Below are positions 1-64,000 of a stretch of 64,000 nucleotides of DNA, piece after piece. A model generated the notes under the pieces. It searched no databases, was not told the DNA's origin, and was given only the letters and a program-made list of their open reading frames with translations. The stretch spans positions 1,202,885 to 1,266,884 of the forward strand of contig NW_011887299.1 in assembly GCF_000151315.2 (NCBI RefSeq), read 5' to 3'. The translations under genes were made by a program, and so were the position numbers. Every line of letters starts with the position of its first letter. Position 1 is the first letter of the stretch. Source of the stretch: Capsaspora owczarzaki ATCC 30864 (taxonomy: Eukaryota > Opisthokonta > Filasterea).

Positions 1-2241
1 TCTGGCACTGGCACTGGTACTGGCACTGGCACCGGCACTGGCACCGGCACTGGCACCGGCACTGGCTCGGGCTCGGGCTCTGGCTCTGGTACCGGTTCCG
101 GTACTGGCACTGGTGGCGGCGGTGTTGTCCTTCCAGGTGTCCGCTCGTGCCAGCTCGTGAACAACCAACTCATCGTCTCCAACCTCGCATCCAATGTCAA
201 GTGTGTTCAACGCGACGACACCTACGAAGCTGCCGGTCCTGACGCAAGCGGCAAGACTGTGTTCAAGAATGTGCCCAAGCTTTGCAACGTTGAGCTCTAC
301 AGCTCGTTGGACGGCAGCAAAGACTGCTCCGGCTACTTGGGCAACATTGACTGCGTGGTCGGCAGCGGCGAAGTCGAGCCTGGCAAACCTTCCAGCACAC
401 CCGGAGCCGTCAAGCCAGGCAAGCCAACGAGCACTGCTGGTGCTGTCAAGCCGGGCAAGCCAACCACGACCGCCAAGCCCCCGCCTGCGCAAGCCACCTC
501 CAGCATCAAGCCGGGCAAAACTTCGTCCGCTCCCCCGCCTGTTGTCAGGCCCGGTAGCAAGCTTATGCCCAATGGTGCTACTACCCGCGCCATGTGGGTT
601 TGGGAGCTCTGGCCCACCCTGAAGCAACAAGCCAACGTCGCTCCCTTCGTCGCATGGCTCCAGGCTCCTCACGACGACCCTTCCCTTGCCTTCAACCGCA
701 TCTTCCTTGAAGTCGATACTACCGCGCTCACGGATCCTGCTGGCGCACAGCAGCTTCGTTACCTGCTGACCGAGCTTCACAAGGTCGGAATTGCCGTCGA
801 GTTCCTTGGCGGCAACGCCCAGTGGGTCATGACTGCCAACAAGGAGGTCCCCAAGCAGATCTGCGACGACTTGATTTCATTCAATCTTGGCACCACCGCT
901 ACGACTGACAACTTTGACGGCATCCACCTTGACATTGAGCCGCACACGCTTGGTGCATCTTGGCGTCAAAACACGGGCGCCGGCAAGGACAACTACAACG
1001 ACGAGTACCAGAACAACTACGTTGAGATTTACTCGTACTGCACTGCTGCTGCCGCCGCTCGCAACCCTGCTCTGACGGTTGCCGCTGACATTGGCGCCGA
1101 CTACGCCCAGTATGTGACTGACTTGTGGAATGCTGTCCAAGCTGGCGGCGTCATGGACTACATTGGCATCATGAACTACTACGACACCCAAGATCGCTTC
1201 GTCAACGGCGAGGACGGCATCGGCGGTGTGGTCAAAAACCTGGCTCTTGCCTCCAAGGTTCCGCTTGTCTTTGGCGCCGAGACCATCATGACTCCGTTTG
1301 CTCCGCCTGCCGCTTCGTTCTGGCAGGAGGGCTATGGCTACCTCGAGCTCATGTTTGACAATGTGAGACCCATGTTTGCGGACAACCCGAACTTTGGCGG
1401 CCTTGCCATTCACCACTACGACTCGTACGAGATGCTGCCCTACGACCTGCTTGGCACGCTGACTGGCGAGGAGGTTTCGACCGGCACCCCCAAGTGCGAG
1501 TACATCAATGGCCAGATCATTGTGTCCAATCTTGCCAAGACTGTCCAATGCGTTCAGCGCGAGGACACGTACGATGCTCTGACTCCCGACAGCAACAACC
1601 AGGTTGTGTTCACCAACGTGCCCAAGCTCATCAACGTCGAGACGTACTTTACGATGAACGGTGAACGAGACTGCTCTGTCTACCTTGGCAACATTGACTG
1701 TACCGTCGGCTCTAGCGACGGCTCGGAACCGGCACCCACTTGCGACGCTTGCGTCCATGGGTCTTGCGTGAACGGCAAGTGCTCATGCCAGTCCGGCTAC
1801 ACTGGCAAGGACTGCAGCACCCCCGTCGTGGCACCTTGCGTGTGCTCCTACGAGCAGACCGCGCCAGAGCTGGCTGCCCCGCTCCGACGCCGCGAAGAAG
1901 GCGGTCGATACACGTATGCGCGCCGCAATGCGGCCGTGTACTCTGCTCCTGGCAGCGCGACATACGATTCCTCGACTGGCGATGGCTCTGACAATGGTTT
2001 GATTATCGCTGCCGTAACCGGCTGGGGTGTTGCATCCGTTGGCGTCATTTATGCCAGCGTCATGGCTTTCAAGAAGAAGCAGGCTGTCCAGCGCGTTCGC
2101 AAGGCGAGCATTCAAGCTCAGAGTGCCTACCGTCCCGTCTCGTCCCGTCGTGACTCGCTTGCTAGCATCCCAGAGGCCGATCCCATGGCGATGGCGGACG
2201 ATTCCGACTTTACCGCACTCCGTCGCTCGTCAACCGTGTAA
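1..2241 (+). CDS. GH18-like cell-surface protein, 3' part (5' end outside window)
   Basis: The frame is open from base 1 and ends at TAA 2239-2241, so the start lies upstream. The visible part begins with a Gly-Ser/Thr linker of alternating SG and TG (bases 1-120). A Cys-containing module of about 65 residues follows, then a Pro/Lys-rich linker with repeats of KPGKP. Next is a TIM-barrel-like domain carrying DNFDGIHLDIEP, which resembles the DxxDxDxE active-site signature of GH18 chitinase-like proteins. A second copy of the Cys module follows (shared pieces: CVQR-DTY, NVPKL-NVE, YLGNIDC), then an EGF-like segment with six Cys (CDACVHGSC...CSCQSGYTGKDC). One membrane helix (about bases 2002-2067) and a short basic Ser-rich tail end the protein. 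It is probably a type I membrane glycoprotein acting on or binding surface glycans. Catalytic activity is an inference; the barrel could be a binding domain only. No intron is needed in the visible part. Confidence 0.8.
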   Translation, partial: SGTGTGTGTGTGTGTGTGTGTGSGSGSGSGTGSGTGTGGGGVVLPGVRSCQLVNNQLIVSNLASNVKCVQRDDTYEAAGPDASGKTVFKNVPKLCNVELYSSLDGSKDCSGYLGNIDCVVGSGEVEPGKPSSTPGAVKPGKPTSTAGAVKPGKPTTTAKPPPAQATSSIKPGKTSSAPPPVVRPGSKLMPNGATTRAMWVWELWPTLKQQANVAPFVAWLQAPHDDPSLAFNRIFLEVDTTALTDPAGAQQLRYLLTELHKVGIAVEFLGGNAQWVMTANKEVPKQICDDLISFNLGTTATTDNFDGIHLDIEPHTLGASWRQNTGAGKDNYNDEYQNNYVEIYSYCTAAAAARNPALTVAADIGADYAQYVTDLWNAVQAGGVMDYIGIMNYYDTQDRFVNGEDGIGGVVKNLALASKVPLVFGAETIMTPFAPPAASFWQEGYGYLELMFDNVRPMFADNPNFGGLAIHHYDSYEMLPYDLLGTLTGEEVSTGTPKCEYINGQIIVSNLAKTVQCVQREDTYDALTPDSNNQVVFTNVPKLINVETYFTMNGERDCSVYLGNIDCTVGSSDGSEPAPTCDACVHGSCVNGKCSCQSGYTGKDCSTPVVAPCVCSYEQTAPELAAPLRRREEGGRYTYARRNAAVYSAPGSATYDSSTGDGSDNGLIIAAVTGWGVASVGVIYASVMAFKKKQAVQRVRKASIQAQSAYRPVSSRRDSLASIPEADPMAMADDSDFTALRRSSTV

Positions 2242-2618
2242 AGCGAGTTCTAGCCTCCAAGTCCCCTGTGGAAGTGTTTTGTACTAGTATGTGTAGTTTT
2301 ATCTTCTCACAAAAATGCCCTGCATGATGCATGAGGTGCGCTTGGCTTGCTGTATGTGGGTTTTCACATATCGGTTTTGCTCGGAAACGAAATTGCACGC
2401 TGATTTACGTTGACGACAAAGTCACCAGTTTATGTATAAAATAAAAATGAATTCAAAACAGTAGTCTACAAGTACAAGTACACTGACATCAACAAGCAGC
2501 AACAGCATGCGGTCACTCAAACACGCAAACAACAAGCCACAACAACATAAAATACAAACAAAAGCGGATAAACGCACAACGAACGCAGTACAGAACGAAA
2601 AAAATCATGGCGCACTTT
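2242..2618. other. Convergent intergenic spacer
   Basis: This is the spacer between the convergent 3' ends of the GH18-like gene and the polysaccharide synthase gene. It is AT-rich, contains an AATAAA at 2440-2445 that could serve the upstream gene, and shows no supported gene. Confidence 0.6.
2440..2445 (+). terminator. Possible polyadenylation signal
   Basis: A canonical AATAAA lies about 200 nt past the stop codon of the GH18-like gene in an AT-rich stretch. This is suggestive only. Confidence 0.3.
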
Positions 2619-5600
2619 TTACACCTCTGTATCAGTGTCAGAGGAGTCTGCGCGGTCCAAGAATGGCGGCGGGGGCGGCGGGGCCGGGACATGTTTTGGC
2701 ACGGGGCCCGCGGGACGCGGCGGGGCGATGGCATGAATCGGAGGCGGGCCGGGCAGAGATGGGGCAGCAATGGGAGGGCGAGGATAGGGCTGCGGGGCCG
2801 TGCGATGAGGGGCATTGGCAAAGCCAGGCTCGGCGGCGGTGGCAGGCAGGCTTGGGGTGACAATGCCTTGCGCAATCAGGGCGTCCTTCTGCTCGTTGTA
2901 CTTGGCGACCATGCCGTACAAGTCTGCCGAATACAAAGACTGGATGGAAGACTTGCGACCGTGCGAGGTGACCAGCTTGAGAGACAGCGCGCCATCGCGC
3001 TCCAGCTTGGCAACCCGTTCGGCGGCATCGTTGAAGACGCGCTCGCGCTCCTGGTCGGTCTTGCAATTGTTCAGCTCGGCGGCCGTCTCGGCTTGGATGA
3101 TTTCCTTGCGCTCGGCAATGTAGCGCTCCAAGGAGCGACGTTGCTCGTCCGAGCCCTTGCCAGCAGCTCCACCGGCGGCAGGCTTGCTCAGCACGGCACG
3201 CAGGACTGGACGAGAGGTCTTTCGGCGTGGTGCCGGACGTGGGTTTGCCGAATCGCCGGGCGGCAGCTCTTCGTAGCTTGGCGCGACGGAAAGCGCCGAG
3301 TTGTCGCTCAGTTCTGTCTGCAGCTGACGGGTGCTGGCAGACGGCGAGCTTGGCGAGTGGGGCGGATGCCCGCCGGCGGCAGCGGCTCCTCCAGGGCGAA
3401 CAGAAGCGTTGAACAGAGACTTGACAAAGTTGCTTGCACGACGACCTGTAGTCAGGGCCTGTCGCTGACGTTGACGGTGCTGCTCCAAGAAGATGGCACC
3501 AGCGCTAGCGCCAACGCCTGCAGCAGCGTCATCGGCACCTGCAGCGAGCGAACCTGCGTCTGCCTGATGTTGCTGCTGGGCCTCTTCCTCTTGCTCGGCC
3601 AGCTGCGAGGAGAGCTGGCGCATCATGCCAGAGCGAGGCTTGTCGCCGCGCATCTGGGCATACAGCATGACAGCGTTGCGAAGCTCGCGATCGAGGTTGG
3701 TAGCACGGCGACGCAGCTGCGCAACGTGCTCGCTGAGGTCGAATGCATCAACATTCTCACCCTGCAGCAGCTTGGCAATGTTGTCCATGTCCTGCTCGTC
3801 TGCCGAGTCGGCCGACAGCAGAGCGCGGGCAGAAGGCGAGCCGTTGGCGCCCGCCTTGGCTTCCTCCTCCTTGGCGTTGAAGGCGCCCTCAATCTTGCCG
3901 CGGAAGCTGGTCTGACGGTTGAAGCGCGCGCGAACCTTGGTCTTGTTGCGGACAAACGGCAAGTAGTAAAAGATGTTGTACAGCATGCCGTAGATGCGAA
4001 TGCCAAACAACACGGGCAGCTTGTAAATGACGGGGAAGAGCACTTTGACCTCGGGCGAGATGGGGTGCTGTGCCGGGGTCAGGACGAGCCAGCCAAAGAT
4101 AAAGTAGACAAACGTCTGGACTGCCCAGGCGACAATCATGGCCTTGACCAAGAAGAGCGGGTTGGCGCTCATGACGAGAATGACAATGCCGTACAAGAAG
4201 AGAATCCAGTCGTTCAAGATGAGGGCAACGTCGTACAGCGCGACCACACGCGCCCAGAAGCCAGTCCAGCAGGTGATTGCGCGCAGGGTGAAAATCATCT
4301 TCAGGTACTTCCACAAAAAGCGCTGACGCGAGACCTCCCAGCCCTTGCCGCGCTGCAAAAAGAGCGACGGCTCACCGCAGTCACACGACGGGGGCTTGTA
4401 CCACCGATGCATGAACGATGGCACAATGTCTCGCGAGTGGAACCAGCACAGCGGCACATCCGTGCCAACGACAATCGTGGCGGCAGTGTCGACCTTGTAG
4501 CCAGCTTCATGCTTGCGCGACTCGTCCAGAATCCACGGCCGCTTGGCCAGCGAGTGCAAAAGCAGACCTTGCTGCAAGTCGTCGCCGTGATGCATCGTGT
4601 CGTGTCGGAACAAGATGTCGGTAATGTACTCTGTGCGCCAAGTGTTGAACGCACCCGACGCGAACAGGGCAGTGCCGAGGCGGGCTTGCACCACCTTCAT
4701 GTAGCCGGCAAGCAAGTACTCGAGGTCTTGGAAGTACGCAAGGGTGTGGACGGTGTTGCGTGCATGCAGAGGGTAGGCCAGGCACTTGACGTGCTCGTTT
4801 CGATCAAAGTAGCCAACGACCTCGGCTTCAGTCCAGTTGTCTGGCACAATCGTGTCGTCGTCGATGAGCGTCACAAAGTCAATCTGAGTCGGGTAGTTGC
4901 GCAAGTTGAAGACCGAGGCAAACTGCGCGACAGTCTTGGAGCCTTCCGTGAGCGTGCCAAAGTTGACGCCGCGTCCGCGGTAGTTTGGATGCGACTTGCT
5001 GTACACGGCCGACAACGCCTTGCACTCTTCTTCGGTGGCAATTCGCTCCTTTTCCGAGGAGCCGTTGTCAGCAACAAAGATTTGCCACGGCTCCGATCGC
5101 TTCATAATGTTGATGATGGTGTTGCGGATTTTGGCCGAGCTGTTGTGGCAAGAGATGATGAAGGCATGGCGGCCAACCTTGGGCTTGTCGCCAGCAGCAG
5201 CAGCAGCAGTAGCAGCCGTGTCCTGATCTTTGGTGGACGCGATCGGAACGACGACAGCAGCAGTTCCCTTGATCGGAGGGCAAGTTGCGGCGAGCATGGC
5301 GGCTGTTCCGGCATCTGCGGCAGGCACCGGAGCGGGCTTTGGCCAACGAATGAAGAGAGCAAGACACAAGAGCAGGATGGCATCGTAGTTGAGCAAGAGC
5401 ATGTAGAAGACAAATTGGAAGATTTGGTCTTCCATGGTGCCCGAGTTTGATCCGTTGCCATCGACCGTGTTGGAAAAGTCCTTGACAACCTGGAACATGT
5501 CCTTGCCCGTGGAGACAGACACGACATACACGGTGATGAGGATGCAGGCCAGCAGAGCGACCGCAAGACCTTGCAGGACGCCAATGCTGCGATCGGTGCG

Positions 5601-8036
5601 CGACTTGCGGTAGGTGTAGCAGTACATGATGCGCGAGACGACAGGGCGAATGACGCCGACAATCGCCAGCATGCCCGTGACAAACAAGATGGAGCCGAGC
5701 AGCAGGTTGGAAAGCACGTCGCCGAGAAGATTGCTCGTCTCGGTCGGGCACTCGCAGTACTCTTGAACAAGACCGTCCAGTCCGTAAATCGGGCTGTCGC
5801 CAAGGTTGCGGCTCGCTTTGAAGGCTTGAGCGACAATCACGGCAGACTTTTTGACGCGCTCGCAAAAGCAAGGCAACGTCCATGTCGGCATGTCGAAGAA
5901 CTTTTTGTCGTCCTTGGCATGGTTGAACACGGTTTGGAAGCCAACGCCCGGAGACGTCTCAAAGTTGTACCCCAGAGTGCGGGCAGAGCCGGTGAGTGTG
6001 TAGACCTGGCGAGTGCTGGGGTCGGAAAAGCCAAGCATCATCCACGGGACGCGAATCTCAAAAATGCTGCCATTGGACTGCCAGGTGGCCATGTTGTTAA
6101 AGTACGGGTCGGTGAAGTCTGTCGTGCCACGAATCATTTCGCCGCCAATAAAGACCTCGGGCGGCGTGTCGATGGAGCTACCGTCGGGCATGATGTACTC
6201 TGCCGGGTTTTTCGTGATTTGCGTCCACTTGGAAAACAGGCCGCGGCGGGAATCGTACAGAGTGGTCGCGTCTTCGATGGCGCCCACCCACTCACCAGGA
6301 CCACGGAGGTAGAGGTCAAAGTAGCCGTTCAGGTACATGTTGACTGCGTTTCCAGTGAACGAGAAGGCGTACTCGACGGGAATGTCGTACAGCGTGTTGT
6401 CGTCCTGGGCGTTGATCGAGAAGGAGCCTTGGGAGGCGACAGTGTCAAACGCAACCCAGAGCTCGTCGGTGGGCAGCCAGTTGCCGTTGCGCTCAACCAT
6501 AATGTACAAGAAGGAGGCGTCCGATCGCATATGCATGCGGCGCAGGCCAGTGCTGAGGGCAGTGGCAGCCAGGTAGTTTGGCATGGTGGTTGGCCAGTCG
6601 TTTGCCAGGCCGTCGACAGTGATGGTTTGCGGGACCTCGGCGGCAATCAGGCCGTAGAATTGTTCGGAACTCATGTGGTTGTGCCACACCTTGCGGTTGA
6701 CGTCGACCTTGAGCGTGTTCCAGTTCTTCTTGAACCACTCGTCAATGAGCTGGAAGAGGCAGATGCCCTGGATGTTGACCTGCTGGAGAATCTGGATGAT
6801 GCTTGCCATGAACTGGCCTTGCTGGACTTCCGTCATGGAGCCGTGGTTGCGACCCTTGTAGCCAAAGTGCGAGTTGCCGATGGAGGTTGGAAGACCCACT
6901 TCAGTAATGATCAGAGCTTGGCCGGGGAAGTACGCGCGAAGGCGGAGAAGATAGCCAATGTACGGGTCGGCTTGGTCGACGTTCGGAATCCACGGAATGT
7001 TGTCGCGAGGATCGATAAAGTTCATGTATTCCGGGTAGTAAGGGTAGGCGTGGAAGTTGATAAACGAGCCGGCCGTCCAGCCAGAGCTGACAATGATGTG
7101 CAGCGCGTCCACAGTCTGCCAGTCTTCCTGAGAGATGGGCGGGCCTGGCTCGGACGGGTGGACGAGGGGATCGGTCGTGACCCAGTTCACAAAGGAGGCC
7201 GGGTGAAGCATTCCGTAGCCGTGGTCCAACTTGAGGAGAAGGTCCAGCATCATGCCAACCCAGCTTTCAAACGGCGATGCAGCCGCAGTGCACGCGACAA
7301 AGGTGCCCTGGTACGGCGCGAGGCCAGCGTTCAAAACATTGGTCACATTGACGGCGAACGGGTACCACTCTGTGCCCATCAGCCATCCAACAACCCACTG
7401 AGAAATGTCAGTGCTGTAGGTGCCCGACTTGTGGAAGGCGTAGGTGATTTCATCGCCGCGTCCGTACACGGCGGAGAGGACATTCCGAATGTTGGTTTCC
7501 ATGATTTCCTTGATGTCGGCGTCGTAGGCGTTGCGGCCGTTGTTGTCGTCACCAATCAGTTCTTCTTCGGGCGTCCAGATGCCGTGCAGAACATAGATGG
7601 GGTCTGTGGTGCCAGCATTGAACTCGGCAACAGCCTCGTAAAACTCGGGGGTCAGGACGGTGTACACACGAACCACGTTCGAGTAGACGCTCTGCATGTA
7701 CTTGAACGCGCGAATGTACTCGCCCTTGGTCAGCGGGAGTTCACCGGGGTCGTATCCAGGCTTGGTCGCACCCAAGTTCATGCCGGCAACAAAGCCAAAG
7801 GTAATCCAGCCGTCCGTCGACCCAGGAGCGCCGACGCCGACAAACTCCTCAAAGAATCCGTTGGTCACGCGAAAGCTGTACGAAACCGTTTTGCCGTTCA
7901 CCACAGAGGTCGTTTTGGCCATCTGGGCAGCGTCAACCGACATGGCAACGACAGCAGCGAGAAATAGGACGACAGCGGCCATCATGAAGGGCAGTCCCGC
8001 CAGAGATGGCACGCGAGCCTTCTGCCGAGACAGCAT
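2619..8036 (-). CDS. Membrane GT2 polysaccharide synthase fused to glycosidase-like and CBM9-like domains
   Basis: A single open frame of 1805 codons from the first ATG (8036) to the stop at 2619. The frame runs 15 codons further upstream but without an ATG. Residues 10-37 form a signal peptide or anchor. Residues about 45-440 look like a clan-A TIM-barrel glycoside hydrolase (ITEVGLPTS, with Glu near residue 379 as candidate nucleophile; FINFHAYPYY). Residues about 470-725 resemble a CBM9/DOMON-like fold (VDGLANDW). Membrane helices follow near 780-900. A cytosolic GT2 domain (about 955-1245) has LIDDDT, GDD at about 1151 and QRFLW at about 1238, matching the D, D, D, QxxRW pattern of chitin/hyaluronan/beta-glucan synthases. 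More helices follow, then a long disordered, partly coiled-coil tail with Pro runs ending DTDTEV. Bacterial NdvB-type proteins combine GH17 and GT2 domains, so a beta-glucan product is possible. The substrate cannot be read from sequence. Confidence 0.85.
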   Translation of the reverse strand: MLSRQKARVPSLAGLPFMMAAVVLFLAAVVAMSVDAAQMAKTTSVVNGKTVSYSFRVTNGFFEEFVGVGAPGSTDGWITFGFVAGMNLGATKPGYDPGELPLTKGEYIRAFKYMQSVYSNVVRVYTVLTPEFYEAVAEFNAGTTDPIYVLHGIWTPEEELIGDDNNGRNAYDADIKEIMETNIRNVLSAVYGRGDEITYAFHKSGTYSTDISQWVVGWLMGTEWYPFAVNVTNVLNAGLAPYQGTFVACTAAASPFESWVGMMLDLLLKLDHGYGMLHPASFVNWVTTDPLVHPSEPGPPISQEDWQTVDALHIIVSSGWTAGSFINFHAYPYYPEYMNFIDPRDNIPWIPNVDQADPYIGYLLRLRAYFPGQALIITEVGLPTSIGNSHFGYKGRNHGSMTEVQQGQFMASIIQILQQVNIQGICLFQLIDEWFKKNWNTLKVDVNRKVWHNHMSSEQFYGLIAAEVPQTITVDGLANDWPTTMPNYLAATALSTGLRRMHMRSDASFLYIMVERNGNWLPTDELWVAFDTVASQGSFSINAQDDNTLYDIPVEYAFSFTGNAVNMYLNGYFDLYLRGPGEWVGAIEDATTLYDSRRGLFSKWTQITKNPAEYIMPDGSSIDTPPEVFIGGEMIRGTTDFTDPYFNNMATWQSNGSIFEIRVPWMMLGFSDPSTRQVYTLTGSARTLGYNFETSPGVGFQTVFNHAKDDKKFFDMPTWTLPCFCERVKKSAVIVAQAFKASRNLGDSPIYGLDGLVQEYCECPTETSNLLGDVLSNLLLGSILFVTGMLAIVGVIRPVVSRIMYCYTYRKSRTDRSIGVLQGLAVALLACILITVYVVSVSTGKDMFQVVKDFSNTVDGNGSNSGTMEDQIFQFVFYMLLLNYDAILLLCLALFIRWPKPAPVPAADAGTAAMLAATCPPIKGTAAVVVPIASTKDQDTAATAAAAAGDKPKVGRHAFIISCHNSSAKIRNTIINIMKRSEPWQIFVADNGSSEKERIATEEECKALSAVYSKSHPNYRGRGVNFGTLTEGSKTVAQFASVFNLRNYPTQIDFVTLIDDDTIVPDNWTEAEVVGYFDRNEHVKCLAYPLHARNTVHTLAYFQDLEYLLAGYMKVVQARLGTALFASGAFNTWRTEYITDILFRHDTMHHGDDLQQGLLLHSLAKRPWILDESRKHEAGYKVDTAATIVVGTDVPLCWFHSRDIVPSFMHRWYKPPSCDCGEPSLFLQRGKGWEVSRQRFLWKYLKMIFTLRAITCWTGFWARVVALYDVALILNDWILFLYGIVILVMSANPLFLVKAMIVAWAVQTFVYFIFGWLVLTPAQHPISPEVKVLFPVIYKLPVLFGIRIYGMLYNIFYYLPFVRNKTKVRARFNRQTSFRGKIEGAFNAKEEEAKAGANGSPSARALLSADSADEQDMDNIAKLLQGENVDAFDLSEHVAQLRRRATNLDRELRNAVMLYAQMRGDKPRSGMMRQLSSQLAEQEEEAQQQHQADAGSLAAGADDAAAGVGASAGAIFLEQHRQRQRQALTTGRRASNFVKSLFNASVRPGGAAAAGGHPPHSPSSPSASTRQLQTELSDNSALSVAPSYEELPPGDSANPRPAPRRKTSRPVLRAVLSKPAAGGAAGKGSDEQRRSLERYIAERKEIIQAETAAELNNCKTDQERERVFNDAAERVAKLERDGALSLKLVTSHGRKSSIQSLYSADLYGMVAKYNEQKDALIAQGIVTPSLPATAAEPGFANAPHRTAPQPYPRPPIAAPSLPGPPPIHAIAPPRPAGPVPKHVPAPPPPPPFLDRADSSDTDTEV

Positions 8037-8549
8037 TCGTCGAGTTGTCAACCGGAGCGAGGTGTGCCTAAGCAGGAGCAAGGATGAAGATGCGGTTTTG
8101 CGTTCGACTCTATGTCAAGGAAACGAATAAGAGTGAGTAAGGTGGTCATCGAACGAATAGGCAGTATGACGGGAGCAGCAACGACAACAAGGAGGGGGAT
8201 GGGCGGGTGAAAAAAAGCCCGAGAGACAAAATAAGTGCGTGGGAGGAGGAAGTCAAGGTCGAACGAGCGTTGTAGAATTACACGCCAGGGGCTCCAACGT
8301 CTTAAACAAGGCACAATCGTTAAAGACGCAGCGTTGCAGCACCGCTGGATGTGGCAAGAACGCGTCTCGCAGCATCCACCGACCAGCAGGATGAAGACAA
8401 AAGAAGAATCCAACGAGAGTAAAGAGGAAGAAGATATGAGTTTTGTTTGTCAACTATTTTTGACGGTTTCGTTTTTTTTTTTTCTTTTTCCATACCACTT
8501 GATTGGGGTGGTACCACACGCCCGGGTGGGGAGCTTCTTACTCTTGCAG

Positions 8550-8572
8550 CTCCAGCTAGCTCGAAGCTGGAG
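8550..8572. repeat. Short inverted repeat (hairpin)
   Basis: The arms CTCCAGCT and AGCTGGAG are separated by 7 nt. The perfect 8-bp arms could form a small hairpin in the 5' flank of the synthase gene. Role unknown, and it may be chance. Confidence 0.4.
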
Positions 8573-9786
8573 TTGTGAACCCATCCACAAAGCTCAATAC
8601 CATGGCGAGAAGAGTGTGCATGACAAAGAAGCAAAACTCACCGTTGGCCTTGGCGGAGAATGCAAGACCCAAGAAGCCAAGACGTGAAACCTCAAGAAAA
8701 AAAGAAAAGGACAAAAAGAAAACGCTCGTTGATTCAACGCAAGGGAGCAAGCGATTGAAGGGACCAGCCGAGCGGAAACACGGGTTGTTGAATGCACACT
8801 GGAAGCTAGAATGACACACGCACACTGGTAGAATCGCTCAACAGGTGCCTGCGAGACGATCGATCAAATGGAGGATGCTGTTTGACAATAAAAATTACAA
8901 TAACGCAAGAAATGAGGAGTGATCAATTCCAAACAAAGATGCATCGGGTAGGAAGGCGAAACCAAAAAAAAAAAAAAACCCGGCTAAAATCAAAAATCTC
9001 GAAATCGTCAACCACACAACCGCACAATCAATTTCTCCAAAGGTTGTGTCGACCACACCCACGTATGTGGCTCTCTTTGATCGTTAAAAACGCAGAGCGT
9101 AGGTGAAGCGTACAATGTTGGAAGAAGCAGCGAAAGAAAACAAAAAAACCAAGTGACGCACTCTGGCTTCCTAACTCATCGACCCATCATCGAACCATCA
9201 ATCGATGAGAAGATCGCGTGGGAAACATCACAGAGAAGGTTCAATGATGTACAGAGAACGCAGTGGCCGTCTGATGTTCGATTCATGATGTGACAAACTC
9301 GGTCGCATCCTTTGAACACCCCAATCTTGAAACACCAACCAAAAACAAAAAAGGCCAAAAACCGAGTCACTCCCACTCCCCTCCCACTCTGTTGCATCCG
9401 ACTCGCAAGTGCTCAGGTCGCTCAATTGCCGCTGTTGGATGGAGCAGTAGGCTGTGAATCAAGTGCTGCGCTCATTGGTTGGAATGGGAGGGAATACGCG
9501 ATTTGAGCGCGCATCGTTGAACCACGCGAAAGGAGGAAGTTCCCGTTTTAGAAGCGAGAATCAAGCCGTGCACACGAGAGCTGAGATTGCGTGTCATCTC
9601 CCGCCTTATACGTGTTCCTACATGATCCTGTGGAGTGCTTTGGATGTCCACACCCCCCGACTCGCCATCGATCGCACCTGAAGCAGTGTGAAAATGAGGT
9701 ATCACCCCCTGGTCCGAACAATCATCCGCGGTGCGTTTGCACCATTCTCAATCCCCGTTTCACAATCATGAAACGAACATCTGTAC

Positions 9787-9810
9787 GTGTGTGTCTGTGT
9801 GTGTGTGTGT
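9787..9810. repeat. GT dinucleotide microsatellite
   Basis: A run of GT units with one CT interruption, in non-coding DNA. Confidence 0.8.
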
Positions 9811-10619
9811 ACGTGTAGAAACCTCATTGGGAAACCCAGATGGATGATGAACTTACATGACACGGCGTGTTGAAACCTCAAAATCTGCGAACGCGTTGGA
9901 AGCTGGAATCCATGAATCAATTTGTTGCAGATTTGAAGCTGAGGGCAATGCAACTGGTAGAAGACACAGGAAAGCAAGGAGGAACGCGAGCAAAGGAAAA
10001 AAAGATCAAGCAAAAAAGAAATGAAAAACAGAGGAGTGGGGGGGGGGATAAACAATGAGGGCTAAGAATGAAGATTAAAGATGAAGACTGACGGACGACT
10101 TGTCAAATGTTGTCATTTCCTACTGGTCCTTAATGCAACGTAATTTATTGTCTGTCGAAACACACTGGTGTCGAACAGATCATTCTCGAGCATCGACCAT
10201 GGCACAAAACGTCTGGTCGTTGTCAACAAGCGCGGCAGGATCGGCCAGACTGACCGCGATCCAAGCCACGCGGCGGTTCAAGTCGTCGAATCATTATAAA
10301 CAAAGAAAAAAGTAATCAAAATAATCATGATGCTCAAACGAGATAAAGCGGATTTACCACCACGCCTTCAACCACAGAGTGGCTTGTTCAAAAAACAAAA
10401 AAGGCGCAGACGAGCTGACAAGCTCACACAGAGACTGATGGTTTGAAATCAAGAAATGAAAACGGAGACGGATAGACTGAAAATCAAGGACCCAAGCAAG
10501 AGGATATCAATGACAGAAATGCCGGTGTGCGTAACAGTAATAATGGTATCTGAAAGAACCAAAGAGAGTAGGAGAATACAAGTAAAATGTAGAGAGAGCG
10601 AGGGAGAAGGGGGGGGGGT

Positions 10620-10783
10620 TGTAATCTTGTTGTTGTAATAACCAAAAGCACGCTAGGAAGAGGCGAGAAGAAAAAAAACAAGAAAACAAGACAGAAAGCA
10701 AGAGCAGAGGAAGAGGAAGACCTTATGAATGGCGCCCACACAAAAAGAAATCAAAGGCAGCCGCGCGGAGCCTGCGTGTGTTT
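10620..10783 (-). promoter_or_regulatory. Pyrimidine-rich 3' UTR of the PTB gene (candidate autoregulatory element)
   Basis: Read on the gene's strand, the sequence just after the stop codon is dense in CU and UCUU-like motifs (TCTTCCTCTTCC and similar tracts). PTB proteins are known to bind UCUU and CU-rich RNA and to regulate their own transcripts. That this tract does so here is an inference. Confidence 0.3.
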
Positions 10784-12533
10784 TTAGGTGGCAGAGACCT
10801 TTGAGAAGGAGACGCGCAGATAGTTGGTCGGCCCAATCTTAAAGTTATTCATGTGGACGAGCGCTTGCATGGCCTCGTCGGTGGAGCCAAACTTGACAAC
10901 GCCCATCTTGTGGTTGTTAGGGAAGAGACGGAAGAGAACGACGGGGGCATACTTGCCAAACTCGGCAACGAGATCGGCCTCGGGGTAGTTGTCGGGAATG
11001 TTGGACACGTGCAGGGTGTCGATGGGCGGGCAAATGTTGGCAAAGTTCTTCGAGTTGGGGACCTTGAAGCGGTGCAGGGGCGAGTTGATGTACTCCTTGG
11101 TCAGCTCGAAGGCCGACTCCTCAGAGCCCGAGCGAGGGAGGGCGACAGCGTTGTGCTTGGACAGGCTGAGACGCATCTCCTTGCCGTAAAAGGTCTGCAT
11201 GTTGAGGTTGTGGATGGCAGTCTGGGCCTGTTGCGAATCGGTGACCTGGACAAGAGCAGTGTCCTTCTTGTTGTAGAGGATCTTGACGCGGTGGACGTCA
11301 GCGTAAGTGCCAATGATCATGAAGAGAATGTCGGGGGTGACGTGTTGATCGTTCAGGTTGCTGACGAGGATAATGTTGCGGGCATTGTTGCCAGCAGCAG
11401 CGCCGTACGCACCAGCGTTGACAGCGTTGTTGCCGCCAAAGACGCCGGCGGCGGGGCCGGCAGAGTAGCCAGCGGGACCGCCATAGCCGCCCTGCTGGGC
11501 ACCAGCCTGGTAGCCGCCATAGGCGTTGCCACCATAGTTGCCAATGCGGCCGCCGGCAGCACCGGCAGTGTTTGCAGCGGCGCCGAACGGAGTGTTGTCG
11601 CCAGTCGGGAGGTTGGGGTTGGTGTAGTCTCGGCACTTGTCGTTGTTGAAGCGAACGTTGAGCTCGTCAAGACGCGAGTAAAAGATGCGGAGCTGGCAGC
11701 AGCCAGTGTAGATGCTCTGGCCGTCGAGCGACGACTTGGCGTTCTTGGCAGAGTTCAGGTCGGCGTACTGGATGAAGGCCTGGAAGAGGTTGTTCTTGTT
11801 GAAGGTGATGATGCGGAGGACGTTGCCAAACTTGGAGAAGATCTGGTGGAGGACATCCAGCGTCACGACGTACAGAACGTTGTGAATCTCAACGCGGAGC
11901 ACGGGCTTGGGCTCGAACGACGAGTCGTTGTTGCCGCTGTGGCTGCCGCTCGCTGCAGCGCCACCGTGGTGCTGCTCGTTGCGCTTGAGCTGGACGTGGT
12001 TGGAGGGCTGGAAGTAGACGCGGCGGCCGCGGATAAACTGGGGGTTGGCCTCCGACGCCGCGAGCAGGTTTTTGGCGGCATCGAGCTGCTCCATCTCGAT
12101 AAAGCCCTGGCCCTTGTTGTGGAGCAGGAGCGTGTTGGCCACGGGGCCGTACTTGGCGCCAATGGCAATCAGCTCGGGCTCGGTGACATCGAGCGGCATG
12201 TTGCGCACATGCAGCACCTTGCCGAGCTCACCCGCGGGCGCAGCAGAGGACATGGCGTCCTGACCGTCAACACTCGGATCCATTCGCACGCGCTTTGGTT
12301 CGGAAACCTGTGGAGAGTCGCTGTCAGTGGTGGAGGAAGGGTAGTGGGAGTTCTCGGCGCTAGTGTCGTTCACGCGTTTGGTCGCAACGCTGCAAGGAAG
12401 CAAAGGGGGGAGAAGAGAGAAGAAGCAGGCGTTAGTTTAGACGGGAGACAGCCTGGGAGGGCGGGGAGAGGAAGGACAAGGACAAGGACAAGGAAAAAAA
12501 AAAAAAAAAAGGCCAATAAACTCACGAGTCCAT
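10784..12533 (-). CDS. PTBP1-like: Polypyrimidine tract-binding protein (PTB/hnRNP I family), four RRMs
   Basis: Exons on the minus strand are 12533-12526 and 12389-10784, with a 136-nt intron (donor GTGAGT, acceptor TTGCAG). The first coding exon is only 8 nt (ATGGACTC). Joined, the protein starts MDSVATKRVND, close to the start of animal PTB, and is 537 residues, as in animals (about 531). RRM1 lies near 58-133, RRM2 163-243, RRM3 341-416 and RRM4 459-537, with a Gly/Ala/Tyr-rich linker (about 265-340) between RRM2 and RRM3. The weak RNP motifs, a short RRM1 and the RRM4 ending RVSFSK are typical of PTB. It is expected to bind CU-rich intronic RNA and control splicing and RNA stability in nucleus and cytoplasm. 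The intron holds a 17-nt U run followed by repeated CCUUGU, so its own splicing may be a target. Confidence 0.93.
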
Positions 12534-13488
12534 GACTGAAGAGAAGAGCAAAGAGCACATGTTGAAGACGAGATGGAAGAAGAGAGAGAATGTGTGTGTG
12601 TCCAACGAGACAAAGACGAGCGACGCAGAGCAAAAAACTCAGCCACAAGTACGACGATGACAATCAAGATGTGAATAGGAAAGAAGAAGAAAAAAGCAGA
12701 AAAAAAAAAAAAAAAACGAAGAGAGACAGTGAAATGAGCATTGTTCAGCCTTTCATTGTTGCGTTTTGGCCAAAACATCAAAAGACCTCGCAAATGCGGA
12801 CAAATGGCTTCATCCATTCTCATACGTCCGATTCCGCATCTTCATGTGTTTTTGCTCGACTGCTTGCAGCGAGCATCGGAACCCCGAGATCGCCGAATCT
12901 CACGAAAGCCTCGTCCTGCCACCCGGAGGCACGGGTCTGCCGAATGAACACCATGGCAAGGCATTTCAATGCGGTGTTTTCATCATGTCTGCCTGAATGG
13001 TCGCACTGCAGCGAGAGCAGCCCAGCATCAAAAACGCCGTCGTCATTGAGCCACCATTACACAATGCCTTTGCAAAGCACATGGAAAAAAAAAAGAGGAA
13101 AAAATGATTTTTTTTCCACTTGTTCGGTTGAGCCAGATCGCCAGTGAGTCGCGTGACGCTGTGGCACGGCCGAGTAGGTTGGCTGCAATGCGATTCTCCT
13201 GCTCCACTCGACACGTCGCCTGGAACGGCCGCCGACACGAATGAACAAAAAAGCGTCAAAAGACAATTGAAAAAAAAAAAAAAAAAAAGGGATCCATGAA
13301 ACGCGACACTTTCAACACGATCGGCTTTGCAGCAGGCGAGGAACGCGATGCAATGGAGGGATGGCAACACGACGCAAGTGCTGAGAGGTGGCTGAGGCTT
13401 CAGTGAGCGGCGGATGGAGAACCAGCTTCCCATCAGAAACAGCCACTGACAAAAAGGCTGCTGAAACGAACACAAAGCAAACAGCGAG

Positions 13489-13535
<47 letters not shown>

Positions 13536-13750
13536 TTCTGAATTTACCGAAATCAACACAAATAAAGCGAGGAGTGAATTTTCTCGTCCAACTTTGACCT
13601 GCGATTTGCGTATGATTTGCATTGGTGAAAAACTCACCATCATACAAACGATGAATAGAACTCGTGGAGATTGAAAGTCGCATCAAATCCCCCCAAAATG
13701 GAGCTTGGCGCAGTCCATTCAGCACGTTCAAGTTGGCTGCAAAATTTCCC
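12534..13750. other. Divergent intergenic region with long poly-A/T runs
   Basis: This separates the starts of the PTB gene (-) and the AEC transporter gene (+). It holds A runs near 12700 and 13271 and a 43-nt T run at 13492-13534. Open frames here are low-complexity and unsupported. Confidence 0.5.
13492..13534. repeat. Poly-T run of 43 nt
   Basis: An uninterrupted T run, the longest homopolymer in the window. No target-site duplication or retroelement sequence is seen beside it, so I do not call it a retrotransposon tail. Confidence 0.85.
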
Positions 13751-14171
13751 ATGCCTACCGTTGCGGACGAAATCTCGAATGTCATCTTGCCGGCCATCAA
13801 GGCAACCGCAAAGGTAGCCGATAGGAAATCCGCACCAGCGTGTGCACCGGGTAGAGAGAGGGGCAACCAGGAGACGAACAACAGCAGGTTGAGAGATAAA
13901 GTATGGGAAAATCGAGGAAAAGAGCTCGAAAAAAACTTGGACAAACCTGGGTTGAATTCACATCGATCAAAACGAACGTGACGCCATCGCAGACTGGACC
14001 TCGTCCTAGTCCAATGCTGATTCGAATGATCCAAGAAGTGCTATGCTCGAATCGAGGGTGATGGCGGCGAAGGGACAATCCTTCGGTGGAGACGGCGCGA
14101 GAACAAGAACGCAAGTTGGGCGGTGGCGTTTTTTGATGGATGTGAGCTCTGATCACGGAGGTATCATCTCG

Positions 14172-14207
<36 letters not shown>

Positions 14208-16043
14208 GAGTGTTTTGCGTGTTCACACACTGGTCCCAGCAGTCATTCGGGGCGCATTAAGCCACGTTGGCATCCGGAAGAATGACAGAAAGAGCTAGGA
14301 TTGTGCTCCATCCAGCCCAAACAGACAAAACCTGCGCTCACTCTTCTGACTTGCATTCATCCAGGTCATCCTCCTTGCCGCGGTCGGTGTGGCTGCAAAG
14401 CGATTAGGCATTCTGAACTCGGAAACATCCACCAGACTTTCAAAGCTTGTGCTCAACTTTGCCGTTCCAGCGTTGACTTTCGTCTCCATCGCTCATGCCA
14501 TCACATTTGATAACATCAAGGAGCTTTGGCCACTGCCGCTTTTTGGATTGCTCTACATTTGCCTCGGGATGGTAACGAAAGTTTGATGTTGGATTGTGAA
14601 TTGTTTGTGAAAACCTGGCTTTGACCCGACGCTCCTCGCTCTTAGGCTTTCGGATGGATTATTTGCCGCATTTGTCGGTTCCCAAAGGCCATCCGGAATC
14701 TTGTGATGGTTTGCTGCGCGTTTGGGAATTCCCAGACCATTCCGCTGGCGCTGGTGTCGTCGCTGGCGCACTCGGTGGCTCAGCTCAAGCAGAGTGATAC
14801 CGACACGCCCGCGGCTATTATCGCGCGTGGTACGTCGTACATTATGCTGTACACGCTGATTGGAACCATTCTTCGATGGTCGTTCGCCTACAAGCTGCTC
14901 AACCCGTCGCCGCAAACGCGAGCAGACGAACTCGAGCGGCAACATCGATTAACCCACCGACTGTCGGTGGACCAGATTGCCACTCTGGATGGCCACCCGA
15001 CAGTTCGCCCATCGGGCACCGAATCCGTAGCTGCCGTTCACGGGAGTGTGGACGGGAGCGATGACACGCCGGCTGTTCCCGACCGACTCAGCCCGTCGAA
15101 CAGCCGCGATCTGCTCATCCAAACGCTCGAGATACACTCAGCCGTGGGTAGCTCACAGCCATCGACTCTTCTAGCTGCTGCTGCATCTGTTCCTACGACG
15201 CCTCCTGCCTCTGTGCGTGCCAGAATTGGTTGTGCTTTCCGCCGCGTCTTGTCAACATTCACTCCTCCGGTTTGGGCCATCGTGTTGGGCTTGATTGTCG
15301 CGGTGGCTGCGCCCCTCAAGAACGCCTTCTTTCCAGCAGAAACAGCATCGAGCTCGACCCCACCGCTTGACTTTCTTGCAGATACACTCCAGACGCTGGG
15401 CAACGTTGTTGTTCCGGCAATCATGCTGATTCTCGGAGAGCAACTCTCGCGCGGGCCGTTGCAACTGACGTACATCCAATGGCATCGAATGTGGTCGTGC
15501 TGCAAAAAGCCGCACAAGCGAGCGTTTTCTCAAGGCAGCCTCAAATCGCGCATGCAAACGTGCTGGAATTCTTGCTGGAACCGCGATCGACAGCAACACA
15601 ACTCTGACAACGAACAGCTCACTCTTGTCGAGTCTTCCTCGTCATATTCAGTCATGCATGAAAAGATCGGGGGTTTGGAGTCCTCTGCCGATGTCTGCAT
15701 GCCTCCAGAGTCCGCTCAACAACAACAACAACGCAGCGTCATTACCACTCCGCTGAGTGTGGGCTCCGTCCTCGCCATCGTCATTGTCAAACTTGTCATC
15801 CTGCCCGGCATCGCCATCCCGCTGACAATGCTGTTCAACAAGATCGGACTACTCGGTAGTGATCCTGTCTTGCACTTTGTTGTGCTGTTGGAGTCGTGTG
15901 TTCCGACGGGAATCAACCTCGTTGTCATTTGCGCCTCGCACAATTGGTTGCAACGCGAGCTGACAACAGTGCTGTTCTACCAGTACCTGATAGCCATCCT
16001 TTCCATCACTTTGATGACCACTGGGTTTCTTGTCACATTGTAG
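13751..16043 (+). CDS. Auxin efflux carrier (AEC/PIN-like) family membrane transporter
   Basis: Exons are 13751-13813, 14365-14571 and 14646-16043, giving 555 residues; all junctions are GT-AG and in phase 0. The first exon is inferred: it has the only ATG in its frame, and the joined text (...ILPAIKATAK + VILLAAVGVAAKRLG) reads as the first membrane helix of the family. Exons 2 and 3 carry the family hallmarks LVLNFAVPALTF and AFGNSQTIPLALV. A long hydrophilic loop follows (about residues 150-390, Ser/Gln-rich), then a C-terminal helix bundle with ESCVPTGINLVVI. Members move small molecules across plasma or endoplasmic membranes in plants, fungi and bacteria; the substrate here is unknown. 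Intron 1 is 551 nt and contains a CT repeat. Confidence 0.8.
14173..14205. repeat. CT dinucleotide microsatellite
   Basis: About sixteen CT units inside intron 1 of the AEC transporter gene. Confidence 0.85.
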
Positions 16044-16268
16044 CCTGCCTGCCTTGAAAAAGCATTTTACAAACCACTGCATGAAAACATAATAGAGCAA
16101 ACATTATGGATTATCGCGTACAGGCATGAACACCAAAACAAAACCCTCGTCTTGTCCGATGACTAAGCGCGTAGCAAATCGGGCAAGAGAAGGACAAGCA
16201 AACCGCAACAAACAAATTCAAATAACACCAAATAGACGAAAATAGCAGGATTAGAGTGGGTGCAGCGT

Positions 16269-19200
16269 TCAAGACGACGCGGCCAAAATTTCATTGCGCT
16301 TGTTGAATGCCTCGAGGTAGAGCTCCAAGCATTGAACAATGTCAAACATCTGCACAAAGTGAAGGGGGGGGAGAGAAAAAAAAAGTGAGACAATCGTCGC
16401 AACCTTGACAAGAAAAACGGCAAACGAAACAACAACAAGAACAACAAGAAAATCGTACCTCGTCCGAGTTGACGCGCACATTGCGCGACTTGCCAGCGGC
16501 ATCCGTCACCTTCAAGTTGAGCGAAGGCGCGGCAGTCGCTCCAACGTCGCTTTGCTGCTCACGGTAGTTGGTGAGCTCCTTGAAATCGATAATTTCGAGG
16601 GAGGACTTGGACTTGGGGTCGAGGAAGGACATCTTGGACGTGCTGAGGAGAGCAATGACACCAGTGTACGTGTCGCCGTGCGAGTCTTGCAGCTTGGACA
16701 CGTTGTAGACGTTCGTTGCAATGTGCGGCCAAGCCATGACCTCTGTCAAGAAGTGCTGCATGGCGGCCTCGTGATCCATGTCTTTGATGTACTTGTTCTG
16801 AGCAAAGACGCGTGTTTCCCATTCGTCTTGCCGCATGAACGTGCGCAATTCTCGCGGAATGTACTTGCCCCATCGCCACTGGATGCCAGCTTGCAGCTTT
16901 TCATGTCCGCACACGTGCTGATGCACGTTCCAGTCCTTTTGCTGGCACTCGCGGCTGCAATACGACGCCAGCTTGCAACCGCTGCAGCGCTTGCTGGCAG
17001 GGTTGTTGCAAACGCTGCAGACGTTCGACATGAAGGCCTGCATGTCGTGGTTTTCGACGCGGTACTGCAGCGCGGCGAGTTTCGCCACTTGGTCCACATC
17101 GACCTTGTGGTGGCCCTTGAGGTATCGATCGAGAACCTGAGGTGAGCAAGCCAAGAAGGGGAAGTTGAAATGAACAAATAGCAAAGCAAATTGGTTGTGA
17201 GATTCGGCCCCATAGGAAAGAATAGTAACGCATTGCATTCAATGTCTCGCAAGTTCTCCTCTTCCTTCTTTACCTGATAATACATGATCTCAGCCAGGAA
17301 ACCACCGCGCTTCCACTCCTCGTTCGTGAGCCAGAACTTTTTGCGGAATTGCACGCCAACAGGGGCATGCCACTTGGCAGCAGCATGGTTGAGAGCGTCG
17401 AACACGTAGGCCTTGTTGTCGATCGGGATGGGCTCGACTGTCATTGGGAAAAAAAAAACACAAGAAAACAAAATGAGACACCGCGCACCGTGCACCACTG
17501 CACAGTCCTCGACAAAATCTTACTATCAGGGTTGCTCAAATTCAAAGCCCACAGGCCCCACTCGGACGGGTTGGGAATCTGGACGCGAGAGCAGACCAAT
17601 CCAACAAAGTCCTTGACGTTGACCACGTTCGTAACGTGAATGTTCTTGGTGGCGGTCGTGCCCATAAAGACCGTCTTGATTGACAAGGGGGTCTCGTGCT
17701 GTGGGAGAGAACATGTACAAGGTGAGTTTCGAGCAAACCGCATCAACCAGGCGTCAAAATCGCCTTCTCCCGAAAAAACAAAGTCCATACCTCAAGACTG
17801 TCGAGCTCGGCAGCGGATGGGCCAGTCGCGCGTTGTCCAAGACGCTTGAGTGCTATCAAGCGCTTCTCGCAAATAGCGGCAACGTCGTAGAATGGTCGCT
17901 TTTTGTCAGCAGCGCAATCACGGAGGAACTTTTTGAGATACATTTCAAACCGAGGGGAAGGCTGGAAGAAGTTCGTGCATGCCAGCATGACGACCCAACC
18001 ACGGCCACAGCTCTCTCTGCCGAACGAAGAAAGAAAAAAAAAACAAGAACAAAGACGTGAATGCAACAACATTAGAACAAGAAGCAAAACAAAACCACTA
18101 TTGTCTGTTCGCTCGTCCCCTCAATCGTTCAGACCGACGTACTGCTGCTTGCTTCGGTTGGAAATGGTCTGTTTGATGATTTGACAGTAAATTTCATCGC
18201 GCAGCGTGGGTGCGGCCAAGGCAGCGTTGATAATCGATGCGATCGGATGAACGTCGCCACGAGATCGCTTCGGCATGTCGCCCATAAAGACCATGAGATC
18301 TGCCAAGATTGAAAAACGCTACGTCAGAACAAGAAACAAAAGAGCAAGATGTGCAAATGGAACGACCCCTTACTTCGGAAGCAGTTGACAGCTTGGCGAG
18401 AATCGGCGTCGGACATTTGCTTGTGGAGCGCGGATTTGATGGGGTTCTGAAAGAGAGCGAGCAAAAACATCTCGGTAAGCCAAACCGGCGCACAAACACA
18501 ACCATGAACGCACAAATCAACACCACCACAACCAACCTCGGAAAACTTAATCTTCTCGGCAATCGAACCGATACCCCAGGTTGAAAGGCTCGGGCCGTTG
18601 CCTTTGCGAATGCGGACGGAGGGTTTTTTGAACTCGACATCGTCGCCAAAGTTCTCCTTGACGTACTCGAGCAAGTTGAACTTTTTGTCCTTGAACAGAC
18701 CTTCCAGCGACTCGGCTTCGGCTGCAGCGCGAGCAGATTCACGCTTGGCGTCTTCTTCGGCAATGATGCGCGCAGCCTCTTCGGCCGCGCTGAGCTTGGT
18801 GACTGGCGCGGTCGCCTCGGACGAGCCGGCAGAAGCAGCAGCGCTGGCGTTGGCGGCGGCCTTTGGTCCGGCAACCTCCGTTTCGGTGCGGCCCAGCACG
18901 TCTTCGAGTGGCTTGCACAGCAGAATGTGCACATACGCACGGGGCACAAAGCCCTCCTTGCCGTTGATCTCGGCCTCAATCCACTCATCGTCGTGCTCGC
19001 CGACCTCGTCGTCCTGAATCTCATCGCTCGTCTCCTCGGGAATGACAGTAATCACATCGCCCTTCTTGAGCGGCAACAGGGTTGCGTCGTTGGCGTCATA
19101 GTCAAAGAGAGCAAGACCATAGCGAGCCTCCTTGTGCAAGTCCTCCATGTAGACTCGAAGCTTTCGGTTGATGGCAGGGCCGTCGTTGCGTTCGAGCTTG

Positions 19201-22200
19201 AAGGTCAGCTGCAGGTCGCGCACAAACTGGATCGTCCACAGCGCGTCCTTTTCCTGGAGCTTGGCGCCATGCGTCTTGATGACATTGTAGTCGCGGGTGT
19301 AGAGAATCGACTTGCGATCGAGGGAGCACACGTGGAAGCCGACCGTGTCCAACGCCAACAGCACCTCATCGCCCTTCTTGAACTTGAGCGGCGGCGTGAC
19401 GTCCTGCGGGGCTTCGACCAGCGTGGCGCGGAAGGTGGAGGCAAAGTACGGTGTCTTGGCAATCGCACGATTAATGAGCAGCCACATGAGCGCCTGCTCG
19501 GTCGAGTCCTTGTACTTGGCCATGCCGTCGCGCAGCCGCGCGTCCGTCACAGACTTGTGGTGCTCGCGCGCGACGTTGGCTTGCACCCAGTCGGCGTTGA
19601 TGACCGTTTTGGCATCCCGCCTCGTCTCGACCGCCGCAACCTGCGTCATGACATCGAGAATGGCGAGCGAATCCAGGGCGATTGCTCCAGTGACGAACGC
19701 ACCGACAACCTGCGAGTAGAGAAGGCGCGTGGCGATCGGGTCGTCCAAGTGCAGCTTCTCGCTGAGCTGGTGCATGAAGCACTGCTTTTTAAAGTAGAAC
19801 ATGGGCGAGAAGGACTCGAGCTGGCCAGTCAGGAAGGCCTGCGCCTCGAACGCTGCCAACACGTCCAGAACAAAGTCATTGTCACGAATGCACAGCTCCA
19901 GAGGGCCGTTCACAAAGTAAATGGCAAAGCCGTCCGAGCGGGCCATCTTGACTGCCTTGGCGACCTTGGCACAAAGTTCATGCGTTTCCATGAGCGAGTC
20001 GACCATGACGGTGATGGACTGACCGTCCATCAAGTTGATCGGCAGTGCCACGTCCGAGCAAGTGCTGGAGGACTGCACTTCCAGGGCGCCGACCGCGTGC
20101 TTGCGGGGAGTTAGCAGCATGCAGGTCTTGTCGAGCCGAGCCTGGCAGAAAGGCTTGTAGTCGATAATGCCAAAGTCGAACGCCGCGTCAGCTTTGGCAA
20201 TGAACGCTCGCACGCACTTGGCCAGGGGCACAGACGGCGGGAAGGAGCCCAGGAAGTTGGACAGGACGTGCCACGCAGCCTTGCGGCTGTCCTCGTTGGG
20301 GTTGGCAGAAATCTGCTTGAGAACCTGGCAGTACATTTCATCACCGAGACGCGGGTAGTCCAACACGGATGCAATCATGGACTGGATGGCGCCGGTTGGC
20401 TCCAGCATGGGATGGCCGGTGGCGCCGCCAATGACTTGGTTGAGCGAATCAAACATGAGCATGGCGACACCTTCCAGGTCGTCCGACAATCGCAAAAGCG
20501 AGGACGACAGGGAGAAAGGCTGGAAGGTCGCCGTCAGTCCCTTGTTGAAATGTGCAGCTGCAAACTCCTCAAAGGTGTTGGCACCGGCGATCTGCTTGCG
20601 CAACAGGGAGCCGACTGCCGGGCCGACGGCAGGACTGACGGAATCCATCGCGGAACTGCCCAGCAAGGAGAGCATGACGCGATCCATTTCTTTGCTCGAA
20701 ATCTCGCCCTTCTGGACCAATTCGGTGGTGCGCTTGAGCTCCTTCTCGATGAGCTCGTGTTTGAAGCGGCGGTAGTCCTCGACATTCAGCTCGCCCGCGG
20801 ACTGCGACATTTCAAGCAGCGTAATGCTCTCGGCCGCTGTGAGTCGGTTCTTGGTGGCGAAAGAGCCGCTGCGTTTGAGAGTGGACGAGTTGGCAAACTG
20901 GAGGAAGGACATTGGGCGCGTGCGCTTTGCAGCGGGAGCCGGGGTGTTGGCGTCGCCGCCCGAAGCAACGATGGCTGGTGCAGCAGCAGGTGCGCTGCTC
21001 TCGGTCGTCTCGGTAGTACTCGGCGAGATTGTAACAGTGACAGTGGGAATGGGCTCTGGCGGGGGCAGACCAGCGGCTTCCGCCTCGGCAGCGGCGGCGG
21101 CAGCAGCTTCGGCAGCAGCGGCAGCGGCAGCGGCAGCAGCAGCAGCTTCGGCCTCTGCGCGAATGCGAGCTTCCTCGGCCAGCCGAAGGCGCTCCGCTTC
21201 GAGGGCGGCCGCCTTGCGTGCTGCCTCGAGCATGATAAAGTAGCGGCGTCGCATGGCACAGCCGCGTGCGCGGGCTTGCATGCGAATAACAAGACGTCGC
21301 ATCTTGACGTACGCCTTGTACATGAGGTGGCCGCGGTAGAAGACCTGGATGACCTTGATTGCGACACGGAACATGAGGAAGCGCTTGCGCGCCATGCGAG
21401 CGCGCCACCAGCTTTGCAGTCGAATCACGTTTGCCCGGAACTTGACTTCACGACGGCTCTCGAGAACCTTGTCCACGTGATCCTTGTAAAAGACTTTGGT
21501 CGAACCCATCTGTGCATTGGCGGGATTGGACGGGTCCACGCCGCACTGTTGCATGATGGAGCGAATGACGGGCGGCTCGCTGCCTGCCGCAACCTTGGTG
21601 CGGGGAGGGAGCAGCACGCGATAGCGGAACAGAAAATCTTGGAAGGGGCGACGCGCGGGATAGCCCATGCTGCGGATGCGGACGGTCTCCATCATGCCAG
21701 AGTAACGAAGCTGGTGCATGACAAGCGTCTTGTCGAATGCCGTCGGGACCTTGCTGGGATTCGGCTTGATGCAGCGCACAAAGAACGGGTTGCTCTCAAA
21801 CAGAGTTTGCATGAGGTCTGACAGGGAGTTGTGGAATTGGAATCCGACCGTCACCTTGCCCTTGTTGCCAGCGTTGCCGCCCGCGCTCTTGGCACCCTTG
21901 ACGTTCGAAACGACCGTTCCAGACGACGATGTGGAGCCTGCCGCGTCTTCGCCGAAGAAGCCAACAAAGATTTCGCGAAGGTGGCCGAGTTTGCTGGCGA
22001 GCAGCGTGTCGACCAGCGCCGGGCGCAGCGTGTCGCGGTTCTTTTCGAGGAAGCCGTCAACGCGGTAAAAGACCTCGCCGGCATAGTGGGCAATGCCAAA
22101 GGTCTCAGCGGCCTTCTTGTTCACGAGCAGGTTGGGGTCCTTTTCGTACTGCTTCTTGACCTTGGTGACGAACGTGACATCCGTGCACTGAGGGAAGCCA

Positions 22201-24194
22201 CTTTCTTCGTCGAGCAGGGACAGGATACCAATCGGCTTTTTCGAAATCAAGTCCAAAATGGGCTGGTTGTCGATAAACTCAATCTGCTTCCAATCAATGC
22301 CCTCAGACGTGTATTCCTGCTGCTCGATCTTGAAAATGTGCTGATTAAAGTACTGCTGCAGACGCTCGTTGGCGTAGTTGATGAAGAATTGCTCAAAGCG
22401 ATTGACCTGTTTTGGGAAGGAGGGAGGAGGAAGGAGGTGTCAGAGAAGGGTGGGGGAGGGGATGATGAGTCAGAATGCGAAAACAAAAAACATAAACAGC
22501 AAGAACAGCGAGGTGGGAACGGTACGAGTACCTCAAACACTTCAAAGCCGAAAATATCGAGAATGCCGACAAAACCAATGTTGGTGCCCTCCGCATGAAT
22601 GTTGCGGTTGATTTCCTTGACAATCCAGGAAAACTGACGTCCGTAGATGGCCTTCGCAAGCGCATCGCGGGTGTCTTCCGCCTGCTTCTGATCGAGAGGC
22701 GTGTAAAAGACTTCGCCGCGCGTCTCTGTTGCTTTGAAGGTCAGGCTCTTCTTGAGGGCCTCTGCATCGACTTCAAGAAGCTTCAACACCTTGTCAAAGG
22801 CTGAGGGGCAATCGTTGTTGGTGAGTGCATGAGCCCCATATGTCAAAATCCCCCTCGCACTGCAACTTCTGGAACAAAAGGCGCGGCTTGCTTACCCGCA
22901 GCATTGCTCACGGCAGCACAGCTCATGCCGCCTTGGTCCGAGGTGGAGAAATCAATGTTGCCAATCTGCAGCACGGCGGCGACGGTTTTGAAAATGTCGT
23001 GGGTGCGGTCTTTGGCAAAGTTGAGCAGCTCGAGCGCCTCGAGAAGGGTGCGATACTCTTCCTTGTCGTCGCGTCCTTGCAGACCGCCTCCATCGCCATT
23101 TCCGAGATAGCGATAGGCCGAGGTCGGCTCAAGACACCAGGCAGCCTTCTGGTCGGGAGTGGTGCCCGCAATCAGATTGTAAAAGATGTGGTAGTTGCGC
23201 TCGTTCTGTGACTGGTAAATGATGCGCGACTTTTCAAGAAGATAGTCCGACACGGTGGCGCCCTGGATGGCGCCCGTTGCACCAAACAAGACCTTGACGA
23301 ACTTGCCAAAGCGCGACGAGTTGTTGTTGCGCGCCGTTTTGGCGTTGCCGAACGCTTCGAGGATGGGATTGGCCATGAGAATCTGCTCCTCGACCAGCGA
23401 GTGCTTGCTATTCAGGTTGGCCAGGTACTGCAGAATGAATTTGGTCGACTCGGTCTTGCCAGCGCCAGATTCTCCACTGCGAAAGCAAAAAGCATTAAAA
23501 AGGTTGGAATTGGCAAATTTGCCCCATCCCCTCCCTCTCCCGGTTGTTACTGAGCTGTCGAGGACTGGAGCCAGCTGGCTTTGCTTGTCAACCCTACCTG
23601 ATGACGACGCATTGATTGCGCCCATCCTTGAACAGCGACGTATACGTCCCATCGGCGATGGCAAAAATGTGCGGTGGCAAGTCGCCGATGCGCACGCCCT
23701 TGTATCTGCGGAAGACGTCGTTGCCGTAGATCGGGATGGACTTGTACGGGTTGACGGCGACCAAGATGGAGCCAGTGTACGTCTAGTGAAAAAGCGCAGA
23801 AGAATTCAACAGTTCAGCAAAAGCAGGTCAATTGCAGATCCCGCGCTCTCGCTCCGCTGCGACGATCACAGGTACACACTCGCTCGCACTGAGCATTGCA
23901 GTGCAATCGGAGCGCGCTTCTCCCAAAACTCCCCGAAATCGCGTCATCGTCCGTTGCAGAGTGGGTTTTCGATTAAGTGGTCTTTTTTTTTTTTTTTTTG
24001 GTTTTTTAAGCGTGTTTAACTCGTTCAGTCGGGTTGCACAACCGGCACTTTGGTTCTGAAAGCGTTTGGCTGTGGTCGTTGGGCAATGCAGTGAGCACGC
24101 GGCCGGGACCCTCGGACACCCCCCCCCCCCAAACAACACCAACAAAAAGGGTCAGATTCAGAGAGATCGAATCGCAGAAACGAAACCAAAATCA

Positions 24195-24234
<40 letters not shown>

Positions 24235-24954
24235 TGTTGTGTTGTGTTGTGGTCGTTGTTGCCACTATGCGCAGTTGCGAAATCCGCGCCCCAAGGCAAG
24301 GCAAGGGGCCCCCACAGGCGTCCCCAGAAACAAAGAGGCAATTCTTGTATCGGTGTGCGATCTGGGCGAAGGCGGCAGCAGTGATGACGGTTACATAGAC
24401 GAGACTCTCTTGGAATCGAACGTGCAGGTTGTTGAGGAGCGACTCTTCCTTGTAGTCCGGCAGCTGCGTCATATCGGCCGCGCCGACGCTCTTACTGCAA
24501 AGAGACCCCAAAGGGAAGCAAATCATTGAAGCAGAGACAACAATTCACACAAGCGTGAGTCACACGGACAGGCAGAGTGAGCCAAATCACAGTCAAAAGC
24601 AACCAAGAGCCCAAAAAAAAAAAAAAAAAAAAACCACAGTTCAAAAACCCACAAAACGCGCTCTTCATTCGACGACGCTTTTCGAGTGCGCTGCGTTCAA
24701 GTGTTGCAGCTGGATTGTGACGAGAGGACTTTGTCGGAAGAAGAAGAAGAAGGTGCGGGGAATTCCGAGGTGAGGTCTGTCGTCGTCGAAGAGAAAAGTG
24801 CGGGGGAGGGTTTTTTGTGTGATTGTCGATTGTCGGCTTTTCCGATACAGCGGCGCTTGCGGTTCTCTCGCTCGACCGACCGATCGCAGGGCAACGTTGA
24901 AAGTGTACAGCAAGAAAATGGGACATTGAAAACTCACTCAAGAAGCGACGCCAT
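16269..24954 (-). CDS. Myosin VII-like motor: motor, IQ, MyTH4-FERM, SH3, MyTH4-FERM with an inserted MYND finger
   Basis: Thirteen exons on the minus strand: 24954-24938, 24494-24395, 23782-23598, 23476-22896, 22800-22532, 22406-18537, 18446-18374, 18299-18143, 18016-17791, 17698-17524, 17437-17274, 17136-16459, 16349-16269. They join in phase to 2191 residues, the usual myosin VII length. The motor (about 40-700) has the P-loop [19 protein letters not shown] and LDIFGFE. IQ motifs follow (about 700-775), then an Ala/Glu-rich stretch, MyTH4-1 (about 1005-1135), FERM-1 (about 1155-1475) and SH3 (about 1480-1545, ALFDYDA). MyTH4-2 starts near 1655 and FERM-2 runs from about 1827 to the end. 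Within FERM-2 the single exon 17136-16459 holds a complete MYND finger: Cys 1979, 1982, 1990, 1993, 1999, 2003, His 2011, Cys 2015. Such myosins work in actin protrusions. The 90-nt intron after exon 6 keeps the frame open if retained. Confidence 0.92.
24199..24233. repeat. Poly-T run of 35 nt in a myosin intron
   Basis: This lies in the long second intron of the myosin gene (611 nt), next to a GTGTT repeat and a short C run. Confidence 0.85.
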
Positions 24955-25677
24955 CGTGAAAGAAAAAAGAAGATGAAAGAAGAAAGAAAAAAGAAAGACT
25001 GAACAATCCAAAAAAAAAAAAATCCATTGCCGTTGTTATGGACCAAGATCTCAGTGAGCGCTTTTTTTGTGCTGCGGATCTGACGCGATATTAGGGTCTG
25101 TTGTTGATGTATATGCGATTCAGACACGGGGTCGAGGAGCCATGAACGGCGTAATGAAAATGCAGATAGAAGAAGAGAAACCAAGACCTAAAACCCGCTA
25201 CACTGCGGTACTCTGACACGACGCAGGGATGGGAAAAGTTGCGGTTCTGGAGAGTTCTGCAGGTCGAGGGTTTCAAATGTAAAGCATCTTACACTGTGCA
25301 GCTCCCTGAACTATGATGGAACATGGGTGTTATGATCTGCGGTGGAAACGTCCACCATGCAGTTACCCGGAACCCAGAACAAAGCGCAAACACTGAACGT
25401 TGAACTGCCAGCACATGCAACTCGTCACATCTTCATTGCTGGCAGTGGACGCGAAACGAAGGGGCAATGCGTGAAGAATTTGTACAACACCGAAATCGAC
25501 GCGCATCCCAAAAACAACCCAGAAACACATCAACCACGAAAAAGCAAACGAGAACAATCAGACAACAACCCAGAATATCAGACATTGTCTCATGAGAGTG
25601 CAGAATGAAGTATACAACAGGAAAAAGAAGAGAGAGGCATACGACCCAAAATCAACCCGAAAACTCGAAAATCGGTC
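24955..25677. other. Intergenic region between the myosin and KDM4-like genes
   Basis: About 720 nt upstream of the myosin start and downstream of the KDM4-like stop, both on the minus strand. It is rich in A/T homopolymers, with no domain-bearing frame. Confidence 0.5.
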
Positions 25678-28600
25678 TCATTGAAGGCTGAAAGGCAACG
25701 GCAATACGGGCGTAAACGCCATCGGAGGTGGGGTTGCGAGGCTCTGAGGGGTCACAGACTCGGCTGGAGTGGCGCAGAACGAGGGAGGCGTGGACCACTT
25801 GCGTTTGCTTGCAGACACTGGTGGAGCTCCGCTGCCCAGCTGGGCCACCTCGTCATACGCATTGAATCCAGTGTTCATCAACGCCTTGTAGTCGACGGAC
25901 TTGCGGTTGCGGCGACCCTTGCCATCGGTGCTTTCCTCGGCTGGTGTGGCCGGGTCAACTGCGCTGCCGTTTGCCGGCGCGCCCCATCCATGCGTTTGAA
26001 CAAGCTTGATCTGCAGCACAAGAACAATGTCAGATTCGCACAGCCAGCAAAGCCGCAGCCAACCAACCGAAACAGACTCTGGTGGTCATACCATTTCACG
26101 ACGAGCCCGTTCCAGCGCAGTGGATTCATCGAGAATATCCTCACGCTTGACCGTCTTGCGGAAGCCGTCATCGAATATCAGGCTGTATGTGACGACGGTA
26201 TGTTGCTTGGCGCAGTTGAGCAGCTCGCGCGTCGCTTTGACGCGGCAGTTTGGTGCGCCCGTTGGCCAGACCTGCCATTCCAACAAAGAGAAGGTTGGCA
26301 AGAAGATGAGCGGATGTTAGATTGCTTTCAACAATAAGAACAGCCCCCCAATACTGACCGAATAAGCAGGATCCGAGCGCAGCGTGTCCATGTCCACAAA
26401 CTCGACATCCTCTTCACTGATGCCATTCACCAGTTGACCGTCACGGCTGCGGAAAGTGGTTGTGCCGCCAGCTGAAACACTCTCAACCACGGCCTTGTAA
26501 AAGTCGTTCGCTTGCCATCGCGCCCATACGACTTGCCCTTGGGTGAAGGCGACCGTTTGCGAAGAAGTCAACGAGGAGACCTGCATCAAGAAACAACAGC
26601 AACAAACATAGAAATCAGAACAAATTCTCATCCACAGATTCAACGCTTGCAGCTGCAGGGCAGAGACGCACCTTGTACGGATTGTGGCGCTCGCAGAAAG
26701 CCTCAAACCGCTCAGAATCAAAGGCCATGGCAATTCCGTGCCGTTGCGCGCAGGTGACATGGAAGGCGGTGCTGCACTTTCCACGCTCGCACTGGATGCA
26801 CGCACCTTTGGTCCCTCGCTTGGCAGGCAGTTGGAATCCCAGTCGCCTCGCCGCATCCGACGACGACGACGACGACGACGACGACTGACGACAGTAGGTG
26901 CATTTTAGCCCAAGCCGAGAACTTGGAACGTAGATCAAACCGCCGACCATGTCGAGCTTGGTGGGATCCAAAAAGTACATTTCCGAGACGCCAAATGCGC
27001 AAGCAACGTGGCACCAGGAGTTGTTCTCGGCAGGCTTGTAGGCGTCACCCACACAGGGGCACAGAATGCACTTTGGGTGGGAAGCACGGACCTTGCAGCG
27101 ATCGCATGCCCAATGCGCGAGGTCTGCAACATCATCAACGGTGACACCGTAGCAGTCGGCGTGAACAGTCACGTGGCAGTACTGGCAGCGGACCATGCGC
27201 ATGTCGCGAGGAACAGGAACGGCTGATGTCTCCTCCATCAGTTGCTCTTCATTGGCGGGTGGCGGGGAGGGCTCGGCGGGGTCGGAGGATGCAGGAGTGG
27301 CCTCGATGGAGGAAGCGCGGGGAGGCGCATCGCTATTGTTGGGGATTGCAGCGTGCGAGTGCTCTGCAGCGGCGACAGGAATCTCGCCATTGGAGGCAGA
27401 GGTTGCGCCGTTTGTTTGAGTGTGGATCGCATCGTGTGAAGCAGGTACTTCTTCCATCTTGACCGCAACAAGGCCATTCGTGGAGGGCGCGGCGATCGCC
27501 TCCAGGCTGGTACTCGTGCCGGGTGCTGGTGCTCGAGACAACTCGCTATTCGGGGACAGCGGCAGAATGGTTGTATCGATCATCAGCGGGGCAATGAACG
27601 TGTGCTGCAAATCCAATGGCAGGTCCAACGCCGACACATCTGTCGATTCCATGAGCCGGCCGACATCATTGCCAGACGGGTCGCCACTCTCCATGTTTGC
27701 GAGCAAATCGCCAAACATGGATGGGTGTGGAAGAGGTTGCTCGCCGCGGGGGCTTGGCTGCATGGGATTGGATGCAAAGCTGTTGTTGGTCTGAACGCTG
27801 AGGCTTTGGAAGAATGAGGGAGTCTTGCGCTGCTGCTCTGTCATCGGATTGACCTGATGCGGAGGTAGTAATTGGTGCTGTTGTTGTTGGTGTTGGAGCT
27901 GTTGTTGGTGTTGGAGCTGTTGTTGCTGCTGTTGCTGTTGTTGCTGCTGTTGTGCTTGCTGCCGTTTCTGATTTTGCTGCTGAGGTTGAGAAACGGCCTT
28001 CTGCACAAAGTTGGCATAGGGCGAGGCGGGAGCTGCACACGCTGGAACAAGGTCACCTTTGATGCGGCAGACACTGCAAATGTTCTTGCGGCAGACTTGG
28101 AAATTGTACTCGACCTCGTCGACGGAGAGCCAGCCGAAGGTTCGCGCTTGGGATTTAGGGAATGGAATGGAGGCCGTGTCATCCGTGCCCTCGCTGTCGT
28201 CGCCATCATCGTCGTCCGAGTCATCTTCGTCGTCGTCTTCTTCTTCTTCTTCTTCCTCTTCGTCGTCGCCATCGTGGTCATAAAGCCGAATGTGGTCGCC
28301 GTTGCCAAGCAAGTCCAGGGGAAGCTGAGGCGTGGACTGAACAGCCACCGCGGAGGATCCAGGCTGGACGCTGCCCAGGGCAACAGGATTGACATGATGA
28401 GAACTACGACCGCGGGAGGACTGCCAGGCTCGGTCAGGACAATCGCGCCGAATTTGCCGACGCAACTTTCGCAGCTGGCTTCTCCGGAGTGTGACTTCAG
28501 CCTCTGTCGATAACCGGCTGGGCTTTGGAAACAGGGCTACGGCGGGAGCGCCCGCGTTCAGAAAGACGCGATAGTCATCGTACGTAAAGACCTGGCCAGT

Positions 28601-28937
28601 GACGAGCACAACAGAGCTGCCAGGCTTGACCAACGGCGATATCTTTCGCCCTCGAGTGTCTCGCACGGGTCCTGCTCCTCCGACGACTCCTGCAAGCTCT
28701 CCAGATTGCGGATGGCTGAGGGCAGGTCGCTTGCGAGGCTTTTCCGAGATTGAGGCCATCGCGCGCTTTTGGGTAGGCACAGGAGCCGCAGAGTTGAAAG
28801 GGAACATCATTCCGTGCATGCCAGCAAACTGTTGTGCGGTCATATGCATACCATGCTGTTGTGGATACTGGGTAAATTGTTGAAAGTATTGCGGATACGG
28901 ATGCTGCGGAGTGGGAAACTGCTGATATTGTTGTTGT

Positions 28938-28981
<44 letters not shown>

Positions 28982-30553
28982 TTGCTGCTGATGTTGCTGC
29001 ACGGCAAGCGCCAAAGCTTCCTTCTCTCGCTTCTCTTGCAGTCTGGCCCACAATTCAGGGCGATACCGTTCGATAAAGTAGTCCATGTTAATCCGGACGG
29101 CGTCGGGAGTGCAGTTGCACAACTTTGCGTTGACCCCAAAGTCAATCCAGCGGTCGGAGGCAAAGTTGGTCGACTCGGCGCAGTTAAAGCCGTGGTTAAA
29201 CCCGGCGTGGTAGGCGTACGGAAAGGTGACCATGAACTCGCCTTCCTCGTGCACAACCGAGTGGAAGGGAATCGAAAACTTTTGCAGCACCGTCGGCGAG
29301 AGCATGGCCATTTTGTGCCGCAAAAACTGGGGGCAGGCTTTGGCGTCGTCGCCGAAAAACCCTGCAGCGAGACGCTCCAGCCGCTGGCCGTGCTTTGGTG
29401 GGATGCAATACCACGTCTTGGGCGCGCCGGCGTGAATGTAATTGATCGAGTACAAATCCATGTCCTCGACATGCCAGCCAAACGTTGCGCGCCACATCCC
29501 AATGTACATGTACGGCGTGTTGACGCCCAGAATTTCAACTCCCTGGTTTGTTTGGAGCTCGTTCAAGACCGTTTTGAGTTTGGCCACGTTCCAGGTCGTG
29601 CATGCGTCGTCAAAAAACGAGCCGGGAATGTCGGCGCCGTAGATTGGCGGGTTGATGTTGATGCCGCGCCAATACGCGCGCTCGAGCTCCTGGTGCGACT
29701 TGGAGCTCGGCGGGCAAAACCTCTTCGAGTTGGCCAGCTCGCGATAGTCGCGCAGCGAGAGTTTCGGCCGCTCGAAATTCACAAGCGTGTAGCAGCCGTT
29801 CTGGCCTCGGAATGTTTGCTTGATTGGCGTCGAAATATTGAACGCATCAAAGTCGTATGGCGTTTGTCTTGCCTTCCAGCCGGGTGGCGGGATGATCTGA
29901 GAAAATGAAAATTGTGCGAAAAGGCAAACGAGTGAGTTTGAAATCTTTTTGAGGAAATCGATACCAAAATTGAGTGTGAATGTGCCATTGACATGTTTTC
30001 TCCTCGAATGGAATCGATGGGAGATTGTTCAACAACAAGGGAGAGAAGGCAAAAACGAGTGGGCGCTGCATTGGAGGTTGAACACAATCTCCAATTCCGC
30101 CCTTGTGCCGCCCCCCCCCCCCGCCTCAGTCGCCACTCAAACCAAACGCATTCAGCGTCGTCCAGTCCACGGATGGCTGTTGAGCTTTGTGATGCGAGTG
30201 AGGCGGCCCTCGTCTGCCACTATGTCGTTCGCTGTATCAGCGAGTCCAACTTCAACCTCGACCACCTCCTCGGCCTCGTCCCACTCCCCGCCTGCGAAAT
30301 GCAACGACCCTTCTGAATGAGACTGGCTGGGGCCTCATGGACTGAGAGTGAGCAGCTCTCCAACGTTGTTATTCTGCACACCCCTGAGCGGCTGAGCCAA
30401 AAGGTCAAAACCCAGCGCGCTACCAACCTTGGCCAGGCCGATGTCAGCGGCGCCGTGCTGCTCCATGTACGCAATGTAGCCGTTAAAGTCGGCGAACTGT
30501 TCCGCGGTGGGTCGGAAGATGGGCACTCCGCCCGTTGAGTACGAGTCAGCCAT
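25678..30553 (-). CDS. KDM4-like: KDM4/JMJD2-like histone lysine demethylase (JmjN, JmjC, extended PHD, double Tudor)
   Basis: Exons on the minus strand: 30553-30428, 29896-26672, 26580-26359, 26271-26092, 26010-25678; all phase 0, 1361 residues. JmjN is split by the first intron (...GLAK + IIPPPGWK, as in animal KDM4). JmjC has the Fe(II) ligands His184 and Glu186 (WHVED) and His272 (YHAGFNHG), spaced exactly as in human KDM4A (88 residues). The Zn-site Cys and His (CPQFLRHKM, LCNC) are also present. A polyQ run of more than 20 (about 342-368) and an Asp/Glu-rich stretch follow. Then come an extended PHD (CQYCHVTVHADCYG, HPKCILCP, FHVTCAQRHG) and a hybrid Tudor pair across exons 3-5. It is expected to remove methyl groups from H3K9/H3K36 in the nucleus with 2-oxoglutarate. 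All visible catalytic residues are present. The chief difference from animal KDM4A is the long Gln-rich linker. Confidence 0.93.
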
Positions 30554-30899
30554 TCTGATATCCGCAATGGTCGCCTCAGTCAAACAGTCAAAGTCGAGAT
30601 TTTTCCAAGTTTTTATGGTTGCAGCATGTAATAGAAATAGAAGAGTGGCATATCTTGTAACTGTATGTACAGTAGTAATACGTTCAACGACATCCACATC
30701 CACATCCGCGAGATAGCGTTTCAATGCAATTTCAATGACAGACGATGTTTGCTACTCTTTCTTTTTGCTCGCTCAGAGTGACGCAAAAAATGTCGGACAA
30801 TCATAGTCACAATAATAGCAGCAGCGTTGCGAGTGAGGGCGACGGCGCTGTGCTTTCGGCCGACCCGTTGATTCACCCGACCGCTGGCAAGACGTGCAT
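30554..30899. promoter_or_regulatory. Short divergent promoter region between KDM4-like and ZnT genes
   Basis: The KDM4-like start (30553, -) and the zinc-transporter start (30900, or 30790 by the alternative model, +) face away from each other. The shared region is 240-350 nt. No TATA box is obvious. Confidence 0.45.
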
Positions 30900-33116
30900 A
30901 TGCGCCCGACGAGCAAGCCGAGCAAAGCGAAAGCGAAAGCAGCAGCAGCAGCAGCACTCGGCGAGCACACTGAGAGTCACAGCAACAACAACAACGATGA
31001 TAGTGATGACGGACACGGCCATAGCCACAAGCACAGCAGCAAGAAGAGCAAGAAGAAGAAGAGCGACAAGGACAAGGACGAGCAGCATGGACACGGGCAC
31101 AGCCATCATCATCATCATCATGAGGCTGTGAACGACAGCAGTAGTGCTCACGGGCATAGTCACGACCACGATGGCCTCGGTGGTGCTGGTGCTGGTGCTG
31201 GTGCTGGGAGCGACCCGCATCTCCACTCGTACAGCTCAAGCGCGCTCGAGCGGGTCAAGTGCGACGTCGAGGCCAAAGCGCGGCCGCCGTCGACAACGCC
31301 CAGCACGCTGGCGTACACCAAAGCAACGGGTGGCAACCATATTGGCATCAACGCAGGCCCCGACGGCAACGGCGGTGGTGATGACCGCGATGATGACCCG
31401 TCCACAGCGCTGCTCGGAGCGCAACGGGCCGGCGGCGCTCAGTCGGCCTCCCAGCGCGAGGCTCAGGTCGCAAAACGCAAGCTGCTCATTGCTGCTGGCC
31501 TGTGCGCCTTCTTCATGGTCGGCGAAGTCGTCGGTAAGCTCAGCACGAACGCTACTTCTCGCTGCAGATAAAATCCAAAAAAAAAAAAAAAAAAAAAGCG
31601 GGAAAAGCGAAAAGCTGGCCGTTCTGTTACGCTGTTCCATTGGACGAGACACGATGAGGGTGTGGGTGTACATGTTCCTCATTTGACATGGGTGGGAAAA
31701 CCGCAGAAAATCAACTCCGAAATGAATGGTTGAATTTGTGGGAAATGGATGGTCAAATTCGGAGGTGGACTCTCTGAGAAAGTTTGAGCTTTTTTTCGGT
31801 ATCAATTTTGATTGTGCTTCGTTTTTTGGCCGATTCAACGTGAACGCCGACTGACTTTTCAATGTGCGCCTCACACTCGTTTGATTTGCAGGCGGTGCAA
31901 TTTCGGGAAGTCTCGCCATCATGACAGACGCGGCTCACATGCTGTCGGATTTCGCGGGATTTATGATCAGCCTGTTCGCCCTGTGGCTTGCCCAACGGAA
32001 GGCCACCGATACGTTTTCCTTTGGCTTCCATCGAGCAGGTTTGTGTTTGCGTGTTGTTCATCATCAGAAGAGGTGGAGATGGGGCTGACTTTTCTTTGTT
32101 GGCAGAAATTATCGGTGCCATTGTTTCCGTGCTGCTGATCTGGGCCCTCACTGGCGTGCTTGTCTACGAGGCCGTGTTGCGCGTCATTGATACGCCCGAG
32201 GTTGACGGCGAGATCATGTTCATCACTGCCCTCTGCGGGCTGGCCGTTAACATTCTGTAAAAGCGACATTTTCGTTTTTGAGTTTGTCTGCAGACGTTCC
32301 TTGTCCTGGTAACTCACTGCTCCAACTACCCCTTTTGTTCTCGCAGAATGGGTCTGACCTTGCACCAAGGGCATGGCCACTCGCATGGCGGTGGTGGTGC
32401 GCATGTGGCGCCGGTCGACGCCGAGAAAGGGTCTGGCGGCAGCGAAGCCCATGGTCACTCTCACAACATTAACGTTCGCGCAGCATACATTCATGTCCTG
32501 GGCGACTTGATCCAATCTATCGGCGTCTTGATTGCCTCCATCATGATCTGGGTCAACCCCGATCTCAAGCTGGCCGATCCCATTTGCACGTTTGTGTTTT
32601 CGGTGCTGGTTCTTTTCACCACAGTTGGCATTCTGCGCGACTCTGTTCATGTCTTGATGGAAGGTACAGCCATAGACAATGCGACAGCCCCCAAAAGATT
32701 TTGCGTTTGTTTGTTTTGAGTTGGGTGGACGACTCACGAGCTCGTTAAACTGACTGCGTGCAACAGGTGTTCCCAAGGGCATTGATTACAAGCACATCAA
32801 GAACTCGATCGAGGCGATTGCAGGCGTCGAGCGCGCTCACGATTTGCACATCTGGTCGCTCACAGTTGGCAAGCCGGCGATCGCCGTGCATGTCTCCATC
32901 AACGGACCGCGCTGGGCCAGCCGAGCGGCATGCGATACGTGCACCACACCACCGCCGCTGGATCCCCACGAGCTGCTTCTCAACATTCAAAACGTCCTGT
33001 GCGGGCGCTACGGCATCCACCACACCACCGTCCAGATCGAAGATCTCAGCAAAGAGCAGCCTGCCCACTGCACCTACGATGCAGCACAAACCGACGAGAT
33101 TTGCAATCATCACTGA
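30900..33116 (+). CDS. SLC30A-like: Zinc transporter, cation diffusion facilitator (SLC30/ZnT) family
   Basis: Exons: 30900-31533, 31892-32038, 32106-32256, 32347-32663, 32767-33116; 532 residues with all junctions in phase. The N-terminus is a long low-complexity region with His/Ser/Asp/Lys clusters ([22 protein letters not shown]). Six membrane helices follow, beginning near residue 197. The metal site is HD-HD: His and Asp in TM2 ([11 protein letters not shown]) and TM5 (IHVLGDLIQ), the pattern of zinc-selective CDF proteins. A His-rich loop (HQGHGHSHG) lies between TM4 and TM5, and a C-terminal cytosolic domain follows ([17 protein letters not shown]). It should move zinc from cytosol into vesicles or out of the cell by proton exchange. 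The start is uncertain: an ATG at 30790 opens a His/Asn-rich frame that is out of phase with the main frame. Confidence 0.9.
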
Positions 33117-33484
33117 CGACGATTGGTTGAATGTATTCTTCCGTTTCTGGTTTGAAAAGAAAAAAAAATAAATGAGTTGGATGAAGAATCAAAACAAAAG
33201 CTTCCTCAAGCTCGCTCATCGTTTAACGATCGAAAAGAGATTGTATGAACGCACTGCACACTCAGCAATCGACCGAGGTAGAAGCGGCCTTCTCGTCGGC
33301 CGATCGCAGTGCTTGTGTTTTTTGAATGAACGCCTTTGACTGATAAGCGGATAAGCGAGTTTTCGGAAATTCCCCATTTCTTTTGTGGTTACACACAATT
33401 TCACCATTTGGAAGTTTGTATTTGATTCAGTCGCTCATTCTTTTTTTAAAAAACAATCACATCAATACAAACTCACAGATCACA
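33117..33484. other. Intergenic spacer, ZnT to arginase
   Basis: The spacer is about 370 nt. It includes AATAAA at 33167-33172, 51 nt past the ZnT stop, likely its polyadenylation signal. The rest is the arginase 5' flank. Nothing else seen. Confidence 0.55.
33167..33172 (+). terminator. Likely polyadenylation signal of the ZnT gene
   Basis: An AATAAA in an A-rich stretch, 51 nt downstream of the stop codon. Confidence 0.5.
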
Positions 33485-35598
33485 ATGTCCGCAACACAAG
33501 CAAAGCGGACTGTTGCGCTGATTGGCGGCGAGTTTTCAGGCGGTCAAGTAAGGCGAGCAAAACGAAAGAAAAGAGCGCCTTGTGTTTTTGCAAACGAGAG
33601 ACTCGCTGTTTTGAGCGTTTGAGTGCTGGAGTGCTGGAATTGGTGATGCTCGAGTTGAAGCGCAGTCTGGTTGGAGTGGAGGCGGAGTGAGGGGGGGGGG
33701 CGGTCGAGCAGTGAGACGAGAACGAGTGACTGCATGTGTGTATCTGCGTCTCCTTCCTCCTCTGTGTTTTGTCCCCGCGCTTCTCTCCGCTCTTCCTTCT
33801 GCCAGCGTGCCAATGAGTGCGTATCGAGTGGCTTCGTCACGTGACCTTCATCCGTCTGTCAGATCAACAGCGAAATGCAACGAAAAAGCCATTCAACAAA
33901 AGCCATCCATTCAAAAAAAAGGCCAAAATAGCTAATCGGTCACGGCTTTTTATTCAAACACAATCATCATTTCTTACTCGTTCAATTGGACGATCGAAGC
34001 ACGAAACACAAACACAAACACAAACACATGAACGTGTGGCGTTCGATGTGCATCGCTTGATAGCAAGTTGTCAGTTTCAGTGGTGGAGCGTGAATGGAGT
34101 CGGAAATTCACATTCGTCTGAGAAACGCAGCTGAGCTCAGCTAGAACACGATTGCGCACCCATCTCACCCTGATTCTCAATCACTGCTCTCACTTGACTG
34201 CTGCTTGAAATTTGCTTAGCCAAAGGGCGGCGTCGAGCGTGCGCCAAAGATGATGCGCCAGGCCAAGATTGTCGATCAGGTCAAGGCTCTTGGTGAGTTG
34301 TTACGCTCATTGTTTGCTTTGTTTGTATTGTCTGAGACGAGCAGAAACAGTGTGTCAAAAAGAGTGTCACTTTGAAATATGCTCAAGCTGAGAAAACCAG
34401 ATTTTTGTTTCTCACTCGTTTTCCCCGTTTTCCTGACTCACCTCTTCGTCCCCGACTCTGCACACACACAGGCTACGAGGTCAACGACTGCGGAGACCAT
34501 GCATTCCCGTCGCCCGATGCTGCCAACTCGAGCGCCGATCCGCCGGCAGGCATCGTCAAAAACCCGCGCACAGTTGGCAACGCGTGCAAGCAGATTTACG
34601 ACATTGTTCAAGCAGCCGTCAAGCGAGACGAGATTGTCTACACGATTGGCGGCGATCACAGCCTTGGCTTGGCGACGGTCGGTGGGCACGCTGCCTCACG
34701 CCCCAACCTGTGCTGCATCTGGGTAAAAAGAGTTGTTTTTCTTTGGATGCAACGAATTTTTGGCGATATTGGGACGCTACGCTCATGTTCACGATGTGCT
34801 CATTACCCTTTTTTGGCTGTTAGGTCGACGCGCATGCCGATATCAACACTGCGGAAACGACTGGCAGCGGCAACATGCACGGCATGCCCGTGTCCATCCT
34901 GCTCGGCCTGCAAAAGCCGCAAGACATTCCCGGCTTTGAGTGGTTCAACCCCGTCATGACCACTGCCGACATTGTCTACATTGGCCTGCGTGATCTGGAC
35001 GAGGGCGAGCGGTATGTCTCCAGAAGTAGATTGGAGCAAAGTCTTTGCATGCACTCGTTCTCACTCCCGTTGACTTTTTGTTTTAGCTCCATCATCCGCA
35101 AGTTTGGCATGAAGGCATTCACCATGCATCACGTCGACAAGTATGGCATTGGTCAGGTAAGCAGCAGCGCAGCACAGTCAGCAAACCAGTGACAGCCTGA
35201 ACTGAGACGGCATTTGTTCTTTTCAGGTCGTCCAAATGGCGCTTGATCACGTCAACCCCAAGCGAGACCGTCCGATTCATCTGAGCTTTGATGTCGATGC
35301 TTTGGATCCCGCGGTGTGTATTGCTTTTCGTGTGTGCGTTTGGATTGATTGTTCTCACCTGATCTCAAACTGTTGTTGTTTGTCTCAGATCGCACCTTCC
35401 ACCGGAACCACCGTGCGAGGCGGCCTCACCTTCCGCGAGGGCCACTACATTTGCGAGGCAGTGTACGAGACTGGTCTGCTTCGTGGCTTGGACATTATGG
35501 AAGTCAATCCGGCGCTTGGCAACGACAAGGAGGTTGCCGATACGATCGCGATTGGCTGCTCGTTGACGCGCTGCGCTCTCGGCGAGACCTTGCTATAA
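33485..35598 (+). CDS. ARG1-like: Arginase
   Basis: Seven exons: 33485-33547, 34220-34292, 34472-34722, 34824-35011, 35087-35156, 35227-35313, 35389-35598; 313 residues, close to animal arginases (about 322). The Mn-binding signatures are all present: GGDHSLG, VDAHADINT and SFDVDALDP. The substrate-side loop with SGNMHGMP is also there. It hydrolyses L-arginine to ornithine and urea. No targeting peptide is obvious, so a cytosolic enzyme is likelier than a mitochondrial one (inference). Intron 1 (672 nt) is by far the longest and has no coding signal. All splice junctions are GT-AG and the phases close exactly. Confidence 0.95.
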
Positions 35599-35880
35599 AC
35601 ATGGGCAAAAGCGAGGTCCAGCACCACAGTGGTTTGAGGTTGATCCCGCGGGGCACAAACAGCTACTGTTCATGTAGATTGCCGAGCAAGGCAACAGGAA
35701 CAATTGGCACCAGCAACTTGTCCCAAAAAAACAAAAACCTGTCGTGCTGCGATTGATGTCTTTGTCTCTCAATGAATTATTGCTAGAAATCTCAACACTT
35801 TCGAAAGATGAGCGTCTCAGAATTATCTCAGAGAACGGAACAGTCCTTTTTTTTTTAATCTTTTTTTATTAAATTCAATA
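35599..35880. other. Intergenic spacer, arginase to Hsp40
   Basis: About 280 nt; nothing recognisable beyond T-rich sequence just before the Hsp40 start. Confidence 0.5.
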
Positions 35881-37923
35881 ATGGTGAAGGAGACTCACTA
35901 CTACGAGGTCCTTGGCGTCCAGCCCACCGCGACCGACGACGAGCTCAAGAAGGCTTACAGGAAACTCGCCCTCAAGTACCACCCCGACAAGAACCCGGAT
36001 GCCGGCGAGAAGGTACACATCCCCCGCATCCCCACATTTCATATCGAAGCAAGCCACAGCCAAAGCACGAGGAGGCCGATGATGCTGTTTTCTTTTTTTT
36101 TTTTTTTTTTTTTTATTGAAAGTCTTGGCTTCTTTATTTGGACCTTCCTTGCATTGCGTGCTCGGCTCGGCCTGCAATCTGTGCTTGACTTTGTTCTGTA
36201 TAGCGTCTATCAAACGAGGGATGCTCTCAGCTTTGGCAGACCAGTGACGCGGAACACAGCCAACAGCGCGTGGACTGATGGAAGACGATCGGTTTTTTTT
36301 TTTTTTTTTCATGCAATGCACTCGTCAAGCGTTCCCTGTTCGTTTTGACGCCCGCTCTCTCCTTCGATTCCTATTCTTCTTCTTCTTCTTCTTTTCTTAG
36401 TATTCTTTGTTCAAACAATGCTCGCTTCTTTGCTTTCTCTGCAACAACCAAAACCCAATCGTCACTGTCGTCAGCGTTTCCATCCTTTTTTTTTTTTCCT
36501 TTGTTCCTTCTCGAAGCTTCTTTTTGTGTTCTTTCTCCGTTTTGTCTTTCTCTCTCTTTCCGACTTTCTCCGTCTTCCGTTTGTCTTTTTATTGATTCGT
36601 CGTCTTTCTTCTTTCTTTCCGTTTGTTTGCGTTTCCATCGCGTTGGAAAGTGAAGCAAAATTGGAGCCAAAACTTGGAACCACAGTGAACAAAAAAAAAG
36701 ACACATGGAAACGAACTGAACCACGCTCTTCTCTCTCTCTATGATGATAGAACCTTGTCGACAACCCTTCCCCTCCTCATCCTCACCCTCAGTTCAAGGA
36801 ACTCAGCCACGCATACGAAGTCCTGTCCGACTCGAAGAAGCGCGAAATCTACGACCGGTATGGCGAGCAGGGCATCAAGGAAGGCGGCGGCGGTGGCGGC
36901 GGCGGCTTCCACTCGGCCGAGGACGTCTTTGCCTCGTTTTTCGGCGGCGGTATGGGCGGCATGTTTGGCGGCGGCGGCGGCGGCCGCGGCAGCGCCCAGC
37001 GCGAGCGACGAGGGCGCGACATGGTGCACCCGCTCAAGGTCTCGCTCGAGGACTTGTACAAGGGCAAGGTCAGCAAGCTCGCGCTGAGCAAGGACGTCAA
37101 CTGCTCGGCTTGCAACGGTCTCGGCGGTAAGGCTGGCTCGGTCCAGTCCTGCCGGTCCTGCAACGGCAACGGTGTGAAGGTGACGCTCCGTCAGATCGGC
37201 CCCGGCATGGTCCAGCAGATGCAATCAGCGTGCGGCGACTGCAAGGGCGCTGGCGAGACCATCCCAGACAAGGATCGCTGCAAGCAGTGCTCTGGCAACA
37301 AGACGGTCAAGGAGCGTAAGGTGTTGGAGGTGCACGTCGACAAGGGCATGCGCACAAACCAAAAGATTACCTTCACTGGCGAGGGCGACCAGTCTCCCGG
37401 CGTCACGCCCGGCGATGTTGTGATTGTGATTGACCAGAAGGAGCACGCCACGTTCAAGCGCGACGGCGACGACCTCATCATGCTCATGCAAATCCAGCTG
37501 GTCGAGGCCCTGTGCGGCTTTAAGCGAGTGGTCAAGCACCTCGACGATCGCGAGGTGCTCGTCATCTCCAAGCCTGGTCAGGTCATTGAGGATTCGATGG
37601 TTAAGATGATCCCCAACGAGGGCATGCCGCACTACAAGAACCCCTTCGAGAAGGGCAACCTCTTTATCAAGTTCTCCGTCCAGTTCCCCGCTGACGGCTT
37701 TGCCACCCCCGAGCAACTCGCCCAGCTCGAGACCATCTTGCCCGCTCGCCCCAAGCTGCCTGCGTACGACCCCGCAAACGTCGAGGATGCTGAGCTCCAG
37801 CCTTTCGATCCCGCCAAATACGAGGGTCGCAAGCAGAGCTCGCGAAGCGCCTACGAGGAAGACGACGATGACCACCACGGCCACGGCGGACACGGCGGCG
37901 GCGTCCAATGTAATCAACAGTAA
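35881..37923 (+). CDS. DNAJA-like: Type I (DNAJA) Hsp40 co-chaperone
   Basis: Exons 35881-36012 and 36793-37923; 420 residues. The J domain has the HPD motif (KYHPDKNP), a Gly/Phe-rich region follows, and then four zinc-finger repeats: [24 protein letters not shown] and CKQCSGNK (the last ends in Lys instead of Gly, as animal DNAJA1 also deviates there). Two beta-barrel substrate-binding domains follow. The protein ends CNQQ, a possible CaaX box as in DNAJA1/2, where farnesylation tethers the chaperone to membranes. It stimulates Hsp70 ATPase and delivers substrates. The single intron is long (780 nt), strongly T/CT-rich and carries poly-T runs. Confidence 0.95.
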
Positions 37924-38178
37924 AAAACAAACCAAAAAATTGCACCCGTCTTGGCCTTCTTTTTTTGCTTTCGCGGGGCGATTGAACGTTTCGGTTTTGT
38001 TTCGTTCGATTTTCGTTCAACTGTTGTGTACATTGTTTTGTTTTGCGTCCGTTCTTTCCTTGTCGCTGTTTTTTTGAATTCATTGTTGAAAAAAAAATAA
38101 TATCACAAGACATTACAACCAAACTGAACACGAGAAACAGAAACAAGATCAATATTCAAAATGAAAATTTTGCGACGA
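37924..38178. other. Convergent spacer, Hsp40 to COG7
   Basis: About 255 nt between two convergent 3' ends. T-rich, with no gene seen. Confidence 0.5.
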
Positions 38179-41100
38179 TTAAAGCACAATCCCTCGAATG
38201 CTAGCGATCTTTGTGTGGATGGACGGATCACAGCCCACAGGCTTTTCGGCTTGTAGAGATTTGAATCTGTTTGTTGCAAGAAAAAAAGGCGGTGAGCACA
38301 AGGTCAGGCGGAAAGCGACAAGATCAACTCAAAAACGTACTTTTCTGCTGGAGCGCCAAACAGTTGGCGGACGTACGCCAAGGTTGGAGTGAGTGTAACA
38401 TCCAAAGCGGAGAGCACGTTGCTTAAATAATCTGCAGCCAAAGCCATTATTGATACGACAAACCAAACGAACAAACGAACGGAACGTTAGCATGGAAAAC
38501 AAACAACGAACAATCTTTTCATCAACTTCAAAACCCTTACCAATATCGGTCGCAATTTGCCGAACATCATTGGGGGAGAGACGTGGAAGCTCCGAATAGC
38601 GCCTGGCCAGGGCATCCATGGCAACCAAAGCGACAGCCGTCAGCCATTGTTCTGCGAACGGAAGCGCTGGCGCGTCCTCGCCAGAGGGCGACGGATGGAG
38701 CTGCCTATGCTGCAACAGCGACTTGGAATATGCGTCGGGCAGTGCGCCGTGGGCAAGCGCCACAAGCAGCGGCTTGTTGTCGGGATTGACGAGCGGTTCG
38801 AGCTGGACGGGCAAGGCGAGAAAATGCTCACCGATCTGCGTAATGTAATCAAGAGGCGACAGCGAAAAGGACGGCGCGGCGTCAGTGACGAGCACGCCAG
38901 ACGGGGCGGTCGAGGAGAAGCGAACATTTCGCAGATTGACCAAGCGGCGATCGATAAAGGCAAAGATGCAATCCACTGCAAGGGCGTGCGTTCGGTTGGT
39001 CAGTGAAAGAGCCTCAGCAAGCGCGTCGCCAATCACCTGCGGATGGACAAGCAGTGCAGCAACGCTCGAATTGCTGTTTTCAGCCTGCGTCGACCGTTCC
39101 TTTTGGTTGCGAACATTTTGGACGAGCGTGGCCATCCACGACGACAGCTCCCGCTGCTGTGGTTCAGACAAGTGGCAATGAAGGGTAAAGGACACTCCGC
39201 TATCCACATCATCGGGGGTGGAAGGGACCATTTGCTGCGAAACACCCCGATTGACTGGCGGAGTCGCTACGCTGGATGCTCCAGCTCCTGCTGCAGTCAC
39301 ACTGCTGCTGCTGCTGGCGGATTGCCCGTCCTTGCTACCACCGCGCATGGCGGCTGCAGCCTCGAGCAACGCAGGAATGTGATCAAGCGCGGCAAAGACC
39401 AGGCCATCATCGAGGCCATTGAGGCGCTCAATGATATCGCCGCACACTTGCAAGACCTTGATGGCTGCTTGGAACATGCCCCACTCGTCGTCCTTGTCAA
39501 GACTCGCGGCAGCGCTCGGCGTTAGAGCCGCAGGTGACGCGCTCCGCGACTGGGCGGTCGAGCCGGGACCATTGGCGGCATGCGACGCCTGCTGCTGTGG
39601 TGTGTCCAATCGGCCAAGTGCACGGTACTGTGACACGGCGGTGGTGATTTTTGAGACCAAGGCCCCAACCAGGGTCGTGATGGCGCGACCCAGCTCTGGA
39701 ACGCCGCTGCCAGAGGTGAGCTCGACGCAGCGAGTCACCGCCTGCTCTGCAAGCACAAACACGCGTGGAATGGCATCGCCAAGGTGACGAATGTGGTCGT
39801 GGCACGTTGCCAGTGTTGGCGGGTCAAACTTGACAATGGAATTGAGACATGCAAGCAGATACTGTCGCTCCAGGGCAATCGCTTCGTCCCGGAGCTTGTC
39901 GAAAGGGGTCAGCAGTAATCGAGAAATTTCGCGCTGTTTTTCGGGACGCAAAAGACGCGCAGGTGCGCATCGAGCAGCTGCGTTGTCTCCTCCGATAATA
40001 GACGTTGAATTGTCTGCGTCCACGGTAGAGGAGATCGATGGCGACAAAACAGGAGTTGACAAGGACGCGCTTCCCGCCAAGCGATGCGAAACCAGCTGGT
40101 CGGGGTTGCTGTGAAGCGTATGCAGTCCAGTCGAGATGGCGCTATTGAAGGCTGCAGCAAGATCGGTGGCGGTGGTGTGCGCAGCTCGCAACAGGATGAG
40201 CAAATCAATGACGGGTGACTGGGCGGGCAGGGCAGAGCCCGATGCAAGCTGCTGGGCTTGGGGAAGCGCTGCCGTCAGTGACGGGTAGGTCAAGCCCGAG
40301 AGCGAGGCAACCACAAGTGCCGTGACAAAGGCAATGGCGCGATCCAACGGGAAGACCTGAACGCACCAGCCCAGCTCGGTTTTGATGACCGAGTACAGCT
40401 CGTCCAGGAACAGCGGGTACCACTCGGTCATGGGAGTCGCAGCGCCTGCCTGTGCACCGCCCTGGCCTGGTGCCGTTGCTGCCGGTTTCCAAAAGCGATG
40501 CACGGATGCGGCGTGGCAGCGCGCATAGTACGACTCGAATTGCGCGACGCGGCCCATCTGCTCAAAGCAGTCGAGGTACAGCTTGGTTTCAGCCTCGTCG
40601 TGTGAGTTGAGGGCTTGGAATAGACGCGGCGCAATTCGGGCTTCAAACCGATCTTCGCAGGAGCGCATGAGCGCACGCTTGCCGTCAAGTTCTGCCTTTT
40701 GCGCGGCATCCTGCTTTTCTGCTGCTGCCGCCGCGGGCTTGGACGGGGTCGCCGCCGAGGAGCCGGCGGTTGCTCCACTCGCCGTCTGCCACGACTTGTC
40801 AGCACCCATGGACGACAGACACAGCCGCATCTCGTGCAGGTGCTGCCGGACGGCCGCAACGTCGCCAGAAGTGAGCATTGTGTCGACCTCGGCGGCGAGC
40901 GTTGCCCAGGTGCCCGCCTGCCTCAAGCTGACTGTCGCAGCCTCCATGCGATCCCGCACAGCATCGACCTCCAGGAGCACCTTCATGGAGGCGTAGGTGC
41001 CAGACTCGACGGCCTGCAGATCGCTTGCGACCGTGCCCATCCGCTCCCTCAGCGCAATCGCCTCCACCCGGATGGTGTCAATATCGCGCAGTGTCCTTGG

Positions 41101-41344
41101 CATTGCTTGAATGACGCGCTGGCCGGCGTCCTCGAGCGACGCGCTCACGTCCTGCATCAGCAGCTGCAGCTTGACGACGAGCGCCGACGCCGTCTGGCTG
41201 ATCTCTGTGTTCCCCCCAACCACCAAGGCCCCAAAATACAAGTCCAGCAATGTGTACAAAGTGGTGCTTGTGAGCAAGATTGAAATGATGGCAGAACGCA
41301 CGACAACAAGAGAGTGAGTGCGTTACCATTGCCATCGTCCGTTA

Positions 41345-41377
<33 letters not shown>

Positions 41378-41549
41378 GTTGGCCTGTCTGCGATTGCGTC
41401 GTCGTCGCTGATGATGCTGATGATGATGATGATGCTGGGTGTGCGCGCCGGAGAACGTCGTTGACCCATTGCTTGGCGGAGAACTGCGGATGGAGAAAGT
41501 CAGCCGCGTCCACAGCCAGGACCGAAGCCGAGGACCCGTTCAAGTCCAT
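38179..41549 (-). CDS. COG7: Conserved oligomeric Golgi complex subunit 7
   Basis: Exons on the minus strand: 41549-41327, 41204-38541, 38431-38341, 38266-38179; 1021 residues with phases closing exactly. The N-terminus matches animal COG7 (ADFLHPQFSAKQWVND; ...LVVKLQLLMQDVSASLEDA; MPRTLRDIDTIRVEA) and the protein keeps the helical rod layout. The last exon ends IHTKIASIRGIVL, like the COG7 C-terminus. It is longer than the human protein (770) because of Ser/Ala-rich inserts. COG7 belongs to lobe B of the COG tether, which handles retrograde vesicle traffic within the Golgi. The downstream co-oriented neighbour, GORAB, is also a Golgi protein. Confidence 0.88.
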
Positions 41550-41653
41550 AGTAAAGCAAAACTCAATGGAGATTCAATAGAGAAAAGGATTGAGATGCTC
41601 AGATTGACAGGATTGGGAAAAAATGAGAATTCGTCTTAGATTTGTTGGAAGTT

Positions 41654-41677
41654 TGTGTGTGTGTGTGTGTGTGTGTG
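41654..41677. repeat. GT dinucleotide microsatellite
   Basis: Twelve GT units directly beyond the GORAB stop codon, in its 3' UTR. Confidence 0.85.
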
Positions 41678-43091
41678 TCAATAGAATAACAAAAGCCAAC
41701 AGCAGGACTTGGCTTGCTGCTGCTGCTGCTGCTGCTGTATCTCGGCATCCGTAATCCCGAGCTTCTCCATGAGCTCTTTCAGCTTCTTGGCCTTCCGGTC
41801 TTCGTTTTGTTGCATAATCACGTAAAGATGACCAGTGAGAAGCTCCTTGGCATCCAGAGATTTCTGCAATCCGAGCTTGGCCTGGACGAATTCTTGCTCG
41901 GCGGCAGCGTATCGACGTCTAGAGAACAGAGTGTCATATATGAGGGCAGCGTCAGTTGACTGAAGATGGAGCACTCAGTGGGCACTCATGACAAACACCT
42001 TCGCCAAAAAGTCCAACAGCAGCAACGAAAGAACAAAAAATAAACCACCACCCCTCCTGCCCTTACTTTGCACTGGTCAGCTCGCGCTCGGCACCTTCAA
42101 TCTTTTCGCGCAGAATCGAAACATCGTTGGCCAGAAGGTTGTCCAGCTTGTTGAGTTCCTCCTTGACCACTGTCAGGACCTGGGACTCTTGCCTCGCCTT
42201 CGTTTCACGCTCGCGCACTGCTTGCTGCAGAAGGATGCGCTTGAGCTCTGACGCCTTTTCCAGCTCGCTCTTGCGCTGCAGAAAGTCAGGGTCTGACAGT
42301 CCAACTTGGAGCGCAATCATATCGCTGTCCGTCCCGAGCGGCGAGATTGGTTTCCTTCCAGAGCTCGATTGTTCATGTACACTTGGAGATGCTTCGGCGC
42401 TTGTAGGATGACTACCATTACTGCTATTACTACTACTACGAGTCGCAGCAATGTCAAGATTGACCAGAGTTACTTGATCCGAGGATGGCTCTGCAGCAAC
42501 AGACGTCGCACCTGCACCCATCGTGGCCATTCCTTGTTTGCCATCTGCCAGATGATCTTGTAGTGTAGTTCTTGACTCTGCTAACAACGATGGAGATGAT
42601 TCTTGGGCCAAATTGCTGAGAATCTGCTGCGATTCGCTCGCTTTCGACTCGCGCCCTTCGTCTTGAGTGTCTGCCGTGTGTTGGGACGCTTGGTGTGATT
42701 GCTGCTGATGGTTCTTCTGATTCTGTTGTTGGAGGTGGTCTGGCGACTGCTGCTGCTGGGCTTCGGTGATGGCTCCGGCTGGAAGGAAGGCCGCGAGGAA
42801 CCCTCCAGGAACGGCCGCTCCAGCCGCTCCAGCCGCCCGCTGCTGCTGCATTGGCTGTTGCTGCATTGACTGGTGCATTGACTGCTGTTGAGCAGGTCGG
42901 CGCAGTGGTTGCTGCTGCTGCTGCTGCTGCTGGTTGCTGGCTCGTTGTTGTTGCGGCCGTTGCCTGCCACTGTCAATGTTACTATGACTGTTGTGCGCAG
43001 AGCTCGCATCTGGAGCGTCGTCACCAAAGCCACCAAACCCGCCAAAGCCGCTGAAGCCGCTGAACGGCGCTGACTGGGCGCGACCTGTCAT
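41678..43091 (-). CDS. GORAB: RAB6-interacting golgin (GORAB)-like coiled-coil protein
   Basis: Exons 43091-42067 and 41918-41678; 421 residues. The start is the first ATG of the frame (MTGRAQSAPFSGF). The N-terminal two thirds are Gln/Ser-rich and disordered. The C-terminal coiled coil matches GORAB across the intron: NLLANDVSILREKIE, then EFVQAKLGLQ, HLYVIMQQNEDRKAKKL and ELMEKLG. GORAB proteins bind RAB6/ARF5 and stabilise COPI at the trans-Golgi. The C-terminal end (a run of eight Gln, then AKSCCWLLLFY) is not conserved and might change if a further splice exists. Confidence 0.85.
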
Positions 43092-43391
43092 GATGTTTCT
43101 GCTGCGTTGGACTGAAAATCGGACTGAGCTTCTCAGAGACCATAAAAGGCAGGAATGGAGTACAAATGGAACGGTCACTGAGGTCAATATCCCATTGGAC
43201 AGGAACGATGTGAATGGAACCCGTGCGTTCGCAAGTTTATGTTGGAGTTTTGACTGGACAGCCGAGGTCAATATGGCTGCGAGATTTCTCTGCAGCTCAG
43301 ACCCTGTTGATCAAAATCTCGCTTCCTTGACGCAAATACAGATCTGCGGTAGTGGGGATTTGGGATGATCCCAATGTCAAAAATCGATCCA
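43092..43391. other. 5' flank of GORAB up to the LINE insertion
   Basis: About 300 nt of unique sequence with no gene seen. The LINE 3' end lies directly beyond it. Confidence 0.5.
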
Positions 43392-43401
43392 ATCACAAAA
43401 T
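43392..43401. repeat. Target-site duplication, left copy
   Basis: ATCACAAAAT next to the poly-T (minus-strand poly-A) end of the LINE. An identical copy is at 46186-46195. Confidence 0.75.
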
Positions 43402-46185
43402 TTTTTTTTTTGTATTACGTTTATTGGAGAGTGGAAAAAGCTTCTAAGGCTCAAAAACCACAAAGAGGAGGATCATGATCAGGGGCATGGAGTAAGTGAC
43501 AAGGGCAACGTGTTTAACTTATTCTTGCGGTTGCAAGTTTGGTGTTAGCGTCCTGGTCATACGGGCGCCGCTTGGTGACTCGGTTTGCTCATGCTCACCG
43601 GGTTTCGGGGGTAGAAGTGAAATGGTGGTCTTCTCTTCTGACCTGACAATGCACTTTCCCCACATCTTCGACGTGGGAGAGTCAGCAGGCGGGGCTCGCG
43701 GCACAATGTCCTGCAGGGCGCGGGAGTGGACGAGTTTGATGAAGGTGGTGTGGCTGGGTGTGAATGTGTTGTTGATTTTTGCTTCGCAGCGGGTGCGCCA
43801 GATTGCCCAGCGTCCGAGGTGGTACAGGGTCGTGGCAAGCGCTCGCATTTCCTTTTTTCGCGCAAGCGTGGTGGGGAAGGGACCGAACAGGAGGGCTTTG
43901 TCGAACATTGGGAGGGAACTTGAGTGAGCGTGCTGGAAGATGGCGTTCGCGGTTTCCCAAACCGCTTGGGCTGTGTGGCAGCGGACAAGGATGTGGTGCC
44001 AGGTTTCTTTGGCCGAGCGGCCGTCGTGTTTGCAGTGCGCGCAGTCGTAGCGCCCGGTGGCAATTCTGTCGTCGTACTCTTCGCGGGAGAGCGAGCCGGC
44101 GCGCAGCGCTTGACCATCTGTTTCGAGCCAGTCGGCGCCCAGTCGGTTGGTGCGGTGTGCAATGCGCCAGAGCAGGGAGGCTTGCTTGGATGTGACTAGA
44201 CTGGTTCTGATGGAGTTGGCCAGTGATTCGAAGGGCACGTAGCCAACTTTGTTGATCCACCATTGGAGGGCGTCTGGTCTCGAGGGACGTGGAGTGAGCA
44301 GCTGCCTTAGCGTTTTCAGTTTGAGCTTGTGCGATGTGACTTGCAGGGGCTTCTGGACGCTTGAGTGAACACCGTTGAGGACGATGTTGCTCCAGATGAG
44401 GGGCATGAGTTGAGTGCGGCCAACATGGTACAGTTGCTTTCGTGGGAGGAAAATCTTTCCCCGCTTGTTTGGTTCAGGCTTGGTGTTGGGAGCTCGCCAG
44501 TAGACGACGGTGGCGTGTTGCGCGGTTGCCAGGCGGAACTTGGTGAGGACTAGGCCTGGCTGGGCAGGCGCGATCAGGGCGTTCTCCGACTCGTAGAACA
44601 CTTGGCCGGCTCCGAGTGAGCTGCTTGTGAGCGGGCTGCCCGTGCGGAGCTTGACAACTCTGAAGAGTTTGGGATTGGCGTCGTCGTCGTCGGCTGGTTG
44701 GGCCCAGCACCACGGTAGATCTTGCACTGACGGGATTGTGGCGCTATCCTGCTCTACGAGCGACGAGAGCTGGCTCCGGTCGAGTGCCTCGTGGAGCTTG
44801 TTGTAGTATTTTGCGTTGGTGAAGCTTTGGACGAGCGAGAGCGGGGACCACTCTTCTCTAGCTGGGTTACCGATGAAGCGGCGCAGGTCGCGGACGCGCA
44901 TGTATCCGTTGAGGATCCAGCTCGGCCACCAGAGCGGCTTGCCGTCGTCCTGGATGTCCGGTGAGTCCCAGAGCGGGTGAGCGAGCGCCTCGTCGCGGCA
45001 GGCAGGGGTTTGGAGCTCTGGCCTGAGCTCGTGCCATGCCTCAAAGGCTTTGTGCCAGAATGCAGAGATGCCAATAAAGTCTGACGAGGCCTTGATCACC
45101 AGCCTGAGCACGTTGAGTGGGCATGCTGGCTTGTCTGCCGCACGCCAGAGGCGGACAGCAATGTGCTTCCATGGGGCAGCATACGGCTGACACCATGCCA
45201 GGGCGGCTTGGGCGAGGAGGGCTTTGAGGTGACGCCGAACGGGGATGAGTCCGAGTCCGCATGCCACGGATTTGATTGGTGCTGCGACGTTGGCCTGGTG
45301 AGTTCGCGACCATTTGCTTGGGTGCCAGAGGAACTTGTCGATGATGCGGGTGAGTTTTGCTGTCTGCTCGGACGAGAGGGGCACAAACCTCGCTCGGTAC
45401 CAGACTTTGGACAGCGCGATGGTGTTGGCGATGAGCACACGACCTGGGAGTGACGGCCCGTGAACGAGCCATCTCGACAACTGGCCGTGCAGCTTGTCGA
45501 GTAGGTCGCCAAAGTTTGCGACGGTCAGATCACCGTGGCCGAGCATGACGCCGAGGTAGCGCGTCGTAGAGTTTGGTCCAACCCACTCGAGGCCTTCCAG
45601 GTCGGGGGGAGGCTTGCGCGTTGCAGTTGGTCCGAGCGGGATGATGGTGGTCTTTGGTGCATTGATTTCCAGATTTGTGGCCGTCCCCACAAACTTGAGC
45701 TCGTTCAGCAGGTTTGGGACGTCTGCTGGTGAGGCGAGAAAGTAGGACGAGTCGTCCGCGAAGAGGGTGGGGAGAATGACAAGATCGTCTGGCCGGTCCT
45801 CATTCGCTCGGCCACGCTTGCGATCGGCTTTGAGGTTGCTGCTGGGGATCCGCAACAACTTGAGCTTTGTGCCGTAGGTGATGTAGTCTACGATGGCGCA
45901 GGCGTAGAACGCGAAGAGTGTCGGCGAGTCGCAGCCTCCCTGGCGCACCGACCTTTGGATTGGAAAGTGATCCGAGACCCGGCCTTGGTACACCATCGCG
46001 GAGCGGCCATTGGTGTTGTAGAGTTTGATCATGTTGATGTAGCCTGGCCCGACTCCGTACGCTCTGAGTGCAGCATACAGGAAGTCGTGTGAGACCTTGT
46101 CGAACGCCTTGGACGCGTCTGTCATGGCAATCACTCCAGGGGTTTTGATGGTGTTGCACAGATCTATCACATCACGGGTGAGATG
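43402..46185 (-). mobile_element. 5'-truncated LINE (non-LTR retrotransposon)
   Basis: The element runs on the minus strand from 46185 to a poly-A tail (T run from 43401 on the plus strand). It is bracketed by a perfect 10-bp duplication. The 5' end is cut inside the reverse transcriptase, as is common for target-primed insertion. It sits between GORAB and PICH and interrupts no gene seen here. Confidence 0.88.
43519..46185 (-). CDS. LINE ORF2 fragment: reverse transcriptase C-terminal part and zf-RVT domain
   Basis: An uninterrupted frame of about 885 codons, entering at the truncated 5' end and stopping at 43519. The reverse transcriptase shows MTDASKAFDKV (motif A region), RQGGCDSPTLF (motif B) and TLFADDSSYFL (catalytic DD, motif C). 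A long thumb/connection region follows. The C-terminal zf-RVT domain has the Cys/His cluster YDCAHCKHDGRSAKETWHH. The endonuclease and the N-terminal fingers of the reverse transcriptase are absent, so the copy cannot move by itself. The frame has no stop along 2.6 kb, so the insertion is probably young. The domain order fits the L1/Tx1-like group; clade placement would need a tree. Confidence 0.9.
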   Translation of the reverse strand, partial: HLTRDVIDLCNTIKTPGVIAMTDASKAFDKVSHDFLYAALRAYGVGPGYINMIKLYNTNGRSAMVYQGRVSDHFPIQRSVRQGGCDSPTLFAFYACAIVDYITYGTKLKLLRIPSSNLKADRKRGRANEDRPDDLVILPTLFADDSSYFLASPADVPNLLNELKFVGTATNLEINAPKTTIIPLGPTATRKPPPDLEGLEWVGPNSTTRYLGVMLGHGDLTVANFGDLLDKLHGQLSRWLVHGPSLPGRVLIANTIALSKVWYRARFVPLSSEQTAKLTRIIDKFLWHPSKWSRTHQANVAAPIKSVACGLGLIPVRRHLKALLAQAALAWCQPYAAPWKHIAVRLWRAADKPACPLNVLRLVIKASSDFIGISAFWHKAFEAWHELRPELQTPACRDEALAHPLWDSPDIQDDGKPLWWPSWILNGYMRVRDLRRFIGNPAREEWSPLSLVQSFTNAKYYNKLHEALDRSQLSSLVEQDSATIPSVQDLPWCWAQPADDDDANPKLFRVVKLRTGSPLTSSSLGAGQVFYESENALIAPAQPGLVLTKFRLATAQHATVVYWRAPNTKPEPNKRGKIFLPRKQLYHVGRTQLMPLIWSNIVLNGVHSSVQKPLQVTSHKLKLKTLRQLLTPRPSRPDALQWWINKVGYVPFESLANSIRTSLVTSKQASLLWRIAHRTNRLGADWLETDGQALRAGSLSREEYDDRIATGRYDCAHCKHDGRSAKETWHHILVRCHTAQAVWETANAIFQHAHSSSLPMFDKALLFGPFPTTLARKKEMRALATTLYHLGRWAIWRTRCEAKINNTFTPSHTTFIKLVHSRALQDIVPRAPPADSPTSKMWGKCIVRSEEKTTISLLPPKPGEHEQTESPSGARMTRTLTPNLQPQE

Positions 46186-46195
46186 ATCACAAAAT
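46186..46195. repeat. Target-site duplication, right copy
   Basis: ATCACAAAAT at the truncated 5' end of the LINE, identical to 43392-43401. Confidence 0.75.
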
Positions 46196-46774
46196 CTCTG
46201 ATCAATCTCAATCGTTTTTGCTCAATCGCTGCTCCACTGCACAGCATACGCTTCGAGATCGTTCATTGGATCTCGCAGTTTCAAGCCTCTGCCAATGCGC
46301 TGTCAACCAATCCGGCGAGCTGGGATTGTCACGATCGTCAAAATCTTTCAATTCGCTTGATTCGCTTCTTGATCCACCCTTCTGTTCACCTTGCACGCAG
46401 CGTACGCTTCGAGATCTCGCACTCTCAAGCCCCCTACCAACCGAGTCGTGGACCAATCCAGTTCTTCGCAGGAACAGGTTTTGCACGGGGGAAGTGAGTG
46501 AGTTGGATCGTGAAACCGGTTTTCTTTTCCAAATGCAAAAAAACTGACGTGAGTGAACTTTTGCCGCGTTTAAAAGGCGGTTTTTGCCTGAGTTTCAAAA
46601 CGCTCAGTCTTTTTCACGCTCTTTCGCTCTCTTTCGCTCTCTCTTTCGCTCTGATCGTTCTACTCTTTGCCTGTCTACCGCAAAAGGCGAGATCACGAAA
46701 TCCAAACTACTCAAAGAAAGTCATCTGCGACTCTCACCTTGCGTATTGGAAACAAAAAACAAAAACAAGAAGTC
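46196..46774. other. 5' flank of the PICH gene with an imperfect direct repeat
   Basis: A diverged repeat of about 75 nt occurs near 46240-46318 and 46396-46470 (shared TACGCTTCGAGAT, CTCAAGCC-type blocks and ACCAATCC). Repeated CTTTCGCTCT units lie near 46615-46655. No coding signal beyond short frames. Confidence 0.5.
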
Positions 46775-49700
46775 ATGTCAGCGGCAATGGATTCGTTCTT
46801 GAGCGACTATCTCAGTGAAAAGTCGAGCGAGGCAGCGAAATCGACTGCTGTGTCCGGTTTGAAACCCAGCGATGTAGCTGCGTCTCTGTTCACCTTTGCC
46901 GAGGACGACGACAACGACGACGACAACGAACGCAGCAGTCCCAATGCGAAGAAGGCGGCGGCGGCTGCTGTTTCTGGTTTGAAACAAGACGATTTGGCTG
47001 CGTCACTGTTCACTTTGGCCGAGGACCGTCGCAGCACTCCCACAACGACTGCTGCTGCTGCTAGTGTTGCTGATGGTGATGATGGTGATGAGGGCACTGC
47101 CACTACTGGCAGCGAGCGCTCTCACTCGCCCGAGCAGCCCGCGGGTGACGAGAACTCAAACCGTCGCAACGTTGATGCGCCGCCGCCGACGCCGGTCAAG
47201 CCCACTGTGGACGACGACGTGCGCCGCCGCTACAACGCGCTCATCTCCAAGGCCAAGAGCACGCTTGCAACTGACCAGCGGCGTGCACTCGCGCTCTACC
47301 AGGAGGCCTACGCGCTCGTCCCGCTCCCGAAACTGGCGCAGCGCATCGCCGAGATTCAGGTTCGGGATTTTTTTTTTTTTTTGGATTTCCCGCGCTTTTT
47401 TTTACTCTTTTTCGGGTTTTTGGATTTCAGCTCACTTTTGACGTGATTGCGATTGTTTGTTTGTTTGTTTGTTTGTTGTTATTTCTATGGCATGAACAGA
47501 GCAAACTGAACGATGAATCGGCGGCTGAGACCGCTGAGACGGCGGAGAAGGCGGAGAACTCTGAGAATTACGTCGAGCTCGCTCAAGACTTCTTTGTCCC
47601 GCATGCAACGGTGGAACGCATGTTTCCGCATCAGCGAGAGGGAGTGATTTGGCTCTACTCGCTCTTCCAGCGCAAAACGGGTGGCATTCTGGGCGATGAC
47701 ATGGGGTGAGGTCGTTTTTGTTGTTCGGGCAAGTTTGATGGCAACATATGCATGAAAACTCACCGCAATTATATTGCTGCAGCCTTGGCAAGACCATCCA
47801 GATCGTGAGCTTTTTGCAAGGACTGTTCTGCTCCAAGCAGATCAAACGCGCGCTGATTGTGGTTCCCCTCGCGCTCCTTGACAACTGGAAGAAGGAGTTT
47901 GAAAAGTGGTATGCCTCATTTGCAATTCGACCTTTTGATCCATTCGTTACTCGAGTCCCTGACCCTGTGCGTGCGCCCTTTTGGCGTTTGTCCCTTTCAC
48001 TTCTGCTGACACTCACAGGGCTCCAGAAGTTGCCGTGTGGCAATTCCACGATGGCGATCTCAAGCAGAGACATCAGGTCCTCCGCAGTCTGCGCAAGCGC
48101 GGTGGAGTGTGCTTGACCACTTACGGTACGACCTCGCCGACCTGTGATTTGCAGAGTCAGACGAAAATTGCGCACAGCTGATTTCCCCGCTCACCTGTCT
48201 TTCCGGTTGCTTTGCTGCAGGAATCGTGTGCTCGCGAAACGACGGTCTGAGAACCATCGACGAGAGGGTGGATGGTGGAAGTGCACAGTCCGACGACAGC
48301 ACGGTTTGGGATTGCATGATCCTGGATGAAGGTCATCGCATCAAAAACTGCAACACCAAGCTGGCTCGAGCCGTCTACAACATCATGGCCACAACCAAAG
48401 TCATTCTTTCCGGCACTCCAATCCAGAACAACCTGAAGGTACAAAAAGGATTTGCATTTTTTTTTTAAGTGTAAACGCGCTCGAAGCTCTTCCTAAACTC
48501 ACTCCCCCACGCTTTTTCGTTTTTGTGCCGGGCTTAGGAAATGTGGGCATTATTCAACTTTGTCTGCGATGGAAAGCTGCTTGGAACCATCCAGTCTTTC
48601 GGCAAGCTGTTCAACCAGCCGATTGTCCAAGCAAGCGACAAGAGCGCTACCGACGCGGAACGCCTGCAAGGGGCCACCGTCGCTGCAGTGCTCAGGGATC
48701 GGATTGCGCCCTATTTTCTTCGGCGTGAAAAGAAGCAGGTGCTGCACGCAGATGACGGAACTGTGTTTGCCGCTCAGGCTGCCGCTGACCTGGCAGACGC
48801 GCCCGGCACTATCGCGATCAAGCTCGAGCGCAAAGACGATCTGATTGTCTGGCTGAAGCTGGCCCAGCCTCAACTGAAGCTGTACACTGCCTTTCTGGAG
48901 AATACGGACATTGACGAGGTCAGTCAGGTTCTTGAATTGTTTGCGTTGCTCGTGTTTCGTGGCAGCTGACCGATTTGCGACGAATTTTCGTTGATTTTTT
49001 TTTTGTTTTTTTTGTTTTTTTTTTGGTTTGTGTGCGGACCCCGATTTTTCAGCTGATCAACGAAGGTTCGACTGTGCTGTCTGCGTTGGTCATGCTGAAA
49101 AAGCTATGCGATCATCCGCAGCTTCTGAAACTCACGACAAACAAGAGCGACACAAAAGACTTGCGCATTTTGGCCGCAAAGAAGTGGTATGGAGAGTGCC
49201 AAGTTTGCTGCGTTCATGCCCTTGACTAGCTTGGTGTACTCTTTTTTCTAATGTGCCGTGCTCCAATCACTTCAACTTGAAATTTGCATCGCCAGCGACG
49301 ACGACGACGAGGATGAGGAGAGGCAGCAAGAACGTCAGACTGCGCGCGCCAAGCTCACCGCTCTGGAAGTGAAGAAGCTGTGGCAGTCGTTCTTGCCCAG
49401 GACCGCCGAGCAGATCGAAGACACGATTCAAGCCTCAGTCAAGCTGTCCTTCCTGACGACCTTGTGCGAAAATCTAAAGCAGGACGGACACCGTGTGTTG
49501 ATCTTCAGTCAATCTACACGCATGCTCGATCTCATCCAAGAAGTGCTCACATACCAAAAGTACTCGTTGATCCGGATTGACGGGTCTGTCACTGGTCATG
49601 AGCGCCAGCATCGCATCGACAAGTTCAACACGGACGACTCCATCTTTGGCTTCCTCCTGACGACGCAAGTGGGCGGGGTTGGCATTACCCTGACGAGTGC

Positions 49701-52171
49701 CGACCGTGTGATTATTGGTAAGGCTGCTTTGAGTCATTGAGTCATTGTCGACGGTAAGCTTTGGTGGCTGGCTTTGTGCGCTAACCGGGTTTTTGGCTGT
49801 GTCGCTTGTGCGCAGTTGATCCGAGCTGGAATCCAGCTATCGATACCCAAGCAGTTGATCGCGCATACCGCATCGGCCAGACCCGAAATGTGGTGATTTA
49901 CCGGCTCATCACATGCGGCACCATCGAGGAGAAAATTTACTGCCGTCAAGTCTACAAGAGCGATTTTTCGCACGTCATGATCGACAAGCATGCTCCATCT
50001 CGGTGAGTCGTTGGAGAGTTTGGAGGGTGGTTTTTGCAGGCTGAACAAAGCACGCGATGAGCAAAATATCGATTGACTGGGATGACATTCGCTTGATCTC
50101 TCGTGCTGCCAGCCATTTCGACGCATCCGAGCTGTATCAGCTGTTTGAGATTGGCGAAACGTCGTTTTCAACCACCCAAAAGGAGTTGTCTGCAAAGTAC
50201 GATGGAGCCAAGATCATTCCACCATGGTTGGCAGACCACTTTGCGACATTGAAGCGTTTGGGTGAGTTGGTGCCTTTTTGTTTTGGTTTGTATATGGATA
50301 TGGAAACAAGGTGAGTGCTAACGCCAGTGTGTTGCTTTGTCTCCAGATGTTCGCGGAACGAACTTTCACGATCTCTTGTCCAACAGCAAGGTCAAGGACA
50401 CCGAGGAAGCCGTCGACCAAGGCGTGGTATGTTTTGTGGAGTTGTGATTGTTGTTGAGTTGTGGCTCCATGATCCCGATCGACTCACGTCTCTTGTCTCT
50501 TTTGAATGCAACGCGTAGCTTGAGGAGGCCAAGCGCGACCTCGACACCTCCATCATTGAGGACGAAGACAACAACAGCGCGCCGCTTCGTCGACCAGCCG
50601 GTCCTGCGGTTGCAAAGCCCGCTGCACGAAAGCCCCGAACCTTGGCAACTGTATCCGCCGAGGCAGAGCTACGTACTCCTGCCGCCACATCCAAAACCAG
50701 CAAGACCAACAAGGGCAACAAGACCAAAGCTGCTGCTGCTGCTGCTGCTGCAGTTGCTGCTACTACTGTCCAGAGCTCGCCAATTCTCGTGGACTCGCCG
50801 ATGGCAACGACGAAGGTCTCTGTCGGCGTGATGTCGCCAATGTTGAACGCGCTTCTCAAAGCTCCAACGAAATCGATGGCGGCCGAGTCGCCATTGCCGA
50901 CCAACGGCGGCGGCAAACGTGTCAGGCGCCGCCTTGTCATCGACTCGGATGACGACGAGGAAGACACGACTGCACCCGCCCCAAGCAAGGCCTCTTTGGT
51001 GGCGCCGATTATGCTGGATTTGAGCGCGGATGATGAAGACGATGGAGAAAATGCTCCATCGGAACGTTTCGAGAACGAGCGTCGTGTTTCTGTTCCGTCA
51101 CCCATGCTTTCGCCCGTCGTGAAGCATGCCGGCGTTTCGGTCGACTCCCTCCCTGAGGAATCAACAACTGAGTACCCAGACGCGTACCAGGCTGAGGAGC
51201 TTCAGGACACAAGCTACGAAGACAACGTCGAGTCATGCCATGCCGACAACGCCATCCTGCCAGAATATTCCAGTGCCCAGTCCGATCAATCGGAGGATGG
51301 CTACTCTCGTGATGCGGCTGATGCGGAAGACAGCACTGGTGCCGTCAGTGTGAACGAAGCCGACATGCTCGTCTCGAAATTCTCGGATCTTCGTGTTGAC
51401 GTCACGGGTACGCCTGACGAGGAGGCACACGAAGAACAAGTCCCGCCAGCTGCCGGATCTCTGGAGCAAGACATGTTGGATGCGCTTGCCGCAGACTTTA
51501 TGGCGCAAGAACCGTTTGATGAGCCCATGCCGTTTGCTCGCGGTCGCAAGAGCCTTGGTGCACGTTTGGCCGAGGCGGCGTGGGCGGAGATGAGCGGGCT
51601 GGACTTGAACGAGTCGCTGCTCGAATCGGAGGACTTTGATACCGCAAACGTGTCACAGAACGACGCTTGGGATGATGCGGAGCAGGGCTCGATCAACTCG
51701 GACGATTCCGACCTGGACCGAACCCTGACTGAGGAGGATGCAACCTCGATGCGGGCCACCGGGCTGTTTCAACCTGACGCCACTCTGTCGCTTGCTGACT
51801 CGGATCCAATCCCTTCAAGCGAACCCTCTGCGCCTTCAAGCGAGTCTCATCCACCGGCCTCGTCGGCATCTGAGATGTCCATCATTGTCAACCGGCCGCG
51901 CAGTGCTCTGAGCGTCGAAGAGCTGACCCAGTACAATCAGCTGCTGGCAAAGTCCAGGTGAGAAATTGAATCGTGGTACTGACAGGCATTGCGATCTGTT
52001 TGAGCGGGGTACAGTACCTCACAATCACTGCTTTTGATTAGGGCTCTGCGGGCCAGTGGACAGGTTGCCCTGGCGCTGAATGCGCTGCTGTCTGCTTTTG
52101 ACATTTGCGATGAAGATCCATCCCTGCAGGCATTCATTTCTTCATTCTCGCAACAGCTTCCCGAATTTTAA
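46775..52171 (+). CDS. ERCC6L: PICH/ERCC6L-type SNF2 DNA translocase
   Basis: Thirteen exons: 46775-47359, 47500-47705, 47783-47908, 48019-48125, 48221-48438, 48538-48918, 49053-49186, 49296-49717, 49816-50002, 50113-50261, 50347-50426, 50519-51957, 52042-52171; 1387 residues, in phase. An N-terminal TPR-like helix pair (about 165-200) precedes the SNF2 core: DDMGLGKT (motif I), LDEGHRIKN (DEGH box), SGTPIQNN, then the helicase C half ([38 protein letters not shown]). After the motor comes a region like the PICH-family domain ([14 protein letters not shown]), an acidic tail, and a C-terminal TPR-like pair ([16 protein letters not shown]). That N- and C-terminal TPR layout identifies PICH rather than CSB or RAD54. 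PICH binds ultrafine anaphase bridges and helps resolve them. A 25-residue motif (SGLK..D.AASLF) is repeated near the N-terminus. Confidence 0.93.
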
Positions 52172-52345
52172 GGCCATCTGTACTGTATTGTTTGCTGGAT
52201 TGGATGGCAACGAATGATTTTTGCAATGAAATGTAACTGCTATTATGAATGTATCAAGGAGTGGTATAAGTGTTAGTGTGATGGCGAGGCGGGGTGAAAG
52301 GAAGTTTGAGATGGTGTTTGAGGAAATCTGCGCAAGCTTGATCGA

Positions 52346-53568
52346 TCACTCGTCGTTTTTGCCAATAGCCACATTCGAAAACACGGTTCGACCCATGTCG
52401 CGGATGTGATGCATGGCGCTGGAGATGGCAAAGACATGATGCAACGCGGCAAAGTCTGGGCGCTCCTCGGGAATGTCACGCCAGCACTGATACACAATGT
52501 TGGCAATCACTTCTGGGCATTCGGCGGGCAGCACCAAGCGCTTGCCTCGCTCCAACTCAGCGAGAACCTCGGGACCGCGTTTCTGTCCGTATGGAACAAG
52601 GCCGTAGGTGTACACCTCCCCTGAAAACAACAAGAAATCGATCAAGCAAGAGGAACGAACTTGTCGTGAGCAAACGTCAACCGAAATGCACGCAGTTGCA
52701 ACGCATCCCTTACAGGCAACGACACCAAAGGCCCAAACGTCAGACATGGTGGTGAACTTTCGATACCGAAGTGCTTCAATGGCCAGCCACTAATCATCAC
52801 CAGCGAAAGCAGGACGAGTTAAGAAAAAGGTGCTTTTTTGTTTTTTCCTCTCATCCGACTTTTCGTCTCATCCGACAACAAGTCTCCATTCAACAATTAG
52901 CTTACTTTAACAGGCAATCGACCTTTCGTTTCGTTGCGGTGGTAGTTCTTTTCGTCCAAGAGTTCGCGCGACAGCCCAAAGTCGGAGAGTTTGACTTGCA
53001 GGTTGGGACCAACCAGACAGTTCCGTGCGGCTAGATCGCAGTGCAGGAATCGAATTGACCCGAGATACTCCATGGCCGACGCGATCTGCGCCAGGACGTG
53101 CGAGAACTCGGTGACAGTCCACGGGATGCGTGCACGCCGCGACTTCACGAGAACGCTGCGCAAATCGCCGTACGCGATGAATTCGAGGACAATTTGGAAT
53201 GGTCGCTCCTCCAGCAAGCCAGCCACCATAAGCACAATGTTTGGGTGGCGGAACTGGGCCATCATGTTGGCCTCCTCGATGAAATCGTTGCGCGTGGTGG
53301 CCTCGCCGTCGTTTTTCAGCAGTTTGATTGCGACTGGCAATCGGTCGTCGGTCGGCTTCAGCAAGTGTCGCGCGTGCTCTGGCACTGCCATCCGTTTGAT
53401 AAATGCCTTTTGCACAATGCCAAACGAGCCTTGACCGAGCGTCGCGTCGAGCTCAATGGCACGTCGCAGCGTCTGAGCCTCGCCGTCGATCAATCCTGCT
53501 CCGGCCAGGAAAACGGGCACGGGAAGTGCAGTTGCTGCATCTGTGCTCTTGGAATTACTACCAGCAGT

Positions 53569-53599
<31 letters not shown>

Positions 53600-54123
53600 G
53601 TAGCAACAGCATCAGTCGAAGTGCTGGCAGCAGACTTGCGGGCAGACTCGACTTGGGCAGTCAGATCCGAGTAGGCGAGCCGGCTCCTCCGACCGTTCGT
53701 GCTGCCAGAGGACGACGACGACGACGACGACGACTGTGCGGATTCACGCATGTCTGGCGAACGAAGATGTCGCTCGCTGTCACTTGTGCGATTATTTCGT
53801 TTGCGACGGCTGCTCTCGAGGCACACGGCGAGCAGCGCCACGCACACGAGGACGGCGGTGACAAGTCCGAGCCAGCCGGCGCCAGTCATTCCCGTCGCAG
53901 CCTCTCGAACGGCCGATGATAGTGGTGACAATCCCGGTGATCCGCTGGTCGAGTCGAGTGGTGCGTGGTGCGGTCGCTGGTCTCGCTGGTCGTCGTCGGG
54001 AATGACAGGACGTGCGTTGCTGCCGTCGGGTGCGAACAAAACCGCAGCCAGCCCCCACTCTAAGACCAAGCCGCAGCACCGCGCAGCAGCAGCAGAGGAC
54101 CGAGCTCCCAATCGCAGCGTCAT
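52346..54123 (-). CDS. Receptor-type tyrosine kinase with a short extracellular part
   Basis: Exons on the minus strand: 54123-52906, 52789-52714 (76 nt), 52620-52346; 522 residues. The start at 54123 is preferred over an in-frame ATG at 54246, because a strong acceptor (TTTTCCTGCAG) lies between them and suggests a 5' UTR intron. A hydrophobic leader is followed by about 70 extracellular residues without a known domain, one membrane helix (GWLGLVTAVLVCVALLAVCL) and a Ser/Ala-rich juxtamembrane part. The kinase domain has LGQGSFGIV, VAIKLLK, HCDLAARN, DFG, PVKWLAIEAL and WRDIPEERPDF. AARN and the P+1 loop mark it as a tyrosine kinase. The HRD arginine is Cys (HCD). The third window end kinase shares the 76-nt exon, so the two are paralogues. 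Confidence 0.88.
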
Positions 54124-54402
54124 GTCTGTGTGTCGTCGCAAGTGAGGGTGCTGTGTTGTTCGTCTGGATTGGGTGGACGAGGAGGGGGAATATGCGTGTG
54201 CTGCAGGAAAACAAAGAAGGAAAGAAGAATGACTGAGTTTGTCCATTCAACATGTCGAAGATGGCTGATCCACTGTAAGATCGAACATGTCATAAGTGTA
54301 TGAGAGTGCAGGATGAGACTGCAGGGATCACTGCAATCCGGCTTGTCAAAGTAGCGCTGAAATGCAAAACGCCAGTCTCTCATTTTCTCAGAAATTCATT
54401 GG
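54124..54402. promoter_or_regulatory. Divergent promoter region, tyrosine kinase / CcmH-like gene
   Basis: 279 nt separate the two divergent starts; part is probably 5' UTR and intron of the kinase gene. Confidence 0.4.
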
Positions 54403-55344
54403 ATGCACTTTCTCAAGCACTTTGCTCTGGTCAGCGGAGGCGCTTCCGGTGCATTGTGGCTCTGCGTAAACCAAGATACAACTACCAAGACCATTGCCAA
54501 CTATAGCACACGCCGTAGCAATCACCAACCAGGAGCAGCAGCGGATGGGACATTGAGCTCTACAGTCATCAGTGCTGCTGCTGGGCGGCGGAGAGTCGCG
54601 CTGATGCCCTCGACCGACGAGCAGCAGCAGCAGCAGCAACAGCGCCCGCCGTCATCACAAGCAGAATCGTCGGAATCGCCAAGATCATCGAGTGCTAATG
54701 CGGCTCCTGCGGTCAGAGCGCGCGGTGCTGCTGGGCCGGTCGCGTCGCTGGCCGACCTGATTGCGTCGGGCAAGGGCGGCCCGCCAGTCGGTGCAGACGG
54801 CCTCTCGCCAATGATGCGTGCTGCTGGCTATGTTGTCGTGCGACCAGGCGTCGTTCGGCTGCCGGACGGGCGCGAGATGGACGAGAAGGTGCTCTCCCAA
54901 GTCCTCGAGGCTCGCGCGCGTGCGCTGGGTCTCAAGCTGACGTCCAGGGACGGCATGGGCCAGAGCGTCGAGGATACAAACACGGACGAAGCAGAGGAGA
55001 TTCGCTCCATTTTGCGGCGGTCCATGTTCATGGGCTTGAACGAGCAGCAAACGCTCGACTTGGTCGTCTCCAAGTTTGGCCCGGAGGTTCTCATCGAGTC
55101 CAACTTTGATCTCGGCAAGGCTGCGCTCTATGCCATTCCAGGAATCATCGCTGCAAGCCTGGTGCTCGCGGCCGTCACTTCGCGGCGAGCCAAAGCGCCG
55201 CCAAAGCTGGTCGAGTACGCGGAACACCTCATTCCACCAGCCATGCCAGTTTCCGGGCAAATGCACCAGTACCTGACGAACTTGGTCACAATCCCGCCGC
55301 GGCCCTCGAGCAGGTCGGATGTTGATAACGATTCTCGCTCGTGA
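54403..55344 (+). CDS. CcmH-like membrane protein lacking the CxxC motif
   Basis: An intronless frame of 313 residues with a true ATG. The first 50 residues are poor in acidic residues and rich in Ser/Thr/Arg, which would suit a mitochondrial presequence (inference). A Gln/Ser-rich linker follows. Residues about 175-275 align with the CcmH/NrfF family: ARALGLKL, then GQSVEDTNTDEAEEIR (family: GQSI.DSNA.iA.dlR), a helix pair, and VVSKFGPEVLIES (family: v..RYG.fVL..P). One membrane helix follows (ALYAIPGIIAASLVLAAV). In cytochrome c maturation System I, CcmH reduces apocytochrome c through an RCxxCQ motif. Here that place reads LTSRDGMGQS, so both cysteines are missing. The role is therefore unclear: a structural remnant or a new job. 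Family assignment is from motif pattern only. Confidence 0.6.
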   Translation: MHFLKHFALVSGGASGALWLCVNQDTTTKTIANYSTRRSNHQPGAAADGTLSSTVISAAAGRRRVALMPSTDEQQQQQQQRPPSSQAESSESPRSSSANAAPAVRARGAAGPVASLADLIASGKGGPPVGADGLSPMMRAAGYVVVRPGVVRLPDGREMDEKVLSQVLEARARALGLKLTSRDGMGQSVEDTNTDEAEEIRSILRRSMFMGLNEQQTLDLVVSKFGPEVLIESNFDLGKAALYAIPGIIAASLVLAAVTSRRAKAPPKLVEYAEHLIPPAMPVSGQMHQYLTNLVTIPPRPSSRSDVDNDSRS

Positions 55345-55450
55345 ATGAGCATATGCCCCCCGTTGGTTTTTGTTGTTGTTGTTGAGAACAATACATCGGA
55401 TATTCCTATTTGTGAACGAGGACAGATGAACTATACCATGGATTGTACTT
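55345..55450. other. Convergent spacer, CcmH-like to NRK
   Basis: About 105 nt between two 3' ends; nothing recognisable. Confidence 0.5.
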
Positions 55451-56479
55451 TTACACTATCTTCTTAATCTCGTCTATTACAGCATCCACGATCTGCTCGC
55501 GTGGAGCATCGCCGTGAAAGCTCAAAAGGCCTGGGTGTTCAGCAATGATCTTGTGGTAGTCAATGTACCGAGGCCATACAACCGAGTCAAAGTAGTCTGC
55601 GGGATCCGGGTGCTCGCCGTAATCACGGCATTTCCGGCGCGCGCGTGCGGTATCTTGTGGCAGGTCCAGGTTGATGCACAGATCGAACGAGTCGGACAGT
55701 TGGAAGTCGGGGTGCATGACAATCAGACCTTCGCACAGCACGACATGCACTGGCCTGGCGCCGCGTGTCAACAGCACGGCTGGAGCGTCGCGTGCTTGAT
55801 GCTCTGTTGCAGATTGTGCGCACGTCGGGCACGACCGCTCCGGGTGGCGCTGGAGTTCTTCCGTTTGTTTCCTCAATGCTGCATCGTCGAACGCCCCCAC
55901 GCCTGATTTCCAGTCCAAGTCCAATCCAAGCAATAGACCGAGTATTTCAGTCGAGTTAGTTGCCACCTGGGAATGAGTGCACCTGACCAGCAGCGTTTCA
56001 TTGTTACAATCGAAATCCTTTTCGGCTGTTCCTTCGCGCATTGGAATATTCTCGTAATCCTAACCAAGCAGAAACAAACCGCCGTCAGCTCTCGAAAATA
56101 CCATACGATTGACTACATGTTGAGTTCCCTTCATTATTGACAAGCACGAGCATGATTTTTCCCGCTGCTGGTCGCTGCAACCAGATCGCAGTGCAGGACT
56201 TTTGAGCCCAAACGCTCTTCCCAGTGTTCCCCGCCCCCTTCCCCCAACCTCCCGAAAATCAGCAAACACCTTAAAGTAATCGTCTTGATGAAGCACAATC
56301 GTATGCGCCAGTCTGGCTTGGAGCGCGTCGGCCAGCGTCGTCTTGCCAGCGCACGAGAGACTGAGTGCACAATGCATCAGTCAGTCAATGGAAGAGTCTT
56401 CCCCTTCCCCTTCCTTTGGTAGGATTTTCAGAACAGACCCTGTGATGGCGACAGTGACGATGGCTGGCTTGCTCGTCAT
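55451..56479 (-). CDS. NMRK-like: Nicotinamide riboside kinase
   Basis: Exons on the minus strand: 56479-56439, 56360-56270, 56059-56008, 55902-55451; 211 residues, near the usual 199 of animal NRK1. The P-loop is built across the first intron: ITG + LSCAGKTTL. HQDDYFK follows (family HQDDFFKP), then DFDCVGAFD (family WD.P.A.D, restored by splicing the 105-nt intron 3). VVLCEGLIVMHPD (family llvEGfll), the lid with RRKCRDYGEHPDPADYFD and VWPRYIDYHK come next. It phosphorylates nicotinamide riboside to NMN in the NAD salvage route. Intron 3 is a multiple of three and has no stop, so retention would add 35 residues. Confidence 0.9.
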
Positions 56480-56648
56480 CGAAATCGCAAAACCCAAACA
56501 CTCTCAGAAATCGAGCCAAACAACAACGACAACTGAACAAACTGAGACTGAGACTGAGCGTTGTTCGCTTTCGTCTTGTTCCTGAATTTTCATTCTTCCA
56601 TACCATACGTCAGTCCTTCATTTTTTTTTTTTTTTGTTTGTTTTCATT
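56480..56648. promoter_or_regulatory. Very short divergent promoter, NRK / BLOC1S1
   Basis: 169 nt separate the two start codons; a T-rich tract lies just before the BLOC1S1 start. A bidirectional promoter is likely (inference). Confidence 0.5.
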
Positions 56649-57679
56649 ATGGCAACCTTGTCTCAGACGCTGAAGGCACATACGGCACGACAAGCGGAGT
56701 TCAAGGACGAGATTGGTACGTAATGCCGTCCCAGTGAGCCGAGCATCGGCCTGGTCGCTCACGAGGCTTTCCTTTTGCCATCATCATGAACTCTTGGACT
56801 TGCTTTTTGATTTTGGCACCTTTGAGCAGAGCGCTCGCGCAAGGCGGCCGTCGCGTCTGTCGGCGCAGTGACCAACGCAATGGTCAACTCACTCAATGCC
56901 GGGTAAGGCCCACGACTCTCTCTCTCTCTCTCTCTCTCCCTCGTCCACCAAGGAGTCTCATCGAGCACAGATAGAGACAAGCGACGGGGCAATCATGATC
57001 ACGACCCTTGGAACGGCTCCGGCTCGGGCAGTTGCATCAGCGGGCAATGGACCCGACTTGTGACCATTCAGCCAGCTTGACCAACCCCTCTCCGCCACTG
57101 ATCTCCAATTGCACCTGTTTTTGTGGATCAGAGTTGCCCAAGTCTTTAACAACCAGCGGCTACTCGAGGCGGAGTCCAAGCAGCTCCAAACGCTCGCTTG
57201 TAAGAATGCATTTTTTATTTTCTGAGTTGTTTCTGAGCTGTTTTTGTTGAATCGTACTCAAGACTTTGTTGCTTTTTGCGTTGGATGGAAATGTGCAGCG
57301 CGATACTCCAAGCAGGCATCACAATGGCTCGGCACAGTGGACGCCTTCAACCAGGCCTTGAAGGTATGGAAGTTTTAAAACAAACTCTTTGATCGCGTCT
57401 CCTGCACGTCTCACAACCCGTCCATCCGTTTTTGTCGGTGTGTAGGAAATTGGCGACGTGGAGACGTGGTCCAAGAGCATTGAGATTGACATGCGCGCGA
57501 TTGCGACCGCACTGGAATTTGTGGCGACAGGACGCGAGTCGGACAACGCCTTCACGGTCGTGCCTCCTCCACGGCCTGTTGTTGCCGAGGCCGCCAGTAC
57601 GTCCGCCACTGAGACTGCGCCAAGCAACTCGGACGCAGCTGTTGCACCGTCGGCCGACGCTGAGGTGGCATCGTCATAA
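56649..57679 (+). CDS. BLOC1S1: BLOC-1 subunit 1 (BLOS1/GCN5L1)
   Basis: Five exons: 56649-56715, 56830-56902, 57132-57199, 57299-57363, 57446-57679; 168 residues with all phases closing. The protein follows animal BLOC1S1 along its length: LKAHTARQAEFKDEIE, MVNSLNAGVAQVFNNQR, ESKQLQTLA, WLGTVDAFNQALKEIGD and SIEIDMRAIATALEFV. The C-terminal 45 residues are Ala/Ser-rich and extra. It is a helical subunit of BLOC-1/BORC, which position and form lysosome-related organelles; in animals it is also linked to mitochondrial protein acetylation. It is divergent from NRK across 169 nt. Confidence 0.95.
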
Positions 57680-58164
57680 ATTCATTGTTGCTGTTGCTTT
57701 TTTCAAAAACCCTGTCACATACAATCTTTTTGCACACATGCACAACTGCCTTGAACAATAGCAAAGATGAAACAAGAACGGATTTTGGTGTAGAATACAT
57801 TGGCTTGCGTGACAAAAAAACAAATGGGCAATGGAAATAACAACACCAGACGCAAAACCAAGTGAATCGGATGCAAAAGGGATCGGCTCCGACAAACGGA
57901 CGGGACGGGGACGGGACGTTAGAGAGGGGGGGGGAGGGACCTAGAAACACGCGAGTGGATCCAGAAATTGAACGATAGAAAACGGGGACGGGCTGAAGCA
58001 GGGGGGAGGGCCGCAGCTGAATTTTTTGACAAATGAGGTGGACGAGAAACGTCCAAAAGAACAAAAACGATTGGGAGGCCAATCGGGGAAAAGCAGGGAG
58101 AAAAATAAAGAATAGAATTAAAAGCGGGCTCACTCGCGAAGAAACACAGACCAGGGGAAGACAA
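57680..58164. other. Region between BLOC1S1 and the assembly gap
   Basis: About 485 nt, probably the 3' UTR of the G3BP-like gene (-) and spacer. It has a G run near 57924, and the short frames show no domain. Confidence 0.4.
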
Positions 58165-58264
58165 NNNNNNNNNNNNNNNNNNNNNNNNNNNNNNNNNNNN
58201 NNNNNNNNNNNNNNNNNNNNNNNNNNNNNNNNNNNNNNNNNNNNNNNNNNNNNNNNNNNNNNNN
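58165..58264. other. Assembly gap of exactly 100 N
   Basis: The round length suggests a placeholder of unknown true size. It hides the end of the G3BP-like coding sequence. Confidence 0.95.
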
Positions 58265-60619
58265 GCGGGAGCCGGGGAAGGAGCGACCACGGCCACCTTC
58301 GCGGGGAGCGCTGTCGCGGGGGCCGTTGCGGGCACCATCACCACGGGGGCGACGGTCATCACCGCGGGGGGCGTCGCGGCGCTGCTCGCGCTTCTCCTCG
58401 AGCGCAAGGGGAACGTTCTTGACAGAGACGCCAGTGGTGCGGGCAGCGGTGGCGTTCTCGGGGGTGTCAAAGTCGACAAAGAAGTTGCCCTTGGCGTTGG
58501 GGGCCGAGACGCTCTTGAAGCCAGCGACCGAGGCAAAAGCGGCAGTCAAATCAGCCTGGGTGGTGTTCTCGGGGACGCTCTTCACAAACAGGGAGCTGCC
58601 GGGGGCGGCGCGCGGGGCCTGGGTGCGAGGAGGACGCTCGGTGCCGTTGGTGGCAGCGGCAGGAGTGGCGGCAGCGGCAACCGGGGCAGCAGCAGTAGCG
58701 GCGGCGGCAACAGGAGCAGCAGCGGCAGGAGCAGCGGCAGCAGCAGCAACAGGAGCAGCAGCGGCAGCAGGGGCAGCGGCAGGAGCAGCGGGCTTCTCAG
58801 CCTTTGGCTTGGCAGCGGGCTGAGCAGCCATGCCAGCGTACGAGGTGGGCTTGACGGGCGCGGGCTTCTCGGCAGCCGGGGCGGCAGCAGTGGTGGCGGC
58901 ACCAGCGGCAGCGGGAGCAGGGCGGCGGCGTTGTTGCTGGCCAGAGGGAGCGGGCTTTTGCTCGGCGGGGGCGGCGGCAGCAGCAGCAGCAGCCTTGGGC
59001 TGCTCGGCAACGCGTGCGGGTGCGGGGGCGGCAGCGGCGACAGGAGCAGGGGCGGCAGCGGCAGCAGGAGCAGCGGCAACAGGGGCAGCAGCAACGGGGG
59101 CAGGGGCAGCAGCAACGGGCTCGGGAGCCTTGTGCTCAACAGGGGCGGCAACGGGAGCAGGGGCGGGGGCGGCAACGGGAGCAGGGGCGGCAGCAGCAGC
59201 AGCAACCACGTCAACAGCGTCGTCCTCCTTCAGGAAGCGGAAGACGTCGTTGTGCAGGTAGAAGCCGTTCTGCTGGGGAGCAAGCAGGAAAGTCTGGGCA
59301 AAGCGACGCGGGAGGCTGTTAATGAACAGGGTGCCGGTAACGAGCACGAGCACACCATCGCCGACCGTCTGGTGGGCGTCGATGCGAAGCACGACGGCGC
59401 GGGGATCGTTAAAGTTGAGCGATTCGATCTTGTTCTTGATCGCCTATTGGTTCAGAGAGAGAGAGAGAAAACAAGCAGTGAGTGAGAGTGTGGCTGAAAC
59501 AGTCAAACGGGGCGATCTTTTGATCACGGATGGTCACTCTGTCAATCCGGGTGAACGGTTGCAATGAATGTGTCGCTGCTATGGAGATCAGTCGAAAGAG
59601 GGACGTAGTAACAGCAGGATGACATCGACAACGGGGGAACAGAGATCGACTCCAGAATCGAAAAAAAAAAAAAAAAAGGTCACTGTAGAGCGAAGAGTGT
59701 GTTTTGGAGCGAACGGCATCGGGGATTGCGTATGCAGCGAGTGGGCATGCAGATGGCATCGCTTGGATCTCGCACTCGTGCAGCGGACTGCGATCGACGA
59801 GCAGCAGCAGCAAGAAGAACGGGGGGAAAAGGGAAAAAAAAAAAAAAAAAAAAAAGCGAGATCTTGAAACGCATGTGGAAAAAAAAAAATAAAAACGAAA
59901 GGCGATCGTTGACAGGTCCGCTGGGGTTGACGAGTCGCAGTGGTGGGAGAAGGCGGCAAGGAAGGGGATGTTGGGGTGGTTGAAGACAGAGAGAAGGAAG
60001 AACGGGGCTTGGATTGAACGCAGAGAACGGAAGAAGATGAAAAACGAGATCGAAGCTCAAAGAAACGCAGCGAAAGATGGATGGAAAAAAAAAAAAAAAA
60101 AAAAAAGCTGCCAATGCAAAAGCACATGGAAAAATCGAAAAAAAATCCCAAAAAAAAAAAAAAAAAAAAGATGAAGCGTTTTCGCTGTTGATGATGATGT
60201 TGGTGATGTTGATGATGATCAGTCGTCGCGGCGCACCATGGCAGCAAGTCGGCAATCAGGAAGCGGGGCATGCACGAGAAACAGGCGACCGCAGCCCGCA
60301 GCGACAGCAGCAATCAGAACGATCGCGAAAAGAGCAAAAAGCGAAAAAAAAAAAAAAAAAAAAAAAAAAAACACGTATCACCAGAGCGACCAAAAAGCAA
60401 ACAAAATCGATACGAAAGCTAAACGCTGACGCGAAGGAAATGGTAGCTTACTTCTACGCCGACGTAGGTCTGCTGATCTGACGATTGGCTCTCCTCAGCA
60501 TGGGTGAAGCTCGAGTTGTGCTTGTAGAACCGGTGCAGTTGCATGGCATCGCGGTTGAGGTACGTAAAGTACAAGTGCACAAACTGGTTGGCGATTTCGA
60601 TCGGCGTCGGGGCCGCCAT
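58265..60619 (-). CDS. G3BP-like: G3BP-like stress-granule protein (NTF2 + RRM + RGG), 3' end lost in the gap
   Basis: Exons on the minus strand: 60619-60452 and 59443 down into the gap at 58264; 449 residues are visible. The NTF2-like domain spans the intron (NQFVHLYFTYLNRDA, LHRFYKHNSSFTH; then AVVLRIDAH, RRFAQTFLLAPQQNGFYLHNDVFRF), matching G3BP closely. A 200-residue Ala/Pro-rich low-complexity stretch follows where G3BP has its acidic and PxxP parts. One RRM (SSLFVKSVPENTTQADL ... NFFVDFDTPENA) is next, then an Arg/Gly-rich tail (GGRGRSFPGSR) that runs into the N gap. Such proteins bind RNA and Caprin/USP10-type partners and nucleate stress granules. The intron is about 1 kb and carries at least six long A runs (T on the coding strand). 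Confidence 0.88.
60344..60371. repeat. Poly-A run of 28 nt in the G3BP-like intron
   Basis: One of a cluster of A runs (also near 59660, 59837, 60084 and 60149) within a 1-kb intron. Confidence 0.8.
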
Positions 60620-62085
60620 GATTTGATATGACAAAGAGGGTTGTTGGCGGTGAAACAAAGACTGAAGGTTGAGTTTTAGTTTTGGTTGGCTGGTTTTCAT
60701 GGACAAGATGTTCGAGGTGTGCCATTCAGAATAGCTCTCCTTTTCCTTTTTGTGCATGAAATTGTTTTTTGTCGTAGATGGGAAGAAACGAGAAAGAGGC
60801 ACATTAGATCTGTGAGAGTGGGTACCTTTTTTTTTGTTTTTTGTTCGTTTTTTGGTTTTTGGTCAATTGAAGCCCTCCGCTCGCTTTTCCAATTCCCGTG
60901 AGGCCTATTCTCTCCCATTCCACCATTTTATGATAGTATACCATAGATATCAATAATCCATGGCAAAAATAGGGCATGAAAATCGACCAGGTCGCGAGAA
61001 GGCGAGTTTGTTGTCAGTTAGAGCGACAATCGCCAGTTGCCCATGACACAGCATTGTCCTGTTGGCTTCTTCAACCCCCGCTCCACTTCTAATTTACTTG
61101 TGTGAAATATTTGTGCACTTGGGACGAAGGCGAACGGGATTGGCGAGACTTGACTTCACTTGGTTTTATCGCTTGTGGAAAAATTGGAGCATACCTTTTA
61201 GTCGACCTAGCGTTCATTCTTGTCATGAACTTCGCCCAAACCGTTGATTTTTAACACAACAACACCATAGATGATAGGAAAATCACAGTAAGCGAGGGCG
61301 GAGGTGTGGCTTGATGGGCGATCGTCGCTCCGCCAACTCCGAGAATTTTACTCAAATTGACCTTGTTTGTTGTCGCTCCCAACGCACGCAAGAGCACGTT
61401 CGCACTATATAATTGACTTGAAATTATATTGTGAATCACCCAGTGGTGGAACTTTTGATTTATTGGCTGGTAGAAGCGAAAAAGGGCATCACGCTAGCAA
61501 CCATTGTCGCTCAAGTCGCCAAAGCCATCGACGTTGTGCCGGGTTTCCGAGTCGACTTCGAACCCGCCAACCCTCGTAGAATTGTTTCCAGTACCCGAAT
61601 CTCTTCTGGTCCACTGAAGGAAGTGCTCGGCGTCTTGGAGAACGGGACTGGCGACTTTCAATTTTCGTGTTCCGACTGCGTTTCGAGCCTTCCGACACTG
61701 CCAGCAGCTTTGTTTCCTTTTGTAGCCAGAGAGTAAAATGGGGCGGGGTCTGTAGCAGTTGTGCTGTTGCAAAGCACCTCGAGCTCTCCAAGTTCGAGCT
61801 GTCGAACGTTGCGTGGAGAACAGCAGAAGGATTGTCCTCAACCTTCACCGCGAAACTGTGGCGTAGAAATTGACGCAAACGAGCGGACTAGAAGTTACGA
61901 AGAACGTTTGGTCAAAGAAGCAACCCTTTGTATGAGCAGACAAGTACCAATCATCAACAAGGACAATGTTATAGAGAAAGTTCAAACGCAAGGAATCCCT
62001 TCTACGCCGCCCAAACACTACTGCGTCAAAGAGCATGTTTGGGCCGGCATAAACAAAAACACGCGTATCATTTTGGTTTGCGCGT
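60620..62085. other. Intergenic region with one unassigned open frame
   Basis: About 1.5 kb between the G3BP-like start and the second tyrosine kinase stop. A plus-strand frame at about 61431-61736 has no ATG but reads smoothly (ELLIYWLVEAKKG, TIVAQVAKAIDVV), ends at TAA and follows a TATATAAT stretch near 61405. It could be an exon of an unrecognised gene. Elsewhere nothing is seen. Confidence 0.35.
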
Positions 62086-64000
62086 TTACACCATTGCGCC
62101 AATCTCGCGAATGGTCGTCCCATCCTGAAACCCTGCCAGCACCTTGACGAGCTGAGAAAAGCTCGGTCGGAACTCCGGTGTCATGTTCCAGCAACTCATC
62201 ATCATGTTGTAGAGCTCGAGCATGCAGTACTCCGGCTGCGGCAGTCGACCACCAGCTTCCACATGAGCCAGGGTATCCCGACCGCTCAACTTGCCGTAAG
62301 GCATTTCTCCGTAACAGCAGCATTCCCCTGCAACCAAACACCGCGATAAGTGACATACAAGCGCTAACTTTAGCAGAACACTGCGATACTTACAGGCTGT
62401 CACACCAAAGGACCAAACATCGGACATGGACGAGAACTTTCGGAAAGTCATTGTCTCTGGCGCCATCCACTACAATACAAGTGGATTCAACGGAATTAAT
62501 ACATGTATCAAACTCGCAACCCTTCCAAAGCAGCCATTGACCCACCTTCACGGGAAGTTTGCCACGCGTTTCCATGCGGTAGTAATCATTCTCGTCGGCC
62601 AGCTCGCGAGAAAGTCCGAAATCGGCAATCTTGACCACCATGCCTTGCCCCACAAGGCAGTTGCGAGCAGCGAGATCGCGGTGCACAAAGTGGAGCGTGC
62701 CCAGATACTCCATCCCGAGTGCAATCTGGCGAATCGCATGGATTTGCTCGTTCTCAGACCACTTGAATGACTGTTTTTTGGACTTTTGCAGCAGTGAACG
62801 CAAATCGCCGTACTGCACAAACTCGAGCAGAACGAGATGGGGCTCTGACTCGACCAAAGCCGCAAGCAGACGCACGACATTCGGATGCACAAAAGGTGCC
62901 ATCAGTTTCGCCTCGCTTTCAAAGTCCTTGCGGGATTTCTCGTCTGCATCAGACTTGAGCGACTTGACTGCAACCTGCACGGTTTCGGGCGCTGCAGGTC
63001 CAAGCAAGGTTCGCGCTCGTTCGGGCAAGCCGCTGAACGGCACTTGACCCAGTGCCACATCGCCAAAGTTTCCGCTGGCAAGGTGCTTCACAATGGTCAA
63101 GCCTTCACGAACGCGACGAGAATTGCTGCCAGCAACATAGGCGCTTTCATAGTCGTAGACCACCTCTTCTGGCGGGGCGGTCGGGATGGCTTGGTACAAA
63201 GGTTCTGGCTGCCTTTGGCCGGCTACAAAGGTTCTGGCTGCCTTTGGCCGGCTGTGGCGTAAGCTGATGAGCTGCCCTCCGCTCTATGAGCTCGCGTCGA
63301 ATGGAGCATGGAGGAGCCTGTCAGTTCCGAAGCCTCGTGATAGATGGGATTGGCAGAGTCCGTCGGTTCTGGCGTCGGATAGACGGGGCCGGCAGTGTCT
63401 TTGACAGCGTTTTTCGGTCGCGCAGCCGAACGTCGTTGCAATCGACGGCGTCGCAGCACGATCAAGACCGCTGCAATTATCGCAACAACGGCAACAGAAG
63501 CAACAGCAGCAGCGACGGCAGCTGCTGAAGATGAGGCTTGGGTGTCGCTGCTGTGTTGCACAATGGAGGATGCAACGGATGCAGCAGATGTCGATGCGGT
63601 TGATACAACAGAAGCCAACAGCACCGAGGTATCAGAACTAACAGACGCAGAAACTGCCGACGCTTGTGAGGCAATGGACGCCGAAGATGCAGTAACGATG
63701 GAAGCAATGGGCACCTCGGCACTCTCGGTGGTGCTAAACGAGGTGGCACCGCTCGGGACTGTTGGGCTGAAGTTGGTGATGGGCGTGCACGTTGGGTCTG
63801 TGCCAGCAGACCAGGATCCGGATGCTTGTGTGTTGCTGTTGCAAGTGAACGAGGAAGATCCAGCAAAGGTATAGCCAGAACGGCAAGAGAAGGAGCAGAC
63901 GGAATTCAAGGCGAAAAAGTTTGTGCAGGACATTTGGCCGTTCGTCGGAGCTGCCTTGGCAGTGCAGTAATTGTTGTTGACGACACAGACGCCAGGGTTG
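62086..64000 (-). pseudogene. Receptor tyrosine kinase with CCP/Sushi domain; frame broken by a 29-bp tandem duplication (5' end outside window)
   Basis: Exons on the minus strand: from beyond 64000 to 62546, then 62469-62394 (76 nt) and 62327-62086. The extracellular part shows a Sushi-like module (YCTAKAAPTNG, CSFSCRSGYTF, SWSAGTDPTC), a Ser/Ala-rich stalk and one membrane helix. Tyr motifs follow (PVYPTP, NPIYHEA). The kinase has LASGNFGDVALG, VAVKSLK, HRDLAARN, DFG, PVKWMAPE and WNMTPEFRPSF, all intact. Between helix and kinase a 29-bp unit occurs twice in tandem (63195-63223, 63224-63252). It shifts the frame and creates a stop after PEPL; with one copy the text would read on into YQAIPTAPPEE. 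It may be a real broken allele or an assembly error. I class it as a pseudogene only as the sequence stands. Confidence 0.75.
63195..63252. repeat. Perfect 2 x 29-bp tandem duplication
   Basis: Two identical 29-mers are directly adjacent, starting at 63195 and 63224. The length is not a multiple of three and the unit lies in coding sequence of the kinase gene. Confidence 0.95.

Follow-up and report, generated by a model that had tools for sequence, protein, structure and literature searches.

A MYND zinc finger inserted in the C-terminal FERM domain of a MyTH4-FERM myosin from Capsaspora owczarzaki

FERM tails of myosins select cargo, and they also hold the motor off in the myosin VII of Dictyostelium and the fly, with charged FERM residues keeping the motor off in Dictyostelium Myo7 (described in the available part of PMC8352590). 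A locus of Capsaspora owczarzaki raises the question of whether such a regulatory FERM domain can itself house another complete domain, and of what this would mean for the motor. In the window (the whole 64,000-nucleotide stretch of DNA that was analysed), an initial annotation had proposed that one exon of a myosin VII-like gene encodes a MYND zinc finger within the second FERM domain.

We placed the exons of this gene by hand from genomic sequence alone, which gave a MyTH4-FERM myosin gene of 13 exons and 2,191 residues on the reverse strand (16269..24954). Exons 1 to 7 lie at 24954-24938, 24494-24395, 23782-23598, 23476-22896, 22800-22532, 22406-18537 and 18446-18374, and exons 8 to 13 at 18299-18143, 18016-17791, 17698-17524, 17437-17274, 17136-16459 and 16349-16269. 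All 12 introns (74-612 bases) are GT-AG with phases that agree, and there are no internal stops; the first exon (17 bases) and the start codon were inferred. Using Pfam we detected, on the same strand, a myosin motor domain (residues 12-692; 21483..24478; Myosin_head, 780.6 bits), an IQ-like motif (residues 709-727; 21378..21434; IQ, 16.3 bits and so under the cut-off of 20.3), a first MyTH4 domain (20073..20387; 79 bits), the F1-like lobe of a first FERM domain (19779..20045; RA_2, 65.8 bits), an SH3 domain (residues 1480-1545; 18924..19121; SH3_2, 51.4 bits) and a second MyTH4 domain that spans an intron (residues 1719-1823; 17800..18240; two stretches, 182.5 bits in total). For the first FERM domain, the stretch presumed to form F2 and F3, which carries no MYND finger, was placed by position (19125..19751). 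Last comes the F2 lobe of the second FERM domain (residues 1925-2083; 16705..17318; FERM_M), which spans an intron, is split by the finger and was put at the identical location by a genome-wide FERM_M search. Ahead of the motor (24954-24395), the N-terminal SH3-like myosin subdomain was not found in the gene model. The model start aligns with residue 103 of the solved MYO7A chain, which indicates that this subdomain is either missing from the model or absent, through a missed upstream exon or a true loss, respectively.

Other genes lie in the window as well. A membrane transport protein gene on the forward strand (14649-16040; Mem_trans, 124.5 bits), belonging to what we take to be the family of auxin-efflux-type carriers, ends ~230 bases from the myosin stop codon in a tail to tail arrangement. 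Upstream of the myosin and on the same strand is a gene encoding JmjC, PHD and extended-PHD fingers (26618-30028), presumably a KDM4-type demethylase. Also on the reverse strand are COG7, a subunit of a Golgi tethering complex (38332-41322; 292.5 bits), a retroelement with a 900-residue open frame (43522-46221; RVT_1 reverse transcriptase, 44.3 bits), and a PK_Tyr_Ser-Thr family kinase domain (52900-54246; 148 bits).

Exon 12 (16459..17136, reverse strand) is open from acceptor to donor over 226 codons in phase 0 and encodes part of F2, the finger, the remaining F2 and most of F3; the limits given in the initial annotation for the unusual segment proved to be the boundaries of this exon. Within its 225 complete residues Pfam returned one FERM_M match (71.8 bits, E 7.3e-20, residues 2-144; curated cut-off 23.8 bits) and, nested inside it in the same frame, a zf-MYND match (44.6 bits, E 1.5e-11, residues 40-76; curated cut-off 22.7 bits), which upholds the proposal of a complete finger within the C-terminal F2 lobe and in a single exon. 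A domain search of the joined protein had been suggested as a check, and here both domains again scored above their cut-offs (zf-MYND 41.1 bits, FERM_M 84.6 bits). An NCBIfam search gave no match. The finger itself (16909..17019; residues 1979-2015), identified by Pfam and by pattern, has 37 residues and all eight zinc ligands, seven Cys and one His, in exactly the proposed spacing of Cx2C-x7-Cx2C-x5-Cx3C-x7-Hx3C, and a relaxed version of this pattern occurred once across the six frames of the window. An AlphaFold2 prediction of exon 12, made from its alignment to the gene's first FERM domain (2 rows, 281 columns), had a mean pLDDT of 37.2, with no residue reaching 70. We consider it virtually certain that the MYND finger is a real in-frame insertion in the myosin tail and very likely that the inserted segment is a folded MYND finger.

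Animal myosin VII was said to run uninterrupted through this point, and comparison with solved chains agreed. Human MYO7A (5mv9_A; overall E 1.1e-26) and MYO7B (5xbf_A; overall E 2.9e-25) both aligned on either side of the finger and skipped it, with the MYO7A chain passing from residue 367 to 375 where the query passes from 279 to 333 (7 versus 53 residues), and with a linker of 6 residues in MYO7B versus 52 in the Capsaspora protein. On its own, the block that follows the finger scores weakly (MYO7A 13.8 bits, i-Evalue 0.16; MYO7B i-Evalue 0.15) and was accepted because it is collinear with the block before the finger. Likewise, when eight F2 stretches were aligned with MAFFT, a finger was present only in the second FERM domain of the window, and an XV-like Capsaspora paralogue (L012) showed a short linker without one. 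An exon by exon profile search of the genome (27,456,641 bases, 29 contigs), in which counts are lower bounds, gave at least 20 FERM_M and at least 14 MYND matches, and among the matches listed these overlapped only in the window's pair. We take this genome to be that of Capsaspora owczarzaki from published sequences: a 24-residue CoSrc2 peptide (PMC6001378) matched at 24 of 24 residues, an actin promoter primer sequence (PMC9170242) gave a single exact match, and both GAPDH qPCR primers of PMC9170242 matched exactly, in convergent orientation ~530 bases apart. By contrast, a 90-base coYki arm and one coYki primer of PMC9170242 gave no match, although a DNA search of this kind is uninformative when empty unless a positive control accompanies it, and withheld stretches are read as N. 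Relatives of the exon were sought in a bacterial and archaeal genome collection (22 pattern matches, none confirmed) and in a viral contig collection (five pattern matches, none confirmed), both of which are without protist genomes by design, and the insertion is at present known from one species. Elsewhere in the genome, on contig C15 (836296-837498), MyTH4 and FERM_M occur together in one 941-residue frame, and the closest myosin-head match listed for C15 is >270 kb away; among the matches listed, this locus is a MyTH4-FERM protein without a myosin motor nearby.

The difference in linker length also bears on whether the finger could be an optional in-frame cassette, with some transcripts encoding an ordinary uninterrupted FERM domain. 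Flanking the finger are six in-frame GT...AG pairs; removal of 17022-16879 (144 bases, within the size range of the gene's introns) would leave a linker near the MYO7A length. However, all six pairs have GTC donors, a form used by none of the 12 donors in the gene, and chance would be expected to yield such pairs given the dozens of boundary choices, so that we regard alternative splicing of the finger as improbable.

That no myosin with this layout had been described, as the initial annotation supposed, did not hold in full, since a 2014 list of myosin domains includes zf-MYND as filasterean-specific and found together with the myosin head (PMC3942036). The accessible part of that paper gives the Pfam name alone, and not the place in the protein, class or function. 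The listing concerns the same lineage and the same domain pair, and although it could mean Ministeria it very probably refers to the window gene, because among the matches listed no MYND other than the window's lies within 20 kb of any listed myosin-head match. MYND was absent from the text of PMC5583752 and PMC2375034, and searches of the open-licence literature for the pairing yielded no other paper with myosins as its subject, judged by title. The MYND-myosin pairing is thus already in print, and a description of the finger's place was not found in the open-licence literature. This earlier report, made independently from earlier data, also counts against an artefact, be it an assembly join, a pseudogene or two genes fused by frame. 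Such an origin might be entertained for a gene model built by hand, but FERM_M is continuous on both sides of the finger in one frame and one exon and every intron is canonical, which makes it exceedingly improbable.

We also assessed which class of myosin carries the insertion. In domain order the description as 'myosin VII-like' was borne out, with motor, MyTH4, FERM, SH3, MyTH4 and FERM in the order common to MYO7A and MYO7B. These are also the best solved matches, MYO7A for the motor (645 bits, compared with 610 for XV, 599 for X and 596 for Va) and both for the second MyTH4-FERM unit. Class VII tails, as set out in the available text of PMC3942036, comprise two each of MyTH4 and FERM domains and a single SH3. 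In the window gene we found two MyTH4 domains, the SH3 and the second FERM, whereas Pfam gave no FERM_M match in the first FERM domain, of which the F1-like lobe alone was detected. Membership of class VII, on the other hand, was not established. The motor was 47.4% identical to MYO7A over 665 columns, 50.8% to an XV-like Capsaspora motor (L023) over 666 columns and 54.3% to an X-like one (L051) over 536 columns. A tree was built from 15 motors, comprising 11 of the 30 fetched myosin loci (L022-L051), the window motor and three solved-structure motors; the remaining 19 loci, which were fragments, divergent motors, overlapping copies and the window's own copies, were left out. The window motor stood alone near the base, unplaced, while L032 and L051 grouped with MYO10 (100/100), L023 with MYO15 (96.7/96), and L026 and L028 formed a pair (100/100). 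By contig, the Capsaspora motors of the MYO10 group lie on C3 (L032) and C13 (L046/L051) and that of the MYO15 group on C1 (L023). When the window motor was constrained to VII, XV, X or L026+L028, the AU p-values were 0.091, 0.155, 0.505 and 0.067, respectively, so that none of the four placements is rejected at 0.05, although bp-RELL and c-ELW exclude VII and L026+L028. With a single class VII motor and without class XXII or XXV references in the tree, placement is weak either way.

According to the portion of PMC3942036 at hand, class VII is limited to metazoans, choanoflagellates and Corallochytrium, with none in filastereans, and class XXII has an RA domain (PF00788) between the first MyTH4 and the first FERM. 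This RA domain gave no match at E 0.1 in the window gene model, where an SH3 is present. The tail stretch of the L026 gene has RA (PF00788) before its first FERM, and the RA of the C2 paralogue scored 57.9 bits; this layout is that of class XXII, which indicates that class XXII is filled by other Capsaspora genes. The window myosin differs from MYO7A and MYO7B in the finger within F2, in having no N-terminal subdomain that could be found in the gene model and in the lack of tree support for class VII. Its layout is VII-like and its descent unclassified, with its class not established.

Whole domains that interrupt F2 have a precedent in the kindlins, where, in the text available from PMC7373317, a PH domain bisects F2 between helices 2 and 3, an insertion also described in PMC5290484. 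In our alignment the MYND finger is placed after a helix ending ALQYRVEN and before one starting IPREL, which would be F2 helices 2 and 3 and would put the finger in the loop between them, at a junction matching that of the kindlins; the helix matching combines alignment and inference. Kindlins differ in that the inserted domain is PH rather than MYND and in having no motor. MYND likewise breaks another folded domain in the Smyd methyltransferases, where it interrupts SET (as given in part of PMC4521844), and zf-MYND~SET tops a table of re-emerging domain combinations with 32 reappearances (in the section seen of PMC3499355), although there the host is SET and not FERM.

To characterise the finger we compared it with MYND fingers of solved structure. 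The best matches were ETO/CBFA2T1 (2odd_A; 44.7 bits), an ETO2 fusion (39.6 bits) and DEAF-1 (4a24_A; 38.6 bits), with the SmyD and ZMYND10/12 fingers ranking behind, and over 37 positions the finger has 19 identities with ETO and 18 with DEAF-1. The finger is thus close in sequence to peptide-binding MYND fingers. Fingers of the ETO/DEAF-1 type are defined by the binding of a PPPLI or PxLxP-like peptide. For DEAF-1 the available text of PMC3555993 names M512, E514, T516, Q529 and W533 as ligand-contact residues, and at these five aligned positions the Capsaspora finger has S, R, S, Q and W where ETO has S, T, S, Q and W. Four of the five are therefore as in ETO, and two are identical to DEAF-1 with a further Thr to Ser change, Met512 being replaced by Ser and Glu514 by Arg. 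Retention of the groove Gln and Trp, with Arg at the Glu/Thr position, makes peptide binding plausible and suggests that the ligand may differ. In its own protein PPPL, PPxL and PxLI are absent, and the one PxLxP (residues 1050-1054, just ahead of the first MyTH4 match) is at about the chance rate and does not point to an internal ligand.

These comparisons leave differing roles for the finger. ETO and DEAF-1 are transcription regulators whose free-standing fingers bind SMRT/NCoR (PMC3555993, in the part available), and with these as the nearest solved sequences the finger might connect the myosin to a corepressor-type protein in the nucleus. However, MYND fingers are common in cytoplasmic contexts and the remaining protein has a cytoskeletal tail, so that a nuclear or transcriptional role is unlikely. 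A structural role deserves more weight; the finger would then bind no peptide and would instead stabilise F2 or provide a contact for dimers or oligomers. In kindlins, the PH domain inserted at this F2 junction is reportedly important for oligomerisation (PMC7373317, as far as its available text goes) and two of the five contact positions differ in kind from DEAF-1, but the retained Gln and Trp and the greater closeness to peptide-binding fingers than to other solved MYND fingers speak against it, and we hold it possible but doubtful.

The reading we favour, at roughly even odds, is that of a MyTH4-FERM myosin to which the inserted MYND finger may have added a peptide-docking module. The finger would fold independently around two zinc ions and F2 would close around it, by analogy with kindlin F2 around its PH domain, leaving the finger as an extra pocket in the tail into which a partner's short proline/hydrophobic peptide would fit. 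Once bound, this peptide might recruit the motor to the partner or help to keep it open and active, for example at filopodia. That the finger docks a short peptide has about an equal chance of being right or wrong, and a part in motor activation or cargo choice is a more tentative proposal, beside which the finger may simply stabilise F2. More speculative still is the idea that the regulatory FERM lobe of a MyTH4-FERM motor gained a receptor for peptides, in the F2 junction where kindlins independently took up PH, and that the motor is switched or anchored by a short peptide belonging to a cortical or filopodial partner.

As known from sequence, the layout is a well-defined domain oddity. Capsaspora can be transfected and gene-edited (PMC6001378 and PMC9170242, in the parts available), and an insertion point in common with kindlins makes it testable which FERM loops can accept new domains. 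If the finger does bind a peptide, it would give a single-celled relative of animals a compact new control over a filopodial-type motor. If the wider proposal is true, the loop between F2 helices 2 and 3 would be a general insertion port through which FERM proteins may acquire new ligands.
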